57,871 nucleotides of DNA. It comes from Lachnospiraceae bacterium (lineage in GTDB: Bacteria > Bacillota > Clostridia > Lachnospirales > Lachnospiraceae). The position numbers were made by a program, and so were the translations under genes. Of the stretch, positions 1 to 57,871 are shown one piece after another. Position 1 is the stretch's first letter, and every line of letters starts with the position of its first letter. Below the pieces are notes generated by a model. That model was not told the origin of the DNA and searched no databases. It saw only the letters and a list, made by a program, of their open reading frames with translations. Location: NCBI GenBank assembly GCA_017938485.1, contig JAGBBM010000027.1:1-57871 (forward strand), given 5' to 3'.

Positions 1-946
1 ATTTCATAACTTCTCCCGAATAATAATTAGTATCAATGTGAAAGCCAGCTTTAGCCATGTTAAGCACAAGTTCCATACGATTCTCATGATAATTCTTGTC
101 CTTAGAAGATAATACAAAGAATACCCACTTACTAGCACTATTTCTGTGAAACCACATAGTAGCACATCCTATTTCACTTGCATGATCTCCGCAGCCACAA
201 CGCTCTATCCATTTTTCAAGTGCATTATAGTCATCCGGCAATTTGAAAAATCCCATATCTCTACCATCCGAATATCTTAAATATGCCTCCTTAGGAGTCA
301 ATCCTTCCAAATCAACTCCATTGTATTTGTATATAAAATAGCATGCTTCATAAAACAGAGAAGGCGTCATCTCTTCATAGCCTTTGAGTGAATCCTTATT
401 ATCATCAAACCATTTCATAAAATCACTTAATACATTTAGGTCATAATGTCTATATATCTGCTCTTTGTGTTCAGGGTAATACTCCCAGTATTTGCTTAAT
501 TTTATCACTCCACTTCTACATCTTGCAGGTAATTCCTTTAATATATATTCCTCATATGTACCCTTATGAAGCATATCTATAACATTAGCAACTCCATTCA
601 AAATCCAATCAAAGAGCACGGTAAAGTCAAAGTCATAGTCATATACATTACTTACTCCTACGCCATTCCTTTTCGTATCTCCCATTAGCGTGTCATTAAT
701 ATATATAGCTGTTTCAAAATCAAGTTTAATCAAAAAAAATTCTTTACTATTATTATCGCCATCTGCGGTCAGCCATATATATTTCCCACCATTAACGTCA
801 CTTATTACTTTGGCTAGATCAATTATTTTATTTAAAATATTTATAGAGGACTGAGTAAGCCTAGCAATACCTCCTAAGCCAACGTGACCATACAAACAAT
901 TCCCATCAACCATCTCTATGTAATTATTTACATCCTCTGCTTTCAT
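1..946 (-). CDS. Hypothetical protein, 3' end outside window
   Basis: An open frame of 315 codons runs from ATG at 946 to the window edge with no stop, so the C-terminus is missing. The start follows a good GGAAGGAG site. The protein starts MKAEDVNNYIEMVDGNC and is rich in acidic and aromatic residues. I see no signal peptide or membrane segment. A short Cys/His cluster (ERCGCGDHASEIGC) lies near residues 255-270 and might bind metal, but I do not recognise the family. It shares strand and spacing (about 70 bp) with the next unrecognised gene, so the two may be co-transcribed. Accessory or defence functions are possible only by position. Confidence 0.7.
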   Translation of the reverse strand, partial: MKAEDVNNYIEMVDGNCLYGHVGLGGIARLTQSSINILNKIIDLAKVISDVNGGKYIWLTADGDNNSKEFFLIKLDFETAIYINDTLMGDTKRNGVGVSNVYDYDFDFTVLFDWILNGVANVIDMLHKGTYEEYILKELPARCRSGVIKLSKYWEYYPEHKEQIYRHYDLNVLSDFMKWFDDNKDSLKGYEEMTPSLFYEACYFIYKYNGVDLEGLTPKEAYLRYSDGRDMGFFKLPDDYNALEKWIERCGCGDHASEIGCATMWFHRNSASKWVFFVLSSKDKNYHENRMELVLNMAKAGFHIDTNYYSGEVMK

Positions 947-1016
947 AATAATCTCCTTCCTATAAGCATAATTTGAATGACTTTCTAATCGTAGAGAGTT
1001 TTTACATACATTCTTT

Positions 1017-2048
1017 CTAATCGTACCCAAATACATTTTTCATCACTAAACACATATCTATATCATTATCGAATTCATCTATACTCCCTGCCATACTAGA
1101 TAAATCTGCCATAAGATAGTGCATATCATTTCCTTTCACGAACAGTTCATCATATGACAAATACCCACATTCTTTTTTACGATTTATTATTTCACAGGCA
1201 AAACCTTCAGTTACCAATGGATAATGGTAAATCATTCTTGTGTAGTCTATGGTCTTATCCTTTTCCCGCTGCTCTTCCATAATCTCTGCAAATATTTTGT
1301 ATTTTTGTTTGTATATGTATTGTGTGTATTCGTCTACCATATTTGGTAAATTCTCAAATTTCTTTATACTCTCATTAGTATTTCTCATTTCTTTTATGTA
1401 CCATTCTGGCGTATACATCTCAGGCATTAAATCATCTATATAATGTCCTTGATAATTATGCGGGGTGCCCTTTAATTTATCTTCCATACGAGCCACCTTA
1501 TCTTTCATCATTTCCAACATACTCTCAACTGTATCACTATGATGATTTTCCACTACATTTTTTAATTCATACTCTACAAATTCGTAACAATGCCCATTTT
1601 CCACGCCGACATTACCCCTGAAGTTCCTTAAATCCACTTTATATCTGATTAGATACGCCTCACCAGCTATTATATCTCTCACAAACCCCCACTGGTTGCT
1701 TATTCGAAATATTGTCTTCTCAACTTTCTCACAGATAACCTTAATAGGTACGTTCTGGGGAAGTTCTATAAGATCAGGCAACCCTGAATATGTAGTACAT
1801 GTATTCAGGTGTTTACAAATCACATCATTTATTATCTTATCTGTATCTTCAACATCAAGCATGTTTTCTTCTTTCCAAGCTCTTATAAAACGGTCTCTAC
1901 ATCGTTTATCACATTTTGCTTTTTCTACCTCAAGGGCTATGATTTTACGCAAATTTGTTTCCGTAGCCAAACTAATATCGGTGTTACTCCCCATCCCCCA
2001 TGCAGACGGATAATGAATTATGTAATATTTTTCCCTACTTTCTTTCAT
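1017..2048 (-). CDS. Hypothetical protein, 343 aa
   Basis: The start ATG at 2048 has a strong GGAGGAAC ribosome site. The product is soluble-looking, has no signal peptide or membrane segment, and is rich in charged residues. There is a helical, Lys/Glu-rich middle (about 170-260, with MLEMMKDKVARMEDKLKG). Four Cys lie in the first 90 residues (CDKRC, ICKHLNTC). I do not recognise a family. The 3' end contains one copy of a 12-bp direct repeat (TTTCTAATCGTA) whose other copy lies 32 bp further downstream, in the gap before the next gene. It may be part of a small accessory pair with the partial gene at the window edge. Confidence 0.7.
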   Translation of the reverse strand: MKESREKYYIIHYPSAWGMGSNTDISLATETNLRKIIALEVEKAKCDKRCRDRFIRAWKEENMLDVEDTDKIINDVICKHLNTCTTYSGLPDLIELPQNVPIKVICEKVEKTIFRISNQWGFVRDIIAGEAYLIRYKVDLRNFRGNVGVENGHCYEFVEYELKNVVENHHSDTVESMLEMMKDKVARMEDKLKGTPHNYQGHYIDDLMPEMYTPEWYIKEMRNTNESIKKFENLPNMVDEYTQYIYKQKYKIFAEIMEEQREKDKTIDYTRMIYHYPLVTEGFACEIINRKKECGYLSYDELFVKGNDMHYLMADLSSMAGSIDEFDNDIDMCLVMKNVFGYD

Positions 2049-2408
2049 ATTAATGTTCCTCCAATAAAATTAGACTGCATTATACTCTTCAGTCTTTTTA
2101 CAATCAATATGTTTCTAATTTCATATATTTTTCGGGCAATCAACAAGAAGGCATACCCCAAGCATCATTTTTGGTTACTTTGCCAAGTTACAAAATATAT
2201 ACTCTCCGTTTATCCTTGTCTATTGGGTCAGAATTTTTATATACCTTAACAAATTTTTTGTTCAGTTTCACCGTTTTCTTAAAGAAAAACAAAAGAATAA
2301 ACACCGCAGAAAATATAAATTTTGTTAATATTTTCATACGGTGTTTTAAAGGATTATATTCTAAATGATTATATTGTAGGTCGTATAATCATATTATTTT
2401 ATGCCACA
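2049..2408. other. Gene-free AT-rich gap
   Basis: 360 bp with no supported gene. Its one clear structure is the hairpin at 2299-2346, described separately. The part next to 2048 should hold the promoter of the leftward gene, but I cannot pick a convincing -35/-10 pair. Confidence 0.5.
2299..2346 (-). terminator. Long hairpin terminator
   Basis: Arms AAACACCG..GAAAATAT (2299-2316) and its complement (2328-2346) are fully paired except for a small 2/3-nt internal loop, with an 11-nt loop. Read leftward it is followed by a T-rich tract, so it fits an intrinsic terminator for the nuclease gene ending at 2409. Confidence 0.7.
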
Positions 2409-2936
2409 TTATAATTTTAAATCTTTTGATTTTAGAGTCAATCTGTGGTGATTAATTAACTCATGATTCTGTAAGTACTTTTGATTAGATTTAGCATTAC
2501 TAAATCGTAAATTAGTTTTATTAATACCTGTTATACTAATCCCTTTAAAAGTATCATCTACGGCAAGTCTTCTAAAATCTTCTAATTCTATGAAATAAAC
2601 ATCAAAGTTAACCTCAGCATTTTCTAAACTGTCAACACACACAAATGCAACCATAGGGGTAAGACCAAAACCTTTAGAAAATTCAACTAGTTTTTCTTGT
2701 TGATTTTCATCAAAGTCAAATGACGGATCATCTTTAGTAAAAACTCTTGTTTTTACTGATATTCCATATTTTTTACTTTCCTTTTCTTCCCACTCACAAT
2801 CTGTTGCAATAACGTCAACACCAACATGATCAACCAAAGCAACACGATGTGAGTAACATCTACCTATTATGAACATTACCAGTTGTTCTCCGAAATCCCC
2901 CAACTGCTTTGATAATCTTTCATCTTTACTTTTCAT
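2409..2936 (-). CDS. PD-(D/E)XK-like nuclease domain protein
   Basis: 175 aa. The N-terminal half has the spacing of a restriction-endonuclease-like core: Glu17 in LGDFGEQLV, Asp41 in HVGVDVIATD and Lys62 in YGISVKTR, which would be the E / D / (S)xK metal-binding triad. This is the pattern seen in Mrr-like and resolvase-like nucleases. The C-terminal half is unrecognised. It sits 16 bp downstream of a gene with a ribbon-helix-helix N-terminus on the same strand, so the two form an operon. Such a pairing is typical of toxin-antitoxin or defence modules, but no such role is proven here. Weak point: the residue before Lys is Ser rather than D/E/Q. Confidence 0.6.
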   Translation of the reverse strand: MKSKDERLSKQLGDFGEQLVMFIIGRCYSHRVALVDHVGVDVIATDCEWEEKESKKYGISVKTRVFTKDDPSFDFDENQQEKLVEFSKGFGLTPMVAFVCVDSLENAEVNFDVYFIELEDFRRLAVDDTFKGISITGINKTNLRFSNAKSNQKYLQNHELINHHRLTLKSKDLKL

Positions 2937-2952
2937 TTTCTATCCCCCTAAA

Positions 2953-3543
2953 TTAAAATATTTTTTTTTCAATGTCTCTAATGTCTTCTATATTTAAACC
3001 GCTATGTTCTCGCAACTTTTTTATAGCCTCAACTTCTTCGGAATTTCGTGTACGCAAATACACTCCTAAGCTAGGTGAACGATACGTAGTATAATTTTCC
3101 TCTTTTGGCATTGATATCGGTAATTTCAATGGTTCAAAACCTGTTACAAAATTCATACCGTACGCCATAAGGCACAATAAAATAATAGGTGTTTTTTTTG
3201 ATTTTTTGGCATCAGCGACGAGACGAGCAACTCTTTCCTCCTCAACGATTACAACTGAGCTTTCTACTCCCATTTTTTTAAAAACAGGATAAATCAAATA
3301 TTGGTCAAATTCAATGTAGGTCACTCGACCTATTTTTTTTAGTGGTGCTGCGAACACGCGAAGTGCTGCATTTAGGAAAATATTTTTATCTATCTCCTCT
3401 TTTTTGTAATTTTTTAGAATGTCATTAGACATACCATCCTTAATCAAGAAATTAAGTGCCTCAGCTCTAGAAATACCATAATTGTCAACATAGTCCGTAA
3501 ATTTTCTATAAACATCGTCTTCTAATCGTATATGTAACTGCAC
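2953..3543 (-). CDS. Ribbon-helix-helix N-terminal protein, partner of nuclease gene
   Basis: 196 aa, starting at GTG (3543) behind GGAAGGAAAAG. Residues 1-38 (MQLHIRLEDDVYRKFTDYV then GISRAEALNFLIKDG) have the strand-helix-helix layout of Arc/MetJ-type DNA-binding domains, including the typical SRAEA start of helix 2. The remaining ~150 residues are unrecognised and include a hydrophobic stretch (TPIILLCLMAYGM, near 118-130) that could be a buried helix. The family layout suggests it represses its own operon with the downstream nuclease gene. The long C-terminal part is unusual for a simple antitoxin, which is usually under 100 aa. Confidence 0.6.
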   Translation of the reverse strand: MQLHIRLEDDVYRKFTDYVDNYGISRAEALNFLIKDGMSNDILKNYKKEEIDKNIFLNAALRVFAAPLKKIGRVTYIEFDQYLIYPVFKKMGVESSVVIVEEERVARLVADAKKSKKTPIILLCLMAYGMNFVTGFEPLKLPISMPKEENYTTYRSPSLGVYLRTRNSEEVEAIKKLREHSGLNIEDIRDIEKKIF

Positions 3544-3653
3544 CTTTTCCTTCCTTCTATACCATTCATTTCTTATTTAAAACTCTATAGTATTTTTTGC
3601 TACTTCCAATTCTACCACTCGTTTTCGAATAAGTCAACACTTTTTTTAAAAAA

Positions 3654-3672
3654 GCTGAGATTTCCTCTCAGC
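3654..3672 (-). terminator. Intrinsic terminator overlapping stop codon
   Basis: GCTGAGA / TCTCAGC stem with a 5-nt loop, followed leftward by T6. The right arm overlaps the stop codon (3668-3670) of the methyltransferase gene, so it ends the ddl operon. Confidence 0.85.
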
Positions 3673-4291
3673 CTTTTCCCCTCTCATATTCACACATATA
3701 CACATAAGCCTTTTCATCTGGATCTTCCTCATACCCAGGTAGCTTAATAATCTTCTCCAAAGTAAAAGGATACTTCCTGATAACACCCATTATCTCATAG
3801 GTGCAATAATACAGTATAAATGTTACCTTCCTTGGATGCTTTTTTACGGACTCCAAAATATTATCTAAAACTGTACTCATAACCTCCACAGAAAAGGGAT
3901 TAAAAAAATAAAAATAGTTATCCGTAGGCTCTATAACGTAGTCCTCCGCCTTCATATTAAGAAAAAGCATCTTCTTTTCTTGATTCTTGAATCTCTTGCA
4001 GTAATCCTCTGCATTTTCCTGTAACTTGTCATAGATATCCTTGTCGTATTCCACACCGGTAACCTTACACATATACTGCTGGTTGCAATAAAATAGTACT
4101 CTACCCAGACCACAACCAAAATCCACAAGGGTATCGTAAGGAGTCATAATTACTTCCTTAAATATCTCTATCAATCCCTTGTAGTGAGTTGCCTCATATA
4201 TAGAGTACTTTGCCTTTTCGTCTTTTTCTTGACTTTCATTTTCAATTGTATTTATTCCAAGGAATTCCTCAAACTCTTTTTCATTTATCAT
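3668..4291 (-). CDS. Class I SAM-dependent methyltransferase
   Basis: 207 aa. Motif I is clear (TLVDFGCGLGRVLFY, about 56-70), followed by an acidic residue at the end of strand 2 (VTGVEYDKD) as in Rossmann-fold methyltransferases. The segment YFYFFNPFS (about 127-135) occupies the motif IV position. The substrate cannot be read from the sequence. It is the last gene of the ddl-murI-DUF1934 operon and overlaps the DUF1934 gene by 4 bp (ATGA), so translation is probably coupled. There is no signal peptide, so it acts in the cytosol. Confidence 0.75.
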   Translation of the reverse strand: MINEKEFEEFLGINTIENESQEKDEKAKYSIYEATHYKGLIEIFKEVIMTPYDTLVDFGCGLGRVLFYCNQQYMCKVTGVEYDKDIYDKLQENAEDYCKRFKNQEKKMLFLNMKAEDYVIEPTDNYFYFFNPFSVEVMSTVLDNILESVKKHPRKVTFILYYCTYEIMGVIRKYPFTLEKIIKLPGYEEDPDEKAYVYMCEYERGKG

Positions 4292-4737
4292 AATGTCACA
4301 TTGACCCTCATACTCATAGGCATTTTTGTGCCATTCATCTCTATATCATAGGATGTAGATACATTTAAACTATAATCTAATGGCAGGACTCCACCGTTTA
4401 ACATATTACCTCCTGAAATCTCAGGGTGGCTTGCGAAAAAGTCAAACTCTTTTGTGGTAATAGTCACCGGCAGATTACCATAAGGCGTTGCATAGTTAGT
4501 ATTATGTACTAGAGCTGGACCAAACATAAAGTCAGTATTAAGTTCCCCCTTGCGGATAATTCGCATACTCTCAGGGGAAAGGTACATAGTTGACCTAGTT
4601 GTTTTTCCTTCACCAGACAAATCCTCTACGAAGGTAAGCTTGTAGTCCTCTGGTCTAATCTCCATAATGGCAATAACCTTAGATAGTTGTTTCTCACCAT
4701 CTGCATCTATACTTTCATATTCTAAATTAACCTTCAT
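4288..4737 (-). CDS. DUF1934 (YwiB-like) beta-barrel protein
   Basis: 149 aa, all-beta composition with the features of the DUF1934/YwiB family: an N-terminal strand pair, a middle MYLSPESMRIIRKGE segment, then TPYGNLPVTITTKEFDF and a C-terminal strand with LDYSLNVSTSYDIEMNG. Family members are small cytosolic calycin-like barrels of unknown function, common in Firmicutes. It sits 11 bp after murI and overlaps the methyltransferase start. Position in a cell-wall operon hints at, but does not prove, an envelope-related role. Confidence 0.7.
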   Translation of the reverse strand: MKVNLEYESIDADGEKQLSKVIAIMEIRPEDYKLTFVEDLSGEGKTTRSTMYLSPESMRIIRKGELNTDFMFGPALVHNTNYATPYGNLPVTITTKEFDFFASHPEISGGNMLNGGVLPLDYSLNVSTSYDIEMNGTKMPMSMRVNVTL

Positions 4738-4748
4738 ATTAACCTCAA

Positions 4749-5552
4749 TTAATAACTCTCAATATCAACTACATTTACAGACTTAACATTTATAGGAAGT
4801 ACATCATCTGCAAATGCCTTAAACTTATCCACACCATCACTGACATAGAATTCATAATTTGGTGTAGACGTAGCACTATTTAACATATCATTTTTCTGCA
4901 AAATGCTCTTTAGCTCCTTAGCAGTCTCATAAGCGGGATTAACTAAGGTGACTGAATCTCCCATATATCTCTTTATAGGATTCATAAGAAGTGGATAATG
5001 TGTACATCCAAGCACCAAGGCATCCACATTGTAAGGCTTAAGCTCAGAAAGATATCTGTCCACCATATCGTCAGTGATTCTATCTTCAAGTAAGCCCTCT
5101 TCCACTAGTGGAACAAATAAAGGACAAGCCTTGCCCACTACAGTAATCTCTGGGTCAAGCTGTCTTATGTAATCGTTATAGATACCAGATTTTATGGTTG
5201 CATCTGTACCGATAATTCCCACGCTCTTAGTCTTGCTCATATCTGCTGCCATCCTAGCACCAGGACGTACCACTCCCACTACTGGAATCTCAATCTCATG
5301 TCTCATGTCCTCTAGAGCAAGGGCACTAGCTGTATTACAGGCAAATACAATTGCCTTAACATTTTTAGTCATGAGAAATCTAACTATCTGCTTTGAAAAC
5401 TTAAGCACGGTGTCCTTAGACTTGCTACCATAAGGCACTCTGGCAGTATCACCAAAATATATAACATTTTCACTTGGAAGCTGTCTCATAATTTCTCTCA
5501 CAACAGTGAGTCCGCCAACTCCCGAATCAAATACTCCTATAGGTGCATCCAT
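4749..5552 (-). CDS. murI: Glutamate racemase
   Basis: Converts L- to D-glutamate for peptidoglycan. The protein begins MDAPIGVFDSGVGGLTV, the usual family start. Both catalytic cysteines are present: VFACNTASA (near 74) and VLGCTHYPLL (near 185). It also has FGDTARVPYGSKS (around 40). I chose ATG 5552 because AGGAGG sits 7-8 nt upstream. An in-frame ATG at 5585 would add 11 residues that do not look like MurI, and has only a weak ribosome site. The gene follows ddl directly, so D-Glu and D-Ala-D-Ala supply are co-expressed. Confidence 0.95.
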   Translation of the reverse strand: MDAPIGVFDSGVGGLTVVREIMRQLPSENVIYFGDTARVPYGSKSKDTVLKFSKQIVRFLMTKNVKAIVFACNTASALALEDMRHEIEIPVVGVVRPGARMAADMSKTKSVGIIGTDATIKSGIYNDYIRQLDPEITVVGKACPLFVPLVEEGLLEDRITDDMVDRYLSELKPYNVDALVLGCTHYPLLMNPIKRYMGDSVTLVNPAYETAKELKSILQKNDMLNSATSTPNYEFYVSDGVDKFKAFADDVLPINVKSVNVVDIESY

Positions 5553-5586
5553 ATCTATACCTCCTATGAAACCCGAAGGCTTCATC

Positions 5587-6663
5587 CTACAAACGTTCCT
5601 TTGCCATCTCTATTAATGTCTCAACCAACTCTTCTATACTGTAGCCCTTTGCCTTCCAAAGCATAGGATACATACTGATGGATGTAAATCCTGGCAATGT
5701 GTTAATCTCGTTAAATACCACGCTGTTGGTATCTTTTTCAAGGAAGAAATCTACTCTTGAAAGTCCAAAACCATCCAACGCATTAAATATCTTAATTGCA
5801 TTTTCTCTAATTTCTTCTTCAATTCCTTCTGGAAGATTAGGACCGATTACGGTCTTTGAATCTGCGTTATTGTACTTGGCATCAAAATCATAGAAAGCTG
5901 CTTCCTCCGCTGCAAGTATCTCTCCAATACCTGATGCCTTAGTAGTATCTCCATAGCCCATAACGGCGCACTCAAGCTCTCGTCCTACGATGGTTTCCTC
6001 CACAAGTATCTTATAGTCGTGCTCTGCTGCCTCAAGAAGTCCCTTTATAAGCATTTCTCTATTATCTGCCTTTGAAACGCCCTTTGATGAACCTGCCTTG
6101 GAAGGCTTGATAAATACTGGGTAAGAAAGCTTTTCTTCAACTCTTTTTACCACTTCATCCATATTTTCAAGCTGGCTTTTTAGCACTGGCACATATATAG
6201 CCTGTCTAATTCCCAAGGTATCAACTACAAGTTTTGTATAGAATTTATCCATTGACGCAGCTGATGCAAATACACCGCAGCCCACGTATGGAACTGCCGC
6301 CATCTCAAACAATCCCTGTATAGTTCCATCCTCTCCATACATACCGTGAAGTACAGGGAATATAACGTCTAATTTAATCTTGTCAGTAACCTTATATGTA
6401 TCACCATCCTTCTTGCTTACTATGAGTTCTCCCCTAGTATCTGGAGAAATGATGGCTTCCTTTTTGCTATTTTTCCAGCTTCCATCCTTTATTTCCTCTA
6501 TACTATCTGCCAAAAGCCAGTTTCCCTCTTTGGTAATTCCGATAAGATGCATATTGTATTTTTCTTTATCAACAGCTCCCGCAATAGCCAAAACTGATAT
6601 ACAGGACACTTCATGCTCTGATGAGCGTCCGCCAAATATTACTGCAAGGTTTTTCTTAGACAT
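5587..6663 (-). CDS. ddl: D-alanine--D-alanine ligase
   Basis: 358 aa ATP-grasp enzyme that joins two D-Ala for the peptidoglycan stem. It has the N-terminal signature VIFGGRSSEHEVSC, the LHGMYGEDGTIQG loop, the ATP-grasp HVFIKP-type segment (SYPVFIKPSKAGSSKGV) and the C-terminal metal/substrate region SRVDFFLEKD..FNEINTLPGFTSISMYP. YDFDAKY keeps the Tyr found in D-Ala-D-Ala ligases, so a vancomycin-type D-Lac ligase is unlikely. First gene of the operon, directly behind the promoter at 6714-6743. Confidence 0.95.
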   Translation of the reverse strand: MSKKNLAVIFGGRSSEHEVSCISVLAIAGAVDKEKYNMHLIGITKEGNWLLADSIEEIKDGSWKNSKKEAIISPDTRGELIVSKKDGDTYKVTDKIKLDVIFPVLHGMYGEDGTIQGLFEMAAVPYVGCGVFASAASMDKFYTKLVVDTLGIRQAIYVPVLKSQLENMDEVVKRVEEKLSYPVFIKPSKAGSSKGVSKADNREMLIKGLLEAAEHDYKILVEETIVGRELECAVMGYGDTTKASGIGEILAAEEAAFYDFDAKYNNADSKTVIGPNLPEGIEEEIRENAIKIFNALDGFGLSRVDFFLEKDTNSVVFNEINTLPGFTSISMYPMLWKAKGYSIEELVETLIEMAKERL

Positions 6664-6713
6664 AGATTTATCCTCTTTTCAATTATTAACATATATATTT
6701 TAATCCACCTATG

Positions 6714-6743
6714 ATTATACCCCACATATAGCATTAAGTTCAA
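6714..6743 (-). promoter_or_regulatory. Sigma-A-type promoter of ddl-murI operon
   Basis: On the minus strand TTGAAC (6738-6743), 18 bp, then TATAAT (6714-6719), about 50 bp before the ddl start. It lies just outside the palindromic element at 6761-7092. Confidence 0.7.
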
Positions 6744-6760
6744 GTAAAAAGAGCCACAAA

Positions 6761-7092
6761 CCTATGAATGTCATCAAGATAAGACCGCCATTTGAGGGAT
6801 TTAATATAATAAGGCTTAAAGACTAGTGGTATATTCTTCGCAACTCTACGGGTTCAAGTGTATCTAGAGGCTTAAGCTTTCGATTTTTGATTACGCGCCA
6901 CTTCCATAAACTCACATGTCTTGGGATTCCCCCAAGACATGCTCAGACAGTATGTCCGTGGCGCGATTTATCGAAAGCTTTTAAGCCTAAGATACACTAA
7001 GAACCCTAATTGTCTTCAGAATATACCACTAGTCTTTAAGCCTTATTATATTAAATCCCCCAGATGGCTGGCTCCTTGATGACATTTATAGA
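6761..7092. repeat. Large palindromic element, copy 1
   Basis: A ~330-bp near-continuous inverted repeat fills the spoIIR-ddl gap. The outer arms include a 37-bp perfect pair (6801-6837 with the complement at 7018-7054) and extend to ATGTCATCAAG / CTTGATGACAT. Pairing is broken by defined internal loops: TTCGCAACTCTACG (6837-6850) facing CTAATTGTCTTC (7006-7017), then TTTGATTA facing ATTT, then TTCCATAAACTC (6902-6913) facing CTCAGACAGTATGTCC (6942-6957). The tip is a perfect CATGTCTTGGG hairpin. There is no ORF inside. Its right edge overlaps the spoIIR stop. The same loop sequences recur at 47134-47587. Confidence 0.9.
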
Positions 7093-7811
7093 CCCAGCCA
7101 CTCTAGGAATTTGAATTTGATTTTAACTTCATCCTCTTTAACGTCCCTTTTTATGAAGAGCTTTTCGTAGTCTTCCTCACTTAGTACCTCCCTTAAGGTT
7201 TCCTCGTCTTCCTGACTAATCACAGCTCCTGTATCAAGGGGATAGCACATCATAGGATACAGTAGACACCAGAAGTTTTCCCCTTGGGCTGCTCCTATGT
7301 CGACTCTAAGGGCTTCATAATATCCAGCTGGAAATACCATCTCCCCATATTGTCTTATGGGAAAATAGTCATTTGATATATATACATTTACATCGTAGGC
7401 ATAACCTAAATTACTTATGGTTCGTTGGGCAACCTCTTTAATATGAGGAAGTTCTCCTTCCAGATAATTTATAACTTCCTCTCTGGTCATATCACTTTGG
7501 AGGATGTCTCCATACTCATATAGTATAGCGTCTCGCACCGAGTATTTTATAGATAAATCCTCATCACTGTTGCTGTTTGCTTTAACGTGAAATCTAAGGA
7601 CTACATCCTGCAAATCATCGCAATATTCACCATAGGTAGAATCATTTTCATTTATTTCAATTACCTCTTTTGCCTGATTATTTGCAATGGTATAGGAGTC
7701 ATTTCTTTTTTCCGCAAGCTCCTTTAACCTAATTGCATAACTAAAACATATCCCAACGGACACGCCTAAAAATATCCCGATAACGGATCCTCTAACAATC
7801 TTTTTAAACAT
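7086..7811 (-). CDS. spoIIR: Stage II sporulation protein R
   Basis: 241 aa. SpoIIR is the forespore-made signal that triggers SpoIIGA to process pro-sigma-E in the mother cell. Family landmarks are VVLRFHVKANSNSDEDLSIKYSVRDAIL (about 70-97), then NVYISNDYFPIRQYGEMVFPAGYYEALRV and a GENFWCLLYPMMC block. An N-terminal hydrophobic segment (residues 9-27) serves as signal/anchor for export from the forespore. It lies 27 bp downstream of the gerB-gerC fusion on the same strand, so it may be read with the germination genes. Its stop codon is inside the palindromic element. Confidence 0.92.
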   Translation of the reverse strand: MFKKIVRGSVIGIFLGVSVGICFSYAIRLKELAEKRNDSYTIANNQAKEVIEINENDSTYGEYCDDLQDVVLRFHVKANSNSDEDLSIKYSVRDAILYEYGDILQSDMTREEVINYLEGELPHIKEVAQRTISNLGYAYDVNVYISNDYFPIRQYGEMVFPAGYYEALRVDIGAAQGENFWCLLYPMMCYPLDTGAVISQEDEETLREVLSEEDYEKLFIKRDVKEDEVKIKFKFLEWLGL

Positions 7812-7838
7812 AAGACCTCACCCTAAATATAATATTTG

Positions 7839-9512
7839 TTAGAAGTCTTCCCCAGCATACATATACTTAATCATTTCCCGCAGGGATATTTTTTTTGATT
7901 CACCATTTTTCTTATAGGCCACTGTTATGGATTTAGGTATCTGAGGCATTTCGCTTATTTCTTTTATAAGCTCTTCCACATTCTCCTTTGTCAGCTTCTC
8001 TTCTAGAGCCAAATCTTCCATATGCCCCATATCTAACTGTCTCTCTTTTTCCTTGTAGTATCCCTCCAATGCATCTTCCAGACCATCTGCCTTACATTCG
8101 TATTTTTTGGTTTTTAGACTCCCCTCCGAAGAACCCTTATATCCTTCTAAGTCCGCTATCTCAAATGTAAAAGAGTAATCCTCTTCTTGCAAATCACTTG
8201 AAGATACATTAAGTTTAACCACATAATCTCTGTTCTCCAAGGATTTTTGCTCTCCTGATAGAGCCTTATAATCCGTATTTACATCCTTTGTTATCTCCAC
8301 TGTATCCTTAGGTTTACTACATCCTGTAAGAAATATTCCACTTATCAATACAGTCAGCATTATAATTGAGCTTTTCGCATTTTTTTTACTTATGGTACCC
8401 TTTAGAAAGTTCTTAACCCTTCCCTTTTTTATAAGCCAGACAACTATTGGCACAGCTATACTTACAGCTACATCTATCCACACAAGGTACCAAGTGAGAT
8501 ATTTTGCAATAATAGTTTTGCTCCAAACATAGGATGCTCCCACAAATAATACTATGACCACAGGCATACTCCACATCTTCTCCTTGCAGTCGTCCTTGCT
8601 TACTATATGGTTAATCAATTCCTTGCTATAAAACATATATCCGCTGACTGTAGCAAATACACCTATTATCCAAAAGGCAAGAACGGGATAGTCCAGTCGC
8701 TCCACTGTCCCTCCCGGAAATGCGGAAGCTTCCATCACCCTAAGCACCGAGGAACTGTCATAGCCAGTCCATTCTCTTCCCAAAATTGCCACTATTAGTA
8801 TGTGTGCCACAAGGATGGTTATAAGCACCCATATCAGTATTTTCAGTGCATTTTCCCAGCTGTTTTTCTTTTGTTTTACAAGGGTAAATAACATAAGTTC
8901 GAGGGATGACAGTATGACAAGCACCATATATGAGCCCATAAATATTTTCCCCAGCGCACTACTTATTCCCATAGTAGGGAATCCTATTACCATCTCGGGT
9001 ATAGCCTTCCAATCAAGATTGCTGATGGAAAATACCGCCACCAATATAATAGGCACAACCATCCACCAAAAGAGAAGCTCAAGAAGTCTTCCCCTTTTTT
9101 CAATATCTTTATTTCCACCATATCCACTTATAAGGGCAAAGGGGATTATAAGCCACCACATATTAAAGCTTCTAAGCATATATTCCTGTATTATGCTTCC
9201 AAAAAATATAATTATGAGTCCTCCTCTTACTGCATACCTGAGTATATATATTCCCTGAATTATTTTTCCGAAAATCCCCAGGCTTTCACTTATATAGGAT
9301 ATCATTCCCTCAGGAAACCCCTTGGATAAAAAATAGACAACGGTTGCATATATTCCAGTAAATATTAAACCTATTACCAGAGATGGAAAATGCCAATCTC
9401 CAGCCACATTTGCGGTTATATAAGGAATCAGCACAATTCCTAAGGCAACATTTTCCAAGACTCCAATTCTAAAGCATTGTCTTTCAGATATTTTTCCATT
9501 TTCAAGATACAT
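7839..9512 (-). CDS. gerKB: Spore germination permease GerB fused to a short GerC-type domain
   Basis: 557 aa. Residues 1-~370 are a GerB-type permease (APC superfamily) with about ten membrane helices, starting at ISERQCFRIGVLENVALGIVLIPY. After KKNAKSSIIMLTVLISG comes an internal lipobox-like LTGC (near 398). The ~160 residues that follow resemble the N-terminal region of Ger(x)C lipoproteins (RDYVVKLNVSSSDLQ, a DALEGYYKEKERQLDMGH block as in the GerC 'GH' motif). Normal GerC is about 370 aa, so the C half is missing. The frame is open throughout, so this is a true fusion in this sequence. The complex should sit in the spore inner membrane with GerA. Confidence 0.85.
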   Translation of the reverse strand: MYLENGKISERQCFRIGVLENVALGIVLIPYITANVAGDWHFPSLVIGLIFTGIYATVVYFLSKGFPEGMISYISESLGIFGKIIQGIYILRYAVRGGLIIIFFGSIIQEYMLRSFNMWWLIIPFALISGYGGNKDIEKRGRLLELLFWWMVVPIILVAVFSISNLDWKAIPEMVIGFPTMGISSALGKIFMGSYMVLVILSSLELMLFTLVKQKKNSWENALKILIWVLITILVAHILIVAILGREWTGYDSSSVLRVMEASAFPGGTVERLDYPVLAFWIIGVFATVSGYMFYSKELINHIVSKDDCKEKMWSMPVVIVLFVGASYVWSKTIIAKYLTWYLVWIDVAVSIAVPIVVWLIKKGRVKNFLKGTISKKNAKSSIIMLTVLISGIFLTGCSKPKDTVEITKDVNTDYKALSGEQKSLENRDYVVKLNVSSSDLQEEDYSFTFEIADLEGYKGSSEGSLKTKKYECKADGLEDALEGYYKEKERQLDMGHMEDLALEEKLTKENVEELIKEISEMPQIPKSITVAYKKNGESKKISLREMIKYMYAGEDF

Positions 9513-9515
9513 GGC

Positions 9516-11045
9516 TTACCTTCCCTTCTTCCTTAATCTTATACGATTTCCCGACTTTGCCCAAAGAGGTCTATACTTCATAGTATTTATAGGGCTTCTC
9601 ACTATGAAATCCTTTCTTTCTTCCACGTCACCTTTCAAGCCACCAACCACTGGCATCATATAAGGCACACCAAAGCTTTTTAGCTCGGAAAGGTGTATGG
9701 CAACCAAAAGAAGGCCTAAGATAAATCCATATAATCCAAAAACAGCAGATGTAAATATAATAAAAAACTTTAGCAACCTGAACACCGATGCAAATTCCTC
9801 ATTGGGAATTGAAAATGATGCAATGGCAGAAAGTGCCACGACTATAACCACTATAGTACTGACTATTCCCGCATCAACTGCTGCCTGACCAACAATAAGA
9901 CCACCAACCACACCTATGGTATTCCCTAAAGGCCCAGGCAACCTGATACCCGCTTCCCTTAGCAGTTCAAAGAGAAATTCCATAATAATCATTTCCACCA
10001 CAATAGGAAATGTCACCATAGTTCTTGCTGAGGCAATAGCAAAAAGTAGCTTATCCGGCAAAATCTCACTGTGAAAGGTAGTCACAGCCACATAAAGGCC
10101 GGGAAATGTTATGGCAAGAAAAGCAGCCACATATCGCAGAATTCTCGCAAAGGTTCCCACCGCCCAACGATTATAATAATCATCAGATGCCTGAAGAAGC
10201 ATATTAAAATTGCTAGGTGCCATTATTACTTCCGGAGAATTATCAAAAACCACAGCCACTCTCCCCTCCAATATTCCTGATGCCACCTTATCTGGTCTTG
10301 TGGTGGATTGAAACATAGGAAATGGTGAGTACCAATTATCCTCTAATATATGCTCCGCCATACCACTGTCCAATATGGCATCTATATCATACCTATCAAT
10401 CCTATCCTTTATCTCCTGAACAAGAGAAGGCCTTGCAATATCTTCCATATATATGATGGCATAATCTGTCCTGGTTCTCTGTCCCATAGTTCCCTGTTCC
10501 ACCCTAAGCTTTGCATCCCTAATTCTTCTTCTGATTAATGCCGTACTAAACCTAAAACCCTCATTAAAACTATCCTTAGGTCCTCGCATCCCTGCTTCCT
10601 TATCATTTTCGCTGATACTTCTAAGAGGAAATCTTTTTGTAGACACAACAAGAGCTTCGTCGTAGCCATCAACAAATATAGCTGTATCCCCCTTTAACAC
10701 AGAATTAATAGTCATATCAAAGGAGGCCTCCCGCTTTATATCCACACTGTGCGACTCTTTGTATAGTATAGATTCCCAGATATTTCTCCCATCTGTATTC
10801 TTCCACTCATAAGAGAGGGGCATAATGATACTATCTTCAATTTGCTGCACATTAACCAAACCGTCTACATATATTACATGAATCCTTGTATTCCCCTGCT
10901 CACGCTCAAGGACGATAGTCTTTTGAACTATGTCACCACACTTATCAAATAAGTACTTTAAAATCTCCACATTTATATCCAGATATTTGCTTATATCCAC
11001 CTTAAGTTTGTTATCCTTATCATACAAATCCGTAATATTTCCCAT
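9516..11045 (-). CDS. gerKA: Spore germination protein, GerA family
   Basis: 509 aa. It has the GerA-family layout: a soluble N-terminal domain to ~290 (with GDTAIFVDGYDEALVVSTKRFPLRSI and EGRVAVVFDNSPEVIMAPSNF), then several membrane helices, the conserved FPIVVEMIIMEFLFELLREAGIRLPGPLGNTIGVVGGLIVGQAAVDAG block, and a short basic tail. It forms the germinant receptor with the downstream gerB-gerC product, from which it is separated by 3 bp. The ribosome site GAGG (11053-11056, minus) lies within the arm of the hairpin that ends the upstream gntR gene. A forespore promoter is expected but I cannot identify one. Confidence 0.92.
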   Translation of the reverse strand: MGNITDLYDKDNKLKVDISKYLDINVEILKYLFDKCGDIVQKTIVLEREQGNTRIHVIYVDGLVNVQQIEDSIIMPLSYEWKNTDGRNIWESILYKESHSVDIKREASFDMTINSVLKGDTAIFVDGYDEALVVSTKRFPLRSISENDKEAGMRGPKDSFNEGFRFSTALIRRRIRDAKLRVEQGTMGQRTRTDYAIIYMEDIARPSLVQEIKDRIDRYDIDAILDSGMAEHILEDNWYSPFPMFQSTTRPDKVASGILEGRVAVVFDNSPEVIMAPSNFNMLLQASDDYYNRWAVGTFARILRYVAAFLAITFPGLYVAVTTFHSEILPDKLLFAIASARTMVTFPIVVEMIIMEFLFELLREAGIRLPGPLGNTIGVVGGLIVGQAAVDAGIVSTIVVIVVALSAIASFSIPNEEFASVFRLLKFFIIFTSAVFGLYGFILGLLLVAIHLSELKSFGVPYMMPVVGGLKGDVEERKDFIVRSPINTMKYRPLWAKSGNRIRLRKKGR

Positions 11046-11092
11046 AAAAAAACCTCACACAAGCTATATTTAAAATAGTTTGTGCAAGGTTT
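11046..11092 (-). terminator. Terminator of ispE-gntR abutting gerKA start
   Basis: Stem 11051-11067 pairs with 11075-11092, followed leftward by T7 that ends exactly at the gerKA ATG. The downstream arm contains the gerKA ribosome site, so folding would also hide that site. Confidence 0.75.
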
Positions 11093-11109
11093 AATATATT
11101 ATACCAAAT

Positions 11110-11781
11110 TTAGTTATTTCCCATAGTCACATTTCTTATAACTATCTGCTCCTGATTGTAAATGTGTTCATTCATAATCTTTTCAGCAGTTTCCTTATCA
11201 CCCTTTAAAATAGCCATAGTTATAAGGTCATGTTCTCTAATAAGATTGTCATGATAAGAAAAATCTTTTACGTACTCTACTCTGTATCTATATACCTGTT
11301 CTCTAAGATTCTGAGCCAAATTTATAAGTTTCTGATTCTTTGTAGCCTGATAAATCACATTGTGAAATGCCTCGTCACCCTCAACAATTGCTGGTACCAA
11401 TTTTGAGTTAATGGCTTCCTTAAATGCGATACATTTCTTCTTAAGCTCCTCTTTTCCTTCCTCGTCGATTCGCTCACAAGCAAGTTTAACAGAAAGAGCC
11501 TCCAGAGCCATACGTACTTCAAGGGCATCCCTTAAATCCTTAACAGTGATATTAGCAACCTCTGCACCCTTTCTAGGAATCATAACCACAAGCCCCTCTA
11601 ACTCAAGCATACGGATAGCCTCTCTAACAGGTGTACGGCTAACTCCAAGCTTATTGGCAAGAGTTACCTCCATAAGTCGCTCTCCCGGCTGAAATTCTCC
11701 CTGAATAATAGCATTTCTTAAGGTATTAAAAACCACCTCTCTAAGAGGTAAATATTCGTCAAGTTTTAAATCTAGTTTCAT
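11110..11781 (-). CDS. GntR-family regulator, FCD subfamily
   Basis: 223 aa. The N-terminal winged helix (REVVFNTLRNAIIQGEFQPGERLMEVTLANKLGVSRTPVREAIRMLELEGLV, about 13-65) is a canonical GntR domain. The C-terminal ~150 residues are an all-helical FCD ligand domain with Asp/His metal-type positions (GDEAFHNVIY, IREHDLITMAILKGD). Good ribosome site AAGGAGG. It follows ispE by 65 bp and is probably co-transcribed. The palindrome ATTGTATACAAT just upstream of ispE is a plausible site for autoregulation. The effector is unknown. Confidence 0.88.
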   Translation of the reverse strand: MKLDLKLDEYLPLREVVFNTLRNAIIQGEFQPGERLMEVTLANKLGVSRTPVREAIRMLELEGLVVMIPRKGAEVANITVKDLRDALEVRMALEALSVKLACERIDEEGKEELKKKCIAFKEAINSKLVPAIVEGDEAFHNVIYQATKNQKLINLAQNLREQVYRYRVEYVKDFSYHDNLIREHDLITMAILKGDKETAEKIMNEHIYNQEQIVIRNVTMGNN

Positions 11782-11846
11782 AGGCTTTCCTCCTTAATTT
11801 TTCACATAGTAAAATAAGTTCTATTGTATATGGCATTCTTCGTATT

Positions 11847-12716
11847 CTAAACCGGAGTTGTAACAAATATCTCCTTAGATAAACCTAGTTCTTTTATATA
11901 AGAAGCAGCTTTCTTTGCCACATCCTCATCCCTGTAAATTCCAAAAACAGTAGGACCGCTACCACTCATAAGGGAATTAAGAGCTCCCTGCTCCTTCATA
12001 ATAGTTTTTATCTCCTCTATCTCTGGATAGAGCTTTACCGTAACAGTTTCTAACACATTTTCCATATAAGAGGTAACTTTTTCTAAATCCCCTTCCTCAA
12101 GAGCTACAACCATACCATCTACATCTGGGTGGTGGGAAAGCTCATTGGCGCGAAGGTTAGTGTAAACCATTTTTGTACTAACACCAATAGGTGGTTTAAC
12201 CACAAGAACATAACAAGGTGGCAATGGATTAACCGGTGTTAAAACCTCACCAATCCCCTCTGATAAAGCTGTTTTTCCTAAGATACAGTAAGGGACATCT
12301 GCTCCAAGCTTAACCCCAAGTTCCATATGCTTTTGAACATCTAAATGTAAATCAAACAGTTCATTTACTGCCTTAAGAGTAGCCGCACAATCTGTACTTC
12401 CACCTGCCATACCCGCCTCCACTGGGATATTTTTCTCAAGGTGAACGTGGATTGTAGCCTCAATATTAAACTCATCAAACATAAGCTCAATGGCCTTATA
12501 TATAAGATTACGACTATCCGTAGGAATACCTTCCTTATTAGTGGATATGGTTATACTTCTCTCTTGTTTACTCTCGTCGACTGTAAATATAAGCTCATCG
12601 TATATATCTAAATTTTGCATAATCATTTTAACATCATGATATCCATCTGGGCGTCTTCTCAAGACATCTAACACCAGATTGACCTTTGCATAGGCTTTTT
12701 TTATCATTTTTTTCAT
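11847..12716 (-). CDS. ispE: 4-diphosphocytidyl-2-C-methyl-D-erythritol kinase
   Basis: 289 aa GHMP kinase of the MEP isoprenoid pathway. It has the N-terminal KAYAKVNLVLDVLRRRPDGYHDV, the ATP loop IPVEAGMAGGSTDCAA (about 95-110) and the C-terminal MSGSGPTVFGIY. The start at 12716 has GGAGGG 6-7 nt upstream. First gene of an ispE-gntR unit read away from the sigma-D-type gene at 12902. Confidence 0.93.
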   Translation of the reverse strand: MKKMIKKAYAKVNLVLDVLRRRPDGYHDVKMIMQNLDIYDELIFTVDESKQERSITISTNKEGIPTDSRNLIYKAIELMFDEFNIEATIHVHLEKNIPVEAGMAGGSTDCAATLKAVNELFDLHLDVQKHMELGVKLGADVPYCILGKTALSEGIGEVLTPVNPLPPCYVLVVKPPIGVSTKMVYTNLRANELSHHPDVDGMVVALEEGDLEKVTSYMENVLETVTVKLYPEIEEIKTIMKEQGALNSLMSGSGPTVFGIYRDEDVAKKAASYIKELGLSKEIFVTTPV

Positions 12717-12739
12717 CTGAAGCCCTCCGATATTTGTAT

Positions 12740-12751
12740 ATTGTATACAAT
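12740..12751. promoter_or_regulatory. Palindrome ATTGTATACAAT, candidate GntR operator
   Basis: A perfect 12-bp palindrome 24-35 bp upstream of the ispE start. The TTGTATACAA core resembles sites of FCD-type GntR regulators, and one is encoded by the next gene of this unit. Confidence 0.5.
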
Positions 12752-12785
12752 TATTTTAAAATAAAAAAAAGTTTTTTACAAGTGT

Positions 12786-12812
12786 TAATTAAATTCATTA
12801 ACATTCCGATAT
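12786..12812 (+). promoter_or_regulatory. Sigma-D (sigma-28)-type promoter
   Basis: TAAT (12786-12789), 15 bp, then TCCGATAT (12805-12812). It fits the flagellar sigma consensus TAAA-N15-GCCGATAT and matches the flagellin promoter at 44732-44758, which has the same GTTAATTA -35 context. Confidence 0.65.
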
Positions 12813-12901
12813 ATAAGATACAATAACCAGATTTCTCCGCAGATTTAGCGGTGCTATTATGCGGAAGAATCTCACCTATTAAACCAAGGAGGGTATCAGA
12901 T

Positions 12902-13504
12902 ATGGAATTAAATGGAATTAATTCAACTGCATACGCAGCTAATTATCCTACAACTTCTGTTCAGCCAGCTACAAAGGCAGAAGCTACTACAGAAGATGCT
13001 GAGGTTGCTGCAGTATACGAGAAGGCAGAAGCTGTTAAACCAGCTACATACTCATCTTCAAACCCTAAGGTAGATCAGGCAACTATAGATAAACTTAAGG
13101 CAGACGCAGAGGCGCGTTATGCTAATCTTGCTTCTTTGGTAGAGAAGCTTATGACTAAGCAAAGCGAAACTTACAAGTATGCTACATTAAGTGATCTTAT
13201 GAAGGGTGTTGCCGAGGGAGAAGTTGAGGTAGACCCAGCTGTAGTTGAACAGGCGAAAAAAGACGTTGCAGAGGATGGATACTGGGGCGTTGAGCAGACA
13301 GCTACAAGAATTGTTGACTTTGCGAAGGCACTTACAGGTGGCGACCCATCAAAGGTTGAGAAGATGAGAGAAGCCATCGAAGCAGGTTTTGGTGGAGCAA
13401 AAGAGCTTTGGGGTGACGAATTACCTGAAATCTCACAGAACACTCACGCAAGAGTAAATGAGCTCCTAGACGAGTGGGCAGCAGAAGCTACTACCACTGC
13501 ATAG
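12902..13504 (+). CDS. Acidic helical protein with flagellar-type promoter
   Basis: 200 aa from ATG 12902, which has AAGGAGGG upstream. An upstream in-frame ATG at 12851 lacks a ribosome site and lies in the leader. The N-terminal third is Ala/Thr/Glu-rich and probably disordered. Residues ~60-200 are helical with a conserved-looking block GYWGVEQTATRIVDFAKALTGGDPSKVEKM near the middle and a GGAKELWGDELPEISQNT segment. There is no signal peptide or membrane helix. I cannot name the family. The sigma-D-type promoter and a strong terminator suggest a well-expressed single gene of the motility regulon. The leader also holds a TCCGCA/TGCGGA inverted repeat (12836-12865). Confidence 0.8.
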   Translation: MELNGINSTAYAANYPTTSVQPATKAEATTEDAEVAAVYEKAEAVKPATYSSSNPKVDQATIDKLKADAEARYANLASLVEKLMTKQSETYKYATLSDLMKGVAEGEVEVDPAVVEQAKKDVAEDGYWGVEQTATRIVDFAKALTGGDPSKVEKMREAIEAGFGGAKELWGDELPEISQNTHARVNELLDEWAAEATTTA

Positions 13505-13528
13505 TTTTACTACACAGCATTATATGGA

Positions 13529-13577
13529 CCACCCCGGCTGGTTACCTCACTATCAGTAACCCGGGGTGGTTTTTTAT
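13529..13577 (+). terminator. Intrinsic terminator
   Basis: CCACCCCGG (13529-13537) pairs with CCGGGGTGG (13561-13569), with an inner GTTAC/GTAAC pair, followed by T6. Confidence 0.9.
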
Positions 13578-13763
13578 TCAAATTGTATCATCAAAGTCTA
13601 TTGACTTTTATCATAAACTAAGTTACACTCTGTGTACAATATTTCTGCTATTCATATTTCTATAAAATCCGATTTACATTGTTTAAACGGACTTTAATTC
13701 AAATTGGCATCTTCGCCTAAATTTTCAGCAGATTTTAATTAAATATTTTATGAAGGAGGGCAT

Positions 13764-14822
13764 ATGCCTATGAAAAATAATCTAAAGGAATATTTTCCTA
13801 ATATCAAAACTCGTGATGAAATATATTCGATTATTAAAACGACACCCAAACTTAATCGTATATTCACACGATGGAAAAAGGAACATCAAAAAGAATTTCT
13901 TGATTTTTGCTGTGGCGCAAAAGGAATAAAAGTATTATACGATTCTTTTTTTAAAGAAATCTTCAATCCAGAATATTCCCCAGAACCATTAAATCTACTT
14001 TTATCATCATTACTCGGTATGAAAATTCGAATCCTAAAAGCACTGCCTCTCGACACATCTAGGATGGGAGAAGAAGCATCTCTTGTAGAAATGGATATAG
14101 TTGTAGAAACAGAAGATGGAACCATAATCAATGTTGAAGTCCAAAAAATTGGCTATTTATTTCCCGGACAACGCAGTGCTTGTTACTCATCCGACCTACT
14201 ACTTCGCCAATACAAACGAATCAGAGATTCATATAAAGGAACAACTTCTAAATTCAATTATAAAAAAATCGCACCAGTATACACCATTGTATTCTTCGAA
14301 AAAAGTCCAGACTATTTTCATGATTTTCCTGATACCTACATCCATAACTTCAAACAAACATCAGACACTGGGTTAGATATAGAATTACTACAAAGATATA
14401 AGTTTATTTGCCTTGACATATTCAAAAAAATAAGGCACAATGTAGATAACAAATTAGACGCATGGCTTACATTTTTAAGTTCAGATGAACCAAAGGATAT
14501 TATTTCACTTATAACAAAAAATCCTGAATTTAAGCCATTATATAATACACTGTACAATATGTGCCAGAATATCGAGGAGGTTATGAGTATGTTTTCAGAA
14601 GAATTACGTATCTTGGATAAAAATACCGAATTGCTTATGATAGATGAATTCAGCAAAACAATTGAACAACAGAAAAAAGAAATGGCCGAATTAGATATTG
14701 CCATTGCGGAGAAGGATAATGCACTCGCGGAGAAGGATAATGCACTCGCGGAGAAGGATGCCATCATTACTAAACTTATCAAAGTATGTGAATCCAATTC
14801 TATTGATATAAGCTCATTATAA
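13764..14822 (+). CDS. Rpn-family PD-(D/E)XK nuclease / putative transposase
   Basis: 352 aa. The core matches the Rpn/PDDEXK transposase-like family: CGAKGIKVLYDSFFKEIFNPEYSPEPLNLLLSSLLG at the N-terminus, then the nuclease motif EMDIVVETEDGTIINVEVQK (about 112-131; Asp and ExQ/K positions), then GQRSACYSSDLLLRQY. Family members act in recombination or phage defence. The C-terminus is a coiled coil with a repeated AEKDNAL heptad. Start: ATG 13764 lies only 3 nt from AGGAGGG; the in-frame ATG at 13770 has better spacing. The gene has its own terminator. Confidence 0.82.
   Translation: MPMKNNLKEYFPNIKTRDEIYSIIKTTPKLNRIFTRWKKEHQKEFLDFCCGAKGIKVLYDSFFKEIFNPEYSPEPLNLLLSSLLGMKIRILKALPLDTSRMGEEASLVEMDIVVETEDGTIINVEVQKIGYLFPGQRSACYSSDLLLRQYKRIRDSYKGTTSKFNYKKIAPVYTIVFFEKSPDYFHDFPDTYIHNFKQTSDTGLDIELLQRYKFICLDIFKKIRHNVDNKLDAWLTFLSSDEPKDIISLITKNPEFKPLYNTLYNMCQNIEEVMSMFSEELRILDKNTELLMIDEFSKTIEQQKKEMAELDIAIAEKDNALAEKDNALAEKDAIITKLIKVCESNSIDISSL
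14706..14759 (+). repeat. 21-bp tandem repeat within Rpn gene
   Basis: Two exact 21-bp copies (14706-14726, 14727-14747) plus a 12-bp partial third encode AEKDNAL heptads. Exact DNA identity suggests recent slippage. Confidence 0.9.
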
Positions 14823-14834
14823 AAAATTTTTACA

Positions 14835-14901
14835 AAAAAGAAAACTCATATATTTAACCACCCTGTATTGGAATTAGTTTATATATGAGTTTTCTTTTTT
14901 A
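14835..14901. terminator. Bidirectional terminator
   Basis: Arms AAAGAAAACTCATATAT and their complement at 14881-14900 flank a ~26-nt loop. A-tract on the left and T-tract on the right serve both the rightward Rpn gene and the leftward T7SS operon, whose last gene ends at 14909. Confidence 0.8.
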
Positions 14902-14908
14902 TTTTTTA

Positions 14909-17014
14909 CTAATACAATTCAAATACTATCTCATATGTGCAGGATGATTCATCTACATACTGATCTATTTCATACTTATATGTTCCTGCAGGCATATTAT
15001 CATCAAAATTCATATAAAAATTACCATCCAAGTCTGTATATTCCGACTGAGGAAATTCTTCCCAACTCACCTCAACATAATAACCATCAACTAGTTGATA
15101 TAAATTGTGACCATGAAATGAATTACTTTTCTCATCACTTGTTAATTCTCTATTAAAAGAAAATTTTCCATATATAGCTTTTCCATGACTCGCCTCTATC
15201 CACCATCCAATAGCGGTCTGCTCATCGTCAACTATACATAGCTCACAAGTATCAAGCTCCATGCCAATACCATTTTCTGCGACAAGTTCTGTACTTATAA
15301 TTGTACCTATACTATCATCATTCCCTATTTCGACACTCGTGCTTGCCTCTTTTATTTGATGTATTTCAAACTCTATTTCATAGTGGAAAGAATTATTACC
15401 AATATATTGATAAAGCTCTAATACATATATTCCCTCTGGTAAATTATCTGAAAAATCTAAAACAAAATTATCATAATCAGAATATATAGAAGTAGGATAT
15501 GTATTCCAATCCAATTCATTATATGAACCATCAACTATTTCATATAGTGTTCCACCATGTGACCAATCATTAATCTCTGCATCAGTCAGTTCTCTTGTAT
15601 ACGCAAATGTTCCTTTAAGGCATCTACCACTATCTATCCCTACATATCCTAATGTAGCAAACTCTTCATCGGTCAATTCAACTAGTTCACAGGTAATAAG
15701 ATTTATACCTATTCCATTTTCATCAGACAGATTATGGTTTAAGATATCTCCAAAATCATCAGTCTCATATATAACTTCTTCTATAGCAGATTCATCAACT
15801 TCCTCTGTGTTTTGCTCTGTTTTATTTTCTTCTGTGGTATCCACAACTTTCTCTGTAGTATTTTCTGTAGTGACTTGTGTTGTATCAAACTTTTCATCAT
15901 CATCCTTGTTACTTATCAAAATCACAACAAAAACTACAGCTAAAATTAGCACGCCTAACAAAAGCGGTATTATAAACTTTTTCTTACCAATTTTCTGTGA
16001 TTTAGATTCTGCTACAGGCAATTCAATATTTTCCTCTACCTTAACTGTAGAATCTACTTTTAAAATAGGTTCGGTTGAATTCTTTTTTTTCTCAGACTTA
16101 CACAACATATCATTGCGCATATCCGCAATACAAGAATACCTTTCCGTATACTTTACTGCCATAGCCTTCATAATAACATCATTAATATATTCCGGCATGT
16201 TACCTCGTAAATCTCTAGGTTCTTTCATTGTATCCTCAACAACTCGACTGGTAGCCTCTTCTGGATTAACACCAGTAACCATCTTGTACATTGTAGCGCC
16301 AAGAGCATAAATGTCTGTCCATGGACCAATATCACTTTTTTTAGAATATTGTTCAATAGGAGCATAACCATATTTCAAAACAACCGAAACCGTTTTATTC
16401 TCACCGTGCATATCTTGTTTCGCTGCGCCAAAATCGATTAACTTCACTTTAGAATCATTGCAAATAAAAATATTGTCAGGACTAATATCTCTATGAATAA
16501 GACCTGCATTATGGATAGACTCTAATGCCTCCATTACAGAAAATGTAACCTGTACCATCATTTCATCATCTATCTGCTTTTTCGATTCCAAATAATCTTT
16601 CAGTGTACAACCTTCAAGATATTCCATAACCATATAAGCTGTATTATTTTCTTCAAAAAAATCATATACGCTTACAATGCTACTACTCTTATTAAATTTG
16701 GCTAAGTCTTGCGCTTCTTTTAAAAATCGTATTTTACCATGGGAAAATTCTACTCTTTGAGTCTCTGTAAATAAGCTAATATTTACATCGTCAACTATCC
16801 TATTGACAACTCCTACTGGGTAATATTCTTTAATTGCCACCTCAGCTGCAAGAACATTATCCTTTGCTTTATATGTAACACCAAAACCACCAACACCTAT
16901 AACCTCAACTATTTTATATCTTTCTTTTAAAACAGTTCCTTCTGGCAGGTATACAGACTTATCTTCTGTAAATTTGTTGGTATTAAAATCATTTAGCACC
17001 GTTGTTTTATCCAT
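14909..17014 (-). CDS. Transmembrane Ser/Thr kinase with duplicated outer domain
   Basis: 701 aa. Residues ~33-305 form a Hanks-type kinase: Gly loop GVGGFGVTYKA, VAIK Lys62, HRDISPDN (174-181), DFG (195-197) and a YAPIEQY activation segment. One membrane helix (about 346-368, KKKFIIPLLLGVLILAVVF) is followed by a Thr/Glu-rich linker. Outside are two homologous ~130-residue domains (about 423-560 and 570-701), each with ENGIG, a TCEL(V/C) strand, a WxxxxYPxSxYxDxD core and an LPEGxYxxExxQY end. I do not recognise this beta-rich repeat. Unlike the two kinases upstream it lacks the N-terminal zinc ribbon. Last gene of the T7SS operon. All catalytic residues are present, so it is not an EssB-type pseudokinase. 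Confidence 0.9.
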   Translation of the reverse strand: MDKTTVLNDFNTNKFTEDKSVYLPEGTVLKERYKIVEVIGVGGFGVTYKAKDNVLAAEVAIKEYYPVGVVNRIVDDVNISLFTETQRVEFSHGKIRFLKEAQDLAKFNKSSSIVSVYDFFEENNTAYMVMEYLEGCTLKDYLESKKQIDDEMMVQVTFSVMEALESIHNAGLIHRDISPDNIFICNDSKVKLIDFGAAKQDMHGENKTVSVVLKYGYAPIEQYSKKSDIGPWTDIYALGATMYKMVTGVNPEEATSRVVEDTMKEPRDLRGNMPEYINDVIMKAMAVKYTERYSCIADMRNDMLCKSEKKKNSTEPILKVDSTVKVEENIELPVAESKSQKIGKKKFIIPLLLGVLILAVVFVVILISNKDDDEKFDTTQVTTENTTEKVVDTTEENKTEQNTEEVDESAIEEVIYETDDFGDILNHNLSDENGIGINLITCELVELTDEEFATLGYVGIDSGRCLKGTFAYTRELTDAEINDWSHGGTLYEIVDGSYNELDWNTYPTSIYSDYDNFVLDFSDNLPEGIYVLELYQYIGNNSFHYEIEFEIHQIKEASTSVEIGNDDSIGTIISTELVAENGIGMELDTCELCIVDDEQTAIGWWIEASHGKAIYGKFSFNRELTSDEKSNSFHGHNLYQLVDGYYVEVSWEEFPQSEYTDLDGNFYMNFDDNMPAGTYKYEIDQYVDESSCTYEIVFELY

Positions 17015-17031
17015 ATGTTTCTCCTCTAATG

Positions 17032-20000
17032 TTAATAAACATATACTTCTTTAGTTTCTACATCCAACACATCACTCGCTACGCTTGGTGTATCGCTCCA
17101 ATCTGACCAGCTTCCATATACATTTCTCTTATAATGATATGTAGTTATTAGGGATCGAGAAGCGTATCGGTATACTGTTCTTGTCTCTACCTGCCTAGTG
17201 TCACTTTGAGTATAGGCAGTTGTTCCCCAGCCAGACCAATCTTTCCATCTGCTATAGTAGTATGTATATATCGGACTTCTTGTCTGGTATGTGTATGTAT
17301 AGGTGGTAGTACTTCCATTAGAGAAATACACATAAAAATTATACTTACATGCTGGAGCTCCTGAGCCTTGTCCACCATATGGTTGTTTTCCGCCAATATC
17401 AGCTAAGGAAAACTTTGGCAACGGAGATGTTGTTGTACATGTATGATATCCCAAATTTGTTTTTATAGTTCCACCAGATTTAACAGAATCAATACCATAG
17501 CTACCATCTTTATACTGATTACAGTAATGGAAGTAATTGTATGTTGTCTTTGAAGTAGTATTAGTAATTCTTAATGTATTACTTTCTGTTGGTTTAGTCG
17601 TAGTAGTCTGATTAGACCCCCAAGCTGTATAAGAAGTTACTGCCGAACCTGTTTGCGTCCATCCACTCATAGAACTACTACTACTTGACGTAGTTTCTTT
17701 ATCTCTGTATCTATACTCTTTCCTACTCTCTACCTTCACACTATCACTAGATGCAACCGAACTTGTACTCCAGCCACTCCATGAACCATAATCACTCCAA
17801 CTTGTGGATGTATTATACAACGTCCAACCTGCTAGCGTAGAAGAAGAGCTAGTGGTAGTTTCCTCAGATATACTTCTATAACGATACTGTGTTTTCGTCT
17901 CATTATTACATACACCAAGAATTACACAACTTCCTTTTGCCACTTCCGTACCAGAAGAAATATTTTGTGACAATACTGTTCCAGTTGTAGAATTCTCATT
18001 ATGACTATAAGAAACCGAGCCAATTAACCCTTGTGAACTAAGTGCAGACAAAGCATCCGCCTCAGACATACCTGTAAGATTAGGCATAGTAACCATCTTA
18101 ACCTCTTCCACTGGTTGATATACTAATTCTCCATCTACAGCGTCATCTCCTCCAGAAGAATTATTTCCTGAAGGCTGTTCCTGTTGCACAGTCTGATTTA
18201 CCTGAACAGTCTGTTCATATATTTCCTGAGTTTCTTGCGTAACAAATGTATTAGTCTGAATATTTTCAGCTTCAATTACAGCGTCTTCATTACCATTACT
18301 TACATAAATTATAACTGTAGAATTTTTATCAACAAAAGTATTAGCTGCTACAGACTGTGAAATAACAAAGTCTTTCATAACCACATCACTATCCTGATAT
18401 TCAACCTGAACCTTAAGACCTGCTTCCTCCAAGCTTGTCTGAGCTTCTGTCATACTCATATATTGTACATCTGGAACAAGCACGCTTTCTGCACCAAGAC
18501 TAACTATAACCTCAACCACATCTCCCTGCTTAACAGTTGAATCTGGTTGAGGATTCTGAGATATAATAGCCCCCTTAGGTACTGTAGAACTATATTCACT
18601 ATCCACTCTGAAAATATATAATGCGTAATCCTTTACAACACCTTTTGCCTCTTCAAACTGAACCCCTACAAGATTTGGAACAATAGTATCAACTGATGTA
18701 TCATAGTTCATACCCTTAGAAACCTCCAATTCCATACTGGTTCCTGCATCAACCAAAGTTCCTGATTCTATACTTTGAGAAACTACTGCGCTAGGTTTAA
18801 CACTACTCTCAACATAAGTACATGTGCAGAGCATATCTATAGATTCTATAAGAGGAACCGCATCTGTTTCCATAAAACCTACTACATCTGGCACAATATT
18901 TTGTCTCTGGCCAGCACTCATAAGTACAAGTAAGGTTGTATTGTTTTCAACTATACTTCCACCATATAATTGCTGTCCCAAAACTAAATCAGCTTCAACA
19001 CTATCTGAATACTCTTTTCCATATACCTGTAGAACGATATTATTGGAATTACAAGCCATTAGAGCATCGTCATTTGACATATTTATAACATTGGGCACTC
19101 TTGTATAACCCTCTGGCAAATAATTGGCGCCTGCTTTTTTCGTATTAAAACTAATAACCCCTGTAACCAACAAAACAACAAATGTTACTATGGCTGCACA
19201 AACTGTCCCTGTGGCAATTTTTGCCCATAGCGGAAATTTTCCCAAATCGGTTTTTACAGTCTTAATCTTTACTCTCTTAACTTCTTCTGCTTCCAAATCA
19301 GTAAGAAATTCTTTGACTGTCTTGGTTCTTCCCTCAGCCTTAACATTTAAAGCGTTCATAATGCTATTTTCAATATTCTTACCGATTTTGACCCCCAACT
19401 TAGAAGGAGTTTTTAAATCATCATCTACGTTACGCTCCATAGCATCTTCAGGAGTTACACCAGTAATCATCTTATAAAATGTGGCTGCAACTGCATAGAC
19501 ATCGGTCCACGTTCCCTGTTCTCCCTTAGCTCTATACTGTTCTTCTGGGGAATAACCAGGTTTAAGTACAACAGATAAACTCTTACTATGCTTGGTTGTT
19601 GCAAATTTTGACGCACCAAAATCAATTATCTTAAGTGTTCCGTCATTAGTAATAAATATATTATCAGGTGCTATATCTCTATGAATTATTCCCTCTTGGT
19701 GCACTCTATCAAGGGCTTTAAGGATTGGTTTAATCATACCTATAGCTGTGTCCACATCTATCTTACCCTTTTCTTCTATCATAGATTTAAGAGTTCTACC
19801 TTCCAAATACTCCATAACAATATATGCGGTATTATTTTCCTCAAAACACTCTTGAATCTTCACAATTCCTTCTACATCAGAAAGCTTGGAGAGGCATTTT
19901 GACTCAGAAAGAAACTTACTTTTTCCTGACTCAAACTGCTCATACTTACTTCCAGAATATGGAGATACGCGGTCTTCACCTAAAGTTCTAGAACAAAACT

Positions 20001-20241
20001 CGTTAGGAAAATACTCCTTTATAGCAACACGTTGTTCAAGTGCTGCGTCCCAGCCAATATAAGTAACACCAAAACCACCATAACCTATAACCTCGCCTAC
20101 GATATACCTTTTGCCAATTATGGTAGTTGGCTGCAAATGATATGCCTCGTTTTTTGTATTTCCAGCTATATAACCACAATGAGGACATATTTCGTACTCC
20201 TCATCAAATTCGCCCATACAATTCATACATCTGATAGACAT
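17032..20241 (-). CDS. PASTA Ser/Thr kinase with zinc ribbon and Trp/Tyr-rich C-terminal repeats
   Basis: 1069 aa. Residues 5-24 are a zinc ribbon (CMNC..CPHC). The kinase spans ~45-310 (GYGGFGVTY, Lys75, HRDIAPDN 187-194, DFG 206-208). One membrane helix lies at ~341-365. Five PASTA-like repeats follow (~380-660, and a further one after a Gln/Asn/Gly linker, ~725-790). The last ~270 residues are Ser/Thr/Tyr/Trp-rich with repeated units of the form W(S/K)xWSxW...SD...VE(T/S)R..YRYR. PASTA domains usually bind peptidoglycan. The Trp-rich region recalls WSxWS-containing adhesive repeats, but I cannot assign it. Ribosome site GGAGAG. Confidence 0.9.
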   Translation of the reverse strand: MSIRCMNCMGEFDEEYEICPHCGYIAGNTKNEAYHLQPTTIIGKRYIVGEVIGYGGFGVTYIGWDAALEQRVAIKEYFPNEFCSRTLGEDRVSPYSGSKYEQFESGKSKFLSESKCLSKLSDVEGIVKIQECFEENNTAYIVMEYLEGRTLKSMIEEKGKIDVDTAIGMIKPILKALDRVHQEGIIHRDIAPDNIFITNDGTLKIIDFGASKFATTKHSKSLSVVLKPGYSPEEQYRAKGEQGTWTDVYAVAATFYKMITGVTPEDAMERNVDDDLKTPSKLGVKIGKNIENSIMNALNVKAEGRTKTVKEFLTDLEAEEVKRVKIKTVKTDLGKFPLWAKIATGTVCAAIVTFVVLLVTGVISFNTKKAGANYLPEGYTRVPNVINMSNDDALMACNSNNIVLQVYGKEYSDSVEADLVLGQQLYGGSIVENNTTLLVLMSAGQRQNIVPDVVGFMETDAVPLIESIDMLCTCTYVESSVKPSAVVSQSIESGTLVDAGTSMELEVSKGMNYDTSVDTIVPNLVGVQFEEAKGVVKDYALYIFRVDSEYSSTVPKGAIISQNPQPDSTVKQGDVVEVIVSLGAESVLVPDVQYMSMTEAQTSLEEAGLKVQVEYQDSDVVMKDFVISQSVAANTFVDKNSTVIIYVSNGNEDAVIEAENIQTNTFVTQETQEIYEQTVQVNQTVQQEQPSGNNSSGGDDAVDGELVYQPVEEVKMVTMPNLTGMSEADALSALSSQGLIGSVSYSHNENSTTGTVLSQNISSGTEVAKGSCVILGVCNNETKTQYRYRSISEETTTSSSSTLAGWTLYNTSTSWSDYGSWSGWSTSSVASSDSVKVESRKEYRYRDKETTSSSSSSMSGWTQTGSAVTSYTAWGSNQTTTTKPTESNTLRITNTTSKTTYNYFHYCNQYKDGSYGIDSVKSGGTIKTNLGYHTCTTTSPLPKFSLADIGGKQPYGGQGSGAPACKYNFYVYFSNGSTTTYTYTYQTRSPIYTYYYSRWKDWSGWGTTAYTQSDTRQVETRTVYRYASRSLITTYHYKRNVYGSWSDWSDTPSVASDVLDVETKEVYVY

Positions 20242-20253
20242 GATATACTCTCC

Positions 20254-22176
20254 TTACTCACATATTTTCTCTTGGTAAATCTTATCGCATACTTCGTCAA
20301 GCTCAAATAAGCTGTCGTCATCAACGTAAATGTTGTCCATATAGGACTCAAGTTCTTTAAGTTCCCAGTTAATTTTTATATACTCTACAAAACAGTTCTT
20401 ATTTAAAGGTGTTCCATTGGCATCCTGATTATAATAGACATCCTGCCCCATATCTCCTAAAAGATATGATATAACTCGCATAGCTGCTGCCTGGTTTTTG
20501 TCTTCACACTGAGCACTAACACTCCACACATCTACAAAACATGCTTGAATATCTTCATCACCATATACCTCATCAATAAGAATTTCATACTTTCCGCCAA
20601 AGGTAGATTGAACTAGATTGTAATCTTTTGTTCCAGATACCACTACGCCGGCTTCTCCTGCCAAAAACAAGTCCATATCATTTTCATTTGATATACTATC
20701 TGTAATCTCGCTACCGTAAGCTATAGCCATATCTAAACCTGTAGGCATCTGATTTTTGTCAGGAAAATAATCCTTATAGTCCGACATAAGATATAAATCT
20801 TTTTTATCCACTGCATTGAATACGTCATCTAATTTTATTGTATTATCTAAAATTTCATCACTGGCATAGGTACTTACAAATAAATCCGGCAAATTCCCTT
20901 TTTCAGACGCCAGGTCAAGCTTATCATAATAGCTGCCTTCCGCTATAACTTCAACCTCAACTTCTATATGAGGGTAATCCGTCTGAAACTGCGCTATTCT
21001 ACTATAAAAATTTTGTTCAGCAGTAGACATATCTTCTTCTGAAGCAGGAATCCATACAAGGATTTTTGTGGCCTCAAGTTCTGCGTCAAACTTAATCTTG
21101 TTATATATTCCAACTGTAATCAGAACTGCCATTAACAACACCGCTGTAACAATGCCCGCAACTACCAATCTAGTTCGTTTACGTCTCTTCAAATCCTGTT
21201 CAACAGTCCTTACTTTTCGCTGATGCAAAATGGCTTCCTCAAACTGAGTAACATTTTGGAATCTAAGCTCAGGTGTAAGAGCCATAGCCACCATAAGCGC
21301 TGTGTCAATATAATCTGGCACTTCAGGATTTAACTCCTTTGGAGATTTAACCTCATCATTAACCACCCTATCTACAGATTCATCTGGCACAACACCAGTT
21401 ATAGCATAATACATAGTAGCGCCAAGAGCATATATGTCTGTCCAGGGGCCCTGTATACTCTTATTTCTGTACTGTTCTGGTGGTGCATACCCAGGTTTTA
21501 AAACTACTGACATAGTCTTTTCTTCCTCGTCAGAAATTCTTGCTGCACCAAAGTCTATAAGCTTTATCTTTTTATTTAGACATATAAATATATTGTCAGG
21601 ACTGATATCTCTATGGAGAATCTTCTCTTTGTGCATAGTTTTTAAAGCCGCAATAACAGACAACAATACATCTATAGCAGTATCTGTATCTATACGGCCT
21701 TCATTAAGAAGTATGAAATCCTTCAGAGATATACCATCCAAAAATTCCATAATTATGTAACCTGTATTATTCTCCTGAAACAAGTCATATACATTTACTA
21801 TGTTGGGATGCTCTCCAAACATAGCAGTACGCTTACCTTCTTCAAGGAATCTAATAAGCCCTTTGTCAAACTCTTCTCTATTTTTTTCAGAATAAAGATT
21901 TACAGATATACCATCTAGCCCTCTGTTTACCAAACTAGAAGGAAAATACTCCTTTATGGCAACAACCTTATCCATCTTGGTATCCCAAGCTTTATAGGTT
22001 ATACCAAAACCTCCAAAACCGACAACAACACCGACTTTATATCTGTCGTGTAGTGTTATGCCTGATTTCATCTGATATATCTCATCTGGAGCAGTATCTC
22101 TTATATATCCACAATGTGGACATAACTCATATTCATCATCATATTGCTCCATGCAATTCATACATCGAATCTTCAT
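20254..22176 (-). CDS. Ser/Thr kinase with zinc ribbon and solute-binding-protein-like outer domain
   Basis: 640 aa from ATG 22176, which has GGAGG upstream; a TTG 12 bp earlier is in frame but overlaps the ribosome site. Residues 5-22 are a zinc ribbon (CMNC..CPHC). The kinase runs to ~315 (GFGGFGITY, Lys75, HRDISPDN 188-195, DFG 208-210). One membrane helix lies at ~336-358. The ~280-residue outer part resembles family 1 extracellular solute-binding proteins: KILVWIPASEED, FQTDYPHIEVEVEVIAEGSYYDKLDLASEKGNLPDLFVSTYA, a GEAGVVVSG block and a C-terminal CFVDVWSVSAQC..AAAMRVISYLLGD. It is shorter than free binding proteins (~400 aa). It is probably a kinase that senses a ligand outside the cell. 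Confidence 0.88.
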   Translation of the reverse strand: MKIRCMNCMEQYDDEYELCPHCGYIRDTAPDEIYQMKSGITLHDRYKVGVVVGFGGFGITYKAWDTKMDKVVAIKEYFPSSLVNRGLDGISVNLYSEKNREEFDKGLIRFLEEGKRTAMFGEHPNIVNVYDLFQENNTGYIIMEFLDGISLKDFILLNEGRIDTDTAIDVLLSVIAALKTMHKEKILHRDISPDNIFICLNKKIKLIDFGAARISDEEEKTMSVVLKPGYAPPEQYRNKSIQGPWTDIYALGATMYYAITGVVPDESVDRVVNDEVKSPKELNPEVPDYIDTALMVAMALTPELRFQNVTQFEEAILHQRKVRTVEQDLKRRKRTRLVVAGIVTAVLLMAVLITVGIYNKIKFDAELEATKILVWIPASEEDMSTAEQNFYSRIAQFQTDYPHIEVEVEVIAEGSYYDKLDLASEKGNLPDLFVSTYASDEILDNTIKLDDVFNAVDKKDLYLMSDYKDYFPDKNQMPTGLDMAIAYGSEITDSISNENDMDLFLAGEAGVVVSGTKDYNLVQSTFGGKYEILIDEVYGDEDIQACFVDVWSVSAQCEDKNQAAAMRVISYLLGDMGQDVYYNQDANGTPLNKNCFVEYIKINWELKELESYMDNIYVDDDSLFELDEVCDKIYQEKICE

Positions 22177-22201
22177 AGGTTCCTCCAAAAATAGTCAATA
22201 T

Positions 22202-22223
22202 GGGCACACCAAAGGGTGTGCCC
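22202..22223 (-). terminator. Perfect hairpin between TPR gene and kinase gene
   Basis: GGGCACACC/GGTGTGCCC stem with a 4-nt loop region, but no T-tract follows. It may be a partial terminator or an mRNA stability element that sets the level of the downstream kinases. Confidence 0.5.
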
Positions 22224-22229
22224 TACATA

Positions 22230-23420
22230 TTATTTTGCACCTGCAATTTTATCTCTCACATTTGTTAGTTCAGATGCCTCTCCTAACACATCAATTACAA
22301 AATCCATATCTCGTAAAGCTTCTTCCTTCATACCTATGCTATGATACAAAATCGCTCTATGAAGGAATGCCTGTATATTTTCAGGCAAATAAATTGTTTT
22401 ATCTTGCATAAAATAAAGAGCGGTTTCTGTTCTCTCTCTGAAAACTTCCTCCGATTCGCATACCTTAGATGCCAAACACATATAGTACAACGCATTATAA
22501 TATCTTATATCTCTTACACTGAGTTCTGTAATTCTTTCTGCATACTCGATAGTAAGTTCTGGATTTTTTTCTACAAATGCATACAACATCATAGCATGTA
22601 ATGCAGCTATATCTTCCTCTACGTCAAGCATTTTTTCAAATATCATCTTCGCCTCTTCATGCTTCCCCATAAGCATAAGAAACTCTGCAAGATATTTCTT
22701 TGTCTCCATTTCATCCTCACCTAATATCTCAAGATTAGACATTATAAAATCATACCCCACTTGATATTCTTTTTTCTTTTGGTAAAGATACGCTATGTCA
22801 TACAAATATTCTCTACTATTCTCAAATAAAGACTTAATCGAAAACAAATACTCTTCTGCCTCAAAAACTCTATTACTTGATACTAAGATAATAAATTTCT
22901 TATGATATCCTACATAATTTTTAGGTATCATAGTAATAAGCTTGTCACACTTTTCCAGTGATTTTTCATAATCACCTGTAGAAATATACAAAGCTAACAG
23001 TTTATCAACAGGTGTAATATCATCACTATCCAATTCTTCAGCCATATTGTACATCTCAATTGCATTTTTAAAATCAAACTCTGCCATTGACATTAAACCC
23101 AAATTACAGTATAAATTCGCCGACTTACATCCATTGGAAATAGCAAGATTGTAATACTCCTTGGCTTTAGACATATCATCTCTTTTTATGCATACATTAC
23201 CCAAATCAAAGTATACTGTTGCAAGATTATAATTTTCTTCTAGTAACAAATTCAAATTACTTTCTGCTTCCGATAATAAATCAAGTCTTATTTGCACCTC
23301 GGCCAACATAAGCACATCTTCAAAATCTAAGCTATCCAACTCTGCCAACTGATAAAAACATTTTTCGTTTTCACCTTGAAGAAAATATTCTCTAGCTATT
23401 TTTTGTTCTTCTGTCATCAT
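22230..23420 (-). CDS. TPR-repeat protein of the T7SS locus
   Basis: 396 aa built of helical pairs with TPR spacing, clearest at LATVYFDLGNVCIKRDDMSKAKEYYNLAI and ANLYCNLGLMSMAEFDFKNAIEMYNMAEEL (about 68-130). At least eight repeats can be traced to the C-terminus. No membrane helix or signal peptide, so it is a cytosolic scaffold or chaperone candidate. It lies between the secreted-protein genes and the three kinases. An ATG at 23417 is equally possible as start. Confidence 0.85.
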   Translation of the reverse strand: MMTEEQKIAREYFLQGENEKCFYQLAELDSLDFEDVLMLAEVQIRLDLLSEAESNLNLLLEENYNLATVYFDLGNVCIKRDDMSKAKEYYNLAISNGCKSANLYCNLGLMSMAEFDFKNAIEMYNMAEELDSDDITPVDKLLALYISTGDYEKSLEKCDKLITMIPKNYVGYHKKFIILVSSNRVFEAEEYLFSIKSLFENSREYLYDIAYLYQKKKEYQVGYDFIMSNLEILGEDEMETKKYLAEFLMLMGKHEEAKMIFEKMLDVEEDIAALHAMMLYAFVEKNPELTIEYAERITELSVRDIRYYNALYYMCLASKVCESEEVFRERTETALYFMQDKTIYLPENIQAFLHRAILYHSIGMKEEALRDMDFVIDVLGEASELTNVRDKIAGAK

Positions 23421-23434
23421 AATGTCACCTCGAA

Positions 23435-24571
23435 TTAATTAATCCTATATGCCGGTCGCTGTTGAAATATATTATTTCCGTTAAACACATCTTTATTAGG
23501 AAACTGTTTAGGTTCTACACAATAATTTTTAGGAGTTGAATCTTCAATAGTAATATTAATTCTTTCCGCATTATCATATGCAGTCTCATAAGCATCTTTA
23601 TAATCATATATTACAGCACCTATTTTTGTCTTTTTTGCAACTTCCTCATTAAGATCTAAGTCACCATTAACCGCTTTTCCATAAACTCCAGTTGCCGTTT
23701 TAATATTTTTTAAAGGCTTAATATATTGATCCGTATCTAATTTCTTGTAAATTTTATTTAATTTTTTGGTATCCTTTGACGACTTAAGATTAAATAAATC
23801 TTTTGTGCTATCAATAGCACCCTCAGCATCTACTATCGTGTCGAGACCTCCTGTTATAACTGCAAAATTTTTAGCAAAACCTTTCTCATCCTCTAAAACA
23901 TCAGTTATGCCATTATTATCGCCTATCTCTACAGCACCTTCAACAAAACTATCTCGTATAGACTTATCAACCAAACCAGTGTGATATCCTATCTCTGAAC
24001 CAAATATAGCAGAAACTGCGAACAAATCGCTTCCTGTTGCAAAAACTCCGTTAATTATTTCATAACCAGATAAGAAAAATCCCGCAACACCATACTTACT
24101 AAAATTCTCTAGGATACCACCTGTTATTTCATAACCTAAAGAAGCAACATCTCCAAGTAATTCAACTACATACTTACCTAAAGGCCATTTTTCATAAAAT
24201 TCCTTTACTATATTAGAGCCATACTCAAGACTTGCTTTAATCTTCTTTTTCAAATCATTAACTTTACGACCAAGTTGCTTATACCATGGTCCCACTAACT
24301 TTTTATAAGCACCATTATCAGCATCCTTGATTATTTTATCGATACTTTTTAATGTATCTCTGATAAGCTCAACATCTTGCAAGTATTTTTCTATCCTCTT
24401 ACATTCAGTACAAAGTTCGTTATAAATAGTATTATGAGTAGCCGTGCCATTACTAACCTTGTGATAAAACGCTGTTTTTTGTAGTTTCATCTTAGCCAAA
24501 GCAATTTCAAGTTCATCGCAAGCTTGGTTTAAATCTTTAATTGAATTCATGACTTGTGTATTATATTTCAC
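23435..24571 (-). CDS. Candidate T7SS substrate, LXG-like helical N-terminus
   Basis: 378 aa from GTG 24571, which has AGAGGTGA 5 nt upstream; an earlier GTG at 24580 lies inside that site. Residues 1-~110 are long amphipathic helices (KDLNQACDELEIALAKMKL, then IEKYLQDVELIRDTLKSIDKII) like the targeting half of LXG-type T7SS proteins. The middle has Gly/Ala-rich helices (VVELLGDVASLGYEITGGILENFSKYGVAGFFLSGYEIINGVF) that might insert in membranes. The C-terminus is polar and unrecognised. No toxin motif and no immunity gene are visible. It directly follows the five WXG100-size genes. Confidence 0.65.
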   Translation of the reverse strand: MKYNTQVMNSIKDLNQACDELEIALAKMKLQKTAFYHKVSNGTATHNTIYNELCTECKRIEKYLQDVELIRDTLKSIDKIIKDADNGAYKKLVGPWYKQLGRKVNDLKKKIKASLEYGSNIVKEFYEKWPLGKYVVELLGDVASLGYEITGGILENFSKYGVAGFFLSGYEIINGVFATGSDLFAVSAIFGSEIGYHTGLVDKSIRDSFVEGAVEIGDNNGITDVLEDEKGFAKNFAVITGGLDTIVDAEGAIDSTKDLFNLKSSKDTKKLNKIYKKLDTDQYIKPLKNIKTATGVYGKAVNGDLDLNEEVAKKTKIGAVIYDYKDAYETAYDNAERINITIEDSTPKNYCVEPKQFPNKDVFNGNNIFQQRPAYRIN

Positions 24572-24593
24572 AAAAATCACCTCTAAACTTTAA

Positions 24594-24914
24594 TTAAAAA
24601 ATCCCACTTGTATCCAATGCTCCCGTAGTAGTGACATTTTCGCTTTCCATACTTTCATAATTTGCGGCAATTTGATTCAGCTTATCTACGTGTTCCATTA
24701 ATCTAACCAAAGAGTTATCAACATTTTTATGTACTGATTCATATTTTTCTGCATAGTCCGTACTAGATTGACTTGACCATACACCCTCGAGACTTGTTAT
24801 ATAAGTCTTCATCTTACCCATTAAGTCTCTCATGATTTCTACTTTTCCCTCTATAGCGGTTGCATTTGCTCTAACCTCTTCTGAGTCAACTAACATCTTT
24901 AATCCTTCTGCCAT
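24594..24914 (-). CDS. WXG100-family protein (WSS variant)
   Basis: 106 aa, two-helix hairpin with the turn at GVWSSQSSTDYAEKY (about 45-59). Trp is kept but the WXG Gly is Ser. Family members are secreted as helical-bundle dimers by EssC-type systems. The C-terminus ends in a short Ser/Thr-rich tail (VTTTGALDTSGIF) instead of a clear YxxxD/E export motif, though NYESME lies just before it. Confidence 0.8.
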   Translation of the reverse strand: MAEGLKMLVDSEEVRANATAIEGKVEIMRDLMGKMKTYITSLEGVWSSQSSTDYAEKYESVHKNVDNSLVRLMEHVDKLNQIAANYESMESENVTTTGALDTSGIF

Positions 24915-24932
24915 AATTCATTCCTCCATTTA

Positions 24933-25223
24933 TTATCTATTTGCTATATTTACAGCTGCTTGCTCGCCTTCAATGTATCTGTTTGCAATCTTAATTATAG
25001 TCTGCTGGTATGATTCCATAACCGCTGCTAACTGCTCAAACTTCTTTACATCAGCCGCAAAACTCTGTACAAAAGTGTCATTTGCTGGACCTTCCCACAT
25101 TGTAGACATATCAGCTACTAATTTTGATGTCTCCCCCACAGTTTGAGCCCATGCACTCATTGTTTCTCCTAAACTCTTTGCAACTTCTCCCATTTCTTCT
25201 GGTGATACTTTTGTTTTTGCCAT
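24933..25223 (-). CDS. esxA: WXG100-family protein (true WEG motif)
   Basis: 96 aa with the textbook layout: helix, MWEGPANDTFVQSF turn (about 42-56), second helix, and a C-terminal YIEGEQ resembling the YxxxE export signal. It is the most canonical WXG100 protein here and the best candidate for the EsxA role. The symbol rests on family membership only. Confidence 0.85.
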   Translation of the reverse strand: MAKTKVSPEEMGEVAKSLGETMSAWAQTVGETSKLVADMSTMWEGPANDTFVQSFAADVKKFEQLAAVMESYQQTIIKIANRYIEGEQAAVNIANR

Positions 25224-25236
25224 ATCTTTTTCCTCC

Positions 25237-25521
25237 TTATACTATGGATTTATTTTTTTGCTCAATTATTTGAGCTTTATTTATCTCATCACAAAGTTTC
25301 TTTCTAGTAGATAATATATCATACGATAAATCATATATTTTAGAAGATAACTTCGTTAATTGCGATGTTAATTGAGTCGCATTTTTTCCCTTCCAATAGG
25401 CGGGTACATTTTTCTTAACCCTCTCAAGTTTTACTTTAGCCATAACTACACTCTCTGCACTATTTTGCATTTGGTTAGCTATGGCTTGCATCTTATCGGT
25501 ATCTACCTTTATCTTCGCCAT
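25237..25521 (-). CDS. WXG100-family protein (WKG motif)
   Basis: 94 aa: first helix KMQAIANQMQNSAESVVMAKVKLERVKK, turn AYWKGKNATQLTSQL (about 41-55), then a second helix. The WXG triplet is kept. The C-terminus is basic and lacks an obvious YxxxD/E. Spaced 13 bp from the next gene, so co-translated with the other family members. Confidence 0.8.
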   Translation of the reverse strand: MAKIKVDTDKMQAIANQMQNSAESVVMAKVKLERVKKNVPAYWKGKNATQLTSQLTKLSSKIYDLSYDILSTRKKLCDEINKAQIIEQKNKSIV

Positions 25522-25533
25522 TCAACCCCTCCT

Positions 25534-25845
25534 CTATGTAAAAATATCATCATCGCTCAACTCATTCACATATTTTGAAACATCTTCGTCTGTGGCTTTA
25601 TAATTTGCAATCGTTCTATACAGAGCAATCATATGGTCTTCCATTATATCTACAGTAACGTCTAAATTATTATTAAATTCCTTACATTTACTTTTAAATT
25701 CTTTACTGGCCTTAGACTTCCATACACCTTCTTTTTTGCTATTAATTGTTTTTACTTCTTTACTAATTGAACCTAATGTTTTATATATCTGCACCAAAGA
25801 ATCATAAGTTGACTGTAATTCGTCTACATCATATTGCATAGTCAT
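25534..25845 (-). CDS. WXG100-like protein (WKS variant)
   Basis: 103 aa from ATG 25845, preceded by GAGGTGG at 5-nt spacing; a GTG 9 bp earlier falls in that site. Two-helix hairpin with turn GVWKSKASKEFKSKC (about 40-54), where Ser replaces the WXG Gly. The C-terminal YVNEL after KYV fits a degenerate export tail. Start lies 2 bp from the stop of the preceding gene. Confidence 0.75.
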   Translation of the reverse strand: MTMQYDVDELQSTYDSLVQIYKTLGSISKEVKTINSKKEGVWKSKASKEFKSKCKEFNNNLDVTVDIMEDHMIALYRTIANYKATDEDVSKYVNELSDDDIFT

Positions 25846-25847
25846 AG

Positions 25848-26171
25848 CTACCACCTCATCCCTGTAACCATATTGTTAATCTTATTATTAACCTTCTTTT
25901 CACATTCTTCATAGTATTTGTCAACAAGGTTTGATAAGGAATCTATAGTTTTTTCCAAACCATTTAAAACAATTCCTAAATTTTTAATATCAAGTACTAT
26001 GAACTTAACAAAATTCTCTGATGCAGTACTACTCCACTCACTCTGAAGATTTGTACCACAAACACCTAACTTTCTTATTTCAGACTCTAAATCTTTCTTT
26101 TTCCTTTTTAAACTGGAAACCATAGACTTTAATTCGTCTACATCCCAAATATAATCTGTTCCGTTTGCCAT
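25848..26171 (-). CDS. WXG100-like protein (WSS variant)
   Basis: 107 aa: helix 1 DVDELKSMVSSLKRKKKDLESEIRKLG, turn SEWSSTASENFVKFI (about 44-58), helix 2, and a KYYEECEKK segment near the C-terminus matching YxxxE/C-type export signals. Gly of WXG is replaced by Ser. It is 9 bp downstream of the YukD-like gene. Confidence 0.75.
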   Translation of the reverse strand: MANGTDYIWDVDELKSMVSSLKRKKKDLESEIRKLGVCGTNLQSEWSSTASENFVKFIVLDIKNLGIVLNGLEKTIDSLSNLVDKYYEECEKKVNNKINNMVTGMRW

Positions 26172-26180
26172 AGTACCTCC

Positions 26181-26435
26181 TTAAATCAACATAATTGTGT
26201 CACCACTTTTTATACCTGCATGCTCAAAAGTCTGATATTCATCAATAAGACCATTTTCATTTTCTGTATACAAAAACAAGTTGTTTACATCCAATATATC
26301 CTCACACTTTTCAGACCCAGAAATTGCCTCTATCATTTTCATCTTCCCATCATGGATCTTAAGTTTTTTTGATACCCAGAAATCGTATGATTTTGAGGTT
26401 GCAGGACATTTTACATCAATTAAAATCTTATCCAT
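26181..26435 (-). CDS. esaB: YukD/EsaB-like ubiquitin-fold protein
   Basis: 84 aa from ATG 26435, which has GAGGGGG upstream. Longer frames reach back into the essC 3' end and are not supported. It starts MDKILIDVKCPATSKSYDFWVSKKLKIHDG and ends GIKSGDTIMLI, the strand-helix-strand layout and terminal strand of YukD/EsaB. Family members are small cytosolic parts of Firmicutes T7SS. Between essC and the WXG100 genes, the expected place. Confidence 0.8.
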   Translation of the reverse strand: MDKILIDVKCPATSKSYDFWVSKKLKIHDGKMKMIEAISGSEKCEDILDVNNLFLYTENENGLIDEYQTFEHAGIKSGDTIMLI

Positions 26436-26448
26436 ATCTTCCCCCTCT

Positions 26449-29400
26449 TTAACTTGGATTTGGCATAACACCATAATTAACCTGTTCATCATTGTACTGA
26501 TAGAACACATTATTCTCTTCTTCCTTCATCTGCTGCAATACAGAAAGATTAAAGCTATACATTCTCTGCTCATCTAACCTTCCACCAAAATGAATTCCTG
26601 TTCTGTATTTCCTAAATATCTTTCCGAAGTCAGTTGAAAAAATATCATAATGATCTTCTGTTTTAATGTTTGCGACAAAATAAATACCCAAGCCTCTACC
26701 CTTAGAAATAAAAGTTTCCATAATAGGATGTATTCTTTCAGGATGAGCTGAATCATATATGCTATCCACAAAATCCTTCAAATCATCAATAAATACAATT
26801 ATTCTAGCAAAAGCGCTATAGAACTCTTCCGCAGGTTGTCCACTTTCCTTCAGGGTCTTCATATATTTGTTTCGTTCAGTAAATTCTGTTTTAAGCATTT
26901 TTGCAAACTCGAATAAGTCTGTACAACTTGAAGATAGATTTATCTCCCCTGTCTCCTTCTGTTGACCCTCTGATAAATTTATCAACCTATAGTTTACATA
27001 TCCCATTAATGATGAAGCCGTTCTCATATTGTTATAGAACATTTTTTTCGACTCTACGTCTCTATATGTGACCGCATAACAATACATTTCATTCATATCT
27101 ATTAGAATATTTTCAACAGTCTCTATATCATATCCTAATGGAATATTCATAGAAAACGCATTCTTCGTTACATACTCGTAATATGTTTCATTTTGTGGAA
27201 TCACTTTGGCAGTATGTACAGATGTCCCTTGATCATTTTCTGCAATTTCCTTAAATTCAGCCACTAACATCTGATTTCTCTCAAATTCGTCTGCAGCTTG
27301 AACAGGTATCGCTGTCTGAAACTCACATATAACATCTTTTCCTATCAAACCACGTCCCTTAATATTTCTAGGAAGAATATCTGGCGACGCCCCCAACAAA
27401 TCCATATACTTGCCCTTTTCTGAATAGTAGAGTGGTATACTTACCGAGAAGTTTTGTCTTATACGATATCCGATATCATTTTCTGAATTGACTGTAACTA
27501 TTACTTGGATACCATACTTAACACCCTCACGCAAAATAATTCCCATCTGCTCTTCGTCATTAGGATAATACTCCTTAAACATTGCATAATTATCTATAGC
27601 TAAAATTATCATTGGCAATGTTTGTAGTTTTCTAGCTTCTCTGTAACTACCTACACCTAACGAATCAAACAAAGCTTTTCTCGTCTCCATAATATCTAAT
27701 ATAAGCTTTACATTTCTGCTTATTTTTTCATTATCTTCAGAAAAAGCTACATCACCACAATGTGGCAACTCTCCGAATATTTTTAGTGTTCTACTTGAAA
27801 AATCAAATACATACAGATTAATCATATCCGAATTGTATGTAGTACACAGGGAATATAACATGGTCTGTAACAATGTGGTTTTTCCCATACCTATACTACC
27901 TGCTATCATAATGTTAGCTGTTTGTAATAAGTCTACCGTTGCCGGATATTGCATCTGATTTTCTGGATAGTCAACAAGACCATACACCGCAATAAAACCT
28001 GTTGAAAAATCCACATCATAATTCTGAATTATTTCCTTGTATGATATAACTTTTGGCAACGCAGGTAGCCAAAGTTGTTTTGCACCCACAATACCATTTT
28101 CTTGTGTAACTCTCTTAATATATTCTATACACGCATCCAACTGGGTTTTTCCATCTCTGTTTGTTTTTTTCTTCTTTGGAATATATGTTTCTGCACCATC
28201 TAAGGAAATCATTTTTACCTCATTGTGCTGAGATAATTCCATCTTATCCTTTGGTTCATATACTGCTCCCGCATATCCAGATTGAAACATTTCAAATATT
28301 TCATCATTTCCAATCTGCATATATCCTCTACCAGTTCCTGTTATATACGCTGCTTCAGGTCTTTTAAGCATGCCCAAACTATCCTGTTTATCTTGAACTC
28401 TTAGACAAAGCTTAAATCTGGAATTACTCCATATTTCATCGTCAACAACACCTGCTGGTTTTTGCGTTGCAAGTATCAAATGAATTCCTAGGCTTCGTCC
28501 TACACGAGCCGCACTTACTAATTCTTTTATGAATTCTGGCTGTTCTTTTTTTAGCTCTGCAAACTCATCAGAAATAATAATCAAGTGAGGAAGTGGTTCA
28601 TTTGCTTCTCCTGCCCTAAAAAGCTTTATGTAAGCATCAATATGATTAACCTTGTATCTATTAAATATCTTCTGACGTCGCTTAATTTCACTCTTTATAG
28701 ATATAAGTGCTCTTCTTGTCTGACTCTCATCTAAACCATCAGATTCATCATCAGAATCTATGTTAGTTATTGTTCCAAGTACGTGTGGCAACCCAATAAA
28801 TGGTGCTGCCATACCGCCACCTTTATAGTCAATCAAAACAAATGCCACCTCATCTGGTCGATAATTCATTAAAAGGGACAAAATAAATGTCATAATAGTC
28901 TCACTTTTTCCCGAACCAGTTGTACCAGCAACCAATCCATGAGGTCCCGCCTTCTTCTCATGTATATCAAGATATAAAGGCTTATTACCGTTTGTAACAC
29001 CAAGCATAGCTCTTATATTTTCATATACTCGATTTTCTTTGTAATGTTTAATCAAATCCCATTGTTCAAGATTTGCAATTTGCATCATCTCCATAAAATC
29101 AATGGTTGTTGGAATTTCTCCTCCTGCCACTTCTTTTACATAAACACCACTAATTGTACGCGCAAATTTCTCCGCATCTTTAACAGTGATATTGTCAAAC
29201 ACTATGGTATTTTTCTCATCTCTATTCTCATCAAGCACATAATATCCAGAATATTTTTGACTTATCTGAATAATATGCTTACATTCGTTTGGAAGACGAT
29301 TCATTTCATCGTACAATAATACAAATGTAAAGCCATAATCTTTCTCAGATATCATATATGAATATATATTTTCATTTTCTACCACTTCTGCTTCAGTACA

Positions 29401-31032
29401 AAAAACTACATAATGAGTTCTTGCGCCTTTATGTTCCTCCTCATCTCTTGTACGAAGAACATTCAACAAACTGTACATAACATTCTGTTGAGACATGGCA
29501 TCATTACCCACATATCTTTCTTTTCTGTCAGAAGAAAAAGTGTGTGGTAACCATTTTATCCATTCCAACTTGTCATTGTCTTCAGCATTATATAAACATG
29601 CTATTTTAACATCTGTATAACAGTGCAATGCTGCAATCTGAACAATCATATTTCTAGCGACACGTAATACGTTAGAATGATTACCAATAACACCAATTAA
29701 TTTTTTATTTTTTAAATCAATTATTGAGGATACATCCGACATATTTTTGTATTCATCATAAAGTTCTCTAGGATATTCCAACAAAACATCATCAACTAAA
29801 GAAAATCTTTCTTTAGGTATACTAATATGTCCTGGATACTCAACCTTACCTGTTCCAAGTCTAATAGTGAGAAAATCACTATGATTGACATTTCTATTCC
29901 ATAATGCTGATTTATTTGTATTCCATAGATCAATCAATCTTGCAGTATCTACATACTGTCTATTCAAAATTTCTCTATCCTCATTATGTCTGCTCTCAAG
30001 TAAATCTTTGTTCTTTTTTATATATTTTTTATAACCATCTACTCTCTCTTCTTCTTCCTTTGCAGCTTGCTTTTTATTATATGCATTCTGAATAAGTGTC
30101 CACATTAATCCAACTGCTGCAGATGCAACTACAGATATAAGTGTCCCAAGGTACATCATTATATTCCCATCCTGCCTAGTATTCATGTTAAATACAACAG
30201 ATAACATAATCGGCAAAGGCATAGTTATTGATGGACCAATGGTAAATATAAGCGGTGGTTTCTTTTGCTTATTTAACTGTGGTGGGGCTTCAATTTCTAC
30301 ACTTTCTTCATTGAGTGGATGTATTTCTCTAGGCGAACGGGAAAAATAAAATTCATCATATACATCATCATCACGTAAATCATTATTTTCTTCTTCAGAC
30401 TGCAACTCCAATACATTAACAACCGATAATGGTGTAGACACATTTTCTGTATTATTAATTGCCAAAATATCTCCCAAGAAAATTATCTTAGTCCCTACAA
30501 TGTAAATTTCATCAAATATTTGTAAAGCAACATCCTCTTTTACACGTTTGTTGTTAACAAATGTACCATTACTACTTGTATCTCTTAACAGCCATATTGA
30601 GCCATTTTTATATATAGAAAGATGTTTTCTACTTATATACTCCTCGCAAACAACTATGTCGCACTGTGGATCATTTCCAATTGTTATCTCATTTTTATCC
30701 TTTATATATAATTTTGCATAATTAGCCAGCTGAGCATTATTCTCAGTTACAATCATAGTAAACTGTTCTCGACTTTTTTTTACATAACCATGCAAAATTG
30801 CACCTGGTTCAATATGATATGCATCTCTATACTTACCACTATTATCCTGAATTCTTACATGCTCATTACCTTTTACCTGCCACAGATTGTCCCAAACTTC
30901 AAAATCAACTATGCATACTCCAGAAGTACATTTATTAGTAAGGTTAATTGACATCTTTCTGTTATTTATGGCAGGTAAACACATCTCATAAATGCTAGAC
31001 TCAAAATTAAAATAAACGATTAAATTGTTCAT
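26449..31032 (-). CDS. essC: EssC-type FtsK/SpoIIIE ATPase of a type VII secretion system
   Basis: 1527 aa motor protein. Residues ~85-190 form an FHA domain (ITIGNDPQCDIVV..SRKHLSIY..DTSSNGTFVNNKRV). Two membrane helices lie at ~258-315. The first ATPase domain has Walker A GTTGSGKS (703-710) and Walker B LIIISDE (817-823). The second has Walker A GSIGMGKT (1045-1052) but ILAIDN at Walker B, so it lacks the catalytic Glu. A third, degenerate domain near the C-terminus has IIVFIDD but no P-loop. This order matches Firmicutes EssC/YukBA. First FHA copy before it is not obvious. Confidence 0.95.
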   Translation of the reverse strand: MNNLIVYFNFESSIYEMCLPAINNRKMSINLTNKCTSGVCIVDFEVWDNLWQVKGNEHVRIQDNSGKYRDAYHIEPGAILHGYVKKSREQFTMIVTENNAQLANYAKLYIKDKNEITIGNDPQCDIVVCEEYISRKHLSIYKNGSIWLLRDTSSNGTFVNNKRVKEDVALQIFDEIYIVGTKIIFLGDILAINNTENVSTPLSVVNVLELQSEEENNDLRDDDVYDEFYFSRSPREIHPLNEESVEIEAPPQLNKQKKPPLIFTIGPSITMPLPIMLSVVFNMNTRQDGNIMMYLGTLISVVASAAVGLMWTLIQNAYNKKQAAKEEEERVDGYKKYIKKNKDLLESRHNEDREILNRQYVDTARLIDLWNTNKSALWNRNVNHSDFLTIRLGTGKVEYPGHISIPKERFSLVDDVLLEYPRELYDEYKNMSDVSSIIDLKNKKLIGVIGNHSNVLRVARNMIVQIAALHCYTDVKIACLYNAEDNDKLEWIKWLPHTFSSDRKERYVGNDAMSQQNVMYSLLNVLRTRDEEEHKGARTHYVVFCTEAEVVENENIYSYMISEKDYGFTFVLLYDEMNRLPNECKHIIQISQKYSGYYVLDENRDEKNTIVFDNITVKDAEKFARTISGVYVKEVAGGEIPTTIDFMEMMQIANLEQWDLIKHYKENRVYENIRAMLGVTNGNKPLYLDIHEKKAGPHGLVAGTTGSGKSETIMTFILSLLMNYRPDEVAFVLIDYKGGGMAAPFIGLPHVLGTITNIDSDDESDGLDESQTRRALISIKSEIKRRQKIFNRYKVNHIDAYIKLFRAGEANEPLPHLIIISDEFAELKKEQPEFIKELVSAARVGRSLGIHLILATQKPAGVVDDEIWSNSRFKLCLRVQDKQDSLGMLKRPEAAYITGTGRGYMQIGNDEIFEMFQSGYAGAVYEPKDKMELSQHNEVKMISLDGAETYIPKKKKTNRDGKTQLDACIEYIKRVTQENGIVGAKQLWLPALPKVISYKEIIQNYDVDFSTGFIAVYGLVDYPENQMQYPATVDLLQTANIMIAGSIGMGKTTLLQTMLYSLCTTYNSDMINLYVFDFSSRTLKIFGELPHCGDVAFSEDNEKISRNVKLILDIMETRKALFDSLGVGSYREARKLQTLPMIILAIDNYAMFKEYYPNDEEQMGIILREGVKYGIQVIVTVNSENDIGYRIRQNFSVSIPLYYSEKGKYMDLLGASPDILPRNIKGRGLIGKDVICEFQTAIPVQAADEFERNQMLVAEFKEIAENDQGTSVHTAKVIPQNETYYEYVTKNAFSMNIPLGYDIETVENILIDMNEMYCYAVTYRDVESKKMFYNNMRTASSLMGYVNYRLINLSEGQQKETGEINLSSSCTDLFEFAKMLKTEFTERNKYMKTLKESGQPAEEFYSAFARIIVFIDDLKDFVDSIYDSAHPERIHPIMETFISKGRGLGIYFVANIKTEDHYDIFSTDFGKIFRKYRTGIHFGGRLDEQRMYSFNLSVLQQMKEEENNVFYQYNDEQVNYGVMPNPS

Positions 31033-31040
31033 ATACTACA

Positions 31041-31952
31041 TTACCCCTTTTTATTTCCACAAATTCTACAAGTAGATGCCATCATAGCATTTAACGCATT
31101 ACAACTATCACAGCGCCATGGTGAAGATATTAATACACTAGTCAAATCCTGTTCTTCTCCCTCATAATTAGCGATATAATTTGTATCTGGCTGATACATA
31201 ACATCATCTATACTTTCTATCACTATATTATTTGAAGACGTACTAGTTTGAATATTCCAACTGTTCTCTGTAACTGTATCTGTATCTGTTCTTTGAACTT
31301 CGGATGTATCAACATTCTGCCACCAAGAAAATCCATCTTTACAAAGTGGAATGAGCATATATGTTGAAGCACCTATTTCAAGCACATCCATATAATTTAC
31401 ATAAACATTTTCAGAAACCGAATAACCATTTATCTTTACTTTTCCATCAGAATGTTCACTATCCATAAAAAAACGGCCCGTTTCAACTTGATAACATATT
31501 ACTCCGTGACTAACACTACAAAGTCGCGAATCATCTATAGCAACTACATTCCCAGTACCACTTCCAATAGTATTACTTGTAGCAAACAGCTCATAACTAT
31601 GACCATATTTTTCTCCTGAAATTCCAACCAACCATCCTACAACTGGTCCATACTCATACGTTTTTTTTATGCTTATATACGATTTTTCTACATTTTTTTG
31701 TTGAAATGTAACTGACGTTTCATCCGATTCAGATGTTTTTATTGATTCATATTTCTTTTCTGACGATTTAGAATCTGAAACATTTGTGTGATATATAGAT
31801 TTCGTCAAATTACCTGTTTCTCTATTTTCTGTTATCTTCTTTTTCTCTAATGTGTTTACTATTTTTTTATCAATATTATTTTTACAATGCGGACACTCCG
31901 AATACTTGTCTCCATCAAAAAAATGCCCACTCTTACATTTCTTTAAATCCAT
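31041..31952 (-). CDS. FHA-domain protein flanked by zinc-binding motifs
   Basis: 303 aa. The N-terminus has a CKSGHFFDGDKYSECPHC motif (6-23). A charged linker runs to ~100. Residues ~105-200 are FHA-like (GPVVGWLVGISGEKYGHSYELFATSNTIGSG..RLCSVSHGVICYQ..VKINGYSV), with the Ser-x-x-His signature. The C-terminus is a RanBP2-type zinc finger (WRCDSCNALNAMMASTCRICG, 280-300). FHA domains bind phosphothreonine, so it should read the product of the three kinases encoded in the same operon. It lies 8 bp upstream of essC. Confidence 0.85.
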   Translation of the reverse strand: MDLKKCKSGHFFDGDKYSECPHCKNNIDKKIVNTLEKKKITENRETGNLTKSIYHTNVSDSKSSEKKYESIKTSESDETSVTFQQKNVEKSYISIKKTYEYGPVVGWLVGISGEKYGHSYELFATSNTIGSGTGNVVAIDDSRLCSVSHGVICYQVETGRFFMDSEHSDGKVKINGYSVSENVYVNYMDVLEIGASTYMLIPLCKDGFSWWQNVDTSEVQRTDTDTVTENSWNIQTSTSSNNIVIESIDDVMYQPDTNYIANYEGEEQDLTSVLISSPWRCDSCNALNAMMASTCRICGNKKG

Positions 31953-31965
31953 ATGTACATCCCCT

Positions 31966-32718
31966 TTAACTTGCTCTATATCTCATAACAATTAAGGACG
32001 CATTATCTTGCCCCTTAAGGTCTTTTATTTCAATTTTAGTAATAATCTGCTCAACTATTTCGCATACTGTAGTGCAGTTATTTATTACACCAAATATTTC
32101 TTCTTCCGTAAGACAATTAGACACGCCGTCTGAACATAGAATCACCATATCTCCATCTGACAATATATAAGGTTCATTACTTATGTCGTAAAACTCTAGA
32201 TTTCCTACTCCTAGATAACTTATTAGACATTCAGCCCTTTTTTGCTCATTATCATACTGTTCCTTGGTTATTACTCCCCTTGCCAACTCATCATCAAGTC
32301 TAAGCTTATAATTATGAGCTCGGGTTACACAATTTAGACTATTGTTCGAAAAAATGTATATCTTACTATCTCCCACGGATGCCCAATATAAATTATTTTC
32401 TTCAATCACAGCTGAAACATAAGTAGTTCCAGCTATAATCTGATTGTTTTTTTCATCCTCTAACCGACAGATAACTTCATCCAAATGATGAATCTCTTTG
32501 TAATAAAAATTAGGTATATTATCAATACTTTGCCTTTTATTGAAGTGCTTTTTCATAAGCTGTACTGCTATATGGCTTGCCCAGTCTCCATCGGTAAGTC
32601 CCCCCATTCCATCGCAGACCACAGCCATTCCAACTCCACTCCTAGTTTGATAAAATATATTGTCCTCTTGTTTTCTTCGTTTTCCTTGTATAGTTTTTCC
32701 AAATACCTCTATAGACAT
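31966..32718 (-). CDS. PP2C-family Ser/Thr protein phosphatase
   Basis: 250 aa from ATG 32718, preceded by TTGGAG; 15 further codons upstream lie in the leader. It has the PP2C metal motifs: KRRKQEDN (Asp near 19), VVCDGMGGLTDG (about 36-47), ASVGDSKIY and a late VILCSDGVSNCL plus DNASLIVM. It would remove phosphates added by the three kinases. First gene of the operon, right behind the boxed promoter. Confidence 0.92.
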   Translation of the reverse strand: MSIEVFGKTIQGKRRKQEDNIFYQTRSGVGMAVVCDGMGGLTDGDWASHIAVQLMKKHFNKRQSIDNIPNFYYKEIHHLDEVICRLEDEKNNQIIAGTTYVSAVIEENNLYWASVGDSKIYIFSNNSLNCVTRAHNYKLRLDDELARGVITKEQYDNEQKRAECLISYLGVGNLEFYDISNEPYILSDGDMVILCSDGVSNCLTEEEIFGVINNCTTVCEIVEQIITKIEIKDLKGQDNASLIVMRYRAS

Positions 32719-32802
32719 ACTAATCTCCAATCTACCCATCTCTAAAACAATTTTTGAAACCAATAATTGTATTAAAATTCACAAAAAAATACACACACTT
32801 CA

Positions 32803-32851
32803 ACTATACTTTTCTAACTATTCCTTTTCAACAAACCTTGCACAAACGACA
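32803..32851 (-). promoter_or_regulatory. T7SS operon promoter with conserved activator box
   Basis: TTGAAA (32826-32831), 17 bp, TATAGT (32803-32808). Upstream by 6 bp lies TGTCGTTTGTGCAA (32838-32851), the same box and spacing as at 36958-37007 and 37080-37128. The reverse strand reads ACCTTGCAC-N12-TACCGTCAT, close to the two 9-bp direct repeats with 12-bp spacing used by LytTR regulators. Confidence 0.7.
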
Positions 32852-32860
32852 TTCTTACCG

Positions 32861-33169
32861 TCATACAACAATGAGCTTTTCCAAGTTATTTTTATATGCT
32901 CTTCCGACTGGTATAATTACCCCATTATCCATCAAAATATATTTACTATGAATTGCCGAAACGTTTTCTAAATTTACTATATAACCTGTATGGCACCGAA
33001 CATAACTTTCTGGCAAAATGTGAGATAAATTTTCCAATGAATCATTTACTGGATATGTATGATTTTTACACACCAATTCTATTTTTCTATCTCGTCTTTC
33101 GATATAAAGTATCTTGTTTACATAAAGTTCTACTCTTTGTCTGTTTGATACCACTTTAATTTTATCCAT
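32861..33169 (-). CDS. Stand-alone LytTR DNA-binding regulator 1
   Basis: 102 aa from ATG 33169, which has GGAGG upstream; an ATG 12 bp earlier overlaps this site. The whole protein is one LytTR domain: ILYIERRDRKIELVCKNHTYPVNDSLENLSHILPESYVRCHTGYIVNLENVSAI..GVIIPVGRAYKNNL. There is no receiver or membrane part, so the input signal is not visible. It is next to, and upstream of, the T7SS promoter, and is a candidate activator of it. Similar in length and layout to the regulator at 36566. Confidence 0.88.
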   Translation of the reverse strand: MDKIKVVSNRQRVELYVNKILYIERRDRKIELVCKNHTYPVNDSLENLSHILPESYVRCHTGYIVNLENVSAIHSKYILMDNGVIIPVGRAYKNNLEKLIVV

Positions 33170-33231
33170 TATTGCCTCCATGATTAGTTAGTATAAGTTG
33201 TTCACAATCTAACTTGAACATACCAATGAGA

Positions 33232-33245
33232 TGTCATTTATGCAA
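33232..33245 (+). promoter_or_regulatory. Fourth copy of the activator box
   Basis: TGTCATTTATGCAA matches the box consensus TGT[CT][GA]TTT[GA]TGCA[AC] at every position, but no TTGAA follows at 6 bp. It lies between LytTR1 and the rightward membrane-protein gene. Confidence 0.45.
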
Positions 33246-33251
33246 TAAAAT

Positions 33252-33277
33252 AAGCGCACTTACTTTCTGAGTGCGTT
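33252..33277. other. Hairpin in the LytTR1 / membrane-protein gap
   Basis: GCGCACT..AGTGCG stem flanked by AA/TT, directly after the fourth box. It could be an attenuator or a terminator of an upstream transcript. There is no long T-tract. Confidence 0.4.
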
Positions 33278-33430
33278 TACTATCTTCCCTGAAATTTTAA
33301 TATTTTACACATTTTCCTAGTCATCTTACATCTGTACATTGTTAATACATTATAGGTACACTGTGAGTATTTACATATTCTATTTTCCGTGTTACAATCT
33401 CAACTATCACTTATATTTGGAGAAAGATAT

Positions 33431-35353
33431 ATGATACTACGAGATGTTTTCCTAGACATAAAAGAAATATTTGATTTTGAATATGAGAAAAATCCTAATG
33501 GCTCCTATAGAGTAAATACGGTCATTAGAAAATTAGTATACCCTGAATTATATCTTAGTGGTACATACTCTGAAAATGACATTTGCTACTATCTTATAAA
33601 TCACGATTATTCATATCAAAGTATTCCAAATATAAGAAACTCTTTTTCTGAGCTTATGAACCACACAACTATGCATAAGCGCTTTCCAGTTATTTTCTTT
33701 TCAGAACAGATTGATATAAATAAAATGTATCAATACTACGACGCATTGATTAAGAAGACATCGAAGGAAAGTTCTGGGCACCAAGAAAAACTAACAACTT
33801 TTATAAAAAAAATTTCTGAAAATGACCCAACTTTTAACGCACATCTAAAATTAATTTGTAAAAAAGATTATGAATTTCTAACATGGATTATCATATATGC
33901 CATGTTCAACAAAGAAATTGCGGATAATAAATTTGAAGAATTTATAGAAAAATCCAATTATACTATATCTAATTTAAGCATATCAGAGTCTAGTGAAAGA
34001 CATAAACTTAGCTCATTTTTATATGAAAATAAAAATAAGCTTAATAGAATTACAGCCCTTGCATTTGTGCTTAGTTCATTACAGATATTTTTTGCTCTTA
34101 TTCCTTACATCTTATCCAATAGACAAGGGACAAATACGGACAATAATACAAATATGTTTTGCATATTTCTACTTGCTTTTTCTTTATTCGTTTTAATCGT
34201 AAGAGCACTACAAACGAAATATGAATTACGCTATGCAGACTTACAGACTTATCATAATTATATGGACGAGTTCCCTGATAAATGTTTGGAAACGAAATTC
34301 AAGGAAGATATTAAACATTTTACCATTGAACCATTTAATAATCTCAGCAACTGCAATACCTCGAGAGAACGTTTGCGTAATTCTCTAAAATTTTTTGTAT
34401 ATATCATGCTAATTTTAGCTATTATTGTATCTTTTACAGCTAATAGCTTCCCTATACTTGTAGCCTTAATTTTCTTTTTCATCATTGTAGTTATGTTTGT
34501 AGATAAACATTTTCATGATGCACTGACCCGAATCGTCTACGACAAGAACACATCCAAAGAAGGCGAACTTATAAGCCAGTGGAAGGGTATAGCTAAAATA
34601 TATAAGTGGGAGTATGAGAGAACACGATTTAACTCCAAAGATGACTACTATAAAAACACTATTCACGTTCACAGCGGTGCCTGCTATAAGCATATTTTTC
34701 TTATAGCCCATGAGAGACTTAGATATAATCTATACATATACACCATAGTTTTATTGTACTTCGATTTACTATTTATACTTGTTGTATCTCTAAATATATT
34801 ATTAGGAGACAAAGTAATCCACTATTTACGGTTCAAGGACATCACAACCCTTAACCTTTTAGTAACTCTTTTTCTACTGGCAATTGGTATATACACTATT
34901 ACAACTCTTATTATATCAAGAACTAGCTATAGCAATCTTTCATTACTTGCCTATGCAAGCTCACATGCGGAAGACAATCCCGCCTGGGCAGAAAAGACTT
35001 TTCTCTCCCTTTATGCAAATGGCATCATCAAGGATACAGATTGGATGAGAGGAATATTTACATATAATGTGAGTTTATTTGAACAGGGAAAAACAATTGA
35101 CGAAATATTCCCGGAGACAGATCGAATGCTCTTCTATCATAGACAATATGTATTTAGAAATAACGCAAAAATCACAATGTCATTACTCTATGGTATACTT
35201 CTCGCAATTTTTGTATGGCACCTTGGAATCTATGCTCTTTTTGTTCCTATTACCATAGGTTGCATACTAATATATTGTTACCTGTGCATGCATGGACTTG
35301 ACAGGATACACAAGAAAAGAATAATTCACAATATTAACTCTCTTTCAAATTAA
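33431..35353 (+). CDS. Large multi-pass membrane protein, T7SS-adjacent
   Basis: 640 aa from ATG 33431, which has TTGGAGAAAG upstream; 14 in-frame codons further upstream have no ribosome site. The first ~200 residues are soluble and helical, then about eight membrane helices in pairs (near 215-260, 325-365, 445-500 and 590-625) alternate with cytosolic segments such as KNTSKEGELISQWKGIAKIYKWEYERTRFNSKDDYY. I do not recognise the family. It is the only rightward gene between the two LytTR genes. Its 3' end overlaps the convergent MFS gene by 20 bp. It could supply a membrane component that this T7SS otherwise lacks, but that is conjecture. Confidence 0.75.
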   Translation: MILRDVFLDIKEIFDFEYEKNPNGSYRVNTVIRKLVYPELYLSGTYSENDICYYLINHDYSYQSIPNIRNSFSELMNHTTMHKRFPVIFFSEQIDINKMYQYYDALIKKTSKESSGHQEKLTTFIKKISENDPTFNAHLKLICKKDYEFLTWIIIYAMFNKEIADNKFEEFIEKSNYTISNLSISESSERHKLSSFLYENKNKLNRITALAFVLSSLQIFFALIPYILSNRQGTNTDNNTNMFCIFLLAFSLFVLIVRALQTKYELRYADLQTYHNYMDEFPDKCLETKFKEDIKHFTIEPFNNLSNCNTSRERLRNSLKFFVYIMLILAIIVSFTANSFPILVALIFFFIIVVMFVDKHFHDALTRIVYDKNTSKEGELISQWKGIAKIYKWEYERTRFNSKDDYYKNTIHVHSGACYKHIFLIAHERLRYNLYIYTIVLLYFDLLFILVVSLNILLGDKVIHYLRFKDITTLNLLVTLFLLAIGIYTITTLIISRTSYSNLSLLAYASSHAEDNPAWAEKTFLSLYANGIIKDTDWMRGIFTYNVSLFEQGKTIDEIFPETDRMLFYHRQYVFRNNAKITMSLLYGILLAIFVWHLGIYALFVPITIGCILIYCYLCMHGLDRIHKKRIIHNINSLSN

Positions 35354-36557
35354 ACTTTTCTACTTTTAATAGAAGTATTATAGCAACAAGAAGCACAGGT
35401 ATGGCAGTAGAAATTTTTACTATCTCCATACCTGCTACTTTTACCAATACTGTGCATATAACAATTCCAACAGCATTACCAGCTCCGTTTATATATGCTG
35501 ATATGGCTGATATTTTTCCTATATTGTTATCTTTTGCGTTTTCCATTAAAACAAGAAATAGTATGTTAACCGCTGAAAAATATGCTCCAACCATACCTCC
35601 CCAGAAAATCCCCAAAATGTATGAAATACACTCATATTTTGAACCAATTACATATGCCAATAAGAATACTATTGCTATACTAAGACTGATACCTGCAACA
35701 TTTTTTCTTTCATATCTATCTGCAAAGATACCTATTATAATATTTATAATAAGAAGTGCTATAGGTTGCGCTAAAAGTACCTGATTTATAGCGTTCTCTT
35801 CATAACCAAGATTAGCTAAAATTGGCTCATTGTACATAGTTATACCACTTGTCGCAATCCCAATAAAAAATAATATCAACAGATATTTTTTTATTAACAA
35901 ATCATTTAGTTTACTCTTTTCTACTCTTTCCGGTGTTTTCTGCAATTGAACCCACGCTACTTTATTTTCCTTAACAATAATAACGACAAAAAGTGCTATA
36001 ATACTTACTAATATAGCAATACCATAAACACCTCTCCATCCATAGTCTGTATTCACAAAATATCCTCTACATACAGGAATTAACATTGCTGCAACAGCTG
36101 TAACTCCACTTAGTATTCCTCTAACTGTTGCCCTTCTTTTTTCTGGTAAATCTTGTGCAATATATATATTTTGTATGTCTATACTTGTTGCAAAGGTTAC
36201 TAACCCATTTCCCAAAAGATATACCCATATATTATCAGTCAATCCACAAACACCACAGCCTATAGCAAGAAAAACGAGATTTACAACCATCACCCTTTTC
36301 TTTCCATATCTATCTACAAATATTCTAGCAAGAGGGGATAATGCAGGCACAATATAAAAGGGCAGCATCATATATCCTAATCTTGACACTGCCTCTTCCA
36401 TATCAAGTTGAGTGTTCTTTATGAAAAAATCTCCAATAACAAATGACTGTATCTTGGAAAAAAGCTCTGCAGAATAAGAATCCGCAAACTGTACAATCAT
36501 TATCAAACCCACAACTAATCCAATATATAATTTTCCTGTATAATTAGCTTTTCTCAT
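35334..36557 (-). CDS. MFS transporter
   Basis: 407 aa with about 12 membrane helices and the MFS loop motif in ARIFVDRYGKKRVMVVN (after helix 2) and again in FADRYERKNVAG (after helix 8). N-terminus YIGLVVGLIMIVQFADSYSAELFS. Substrate not readable. It follows LytTR2 by 8 bp, so the two form an operon under the boxed promoter at 36958-37007. It may export a signal or take up a nutrient linked to the regulon. The last 20 bp overlap the convergent membrane-protein gene. Confidence 0.88.
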   Translation of the reverse strand: MRKANYTGKLYIGLVVGLIMIVQFADSYSAELFSKIQSFVIGDFFIKNTQLDMEEAVSRLGYMMLPFYIVPALSPLARIFVDRYGKKRVMVVNLVFLAIGCGVCGLTDNIWVYLLGNGLVTFATSIDIQNIYIAQDLPEKRRATVRGILSGVTAVAAMLIPVCRGYFVNTDYGWRGVYGIAILVSIIALFVVIIVKENKVAWVQLQKTPERVEKSKLNDLLIKKYLLILFFIGIATSGITMYNEPILANLGYEENAINQVLLAQPIALLIINIIIGIFADRYERKNVAGISLSIAIVFLLAYVIGSKYECISYILGIFWGGMVGAYFSAVNILFLVLMENAKDNNIGKISAISAYINGAGNAVGIVICTVLVKVAGMEIVKISTAIPVLLVAIILLLKVEKFNLKES

Positions 36558-36565
36558 GGAGTACT

Positions 36566-36910
36566 TTATCCTTCTTGATTTAGCATAGCACTAATTTTAG
36601 ATTTATATGCTCTGCCCAATGATATTTCTTCTCCATTATATATCTTAATGCTTTTATTTCCAATACTATTTATAAATCTACTATTCACAATGTAGCCAAT
36701 ATGACAACGAATAAAATCTGATGGTAATTTCTCTTCAATATTATTTAAAGAATCATAGATTAAATATCTTTCATTCTCACAAACTATCTGTACTTTCCTG
36801 TTAACTCTTTCAATATACACTATGCAATTTGTGTTCAAATATATCTTCTCTCTATTACATATAATCTCAATAAAATCTTTTAATATTGTGTTTTTCTGTG
36901 TTGTTCCCAT
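36566..36910 (-). CDS. Stand-alone LytTR DNA-binding regulator 2
   Basis: 114 aa from ATG 36910; a TTG 12 bp earlier is in frame but less likely. Single LytTR domain with YIERVNRKVQIVCENERYLIYDSLNNIEEKLPSDFIRCHIGYIVNSRFINSI and the end EEISLGRAYKSKI. Clearly homologous to LytTR1 at 32861. No receiver domain. It is first in an operon with the MFS gene, and its own promoter carries two near-identical half-sites, so autoregulation is likely. Confidence 0.88.
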   Translation of the reverse strand: MGTTQKNTILKDFIEIICNREKIYLNTNCIVYIERVNRKVQIVCENERYLIYDSLNNIEEKLPSDFIRCHIGYIVNSRFINSIGNKSIKIYNGEEISLGRAYKSKISAMLNQEG

Positions 36911-36957
36911 ATCTTTTCTCAAGTATAATAACCGTCCCCCTACCGTTGTTAATTATA

Positions 36958-37019
36958 GTTATATTTCATTGTAAACTATTCGTTCAATACACCTTGCATA
37001 AATAACACTTCTCCTTGCA
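36958..37019 (-). promoter_or_regulatory. LytTR2-MFS promoter with activator box and repeated half-site
   Basis: TTGAAC (36982-36987) with ATATAA at 17 bp or TATAAC at 18 bp. Box TGTTATTTATGCAA (36994-37007) is 6 bp upstream. CCTTGCA occurs at 36992-36998 and again at 37013-37019, a 21-bp repeat equal to 9-bp half-sites with a 12-bp spacer, as for LytTR proteins. Confidence 0.7.
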
Positions 37020-37079
37020 AAAACAGTTCTTCATTTTTTTCACTTTAAAATTTAATTCATATTTCTACGACTGCTTCAT

Positions 37080-37128
37080 TGTCGTTTATGCACACTTAAT
37101 TGAATATGATTTTTCCAAAATGTATAAT
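37080..37128 (+). promoter_or_regulatory. Lipoprotein promoter with activator box
   Basis: TTGAAT (37100-37105), 17 bp, TATAAT (37123-37128). Box TGTCGTTTATGCAC (37080-37093) lies 6 bp upstream, as in the other two promoters. Divergent from the LytTR2-MFS promoter. Confidence 0.75.
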
Positions 37129-37157
37129 TATACAAAATCTTTCAGGAGGGAACTTTT

Positions 37158-38654
37158 ATGACAAATTATAAAAAAATACCGAAATTTTTAGCCGTTTTTA
37201 CTTTATTACTTGGTTTATGTGCCTGTGACAAAAATAACAACAACAGCAAAATAGATTTATCAGATATAACCACTACCTCGGAAAAAATAACAACTGAAGC
37301 AACAACCGAAATAACAGCTGAACAAACCACAGAAGAACAGATTATATACAATGAATTTGAGGATTTTTATTTGGTGGATTATGCTGTTCTAGCAGGTATA
37401 TTAGAAAATCAAGAAGGTTCTATTGTGGGGGCGGTAATTATGGATCCAAATATGGATGGAATAGGTGATTTGTTTGTAAGTAAAAATCTTCCTGAATCCT
37501 CTCCGTTTTACGGAAGACAAACCTACTATGCTTTTAGTGATAGTAGTAATCCTATGTGTGAAATACACACAGCCACCGGTGCTGCAGGAAGTAATTATAT
37601 GGCTATATATAACGAAACCAACATATTTTATGAGAATGATTATGCGGCTGCAACAAATACAGAAATATCGTATTATGAATGGGATTATGGCTGGATTTGT
37701 CAAGCAAATTATAGATTTACTTGCGATGAAAACTATAATCCAATCCATACATATACCGCAGGTGAAAATAATATTTCCGCCGAGGAATATGCTTCCATTA
37801 CCGAAAAATATAAAACTTACACTGATATTTCCAACAATATAGACAACATAAAAGAAGTATCAATTGAAAATGCTAACTATAATGATGTAGTTTTTAATTA
37901 TAGAGAACATTTAAAAAAATCAAACCAAAACTATGTTTTTGAAGAAGGGGATATCGATGGTGATGGTACAAATGAAGCTTGTTTCTTTGTTCTTGATTAT
38001 GCAAGTCCATGGCGTAACAATCTTTGGAGCTATGGTGAACTTGACGAAGAATGCTTTGTAAACAATGGAGAAAACTTCATTACTCTTGTTTATATCGACG
38101 AGACTGGTTCAAATATATCCTTTGAAATAAAGTATATTCACGAGCTTGATGATTTATCTCATGTAGCAATCAACGATTCTATCGATATTTATGACAGGTA
38201 TAATTTCATACATAACTATGACATGGCGACCTCTGTCAATGTACTTGCTTTAAATAAGATATACTACAATGGTTCTGTGGAGGAAGCATTATACTCTCAA
38301 ACATTTTATGCTTCCAGCATACAAGCTCCTTGTTGGACTGTTTATACCTTCGACAAAAATGGAAAATGTAAGGTTGCATATCGAGATATAGATATACCGG
38401 ATTTATACAGTGAACGTTACTGTGATTACACTTTTGACCCAACAAGAAACACACTTACCATATATGGTGAAGATGGTTATTCTACCACCTACACATACAA
38501 CGAAGATTATGAAATATTTGAAACAGAACCATATGATACAAGCTTTCCTGGTGAGAGCCCACATTATGTACGTTCTTTCATAGTTGCCATACCTGGTACC
38601 CCTACGTCTGAAGAGTTTGGATATTATAGTAAATTTTTTCACGAAGGTTTATAA
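37158..38654 (+). CDS. Lipoprotein with Thr-rich linker and calcium-loop-like motifs
   Basis: 498 aa. N-terminal signal peptide with lipobox LGLCAC (Cys near 23), then a Thr/Glu-rich linker (about 38-62) and a large extracellular domain. Two DxDxDG-like loops are present: MDPNMDGIGDLF (near 97-108) and EGDIDGDGTNEAC (near 263-275), as in dockerin/FG-GAP-type calcium loops. The family is unknown. AGGAGGG ribosome site. The boxed promoter puts it in the same regulon as the T7SS operon. Possible surface receptor or effector partner. Confidence 0.8.
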   Translation: MTNYKKIPKFLAVFTLLLGLCACDKNNNNSKIDLSDITTTSEKITTEATTEITAEQTTEEQIIYNEFEDFYLVDYAVLAGILENQEGSIVGAVIMDPNMDGIGDLFVSKNLPESSPFYGRQTYYAFSDSSNPMCEIHTATGAAGSNYMAIYNETNIFYENDYAAATNTEISYYEWDYGWICQANYRFTCDENYNPIHTYTAGENNISAEEYASITEKYKTYTDISNNIDNIKEVSIENANYNDVVFNYREHLKKSNQNYVFEEGDIDGDGTNEACFFVLDYASPWRNNLWSYGELDEECFVNNGENFITLVYIDETGSNISFEIKYIHELDDLSHVAINDSIDIYDRYNFIHNYDMATSVNVLALNKIYYNGSVEEALYSQTFYASSIQAPCWTVYTFDKNGKCKVAYRDIDIPDLYSERYCDYTFDPTRNTLTIYGEDGYSTTYTYNEDYEIFETEPYDTSFPGESPHYVRSFIVAIPGTPTSEEFGYYSKFFHEGL

Positions 38655-38671
38655 TCTTAATATATTTAATT

Positions 38672-38722
38672 AAAAAACCTAAGTATTGCTCAAACATCGT
38701 TCTGCAATACTTAGGTTTTTTA
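38672..38722. terminator. Bidirectional terminator
   Basis: AAAAAACCTAAGTATTGC and its complement form an 18-bp perfect stem with a 14-nt loop, serving the lipoprotein gene and the convergent sipL-like gene. Confidence 0.9.
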
Positions 38723-38728
38723 TTCTCT

Positions 38729-40279
38729 CTACGACTTAACTATAACCAATCTGTCCCCCTCTTTAAGATTATCACTATCAAGATTATTTATTGACCGTAT
38801 AGATTCTGTAGTTGCATAATATTTTCTAGCAATCGACCAAAGGGTATCTCCTTTTTTCACAATATATCCCACAATTCCAGGCATAGCTGCCTTTTTCTCA
38901 TAATCTATAGGAACTAACTTCATATCAGTTATAACCTCAGTCTTAGACTTAGAAAATACGGATATTCCTAGATTAACCTGAGCCTTTATCTCCACTTCCT
39001 CACTACTTTGCATAACTGCACTGAGCTGATCTAGACTCGGTATGATTCTTACAGAGTCCTCTCTGGTAAGAGGCACTGAATCAACAGAGTATTCAAATGG
39101 CATATCAAGCTCCATACAGTTCATAGGGTCATCCCCGGAGGAAATATACAATACGCTGGTTTTTACCACACCGGATATATGAATCTTGCTCTCCTCAATA
39201 TCCACGTCATCCACATCAACCGAACCATATACATGACATATCTGCAGAAGCTTTCCCTGACTAGCTGTTAACCGCTTTCTCTGAGTAATTTTTGCCTTAG
39301 CCTGATTTCTAATAAGAAGGTTCTCATAACAAAACTCACTGGTTTCAGGAATAATTTCCACCTGAGGAGAGAACATATCATGAAGAATATTTATCTCCTG
39401 CTCCTCATACATTTTTATATTCATATCCATATTGTATTCCACACCAATTACGCGGTCTTCCCCGTCGGCATCGGAGCGAATGCACACATCCCCTTTCCCA
39501 AGAAATGCATCCACCTCCGATATCATTCCTTCCTTTGCACCACTACATTCCAGCTCTCTAGAAATAGTCCTTACGGAGAAAAGATACTGTATCGGAAGAT
39601 GCTCTTCCTGACCTTTATAAACTACGAATATTTCAATCTCTCCTCGAATACTGAGCTTATTATCAAGGGGCTTGGTCTCTATATTTCTTAGCTCTACCGA
39701 AGACCACATAATACACTTTATATTAGGTTTATTCTGAGGAATATCAATTTCTTCCTTAATTTTACACACATCTCTTTTAGAGATAATCGTATCTGTTGAC
39801 ACAATCTTTTTATACTGGCACTCAATTCCCTGACCATTTTCCAGGTCTGTGGCAGCATTAATTTTCAAATCTTCATAAGCACTTACTGCATTACCTATAA
39901 GTCCCCGAACCTCTATTTTTCTTGAATTTATGACGCTTACGGTAAGGTCCTCCAGCCTACACTGACTATCCGCCACATTACTTCTAGTCATACCATCCAC
40001 ATTTACTTGGTCTTCAAAAGGAATACTCCCCTCATATACCTCAATGTCCGGCTTTTCCCCTACGGTTTTATATAAAATTTTAAAGAAAACCTCACCGATT
40101 ACCCTAACTCTATTTTCCTCAGACACAACCTCGTCTACAACTATGTAACCATCCTTTGCTATAACCTTATCTATATCTTCCTTAGAATCTGGGACATTAA
40201 AATCCTCATCTATGGTAAGTTGAGAATACTTTGAAGCCTTCAAAATACTTGTATGTATATCTTTTCTACAAAAATCCAT
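38729..40279 (-). CDS. sipL: SPOCS (DUF3794) and LysM protein, SipL-like
   Basis: 516 aa. Repeated SPOCS/DUF3794-type beta domains (clear at VRVIGEVFFKILYKTV.. and LSIRGEIEIFVVYKGQEEHLPIQYLFSV, and again at HISGVVKTSVLYISSGDDPMNCMELDMPFEY) are followed by a C-terminal LysM (GYIVKKGDTLWSIARKYYATTESIRSINNLDSDNLKEGDRLVI). This is the layout of C. difficile SipL, which works with SpoIVA in spore coat assembly. The length also fits. No signal peptide, in line with a mother-cell cytosolic role. Confidence 0.85.
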   Translation of the reverse strand: MDFCRKDIHTSILKASKYSQLTIDEDFNVPDSKEDIDKVIAKDGYIVVDEVVSEENRVRVIGEVFFKILYKTVGEKPDIEVYEGSIPFEDQVNVDGMTRSNVADSQCRLEDLTVSVINSRKIEVRGLIGNAVSAYEDLKINAATDLENGQGIECQYKKIVSTDTIISKRDVCKIKEEIDIPQNKPNIKCIMWSSVELRNIETKPLDNKLSIRGEIEIFVVYKGQEEHLPIQYLFSVRTISRELECSGAKEGMISEVDAFLGKGDVCIRSDADGEDRVIGVEYNMDMNIKMYEEQEINILHDMFSPQVEIIPETSEFCYENLLIRNQAKAKITQRKRLTASQGKLLQICHVYGSVDVDDVDIEESKIHISGVVKTSVLYISSGDDPMNCMELDMPFEYSVDSVPLTREDSVRIIPSLDQLSAVMQSSEEVEIKAQVNLGISVFSKSKTEVITDMKLVPIDYEKKAAMPGIVGYIVKKGDTLWSIARKYYATTESIRSINNLDSDNLKEGDRLVIVKS

Positions 40280-40356
40280 AAAACCTCCACCTATTCATAT
40301 ATAATCTGTGTGCCTATGTTTCTAAATATATTCCTTCCTACCCTTTTTTATGCTCC

Positions 40357-40779
40357 TTAATCTATATCAAAAACCACTGGCAAATCATATTTTTCACACT
40401 TTAGTACAATATATGGATACATAGACGCTCCACCAGTCATCTGATTATCTTCTTTTTCTTCCTCTGTAATAAGATTGGTTTCCACATATATGGCATTATC
40501 AGTAAGGTACAAATCCTCAACCACCACATTTAAATTCTGTCTGTTTTTCTCTCCATAGCCAATCACTATATACATATAATCATTGTTTATATAGCTAAGC
40601 TTAAATACCTTGTGTTTCTTTTCTTCTATAATTTCAACTAATTCCTCTGGTAGTTTGGTTTTGTCACACACAGTAAAATCAATATCTTTTCTTGCTTCCT
40701 CTTCCTTCTTTCCACAAGCAGAAAGACTACATAAAAGGATTAGTAGACCTAGTAAAACAAAAAAATGCTTTGTTCTCAT
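40357..40779 (-). CDS. Small lipoprotein, PrcB-like domain
   Basis: 140 aa. Lipobox LCSLSAC (Cys near 22). The mature part has the PrcB C-terminal-type pattern: YMYIVIGYGEKNRQNLNVVVEDLYLTDNAIYVETNLI and a final TGGASMYPYIVLKCEKYDLPVVF. PrcB-like domains occur in envelope proteins of unknown function. Stands alone between sipL and ywmB on the same strand. Confidence 0.7.
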   Translation of the reverse strand: MRTKHFFVLLGLLILLCSLSACGKKEEEARKDIDFTVCDKTKLPEELVEIIEEKKHKVFKLSYINNDYMYIVIGYGEKNRQNLNVVVEDLYLTDNAIYVETNLITEEEKEDNQMTGGASMYPYIVLKCEKYDLPVVFDID

Positions 40780-40813
40780 ACTCCACCTAAAAAATGCATT
40801 ATTAAAATAATAT

Positions 40814-40843
40814 GCTCTCCAATCCCTTTTTAGAATTGGAGAG
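40814..40843 (-). terminator. Hairpin after ywmB-like gene
   Basis: GCTCTCCAAT/ATTGGAGAGC perfect stem with a 10-nt loop, followed leftward by an AT-rich stretch with only a short T run. Confidence 0.6.
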
Positions 40844-40850
40844 CACTATT

Positions 40851-41612
40851 TTAAAACGACCTATCTATAAATGGCACTGCCCTATGAATATAAGTTACAT
40901 CCTGTTCCTCGTCATAAGAAAATGCAATGTTTACATTTACTCGATTATCCCCCTGATATACATATTCTTCTATTCCATTGCTATAACCATAAATTGTAGT
41001 TACTCCTTCGAACTCTACAGCCTCAACCTCTACTGCATCCATAATCTCAAGAAAATCTTTTGTCTCCCTGTCTATCTCACTTTCAGTTAGTTCTCCCGGA
41101 TACTGAGAAAGGAGATAAATATTGGTGTTTGGCTCCATCCCAAGTCCTTCATATAGTTCATCAACTATCTCTTTGTAGGTATAAGCTGCTGAACCATTTG
41201 AGCCCTTAAGCACAATTTCTACCATGATATAATTTTCCATAAGCTTTTGTCCATACTCATCCTCTTCCACAAGTGAAATCACCTTTATCTTGGTATCTCC
41301 CTGCTGCCCACATTTTGATAAAACTGTAGTGTTACCTTCACCTTCACTTCTATGACTTATTTCATATCCCCCAGTTACACCTAATTCCGCTGCTATATTT
41401 TTTGCAATTAACTCTTTTGCCTCAGGACTTAGTACTTGCTTACCATAATAAGAGTACGCTTTTACCGACCCTTCCATAAGATTATCAACTCCCTGACTCA
41501 TAACCTGTTCCACCATTTTCTCCTCTCTATTAATGGCAGAGTTAATAAATAACTGTAGAAGAGCTGCTGCCCATATAAGTACTATCACATAAATTCTTGA
41601 TTTCTTGCTCAT
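40851..41612 (-). CDS. ywmB: YwmB-family (DUF1779) protein
   Basis: 253 aa, near the usual family length. An N-terminal membrane anchor/signal (RIYVIVLIWAAALLQLFI, 6-23) precedes the exported part. Family-like features are the KQVLSPEAKELIAKNIAAELG segment, a Gln/Glu-rich middle, and the C-terminal VNVNIAFSYDEEQDVTYIHRAVPFID. YwmB proteins are predicted to be outside the membrane with a TATA-binding-like fold. The function is not settled. Confidence 0.7.
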   Translation of the reverse strand: MSKKSRIYVIVLIWAAALLQLFINSAINREEKMVEQVMSQGVDNLMEGSVKAYSYYGKQVLSPEAKELIAKNIAAELGVTGGYEISHRSEGEGNTTVLSKCGQQGDTKIKVISLVEEDEYGQKLMENYIMVEIVLKGSNGSAAYTYKEIVDELYEGLGMEPNTNIYLLSQYPGELTESEIDRETKDFLEIMDAVEVEAVEFEGVTTIYGYSNGIEEYVYQGDNRVNVNIAFSYDEEQDVTYIHRAVPFIDRSF

Positions 41613-41727
41613 ATAATCCCTCTTTCTTTTAATACTTAAATATTTTGGTTTTTTACCTTTCTATATCCGAATTATTACCAAGTTCTTCCTAAGTTATTCA
41701 TATGAATTTTGTATTGCTTTTTTGGCA

Positions 41728-41756
41728 TTTACTTTCGCACTTTAACGTGATATAAT
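41728..41756 (+). promoter_or_regulatory. Promoter of tyrA
   Basis: TTTACT (41728-41733), 17 bp, TATAAT (41751-41756), 40 bp before the tyrA start. Confidence 0.6.
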
Positions 41757-41796
41757 GCAACCTATAAAGAATCATATTTTGAAAGAAGGTTTTTCT

Positions 41797-42639
41797 ATGA
41801 CAGTTGGAATAGTTGGTTTGGGACTTATCGGCGGTTCCTTTGCAAAAGCATATGGTGAACACGGCGAATACAAGGTTCTTGCATATGATATAAGTGAAAA
41901 TGCCATGCAAAGCGCTTACGATATGAAGATAATAGACGGAGAGTTAAATGAGAAAAGTATTCCTGAGTGTGACTTGATTCTTATTGCCCTTTATCCAGAT
42001 GCAACTATTGAATATCTTAGATCAAATGCCCCTCACATAGCTAGCCACACTATGGTTATAGACTGCTGTGGTGTTAAAGAATATATCTGTGATGCTTGCT
42101 TTCCTATAGCAAGGGAATATGGCTTTACCTTTGTAGGTGGACACCCTATGGCGGGACGTCATTTTTCAGGTATTGAGTACAGCACTAAAACTATGTACAA
42201 TGGTGCATCTATGGTTTTAGTTCCAGAACAATTGGATGATACAGAAACTGTCGAAAGAGCTAAAAAGCTTCTTTCTCCTATACATTTTGGAAAATTTACT
42301 ATTTGCGATGCAAATCGTCACGACGCAATGATTGCCTTTACATCTCAGATGGCTCACGTAGTTTCTAATGCTTATGTAAAAAGTCCAACGGCAAAAAGCC
42401 ACGATGGCTTTTCCGCAGGAAGCTACAAGGATTTAACTCGTGTGGCCTGGCTCAACGAAACTATGTGGACAGAACTTTTCTTAGAAAACAAAGAACATCT
42501 TCTTACCGAACTTGACTACTTCATCAAGTCACTTACAGAGTACAGAGATGCTATGGAAAATAATGATGCTTCCACATTAAAAAAACTTCTTGCTGAAGGC
42601 AAGAAATGTAAGGAAGAAATTGATGGCTTAAGTGAATAA
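41797..42639 (+). CDS. tyrA: Prephenate dehydrogenase
   Basis: 280 aa from ATG 41797 with GAAAGAAGG upstream; 14 codons before it have no ribosome site. Starts MTVGIVGLGLIGGSFAKAY, the NAD-binding Rossmann loop. It has VIDCCGVKEYI, the GGHPMAGRHFSGIEYS block and FTSQMAHVVSNAY (catalytic His region). Makes 4-hydroxyphenylpyruvate for tyrosine. No ACT or chorismate mutase domain, so it is the single-function form. Confidence 0.92.
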   Translation: MTVGIVGLGLIGGSFAKAYGEHGEYKVLAYDISENAMQSAYDMKIIDGELNEKSIPECDLILIALYPDATIEYLRSNAPHIASHTMVIDCCGVKEYICDACFPIAREYGFTFVGGHPMAGRHFSGIEYSTKTMYNGASMVLVPEQLDDTETVERAKKLLSPIHFGKFTICDANRHDAMIAFTSQMAHVVSNAYVKSPTAKSHDGFSAGSYKDLTRVAWLNETMWTELFLENKEHLLTELDYFIKSLTEYRDAMENNDASTLKKLLAEGKKCKEEIDGLSE

Positions 42640-42654
42640 CCAATAATTTAATAT

Positions 42655-42707
42655 AAAAAAGACACTACCTAATCGAAGATTAAAATCGACTAGATCGTGT
42701 CTTTTTT
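42655..42707. terminator. Bidirectional terminator
   Basis: AAAAAAGACAC (42655-42665) pairs with GTGTCTTTTTT (42697-42707), with an inner TAATCGA/TCGACTA pair. Serves tyrA and the convergent flagellin gene. Confidence 0.85.
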
Positions 42708-42724
42708 ATGTATTATTAAATATA

Positions 42725-44695
42725 CTATGGAAGAAGCTGCAACACGCTCTCTGGCTGACTGTTTGCATTTGAGAGCATTGCCTGTGCCGCCTGCTGTAAT
42801 ATGCTTATCTTTGAATGTTCCATAATCTCATATGCCATATCCGTATCACGAATCTGACTCTCTGCACTCTGAAGATTCTCTGCATAATTTTCATTACCAT
42901 TCAGTGTAAATTCCATACGATTGGTATATGCACCAAACAAGCTTCTCTGCTTAGACACAAATTTTACTGCTTCCTGAATATCTGTCATGGCTTTCTCAGA
43001 ATCTTGTCTTGTAAGTACATTGGTATCCTCGATGCCCAGATTACGCAATCTTATAACATCATACTTAATATGGAAACAATCTCCCGCATTGGCGCCGGTC
43101 TGGATTCCAAGATCTACCCAAACATCGTAAATTGGAACATCTATCTCATGATTGTTTACACTTCCTGCATATCCGGTAGTAGTTTTATATGACGTGTTAT
43201 TATTTGCGTTTCCTTGATATGCATCCAATACAGTTGTGTAATTTAAACCTGTCTTAATTCGATTCATCAAGCTTTGCTCTGTATCACTATCATACACATC
43301 TATTCTCATAGTAAGAGTACCAACTTTACTACCACTATTTCCTCCGTAGGAAAAACTACTGTCCGCATTAAGGTCAAAATTTATGGTTATAATTCCTCCA
43401 TTTTCCGCATTATCTGTAAGTGATAATCCTTTACCATTGCTTCCAACTCGATTTTGAGAATTAGTTATTGTATCTATAACACCAAGCAAAGAACCCGTTG
43501 TACCCACAGATTGACCATATGAATTAGTCACTTTAAACTTATTACCACGAGAATCTGTATGATACTCCCACCATGAACCTTCATCATCCGCATCTAAATC
43601 ATTAGAATGATATTCCATATCTGTGGCTGTGGCTGTAACTGTGCCTATATTTTTCATATCAAACTTTATAACCCAACCTGTATCCTCCGTTACATCCGTA
43701 TAGGTTGGCATAGAGGTAATATTAGGACTATTTGTACCTGAAGCCGGTTCAATCCATCCAGTATCGTAAGCATCCACATTTCTATCACTTGCCAGCTCTG
43801 ATAAATAATTTGTATTTATACTAAAGCTGATTCCATTTACAGGAGTGTTCGTAGATATTGCTTCTGAAGAATTAACGTAACTGTCAAGAGTTGCCCCATC
43901 TATACTTTGGGCTATATCATCCAAAGTTGCTGTCTCTGCAGTGGTCCATTCAATTGGCAAATTGATTCCCTCTAACTCAGGGGTAGCTGTTTTATCTAAA
44001 TAATCCCCTAAAACAAAGGACACTTTTTCATTATCTAAAGCACCAATGTCATCCCAGCCAATAAGCTTGCTCTCATAGTTATTTCCATTCCAGCCAGTCC
44101 AACTAACCTTAAAACCGTATGTATCGGGATCTGTTTCATCTGTGCCCTGTACATTGATAGTATATCCGTCTTTAGCTATGGCACCCTTATTCACCTCAGT
44201 AACAGTAATGCTACGATACTGACTAGTTATCTTGAGTGCCTGTTGTTTTTCTGTTCCTATCTGAGTTCTTGTCTCAGCATCCTCATCCCAAATCTTTTTA
44301 CCATTGAATTCCGTATCCTCAAGAACTTTTTCTATCTCTTCTTTAAGACATTGAATCTCATTATCTATAGCTTGTCTATCCTCAACATTATTCGTGTCAT
44401 TTGCAGATTTTACAGCAAGTTCTTCCATACGATGTAACATACTATGTATCTCTGACAAAGCTCCATCAGCCACCTGCACGTAGCTAATTCCATCCTCTAT
44501 GTTATTGGACGCCACATTAAGTCCACGAATCTGGTTTCTCATCTTCTCAGATATACTTAATCCCGCTGCATCATCTGCGGAACGATTAAGCTTATATCCA
44601 CTAGAAAGTTTTTCCATCTTCTTGGACTGAATCTTGGTATTTCTATTAAAAATATGTTCAGCATTCATTGCTAGTATATTGTTTTGAATTCTCAT
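42725..44695 (-). CDS. fliC: Flagellin
   Basis: 656 aa from ATG 44695 with GAGGTGA upstream. Conserved N-terminal D0/D1 (MRIQNNILAMNAEHIFNR..KLSSGYKLNRSADDAAGLSISEKMRNQIRGL) and C-terminal D1/D0 (LGAYTNRMEF-type segment, AESQIRDTDMAYEIMEHSKISILQQAAQAMLSNANSQPESVLQLL) flank a ~420-residue variable region of Thr/Ser/Asp/Gly-rich beta domains. Larger than the usual 270-500 aa. Sigma-D-type promoter directly upstream. No flagellar chaperone gene nearby. Confidence 0.95.
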   Translation of the reverse strand: MRIQNNILAMNAEHIFNRNTKIQSKKMEKLSSGYKLNRSADDAAGLSISEKMRNQIRGLNVASNNIEDGISYVQVADGALSEIHSMLHRMEELAVKSANDTNNVEDRQAIDNEIQCLKEEIEKVLEDTEFNGKKIWDEDAETRTQIGTEKQQALKITSQYRSITVTEVNKGAIAKDGYTINVQGTDETDPDTYGFKVSWTGWNGNNYESKLIGWDDIGALDNEKVSFVLGDYLDKTATPELEGINLPIEWTTAETATLDDIAQSIDGATLDSYVNSSEAISTNTPVNGISFSINTNYLSELASDRNVDAYDTGWIEPASGTNSPNITSMPTYTDVTEDTGWVIKFDMKNIGTVTATATDMEYHSNDLDADDEGSWWEYHTDSRGNKFKVTNSYGQSVGTTGSLLGVIDTITNSQNRVGSNGKGLSLTDNAENGGIITINFDLNADSSFSYGGNSGSKVGTLTMRIDVYDSDTEQSLMNRIKTGLNYTTVLDAYQGNANNNTSYKTTTGYAGSVNNHEIDVPIYDVWVDLGIQTGANAGDCFHIKYDVIRLRNLGIEDTNVLTRQDSEKAMTDIQEAVKFVSKQRSLFGAYTNRMEFTLNGNENYAENLQSAESQIRDTDMAYEIMEHSKISILQQAAQAMLSNANSQPESVLQLLP

Positions 44696-44731
44696 GCTGC
44701 TCACCTCAAAAATAGTATTCCCACTCTTTTT

Positions 44732-44758
44732 ATATCGGTGTTTTATTATATATAATTA
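44732..44758 (-). promoter_or_regulatory. Sigma-D-type promoter of flagellin
   Basis: Minus strand TAAT (44755-44758), 15 bp, ACCGATAT (44732-44739), 36 bp before the start codon. Same layout and GTTAATTA context as the promoter at 12786-12812. Confidence 0.75.
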
Positions 44759-44879
44759 ACCAAAATTTTGATGATATAGTATTAATTTAAAAAATCATAT
44801 TAAGAATCTGATTTTAAAAAACCCACTTGACATTTTAGTTTTTCAGTTCTACAATCAATTTTAGTTAAATAATTTATCG

Positions 44880-45110
44880 GCTATGAAGAGACGAGTACCA
44901 TAAAAACGGACTACAGAGAGAATTCCACTACCCGCTGAGAGAGAATTCAGAACACGCTTATGGGAAGACTACCTCGGAGCTGCTTATACAAAATATAAGC
45001 CGTTGATTACGTTACAATCTTAAAGAAGTGTCATTTGTTTTTTCAAATGGAACTAGGGTGGAACCGCGATTTATCGTCCCTAGCGTTTTTATACGCTAGG
45101 GACTTTCTTT
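44880..45110 (+). promoter_or_regulatory. Threonine T-box leader of thrS
   Basis: The gap between fliC and thrS holds a full T-box riboswitch. The candidate specifier codon ACC (Thr) is at 44897-44899 in the stem I loop region (GACGAGTACCATAA). The T-box core AACTAGGGTGGAACCGCG spans 45051-45068. The terminator GTCCCTAGCG (45076-45085) pairs with CGCTAGGGAC (45094-45103) and is followed by TTTCTTT. Uncharged tRNA-Thr should favour the antiterminator and thrS expression. Confidence 0.92.
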
Positions 45111-45151
45111 ATTCCTAAGCGTAAATATCATTACAGAAAGGAAGCAAAACT

Positions 45152-47089
45152 ATGATTATCACTTTAAAAGACGGATCATCAAAAGAGTACGCTCAGCCAA
45201 TGAGTGCTTATGACATAGCCGCTGATATTAGCGAGGGTCTTGCACGTATGGCTTGTGCAGCAGAGATTAACGGAGAAGTATGTGACCTTAGAACAATTGT
45301 TGATAAGGACTCTACTCTTAACATTTTTACATTTAACGATGAGGCAGGAAAGAAAACCTTCTGGCACACTGCAAGCCATATCTTAGCTCAGGCAGTTAAG
45401 CATATTTTCCCAGATGCAAAATGTGCCATAGGACCAGCTATCGACAATGGTTTCTACTATGATTTCGATATGCCTTCACTTAGCCGTGAGGACTTAGATA
45501 AGATTGAAGCTGAGATGAAGAAGATTGTTAAGGAAGGTTCTGAGGTTACTGCATTTACACTTCCAAGAGCTGAAGCAATCAAGCTTATGGAAGAAAAAGA
45601 GGAGCCTTACAAGGTAGAGCTTATCAATGACCTTCCAGAGGATGCTATTATCAGCTTCTATACTATGGGTGATTTCACTGACCTTTGTGCAGGTCCTCAC
45701 CTTATGAACACAAAAGCTGTTAAATTCTTCAAGCTTACTTCATCTTCAGGTGCATACTGGAGAGGTAACTCAGACAACAAGATGCTTACTCGTATCTATG
45801 GTACTGCATTTACAAAGAAGGCTGACCTTGAGGAAAGACTTGAGTTTTTAGAAAACATTAAGCTTCGCGACCACAACAAACTTGGTCGTGAGCTTGAGCT
45901 TTTCACAACTGTAGATGTTATTGGTCAGGGACTTCCACTTCTTATGCCAAAAGGTGTTCAGATTATTCAGACTCTCCAGAGATGGATTGAGGACGAGGAA
46001 GAAAAGCGCGGCTATATGAGGACTAAGACTCCTCTTATGGCAAAGTCTGACCTTTACAAGATTTCAGGACATTGGGATCACTACAAAGATGGTATGTTTG
46101 TACTTGGTGATGAAGAAAAGGATAAGGAAGTATTTGCTCTCCGTCCTATGACTTGTCCATTCCAGTACTATGTATATAAGGCAAGCCAGAAGTCATACAG
46201 AGACTTACCTTGCAGATATGGTGAGACTTCAACCCTCTTTAGAAATGAGGATTCAGGAGAAATGCACGGTCTTACAAGAGTTCGTCAGTTCACTATCTCG
46301 GAGGGACACCTTATCGTTAGACCTGACCAGATGGTTAGTGAGTTTAAGGATTGTATCGCTCTTGCACAGTACTGCTTGCAGACACTTGGGGTTGAGGAGG
46401 ATGTAACATATCACTTATCAAAATGGGATCCTGAAAATAAGGAAAAATATATCGGTGAGCCAGAGGTTTGGGAGAAGACAGAGCAGGATATTAGAAATAT
46501 CCTTAACGAATTAAATATTCCATTTACTGAAGATGTAGGAGAGGCTGCATTCTATGGACCTAAAGTAGATATTAATGCAAAGAACGTATATGGCAAAGAA
46601 GATACAATGATTACAATTCAGTGGGATGCACTCCTTGCAGAGCAGTTCGATATGTACTTCATCAACAAGGATGGAGAGAAGGAAAGACCTTACATCATCC
46701 ACAGAACTTCAATGGGTTGTTACGAGAGAACTCTTGCATGGCTTATTGAAAAGTACGCTGGTGCATTTCCAACTTGGTTATCACCTGAGCAGGTTCGTAT
46801 CCTTCCTATCTCGGAGAAGCACCACGAGTATGCAAACTCTGTACTTGCTAAGCTTAAAGCTGCTGGAGTTCGTGCTACTATTGATGAAAGAGCAGAAAAG
46901 ATTGGTTACAAGATTCGTGAGGCTCGTCTCAACAAGCTTCCATACATGCTTATCATCGGAGCTAACGAAGAAGAATCCGCTACAGTTTCTGTTAGAAAAC
47001 GTGGCGAGGACGGTGACCTTGGAAGCATGCCAGCTGACAAGTTCATCCAAGACATCGTAAAAGAAATCGCAGATAAAACCATAAACTAA
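45152..47089 (+). CDS. thrS: Threonyl-tRNA synthetase
   Basis: 645 aa class II synthetase. N-terminal TGS domain (MIITLKDGSSKEYAQPMSAYDIAADI), the editing/SAD domain with HTASHILAQAVKHIFPDA and ADLCAGPHL, then the catalytic core: KTPLMAKSDLYKISGHWDHYKDGMF, motif 2 RYGETSTLFRNEDSGEMHGLTRVRQFT and motif 3 HRTSMGCYERTLAWLIE. C-terminal anticodon-binding domain ends in IVKEIADKTIN. Regulated by the T-box leader. Confidence 0.97.
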   Translation: MIITLKDGSSKEYAQPMSAYDIAADISEGLARMACAAEINGEVCDLRTIVDKDSTLNIFTFNDEAGKKTFWHTASHILAQAVKHIFPDAKCAIGPAIDNGFYYDFDMPSLSREDLDKIEAEMKKIVKEGSEVTAFTLPRAEAIKLMEEKEEPYKVELINDLPEDAIISFYTMGDFTDLCAGPHLMNTKAVKFFKLTSSSGAYWRGNSDNKMLTRIYGTAFTKKADLEERLEFLENIKLRDHNKLGRELELFTTVDVIGQGLPLLMPKGVQIIQTLQRWIEDEEEKRGYMRTKTPLMAKSDLYKISGHWDHYKDGMFVLGDEEKDKEVFALRPMTCPFQYYVYKASQKSYRDLPCRYGETSTLFRNEDSGEMHGLTRVRQFTISEGHLIVRPDQMVSEFKDCIALAQYCLQTLGVEEDVTYHLSKWDPENKEKYIGEPEVWEKTEQDIRNILNELNIPFTEDVGEAAFYGPKVDINAKNVYGKEDTMITIQWDALLAEQFDMYFINKDGEKERPYIIHRTSMGCYERTLAWLIEKYAGAFPTWLSPEQVRILPISEKHHEYANSVLAKLKAAGVRATIDERAEKIGYKIREARLNKLPYMLIIGANEEESATVSVRKRGEDGDLGSMPADKFIQDIVKEIADKTIN

Positions 47090-47099
47090 AAAACAAACT

Positions 47100-47137
47100 C
47101 CCCACCCGAAAGAAACATTTCCGGGTGGGGATATTTT
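47100..47137 (+). terminator. thrS terminator
   Basis: CCCCACCCG (47100-47108) pairs with CGGGTGGGG (47122-47130), followed by ATATTTTT. Its T-tract is also the left edge of palindromic element copy 2. Confidence 0.9.
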
Positions 47138-47587
47138 TGTATTATAGCATAGAACTTGGGGGTATATTCTGAAGACAATTAGGGTTCTTAGTGTATCTTA
47201 GGCTTATAAGCTTTCGATAAATCGTGCCGCGGACATTTGTCTGAGTATGTCATAGAGAATATAACTATGGATTTTTTCGCAACTCTACGCTTGTGCAAAT
47301 ATCTAAGATTTTAAACTTGCGATGTTTGATTAGTACTGCTTTCGCGAAACTCGTCCCACTTAGTGGGACTCAAACATCGCTTTCGCAGTACATTCATCGC
47401 AAGTTATAAAATCTTGATATTTGGTACAAGCTAATTGTCTTCAAAAATCCATAGTTATATTCTCTATGACATACGAGTTTATGGGAGCGGCACGTAATAA
47501 AATATCGAAAGCTTAAGCCTTAGATACACTTGAACCCGTAGAGTTGCGAAGAATATACCCCCAAGTTCTATGCTATAATACAAAAAA
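47134..47587. repeat. Large palindromic element, copy 2 (inverted, with nested copy)
   Basis: Outer arms of about 36 bp, almost perfect (47134-47170 with 47551-47587), frame the same internal-loop pair as copy 1 but inverted: GAAGACAATTAG (47171-47182) facing CGTAGAGTTGCGAA (47537-47550). The next helix and loops also match copy 1 read backward (GGACATTTGTCTGAG 47231-47245; GAGTTTATGGGAG 47475-47487). A third element fills the tip. The outer arms share only GGTATATTCT with copy 1. No gene inside. Flanked by two terminators, and together with them fills the gap between thrS and the next gene. Confidence 0.9.
47247..47472. repeat. Nested palindromic element, copy 3
   Basis: Arms 47247-47275 and 47443-47472 are perfect complements and differ from the arms of copies 1 and 2. 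Inside are TTCGCAACTCTACG (47276-47289) facing CTAATTGTCTTC (47431-47442), identical to copy 1, then TTTGATTA facing ATT, and TTTCGCGAAACTC (47340-47352) facing CTCAAACATCGCTTTC (47369-47384). Same orientation as copy 1. Confidence 0.88.
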
Positions 47588-47588
47588 T

Positions 47589-47628
47589 TCCCCTTCCACA
47601 AAATGTTACGCAGTGAAAGGGGAGTTTT
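47589..47628 (-). terminator. Terminator of the membrane-protein cluster
   Basis: CTCCCCTTTCAC..GTGGAAGGGGAATTTTTTG on the minus strand, directly after the stop at 47629. Confidence 0.85.
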
Positions 47629-48267
47629 TTATGCCTCTGATGGTTTTATGAAACTGCTTATAATTCCTAAAATAGTTCCTGCAACCATAACGTAGATACC
47701 TGGTTGTAGGCTCTTAAACACTTCTGTCTTGTTTATCACAAATTCCTGTTTAACAAGCTCCTGAATAGACTCACTGTTAAGTAAATCATCTGCCCATACA
47801 ATTACATTGTTCATATCAACCAACATAATTACAAACATAGCAATGATTAATATACAAGGAATAAGTCTAAACTGCGGAATCCTTACAAAAGCAAGAATTC
47901 CCATAAATACAATTCCTATGATGAATCCAACTGGAAGAGCAGTCCAAAGTGGTGATATAAGTCGAATATTTTTACATAACTTTGATAAGTTATACTGTAT
48001 ATCTATCTCTTCATGAAAATGAGAAAAATCTATAGCTGGCATCAAAAAACCAATTAATATAAGTAAAGTTGAAAGCAGACAAAGAATCATACTCACACTG
48101 AAAAACTTTCTCTTAACATCAGTCTCATAAACTTGTGGCTGTGGAGCTACGTTATACATTTGCTGATTATACTGAACATAATTTTGTTGATATTGATACT
48201 GCTCATTATTCACATAACCATTATAATTTTGCTGATACTGATTATTCTGTCCATTATAATTATCCAT
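47629..48267 (-). CDS. Small membrane protein with Gln/Asn/Tyr-rich N-terminus
   Basis: 212 aa. Residues 1-~48 are low-complexity (repeated QNNQYQQNYNGY-type units) and end in PQPQVYETDVKRKFF. Four membrane helices follow (about 56-76, 108-128, 135-152 and 190-208). Unrecognised family. Third and last gene of a row of similar proteins (48270, 48973) that share the disordered or zinc-ribbon head plus four-helix body. 2-bp spacing from the preceding gene indicates an operon. Confidence 0.75.
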   Translation of the reverse strand: MDNYNGQNNQYQQNYNGYVNNEQYQYQQNYVQYNQQMYNVAPQPQVYETDVKRKFFSVSMILCLLSTLLILIGFLMPAIDFSHFHEEIDIQYNLSKLCKNIRLISPLWTALPVGFIIGIVFMGILAFVRIPQFRLIPCILIIAMFVIMLVDMNNVIVWADDLLNSESIQELVKQEFVINKTEVFKSLQPGIYVMVAGTILGIISSFIKPSEA

Positions 48268-48269
48268 AT

Positions 48270-48875
48270 CTAACTCTCCTTTTTCTCAAGAAATAACGAT
48301 ATACCGTAAAGCAAAATGCCCACAATAAAAAGTATAGGCCCAATAAATGTAAAGGGTGATATGTTAGCCACCTTACAATAATTCGAATATGTATCATTGG
48401 TCATGATAAGTACCAAAATAACTATAGCAAGGACAACTGGCACTATTCTAACAACAATATTGTCACAAAACATAAGTGGTTTTATATATTTGCGTCCAGA
48501 CATAGCTAGCATATAAAGACCTGTAACAAGTATAAGCACCGCAAAAAGGCAAAGCTTACCATCACCTATAGACATATCTCCATTTTTTGCACCTAAATCA
48601 AACAAACCACCTGAAACATTCTCTCCATGTACAGTCTTTTCCAACCATTTCATGAAAGGTGAAAGATATAGACATATAGCTCCAAGCAGCGAAAGACATA
48701 TGCATACATTACTGCTCAAAGCTTTTACATATCCAGAAAAATCCAAAAATGGTTTTGCCTCTATAGGAATATTTTTTACAGTTGTTATAACTACCTTATC
48801 TTCTATTGGTTCACCGCACTCCAAACAATAGTCCAAACCGTCTTTAATTTCTGTTCCACAATGCTTACAGGTCAT
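48270..48875 (-). CDS. Zinc-ribbon membrane protein
   Basis: 201 aa. N-terminal zinc ribbon CKHCGTEIKDGLDYCLECG (3-21), linker, then four membrane helices (about 55-75, 108-128, 142-160 and 175-195). Between the first two helices is a Gly-rich outside loop (HGENVSGGLFDLGAKNGDMSIGDGKL). Family and function unknown. Confidence 0.78.
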   Translation of the reverse strand: MTCKHCGTEIKDGLDYCLECGEPIEDKVVITTVKNIPIEAKPFLDFSGYVKALSSNVCICLSLLGAICLYLSPFMKWLEKTVHGENVSGGLFDLGAKNGDMSIGDGKLCLFAVLILVTGLYMLAMSGRKYIKPLMFCDNIVVRIVPVVLAIVILVLIMTNDTYSNYCKVANISPFTFIGPILFIVGILLYGISLFLEKKES

Positions 48876-48908
48876 AAATTACCTCCTAACAACCCATACA
48901 AAATATAA

Positions 48909-48941
48909 ATGTGGAGTAATGATTAATCACTACTCCACATT
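48909..48941 (-). terminator. Palindromic hairpin between membrane-protein genes
   Basis: TGTGGAGTA(A/G)TGATTAATCA..TACTCCACA near-perfect palindrome in the 97-bp gap. No strong T-tract follows, so it may be partial. Confidence 0.55.
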
Positions 48942-48972
48942 ATAATAACACATTTTTCAGTAAATGTTTATA

Positions 48973-49722
48973 TTACTTTTTAACTATCTTCATAACTCTT
49001 GGAACTGCTGCAAGTGCAAGACCGATAAATGCTACGATAGGACCTACTCCGTGTGAAGCCTCTCCACCTAAATCATCGTATAACTCGATAACATCTTTAA
49101 CTGTTCCATTCATAAGTGCGATAATTACAACAAGTATACCAACACCGATAGCGATAAGCTCAACATAAGGAACTTTAGATAACTTAGCCTTAGTATCTGC
49201 AAGTGCTGGGAAGAAATCTGCTGCATCCCAAAGAAGTAATCCTAAACCGATAACGATAAGAAGTACAGTCCAAATGTAATATGTACGTACGTCACTATAC
49301 TCTCTACCAAGTGAGAACATTGAGTATGAATCACTCTCTTTTACTCCCCACATATCTACCTTTAAAGTACACCATGAGAAGAAAGGTGAAATAAGTACTA
49401 AAAGTCCTCCAACAAGACCAACAATCTTCATAACATCTGACTTCAATGAGTTAAGGAATCCGCTCATTCCTGTACCCTGCATATACTGATTATTAACTGG
49501 TGCTGGTCCGCCCATTGGTGCCATACCTCCCATAGGTGCTCCCATTGGCTGACCCATTGGCTGCTGATAACCCATCTGAGGCTGCATTGGCTGACCCATT
49601 GGTGCCATGCCTCCCATTGGCTGCATCTGTGGCTGCTGCATCATTGGCTGAGCTGGTGTTCCACAATTAGGACAAGCTGGCTGTCCGTCTGCATAAGTTG
49701 CTCCACATACTGAACAATTCAT
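48973..49722 (-). CDS. Zinc-ribbon membrane protein with Met/Pro/Gly/Gln repeats
   Basis: 249 aa. N-terminal zinc ribbon CSVCGATYADGQPACPNCG (3-21), then ~55 residues of MQPMGG, QPMGQPM and GGMAPMG repeats, then four membrane helices (about 100-118, 148-166, 188-206 and 225-245). A short outside loop has WCTLKVDMWGVKESDSYSMFSLG. Such heads are common in membrane proteins of this group. Role unknown. Its codon use looks smoother than its neighbours, which may mean high expression. Confidence 0.78.
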   Translation of the reverse strand: MNCSVCGATYADGQPACPNCGTPAQPMMQQPQMQPMGGMAPMGQPMQPQMGYQQPMGQPMGAPMGGMAPMGGPAPVNNQYMQGTGMSGFLNSLKSDVMKIVGLVGGLLVLISPFFSWCTLKVDMWGVKESDSYSMFSLGREYSDVRTYYIWTVLLIVIGLGLLLWDAADFFPALADTKAKLSKVPYVELIAIGVGILVVIIALMNGTVKDVIELYDDLGGEASHGVGPIVAFIGLALAAVPRVMKIVKK

Positions 49723-49869
49723 GTTTAATCCTCCCTTATAATCTTTTTTTCTTTAAATTAAAATATACAAGAAGATAATAACATAAACCAATTTTTATTT
49801 CAAGAATATTATCAATGTATATCTTCTATTTTATCCCTAATTTTAATCATATCTATGAACGTTATTTTT

Positions 49870-50733
49870 TTATATTAATTCATATGAATTTATTTGCATA
49901 ATATAACTTTTTTCTGAAATAAAATTCCAGACCAGTTCCTTGTCCATAAAATTCTTTATATTCTCTGATTCAATCATACTAGTAATTCTATTCTCTAAAA
50001 TATCATTTCCAGCCACCTTACCTTCAGTTTCCAAAATTCTATCCTCATAACCTAAAACAAACATTTTGTTTGTAATACCTACTATGGCATTAAGAAATTT
50101 ATCTACAGCATCAAAATTCATATTATAAAGGTATTTAGTCATATCGTATTGGTATTTATTTATATGAAGCAAGGCCGCTAATCTGGAATTTAGCTGACTC
50201 ACTAATCCCACCGCTACACTGAAATCAAAATGTGGCATAGTGCTGTAATCATATCTAGGCATCTTAGCTATCATATCCTCTATATAATTTCCCAATTCTT
50301 CTCCTGTAACCTCATCTTTTATCATAGCCTCCATCATAAGGTAATCATCATTAGAGATATCCCAAAACTTCAAATCAACACAGATACACTCATCATCAGA
50401 TAGATTATATCGTTTTTTTGCATAAACTATTTTTTCAAGATTGTGGTCTATCAATATTAACTTAAAATATTTTGCCAGTCGACATATGTCTATATCGTTG
50501 CAGCCACCGGCTCCCCATATGGCAAGAGAAGGTTTTTCCCCTAATTCTTCAACTATCTCTTTCATACCATATTTTCTGACAAGTCTCTTTTTTCCTGTTC
50601 TTTTTAAATATTCTCTTGTATAGTAGCTTTCTATGGAATCCATAACGTAATCTGTAAGATTGTTTCTGTACTCTTCCCAGTCATTAAAGCATACATCTGT
50701 ATCTTCTGTTTTTATTAAAGAATTATAATCCAT
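49870..50733 (-). CDS. Hypothetical protein with Rossmann-like segment
   Basis: 287 aa from ATG 50733, which has a G-rich site (GGGGGA) upstream; a TTG 12 bp earlier is inside that site. Residues ~75-115 (PSLAIWGAGGCNDIDICRLAKYFKLILIDHNLEKIVYAKKRYNL) look like motif I and strand 2 of a SAM-dependent methyltransferase, with Asp at the expected ribose-binding place (LIDHN). The remainder is helical and not recognised. Cytosolic. Could be a methyltransferase that lost activity. Confidence 0.65.
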   Translation of the reverse strand: MDYNSLIKTEDTDVCFNDWEEYRNNLTDYVMDSIESYYTREYLKRTGKKRLVRKYGMKEIVEELGEKPSLAIWGAGGCNDIDICRLAKYFKLILIDHNLEKIVYAKKRYNLSDDECICVDLKFWDISNDDYLMMEAMIKDEVTGEELGNYIEDMIAKMPRYDYSTMPHFDFSVAVGLVSQLNSRLAALLHINKYQYDMTKYLYNMNFDAVDKFLNAIVGITNKMFVLGYEDRILETEGKVAGNDILENRITSMIESENIKNFMDKELVWNFISEKSYIMQINSYELI

Positions 50734-50763
50734 AAATTCCCCCAAAGTTTTCTATAAAACAAA

Positions 50764-50805
50764 AACACCGACCCCGCAGCTTATATATCTGCAAAACCGA
50801 TGCTT
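50764..50805 (-). terminator. Terminator after tRNA-Lys
   Basis: On the minus strand GCATCGG..GCAG pairs with CTGC..CGGTG, followed by TTTTTG, just downstream of the tRNA. Confidence 0.65.
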
Positions 50806-50814
50806 TTTAAAAAG

Positions 50815-50887
50815 TGGGCCGCCGGGGGCTCGAACCCCGCACACCCTGATTAAGAGTCAGGTGCTCTACCAAATGAGCTAGCGGCCC
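50815..50887 (-). tRNA. tRNA-Lys (CTT)
   Basis: 73-nt cloverleaf on the minus strand. Acceptor GGGCCGC/GCGGCCC, D-arm AGCTCATTTGGTAGAGC, anticodon stem CCTGA/TCAGG with loop CTCTTAA giving anticodon CTT, T-arm GGGGTTCGAGCCCC. The CCA end is not encoded. Single tRNA with its own terminator. Confidence 0.95.
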
Positions 50888-51178
50888 GTATGAAGTTGTT
50901 CGTCTTTTTCAGAACAAAAATGATTATATTACATATATCGAATTATTGCAAGCTTTTTTTTCAAATTTTTTCATTTTTTTCTAACACAACCCGAAACACA
51001 AGTAAAATGGCCACATTTTATGGTATTTAAACTGTTCGCTAATGTAACTATATCCTTATTTATTCCACATTTTCCATAAATATATGCATTCAACCTGTGT
51101 TTTAATTTTTTGCATCCCATATAATACTCCTAATTTCTTCTTATTATATTATATTCATAGATGCATATATGTTTACAC

Positions 51179-51820
51179 TTATCTTTTTGGGTGACACACA
51201 ACTCTACATATAGGATTACCCATCTTAGAAAACTTTTCTTCATACTCTGTCATAATATTGCCCTCTACATACTGGGAGTTATGCAAATCAAAAGTATGAT
51301 TATCTATAATCCAGTCAGCCTCTTTTATCTGCTCTAATGAAAAATCAAAAAGAGGTCTATTATCTGTCTTAAAGGTTATGCCTCCATCCTTAGCTAAAAT
51401 ATTCTCATATCTCTTTAAAAACTGAACAGAAGTTAATCTTCGTTTTGCATGTCGGTCCTTTGGCCATGGATCAGAGAAATTAAGATAAATATAATCCACC
51501 TCTTCCTTCTCGAACACATCCTCAATATTTTCAGCTTCCATTCTAATAAAACAAAGATTCGGAAGCTTCTCTTCTGTCTGCTTCTCAATAGCTCTGACTA
51601 AAACACTGGAAAACTTTTCAACTCCCACATAATTTATATCAGGATTGAGTCTAGCCAAATCCATAATAAAGCGGCCCTTACCCATACCTATTTCTATATT
51701 AATAGGATTATCATTTCCGAATTTTTCCTTCCACTTTCCCTTCATAGACTTCTCGTCCTGAACAACAAATTCACTTACCGCAATAGTTTCTCTAGAACCT
51801 TTAACATTTCTTAATCTCAT
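51179..51820 (-). CDS. trmB: tRNA (guanine-N7-)-methyltransferase
   Basis: 213 aa from ATG 51820 with GGAGG upstream; a TTG 12 bp earlier is inside that site. TrmB landmarks: MRLRNVKG start, INIEIGMGKGRFIMDLA SAM loop, YIYLNFSDPWPKDRHAKRRLT signature and TDNRPLFDFSLEQ. Makes m7G46 in tRNA. Leftmost of the leading-strand switch: the next gene reads the other way. Confidence 0.95.
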   Translation of the reverse strand: MRLRNVKGSRETIAVSEFVVQDEKSMKGKWKEKFGNDNPINIEIGMGKGRFIMDLARLNPDINYVGVEKFSSVLVRAIEKQTEEKLPNLCFIRMEAENIEDVFEKEEVDYIYLNFSDPWPKDRHAKRRLTSVQFLKRYENILAKDGGITFKTDNRPLFDFSLEQIKEADWIIDNHTFDLHNSQYVEGNIMTEYEEKFSKMGNPICRVVCHPKR

Positions 51821-51969
51821 AGCATCCTCCAAAAAATAAGACTCTCTAAGTCAGTATAATAACATCTATAGAAAACATTTTCCATATAAAAATTAATTCT
51901 TGTGTTTTTTCATAATCTATAGGATAATTGAGTATATATGTGTTAAATTTCAAAAAAGGATTGATTAAT

Positions 51970-53367
51970 TTGAAAAAAATTATTTCTATATTATATACAG
52001 TAGTTTTAGTAGTAGCTCTATCTGTACAACCTGTCTATGCAAGTTCTACGGAAAACACTACAGAAACTGATACCCAAGAGTCAATACCCCCTGAAGATGC
52101 ACCGGATATACATAGCGAAGCTGCTATTGTTATGGATGCAGCAACAGGACAGATATTATATGAAAAAAATGCATACACTACCTTATATCCTGCCAGCATT
52201 ACTAAGATACTCACAACCTTAGTTGCTCTTGAAAACAATGATATTAACTCAGTAATTACTATGTCAGAAGAGGCAGTATATGGTATAGATTGGGACAGCA
52301 CTCATATTGGTTTAAAGGCCGGTGAACAAATCACTGTAAAAGACGCCTTATATGCTACTATGCTTGCGTCTGCAAATGAAGCTGCCTGGGGTCTGGCAGA
52401 GCATACATCAGGAGACTTAGAAACCTTTTGTACTCTAATGAACGACAGAGCAAAGGAAATAGGTTGTATTGGCACTAACTTTGTAAATGCTAACGGACTT
52501 CACAATGACAACCATTACACCTGTGCCTACGATATGGCTCTCATAACAAAAGAAGCACTTAAAAATCCTGATTTTGTAACCATTGCCTCAACCAGATACT
52601 ACGAGATAGAGCCAACTTCATATACACCAGAGACAAGATATCTAGTTCAAGGTAATCAGCTTCAAAATCCGGAATCTGAATACTACTACAAATACTGTTA
52701 TGGTGGTAAAGTGGGCTACACCAATATGGCTCAAGGTACCTTAGTAAGCTGGGCTCAGCAAGATGGCGTAACTCTCATATGTGTTACTATGAAGGCCAGT
52801 CTAGGTGCTTACAAATATATGGATACTACCGCACTTTTTGATTATGCCTTCGACAAATATGCTAAAATGTATCCGCTAAATACCTTCCAGTTTACAAGCG
52901 AAGATATAGCTAATACAGAAACATTTTTAAATGATTTCTACGGTGGCAAAAATTTAGGCAAGCTAACTCTTACAGCTGATTTATCAACCTATGTTTTAGC
53001 CGAAAAGGATACTCCTTACAGTCATCTTGATACCATCTATGAGATGAGTACGGAAGAGTTGGATGAACACATATCTGGTTATCTAAAGATATATCACGAA
53101 GACACATTGCTTCATAGTATACCAGTATATTTTGACGGATACATCAATTCAGAAGACGAAGCCGCTGTTGAAGCCGCCATAGCAGCAGGAATTATCAAGC
53201 GGCCAATCAACTTTAGTTTTGGCAAATTCTTTGCCACTTTAATTATGGTAGGTATACTCCTTGTGGTAGGCAGATACTACTATAAAAAAATGTCTTATGT
53301 ACGAAAAAAACGAAAAGAATATATAAGACGAAGAAACGAAGCAAGAAAGAATGGAGATTCATTCTAG
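51970..53367 (+). CDS. dacF: D-alanyl-D-alanine carboxypeptidase
   Basis: 465 aa from TTG 51970, preceded by AAAGGATTGA. This start gives a clean signal peptide (KKIISILYTVVLVVALSVQPVYA); a TTG at 51928 would add 14 residues before it. Serine active-site motif YPASITK (SxxK), SANEAAW (SxN) and KVGYT, with Val in place of the usual Thr of KTG. C-terminal PBP5-type beta domain, then a membrane helix (FFATLIMVGILLVVGRYYY) and a basic tail. Trims D-Ala from stem peptides. Vegetative or sporulation use cannot be told apart, so the symbol is tentative. Confidence 0.88.
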   Translation: MKKIISILYTVVLVVALSVQPVYASSTENTTETDTQESIPPEDAPDIHSEAAIVMDAATGQILYEKNAYTTLYPASITKILTTLVALENNDINSVITMSEEAVYGIDWDSTHIGLKAGEQITVKDALYATMLASANEAAWGLAEHTSGDLETFCTLMNDRAKEIGCIGTNFVNANGLHNDNHYTCAYDMALITKEALKNPDFVTIASTRYYEIEPTSYTPETRYLVQGNQLQNPESEYYYKYCYGGKVGYTNMAQGTLVSWAQQDGVTLICVTMKASLGAYKYMDTTALFDYAFDKYAKMYPLNTFQFTSEDIANTETFLNDFYGGKNLGKLTLTADLSTYVLAEKDTPYSHLDTIYEMSTEELDEHISGYLKIYHEDTLLHSIPVYFDGYINSEDEAAVEAAIAAGIIKRPINFSFGKFFATLIMVGILLVVGRYYYKKMSYVRKKRKEYIRRRNEARKNGDSF

Positions 53368-53377
53368 GGGGACTAAT

Positions 53378-54514
53378 ATGGAAAAAACACCAAAAAACAA
53401 TTTACATCTAATTCAACAAGCAAACAAGGATATGCTTGATTATTTTAATGACTCATTTTTAGATGATTTGGAAAACATCCAGAAACTAAAAACCCAAGCA
53501 TTCGAAATAGATATCAAGATAGATGAATTAGAGAAGACAAAAAATATATATGCATTTAAATCATCTTCCCGAAAAAGCGTCTTTACCCCAACTGTATCTG
53601 ACGATATGGAAAATGAAAAAAGTCGACTTATTGATGGTAAGATAAATGATTTACTTTCCGTAAAGGAATCCTTATATAACAAAATTTCCAGTTTAGAATA
53701 TAGTCTTGCTTCCGTAAAAAAACGTTTATCACTATTAAATGATGCTGAAAATGCTATTAAGGAAATGTCAGCAACATTAGCTCCTGAACTTCTTGCTTCC
53801 TCTTCTTCAGAAGAAAACGAAGACTTTGAATTTGTTCAGGAACCTACTCCAAACGAGGTATCCAATCATGGATATAATATACTTATGCATGATGCCTTTG
53901 AAAAAGCCTTCTACTCTACGCTTATAGAAAGAAACGTAAAAGATGGCATTATGAATATGAACCATAAACTTGAGATGCTCTCTTATCTTCTTTCCACAGA
54001 TATTAACAGAGCAAAGATTACTATCCAGGAGCTTACTCAAAGCTCCAAACGTATTCTTGATGTGGTGGAAGACATCAGCAGTAAGCTTGATTCCAAGATA
54101 GATTCATCTCAGCCAATCTGGAATATGATGGATGAATTCGTAATGCACCAAAGAGACAATCATCCAGAATGTATAATAGATGCCAACATAGAGTGCACAG
54201 ACTATGAAATCAATTTACACCCTGTGTTTACAATTAATTTGATTAAGTTACTTAATATATTCTTTGACAATGCCTTCAAACATTCCAATGCCAACAGCAT
54301 TGACCTTCAGGTATGCATCAGCAAAAACAAAATTGATGTTTGCTTGACTGATAACGGAATAGGCATTAACCCAGACTATCTAACAGTGAGTCCATGGTAC
54401 AGCAGCTTACATAAAGCTCACGAGATAATCTATTTGTTAGATGGTAACTTACATATTAACGGAGACCCAACAAAGGGTACCACAGTAAGATTTGATTTTC
54501 CTGTTCAGGAATAA
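53378..54514 (+). CDS. Cytosolic histidine-kinase-like protein
   Basis: 378 aa from ATG 53378 with AGGGGGA upstream; an ATG 27 bp earlier overlaps dacF. The N-terminal ~130 residues are coiled coil (KLKTQAFEIDIKIDELEK..SLEYSLASVKKRLSLL). A possible dimerisation/phosphoacceptor helix has MNMNHKLEMLSYLL (about 207-220). The C-terminus is a HATPase: N box IFFDNAFKHSNANS, G1 DNGIGI and a final KGTTVRFDFP. No membrane helix and no response regulator gene in the window. It follows dacF and precedes argS by 27 bp. Confidence 0.75.
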   Translation: MEKTPKNNLHLIQQANKDMLDYFNDSFLDDLENIQKLKTQAFEIDIKIDELEKTKNIYAFKSSSRKSVFTPTVSDDMENEKSRLIDGKINDLLSVKESLYNKISSLEYSLASVKKRLSLLNDAENAIKEMSATLAPELLASSSSEENEDFEFVQEPTPNEVSNHGYNILMHDAFEKAFYSTLIERNVKDGIMNMNHKLEMLSYLLSTDINRAKITIQELTQSSKRILDVVEDISSKLDSKIDSSQPIWNMMDEFVMHQRDNHPECIIDANIECTDYEINLHPVFTINLIKLLNIFFDNAFKHSNANSIDLQVCISKNKIDVCLTDNGIGINPDYLTVSPWYSSLHKAHEIIYLLDGNLHINGDPTKGTTVRFDFPVQE

Positions 54515-54541
54515 TATATAATATAGCAACCGGAGGATACT

Positions 54542-56233
54542 ATGAAATCAAAAATTGCAGAATTAATCTTCAAAAATGTAGAAGGATTAAGTAAAGACGA
54601 AGTATTAGGACTTATGGAAATTCCACCAAAACCAGAAATGGGTGATTTTGCATTTCCTTGTTTTAGACTCGCAAAAACTATGAGAAAGGCTCCACAAATG
54701 ATAGCTTCAGATATCAAAGAAGCCATCGGAGAAGTAGACTTCCTTGATGAAATCCAGGTTCTTGGAGCATACTTAAATTTCTTCGTAAATAAAGAAACTT
54801 TTGTTAAGTCTATGATAAATGCAGCAATGGACGAAAACTTCGGAGGTTCCGACATAGGTAATGGACAATCTATCTGTATAGACTACTCCTCTCCTAACGT
54901 TGCAAAGAACTTCCATGTAGGACATTTGCGTACAACAATTATAGGAAACTCTTTATACAAAATATATTCTAAGCTTGGATATAATGTTGTAAGAATTAAC
55001 CACCTTGGCGACTGGGGAACACAGTTTGGTAAGTTAATCGTTGCTTATAAAGCCTGGGGTAATGAGGATGCCGTTAAAAATGAAGGTGTGGCAGAACTCA
55101 TGAGACTTTATGTAAAATTCCACGAAGAGGCTGACAAAAATCCAGCTCTCAATGATGAGGCAAGAGCTTGGTTCAGCAAAATGGAAAATGGCGACGAAGA
55201 AGCCTTAAAGATTTGGCAGTGGTTTAAAGACATAAGTCTTATCGAATATAAAAGAACCTATGACCTTCTTGGTATAGATTTTGATAGCTACAACGGTGAG
55301 AGCTTCTATAGAGACAAAACTGCAAATGTAGTTGAGCGAATTCAGTCAGCAAATCTCCTTACAGAAAGTGAGGGAGCAAAAATTGTAGATTTAGAGGCAT
55401 ACGATATGGCACCTTGCCTCATATTAAAAAATGACGGAAGTTCTATATACGCAACTCGTGACTTGGCTGCAATCTTCTACCGTAAAGAAACATATAACTT
55501 TGTAAAATGCTTATATGTAACTGGTCAGGAGCAAAAGCTTCACTTTTCACAGGTGTTCAAAGTAGTTGAATTGTTAGGTAATGAATGGGCTAAAGATCAG
55601 TTAGTTCACATCCCTTACGGTTTGGTTAGCTTAGAGGGTGCAAAGCTTTCTACAAGAAGTGGTAATATAATTTACGCAGAGGATATTCTTCTGGAAGCCA
55701 TCTCTAAGATAAGAGAAATAATTGAGGAAAAGAATCCTAACATTCCTGATAAAGATGAAACTGCTAAAAAAATAGGTGTAGGTGCTGTTTTATTTAATGA
55801 TTTATATAACCAGCGAATCAAGGATGTTTCTTTCAAATGGGAAAAGCTCCTCAATTTTGATGGAGAAACTGGTCCATATGTACAATACACATATGCTAGA
55901 TGTGCCAGCATCTTAAGAAAAGTTGAAAATTACACTCCAAGCACTGATATAGATTGTTCACTTCTAACAGATGTGGAAGCTATCGATTTACTTAAAGAAA
56001 TTTCTAGATTCCCTAAGGTTGTACTTGATGCCTCAGAAAAATATGAGCCATCTGTTGTAGCAAGATTTGCTGTAGACGTAGCACAATCCTTTAACAAGTA
56101 TTATAATGCATGTAGAATAAATGTGGAGGATGATGCATTAAGAAATGCCAGAGTAACCCTTGTTCATCTTACAAAGAAAACAATTAAAGATGCCCTTCTC
56201 CTTTTAGGAATTGAGTGTCCAGAACAAATGTAA
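54542..56233 (+). CDS. argS: Arginyl-tRNA synthetase
   Basis: 563 aa class I synthetase. N-terminal Add1 domain (EMGDFAFPCFRLAKTMRKAP..IAS), HIGH signature as SSPNVAKNFHVGHLRTTIIGNSLYKI, HLGDWGTQFGKLI, the MSK-like region GAKLSTRSGNI, and the C-terminal DALR domain (GPYVQYTYARCASILRK..). Strong leading-strand gene, with a terminator downstream. Confidence 0.96.
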   Translation: MKSKIAELIFKNVEGLSKDEVLGLMEIPPKPEMGDFAFPCFRLAKTMRKAPQMIASDIKEAIGEVDFLDEIQVLGAYLNFFVNKETFVKSMINAAMDENFGGSDIGNGQSICIDYSSPNVAKNFHVGHLRTTIIGNSLYKIYSKLGYNVVRINHLGDWGTQFGKLIVAYKAWGNEDAVKNEGVAELMRLYVKFHEEADKNPALNDEARAWFSKMENGDEEALKIWQWFKDISLIEYKRTYDLLGIDFDSYNGESFYRDKTANVVERIQSANLLTESEGAKIVDLEAYDMAPCLILKNDGSSIYATRDLAAIFYRKETYNFVKCLYVTGQEQKLHFSQVFKVVELLGNEWAKDQLVHIPYGLVSLEGAKLSTRSGNIIYAEDILLEAISKIREIIEEKNPNIPDKDETAKKIGVGAVLFNDLYNQRIKDVSFKWEKLLNFDGETGPYVQYTYARCASILRKVENYTPSTDIDCSLLTDVEAIDLLKEISRFPKVVLDASEKYEPSVVARFAVDVAQSFNKYYNACRINVEDDALRNARVTLVHLTKKTIKDALLLLGIECPEQM

Positions 56234-56249
56234 TATATCATTCTTAACA

Positions 56250-56298
56250 AAAAGAGAACCAAAGGATAAATTATATTCTATCCCTTGATTCTCTTTTT
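56250..56298 (+). terminator. argS terminator
   Basis: AAAGAGAA..AGGATA pairs with TATCC..TTCTCTTTTTTT around a short AT loop. Confidence 0.8.
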
Positions 56299-56329
56299 TT
56301 ATGTTTCACAGCTAATTTTCATTCTTATT

Positions 56330-56480
56330 TGTGGATAACTACCTTAGTGAATTGTGGATAAGTTTTTCACCTATATTGTACTTTTTATCTTATATAGTAC
56401 AATATATAGATTATACTCCGCGTAGTTATACACATTATCCACAGGGTTATCAACATTTTTGTTTATAAACATGTGGATAA
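56330..56480. other. DnaA-box cluster (candidate oriC part)
   Basis: Four perfect TTATCCACA boxes: three on the minus strand (56330-56338, 56353-56361, 56472-56480) and one on the plus strand (56435-56443). Two near matches also occur: TTATACACA (56426-56434) and TTATCAACA (56447-56455). All lie in a 150-bp gene-free stretch of very AT-rich DNA. Confidence 0.75.
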
Positions 56481-56497
56481 CTTGTTTATAATGCTTA

Positions 56498-57260
56498 CGT
56501 TTCACGTGAAACATCAAGTATATTATTTATATATCAGATTAACAATTCTTGCTCTTTGATAATACATACTCTTTCTTCTTATTCCTATTTATAAAATCTA
56601 AATAACTCTTCAAGTTTCACGTGAAACATCAGGTTTATTATATTAAATTGATAATATCTGTTTTTTGATAATATATACTCTTTCTTATTATGCTTATTTA
56701 AAAAAAATAAATAACTATTCAGGTTTCACGTGAAACAATTACTTTTAATATAATTTAATACAAACATATGGATTATTAATCATCAAATATATTAAAAGTT
56801 ACAATTTATAATAAACGAAATATTGTTTCACATGAAACAAGTTAGTAAATAGAAACATCAATCTAAAAAAATGCATAATTGCAATTTTAAACTTTTAACA
56901 AATACTACAATAAACTATATAATACTAATTATTCAAATCGAATTTCCATTCAGAATACATTAATTTAATGACGTTCGCAATGCGACGTAATAGCTGTTCA
57001 TATGTCTTTTAATATATGTTTCACGTGAAACATATTTAATTTAAGAACATCAAGAGAATGTTGGCAATAAATCAATTAAACTATGTTTTCTATTCGTCAT
57101 ACATAACAATAACAGTTTCTACAGTCAACAAATAATTCTATGTTTCACGTGAAACCCTATATCATATTTTATCTTTTTAGATATTTAGCAACAAATCTAT
57201 TTATTTTACAATAATCACATAACAATCTTTGTAATTTGTGCAAAGGTTTCACGTGAAACA
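56498..57260. promoter_or_regulatory. parS cluster, seven sites
   Basis: Copies of the 16-bp parS palindrome TGTTTCACGTGAAACA: 56498-56513, 56613-56628, 56722-56737, 56824-56839 (one change in the core, CATG), 57017-57032 (perfect), 57141-57156 and 57245-57260. Outer bases vary in the others. ParB/Spo0J should load here. parA starts 126 bp after the last site. The rest of this 1.15-kb gap is AT-rich with no gene. Confidence 0.92.
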
Positions 57261-57385
57261 TACGGATTTTTATGTATCCGTGTCAAAAACTATATATTGT
57301 ACCTTATATAAAATTCTTCCCATATTTAGATATGGCGAAAGATGTCAGTTAGTGTTATAATAATGATTACGTATGGAGGTTTAAA

Positions 57386-57871
57386 TATGGGTAGAATTAT
57401 AGCAGTAGCCAACCAAAAAGGTGGCGTTGGCAAAACCACAACTTCAATCAATTTAGCAGCATGTCTTGCAGAAAAAGGTAAGAAGGTTTTAGCTGTAGAT
57501 ATGGATCCCCAAGGTAATCTTACTAGTGGTCTTGGAATAGATAAAAACAATCTTTCCTATACTATATATGATGCTATGTTAGGAGAGTGCAATATAGGCG
57601 AATGTATGATAATTCGTCCTTTGGACAAGCGACTTAACATAAGCGTATTACCGTCCAGCAGAGATTTAGCTGGTGCGGAAGTAGACTTCATAGAATTAGA
57701 AAAACCTCAGTACATACTTAAGAATCTTTTATCAAACATCAGAGATAAGTATGACTTTATAGTTATAGATTGTCCTCCTGCATTAGGAGTACTTACTGTC
57801 AATTCTATGACAGCAGCAGATACGGTGTTAGTTCCTATCCAGTGTGAGTTCTTCGCCTTAGATGGTCTTTC
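57386..57871 (+). CDS. parA: ParA/Soj chromosome partition ATPase, 3' end outside window
   Basis: 162 codons from ATG 57386 (TGGAGG upstream) to the window end, frame open. Deviant Walker A KGGVGKTTTSINLA (near 10-23), DMDPQGNLTSGLG (Walker A'), FIVIDCPPALGVLTVNS (Walker B) and VPIQCEFFALDGL. It is the leading protein of the ParABS system; parB would be expected next to the right. Close to the parS cluster. Confidence 0.95.

Follow-up and report, generated by a model that had tools for sequence, protein, structure and literature searches.

Do the giant hairpins found between genes of a Lachnospiraceae bacterium encode a structured RNA, or are they DNA that moves and is recognized in folded form? 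We addressed this question from a stretch of 57,871 nucleotides (the window) of a gut or rumen bacterium, whose genome (G000) is a 2.43 Mb draft of 137 contigs, 87.6% complete. A preliminary description of the window listed three hairpin elements, at 6761-7092, 47134-47587, and 47247-47472. The hairpins are real: they are palindromes with folding z-scores of -23.3, -28.6, and -24.4, and 0 of 100 shuffled sequences were equally stable. They make up two loci and not three, as the sequence at 47247-47472 is a second, inverted module inside the tip of the 47134-47587 element. By their appearance, the hairpins are small mobile DNA of a kind not yet described, not an RNA gene.

Architecture of the two loci

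Copy 1 is a single-module palindrome (6762..7091, + strand) between a D-ala-D-ala-ligase-like gene (5587-6663, - strand) and a spoIIR-like gene (7086-7811, - strand), into whose stop its right arm reaches. One end of its conserved core, the 5' strand of loop A, is an exact TTCGCAACTCTACG at 6837..6850 (+), and the opposite core end, the 3' strand of loop A, is an exact CTAATTGTCTTC at 7006..7017 (+). Between them lie loop B, with TTTGATTA at 6886..6893 (+) and its 3' partner ATTT at 6966-6969, and loop C, with AAACTC at 6908..6913 (+) on the 5' strand and CTCAGACA at 6942..6949 (+) on the 3' strand.

Copy 2 is a composite palindrome (47114..47607, outer module on the - strand) between thrS (+ strand, ending at 47089) and a convergent gene with no Pfam match (47629-48267, - strand). 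Its outer loop A consists of an exact TTCGCAACTCTACG at 47537..47550 (-, 5' strand) and an exact CTAATTGTCTTC at 47171..47182 (-, 3' strand). Further inward, a middle helix joins a left arm at 47245..47276 to a right arm at 47443..47474, the two being 100% complementary. The inner module runs from loop A to loop A at 47276..47442 on the + strand, opposite in orientation to the outer one, and carries an exact TTCGCAACTCTACG / CTAATTGTCTTC pair (47276-47289 / 47431-47442), loop B TTTGATTA (47325..47332), and loop C, with AAACTC (47347..47352) on the 5' strand and CTCAAACA (47369..47376) on the 3' strand, all on the + strand. By eye, a terminator-like hairpin that is T-rich on both sides follows thrS (47099..47139), and a possible terminator hairpin of the convergent gene lies at 47582..47624 (- strand); the latter is absent from the output of our terminator scan, which permits only loops of 3-8.

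The facing loop pair reported earlier is thus exact in all three modules, and the further conserved loops, TTTGATTA and AAACTC/CTCARACA, are present as claimed. Within the window, TTCGCAACTCTACG had three matches at up to two mismatches (0.13 expected), and CTAATTGTCTTC had four at up to one mismatch (0.5 expected), including one that lies beyond the elements. The helix example given with these loops, GGTATATTCT versus GGATTTTT, set an outer arm against a middle helix; arms do differ between copies, and past about 20 nt they are unrelated between most of them. The tip of copy 1, the sole single-module locus in G000, retains bases of the middle helix found in locus L001, and copy 1 therefore looks like a deletion derivative.

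The window holds several other features. Several TTTCACGTGAAAC sites, presumably parS-like, are clustered at 56490-57280, close to a stretch resembling DnaA boxes (TATCCACA, at about 56436), which suggests a replication origin. The region 14909-32763 encodes a PASTA kinase, a 1527-aa FHA and FtsK/SpoIIIE protein, a TPR protein, and several ORFs of about 100 aa, which we take to resemble a type VII-like secretion locus. A T-box leader (Rfam RF00230) lies upstream of thrS at 44874-45084.

Copy number and distribution

The element is repeated. G000 holds 12 loci of this family (family 1), 11 of which are composite, with an inner module oppositely oriented in the tip of the outer one. A pattern search of the genome at up to two mismatches returned 24 matches, namely 16 exact TTCGCAACTCTACG, 3 near variants in elements, and 5 elsewhere. 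Since a backward control pattern at the same level (14-mer, 2 mismatches) returned 23, only exact or structure-supported matches count.

Beyond this genome, DNA searches found relatives in 8 of 37 genus genomes, and the union of DNA and covariance-model searches comprises 9 of 37, own genome included in both counts; the weak positives among the nine are G007 (DNA, E 6e-4) and G013 (model only, E 6e-4). The covariance-model search of the genus, which the preliminary description had put forward as a check, gave positives in 8 of 37 genomes. In a sample of 299 genomes of the family, covering 298 genera (297 besides that of G000), the positives were G000 itself and G132, from a different genus, whose 6 matches had E from 4e-11 to 0.004. 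All others were negative, an absence that is soft because the filters were strict and 12 of several hundred first-look candidates were scored per genome. Four G132 copies were read, three of them composite and retaining GCAACTCTACG, and the pattern CGATGTTT[GT]ATT is found in one or both modules of L140, L142, L144, and L146 of that genome. A scan of a sequence collection with one pattern recovered 19 stretches: 14 were from bins labeled Lachnospiraceae, Clostridium, or Bacteroides, several of these being identical with genus-mate loci, and the remaining five (Rhizobiaceae, Pseudoalteromonas, Paraburkholderia twice, and Seinonella) are probably chance matches. A phage or plasmid origin was rejected, as the copy-2 DNA had no match in phages or plasmids and viral contigs, searched with one pattern, gave 0 matches.

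The earlier impression that no named family fits was borne out, as no Rfam family matches. Rfam 15 returned nothing at the elements when the whole window was searched at the gathering score, and for 47100-47620, with E up to 10, the best match had E 0.39 (13 of 440 bits). Similarly, the titles and abstract openings of open-licence PMC literature contained no description of the family.

Fixed patches and covarying helices

Outer, inner, and type-2 modules (the last from a subfamily introduced below) align as a single module. Our covariation alignment included 22 of 35 distinct modules and the two helices between and around the patches. Across these 22 modules there is little or no variation in loop B (CGAT.TTTGATT), loop C (AACTC / CTCA.ACA), or T.ATCG, and 12 of the 19 helix pairs change on both sides, with 99.0% of 414 pair cells paired and a single cell G-U. 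The loops are indeed fixed while the helices covary, as first proposed, and the covariation is almost exclusively of Watson-Crick pairs. Neither covariation value was reached in 500 shuffles, and shifting the partners abolished the signal. The number of further pair types was 14, under all shuffles (mean 18.2), a low number that is expected if wobble pairs are missing. In a distant member, L032 of G007, loop B (TTCGATTA/ATT) and loop C are kept and, by eye, the helices differ.

The preliminary description left the choice between an RNA and a DNA hairpin open. Strong covariation, conserved internal loops, and folding z-scores of -23 to -29 are all in line with a structured non-coding RNA family. 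Compensatory change in RNA is commonly thought to proceed via G-U (PMC8794818), and covariation with such intermediates amounts here to 1 cell in 414, against 238 of 923 (26%) in SRP RNA of the same genus. This control used a predicted structure and 28 genus genomes of 34 matching (30 loci fetched, two left out). Likewise, two-sided changes numbered 78 and one-sided changes 1 in the cells of the 22 modules, versus 38 and 73 in the SRP RNA. Fisher tests gave p of about 1e-41 for the G-U share and about 1e-22 for the sides changed, values in which cells are not independent events; for this reason, and because the SRP RNA is less diverged, the G-U share is the sounder comparison.

The same scarcity is seen in the helix between loops A and B, where 20 modules have 608 matches, 87 gap and 47 other mismatch columns with recurring bulges, and only 2 G-U and 2 A-C mismatches. 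For 8 of the 12 elements we scored the outer arms on the strand of the outer module, which gave 540 matches, 9 G-U, 19 A-C, and 32 other mismatches, and 20 gaps, with no excess of G-U. Read on the opposite strand, these become 19 G-U versus 9 A-C (p 0.09), a weak lean to G-U on the strand opposite the outer module and a further point on the side of an RNA. The near-absence of G-U relative to SRP RNA favors DNA, and the paired molecule is, from these comparisons, most likely DNA rather than RNA. An RNA family would also have to do without an Rfam match and without a promoter-like site in the 800 bp around copy 2 (0, with 2.2 in shuffles), and with composites that set two modules on opposite strands; we regard it as very unlikely.

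Locus-specific arms

From loop A to loop A, the G000 copies that we compared in pairs are 85-97% alike. The outer arms measure about 50-110 bp when the terminator-like stems beside them are counted. They mirror each other imperfectly (75-95% matched columns) and differ at nearly every site: among 12 family-1 arms, mutual identity rose above shuffles only in the first 20 nt, with the exception of L005 and L013, which are alike in their arms too. Since the core is alike between copies while the arms differ, loop A is best seen as the two ends of a conserved unit whose arms are mostly locus-specific. The arms do not appear to have been captured from elsewhere in the genome. We searched G000 with 14 arms (12 of family 1 and two of a second family described below) and obtained 28 matches with E below 1e-6, each arm matching just its own two places; the next arm matches had E 0.02 or worse, and no source was found among the 40 of 55 first-look candidates scored. 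For the inner 50-60 bp of the arms, neither the genome search nor the empty sites read offered a source.

A subfamily, type 2, behaves otherwise. Its elements (L028-L031, L036, L037, L042, L043, and L113, in G004 and G019-G021) are about 540 nt long and about 88-96% alike over their full length, with arms that are constant between copies. Their ends are mostly GGGGCTGTC / GACAGCCCC-like stems close to stop codons.

A second core family

A palindrome survey of 439 kb of G000 found five giant palindromes over the score threshold, three of which contained the family-1 module. The other two have a different core in common, with 94% identity across 269 nt, and their arms are unrelated. This family 2, with core ACGCTCTCGCTCGTCTC..., is present at L186 (44-542 and 4195-4653), L250, and L268-L279, often at convergent sites. 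At up to one mismatch, its 17-base motif had 20 matches in G000 and was found in 7 of 37 genus genomes, versus 0 for the backward control. We read 11 more family-2 loci, all of which have matched arms above a low threshold. The G000 and G006 copies appear to have locus-specific arms, and copies in G003, G004, G019, and G020 have common GGGCTGTCGCA-type ends, with L272 and L273 sharing more. Given these common ends in several species, family 2 also has a constant-arm form. A survey of 400 kb of G018 found one palindrome over the threshold. At the threshold used, long palindromes that lack a known core number none in 439 kb of G000 and one in 400 kb of G018.

Orthologous sites across species

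The elements are present or absent at orthologous sites: at L002, L003, L007, L009, L011, L012, L013, and L015, the element is missing from at least one relative. The site of L009 holds family 1 in G000, family 2 in G006, and plain terminators in G017 and G007. Similarly, the site of L026 holds family 1 in G006, family 2 in G000, a palindrome resembling family 2 in G023, and plain terminators in G014, G007, and G016. Some of the loci collected (L242 and L264, for example) were other genes or different parts of the gene and were left out of the site counts. No direct target-site duplication was seen, the relatives being too diverged for a base-exact empty site; the regions downstream of thrS in genus-mates are likewise too diverged to place an exact junction.

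The site of L005 is filled in both G000 and G006, and the arms there have changed in concert: 39 columns are unchanged and paired, and 11 changed together in both arms, the remaining columns being paired in one species only (19), in neither (1), or gapped (9). This site also bears on whether the palindromes could be inverted chimeras of assembly, a concern given that the hosts are mostly draft genomes and several are evidently metagenome bins. Chimeras would hardly keep their arms across species as at L005, have imperfect arms, or recur alike across several bins as the type-2 copies do, and we consider such an artefact barely credible.

Several sites carry mirrored flanks. At L002 and L007, an empty relative has one terminator versus two mirror-image terminators in G000, a pattern that would also fit a palindromic terminator that was duplicated directly and later homogenised. 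At L011, the left gene's end, AGGAGGACTTATGT, is mirrored after the right gene's stop in 14 of 15 positions; since G006 has a native hairpin, GGAGGACTTA TG TAAGTCCTCC, at the left gene's end of this site, splitting of a native terminator stem would also account for the mirror.

This native hairpin would also suit insertion into pre-existing long palindromes, with the arms as target and not product. Such insertion would account for arms that differ between loci and for an inner module sitting within the tip of an outer one, and the site of L013 in G007 (L246) does contain two long palindromes of other sequence, back to back. Yet at the empty sites of L002, L003, L007, L009, and L013 (the last in G017, which has a short terminator) palindromes are short or absent, and core-less long palindromes are as rare as the surveys of G000 and G018 indicate. 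We judge this reading quite unlikely.

Plain terminators themselves vary: L159, L161, and L166, from one orthologous site in three species of the genus, have wholly different stems. In L167, the G011 terminator at the same gene pair, about 100 nt of unrelated sequence are inserted in the loop, with ACAGGGCTGTG on one side and CACAGCCCTGT on the other.

Placement at convergent genes

The elements are 281-793 bp long and, judged by ORF lists only, non-coding. For placement we used a sample of 32 (12 from G000, 4 from G006, 2 from G017, 8 of type 2, and 6 from G132), leaving out other, mostly truncated loci. Of 26 elements with both neighbors called, 17 lie between convergent genes, 9 between tandem genes, and 0 between divergent genes (6 more had one neighbor called), compared with 21 convergent, 91 tandem, and 28 divergent among 140 background gaps in 439 kb of G000; the calls, made by open reading frame, are rough, L002 for example being called tandem while its G017 orthologue has a convergent neighbor. 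Among the 34 arm ends of the 17 convergent cases, 30 are no more than 30 nt away from a stop codon, and 17 pass through it.

This bias, with no divergent case, raises the possibility that the elements benefit the host, as has been suggested for other extragenic palindromes: they might be retained as insulators or bidirectional terminators that halt transcription arriving from either of two convergent genes. An inverted second module would supply one sense module per strand, and by eye A-tract/stem/T-tract structures flank the elements or are outermost in them; in L012, L035, L027, and the family-2 copies in L186, the hairpin tip is itself a terminator-like stem with an A-tract and a T-tract. 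Termination does not need sequence-specific loops, however, and at several of the same sites relatives have no more than a plain terminator in a short gap. The terminator scan, moreover, gave one stem near copy 2 (47099-47131, - strand only) and none near copy 1. A host-beneficial terminator of this kind seems unlikely to us.

Comparison with known systems

Like the attC sites of integrons, which are recognized as folded single-strand DNA by unpaired features while their stem sequence varies, these elements combine fixed unpaired patches with changing helices. The resemblance to MITEs is also considerable: both are short, non-coding, repeated, intergenic, strongly hairpin-forming, and present or absent at orthologous sites (PMC10969869). 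The preliminary description had set the elements apart from MITEs, which holds in that type-1 and G000 family-2 arms vary by site, with no constant terminal inverted repeats in type 1, and in that the conserved ends lie at an unpaired loop and not at terminal inverted repeats. The distinction is blurred by the repetition and the variable presence just mentioned, and the mark it chose for a simple MITE, identical arms, is one that type-2 copies do have.

REP/BIME palindromes with their RAYT (Y1) transposases likewise are extragenic, have fixed interruptions, and occur as units in opposite orientation (PMC2817692). REP palindromes are 20-40 bp long (PMC3733652), in contrast to the 281-793 bp of our elements, and no GTAG/CGTC head of REP was seen by eye in the element sequences read. 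We rejected a RAYT/REP identity, as the 8 carriers identified by DNA search (drafts 84-100% complete) have 0 matches to PF01797 (Y1 transposase). G013, positive by the model only (E 6e-4), has one PF01797 match.

For the matched arms, precedents come from template switching, which creates, extends, and maintains perfect stems in RNA genes (Monttinen and Loytynoja 2022, PMC8794818), and from Nematomorpha, whose mitochondrial genes contain long perfect inverted repeats, or coding palindromes (PMC6649704). In the RNA genes, mirror copying across a stem yields perfect pairs and multi-base compensatory change, which our elements resemble. The former report concerns RNA genes and the latter mitochondrial genes, whereas here matched arms are combined with a repeated element and conserved unpaired patches.

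A model for the elements

Our best explanation, to which we give about an even chance, is a DNA element that moves, or did so until recently, without being autonomous, acts as one strand in folded form, sits at terminators, and has its arms matched by template switching. The conserved unit would extend from loop A to loop A, with loop A as its non-matching ends, and loops B and C would be internal recognition patches, putatively bound by a protein in the DNA. A recombinase acting in trans may move the unit, which would insert at its presumed target, intrinsic terminators, for the most part where two genes converge. One insertion into the tip of its own hairpin would then yield the composite form.

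Our reason for proposing template switching is that the unit forms a near-perfect hairpin. Nearby DNA synthesis may switch template across its stem, copying one flank to the other side and so producing mirror arms that reach up to the stop codons. The same process could keep the arms matched as they change. As homogenisation alone would erase the loops, selection on the loops must be assumed. Some observations sit uneasily with this explanation. Our search for a mobilising enzyme, which covered the Y1 family, found none in the 8 carriers identified by DNA search. The inner 50-60 bp of the arms are explained neither by insertion nor by copying of a known flank, the bias to convergent sites could reflect tolerance rather than targeting, and some copies have arms in common (L005 with L013, the type-2 elements, and the ends of some family-2 copies in other species).

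More tentatively, and with some doubt on our part, the elements may represent a new class of mobile DNA, one whose folded strand would be recognized via unpaired patches and which would mirror a convergent terminator, making its own matched arms by inverted target duplication and concerted evolution. Such a class would include at least two unrelated core families in one genus, swapping at two orthologous sites.

If our explanation is right, covariation restricted to Watson-Crick pairs, together with fixed unpaired patches, would be a sequence signature by which folded-DNA elements could be told apart from RNA genes, and strong covariation by itself would be no proof of RNA. The loci would further provide a natural series, from empty sites to those with family 1 or family 2, for following how long palindromes form and become matched in bacteria.
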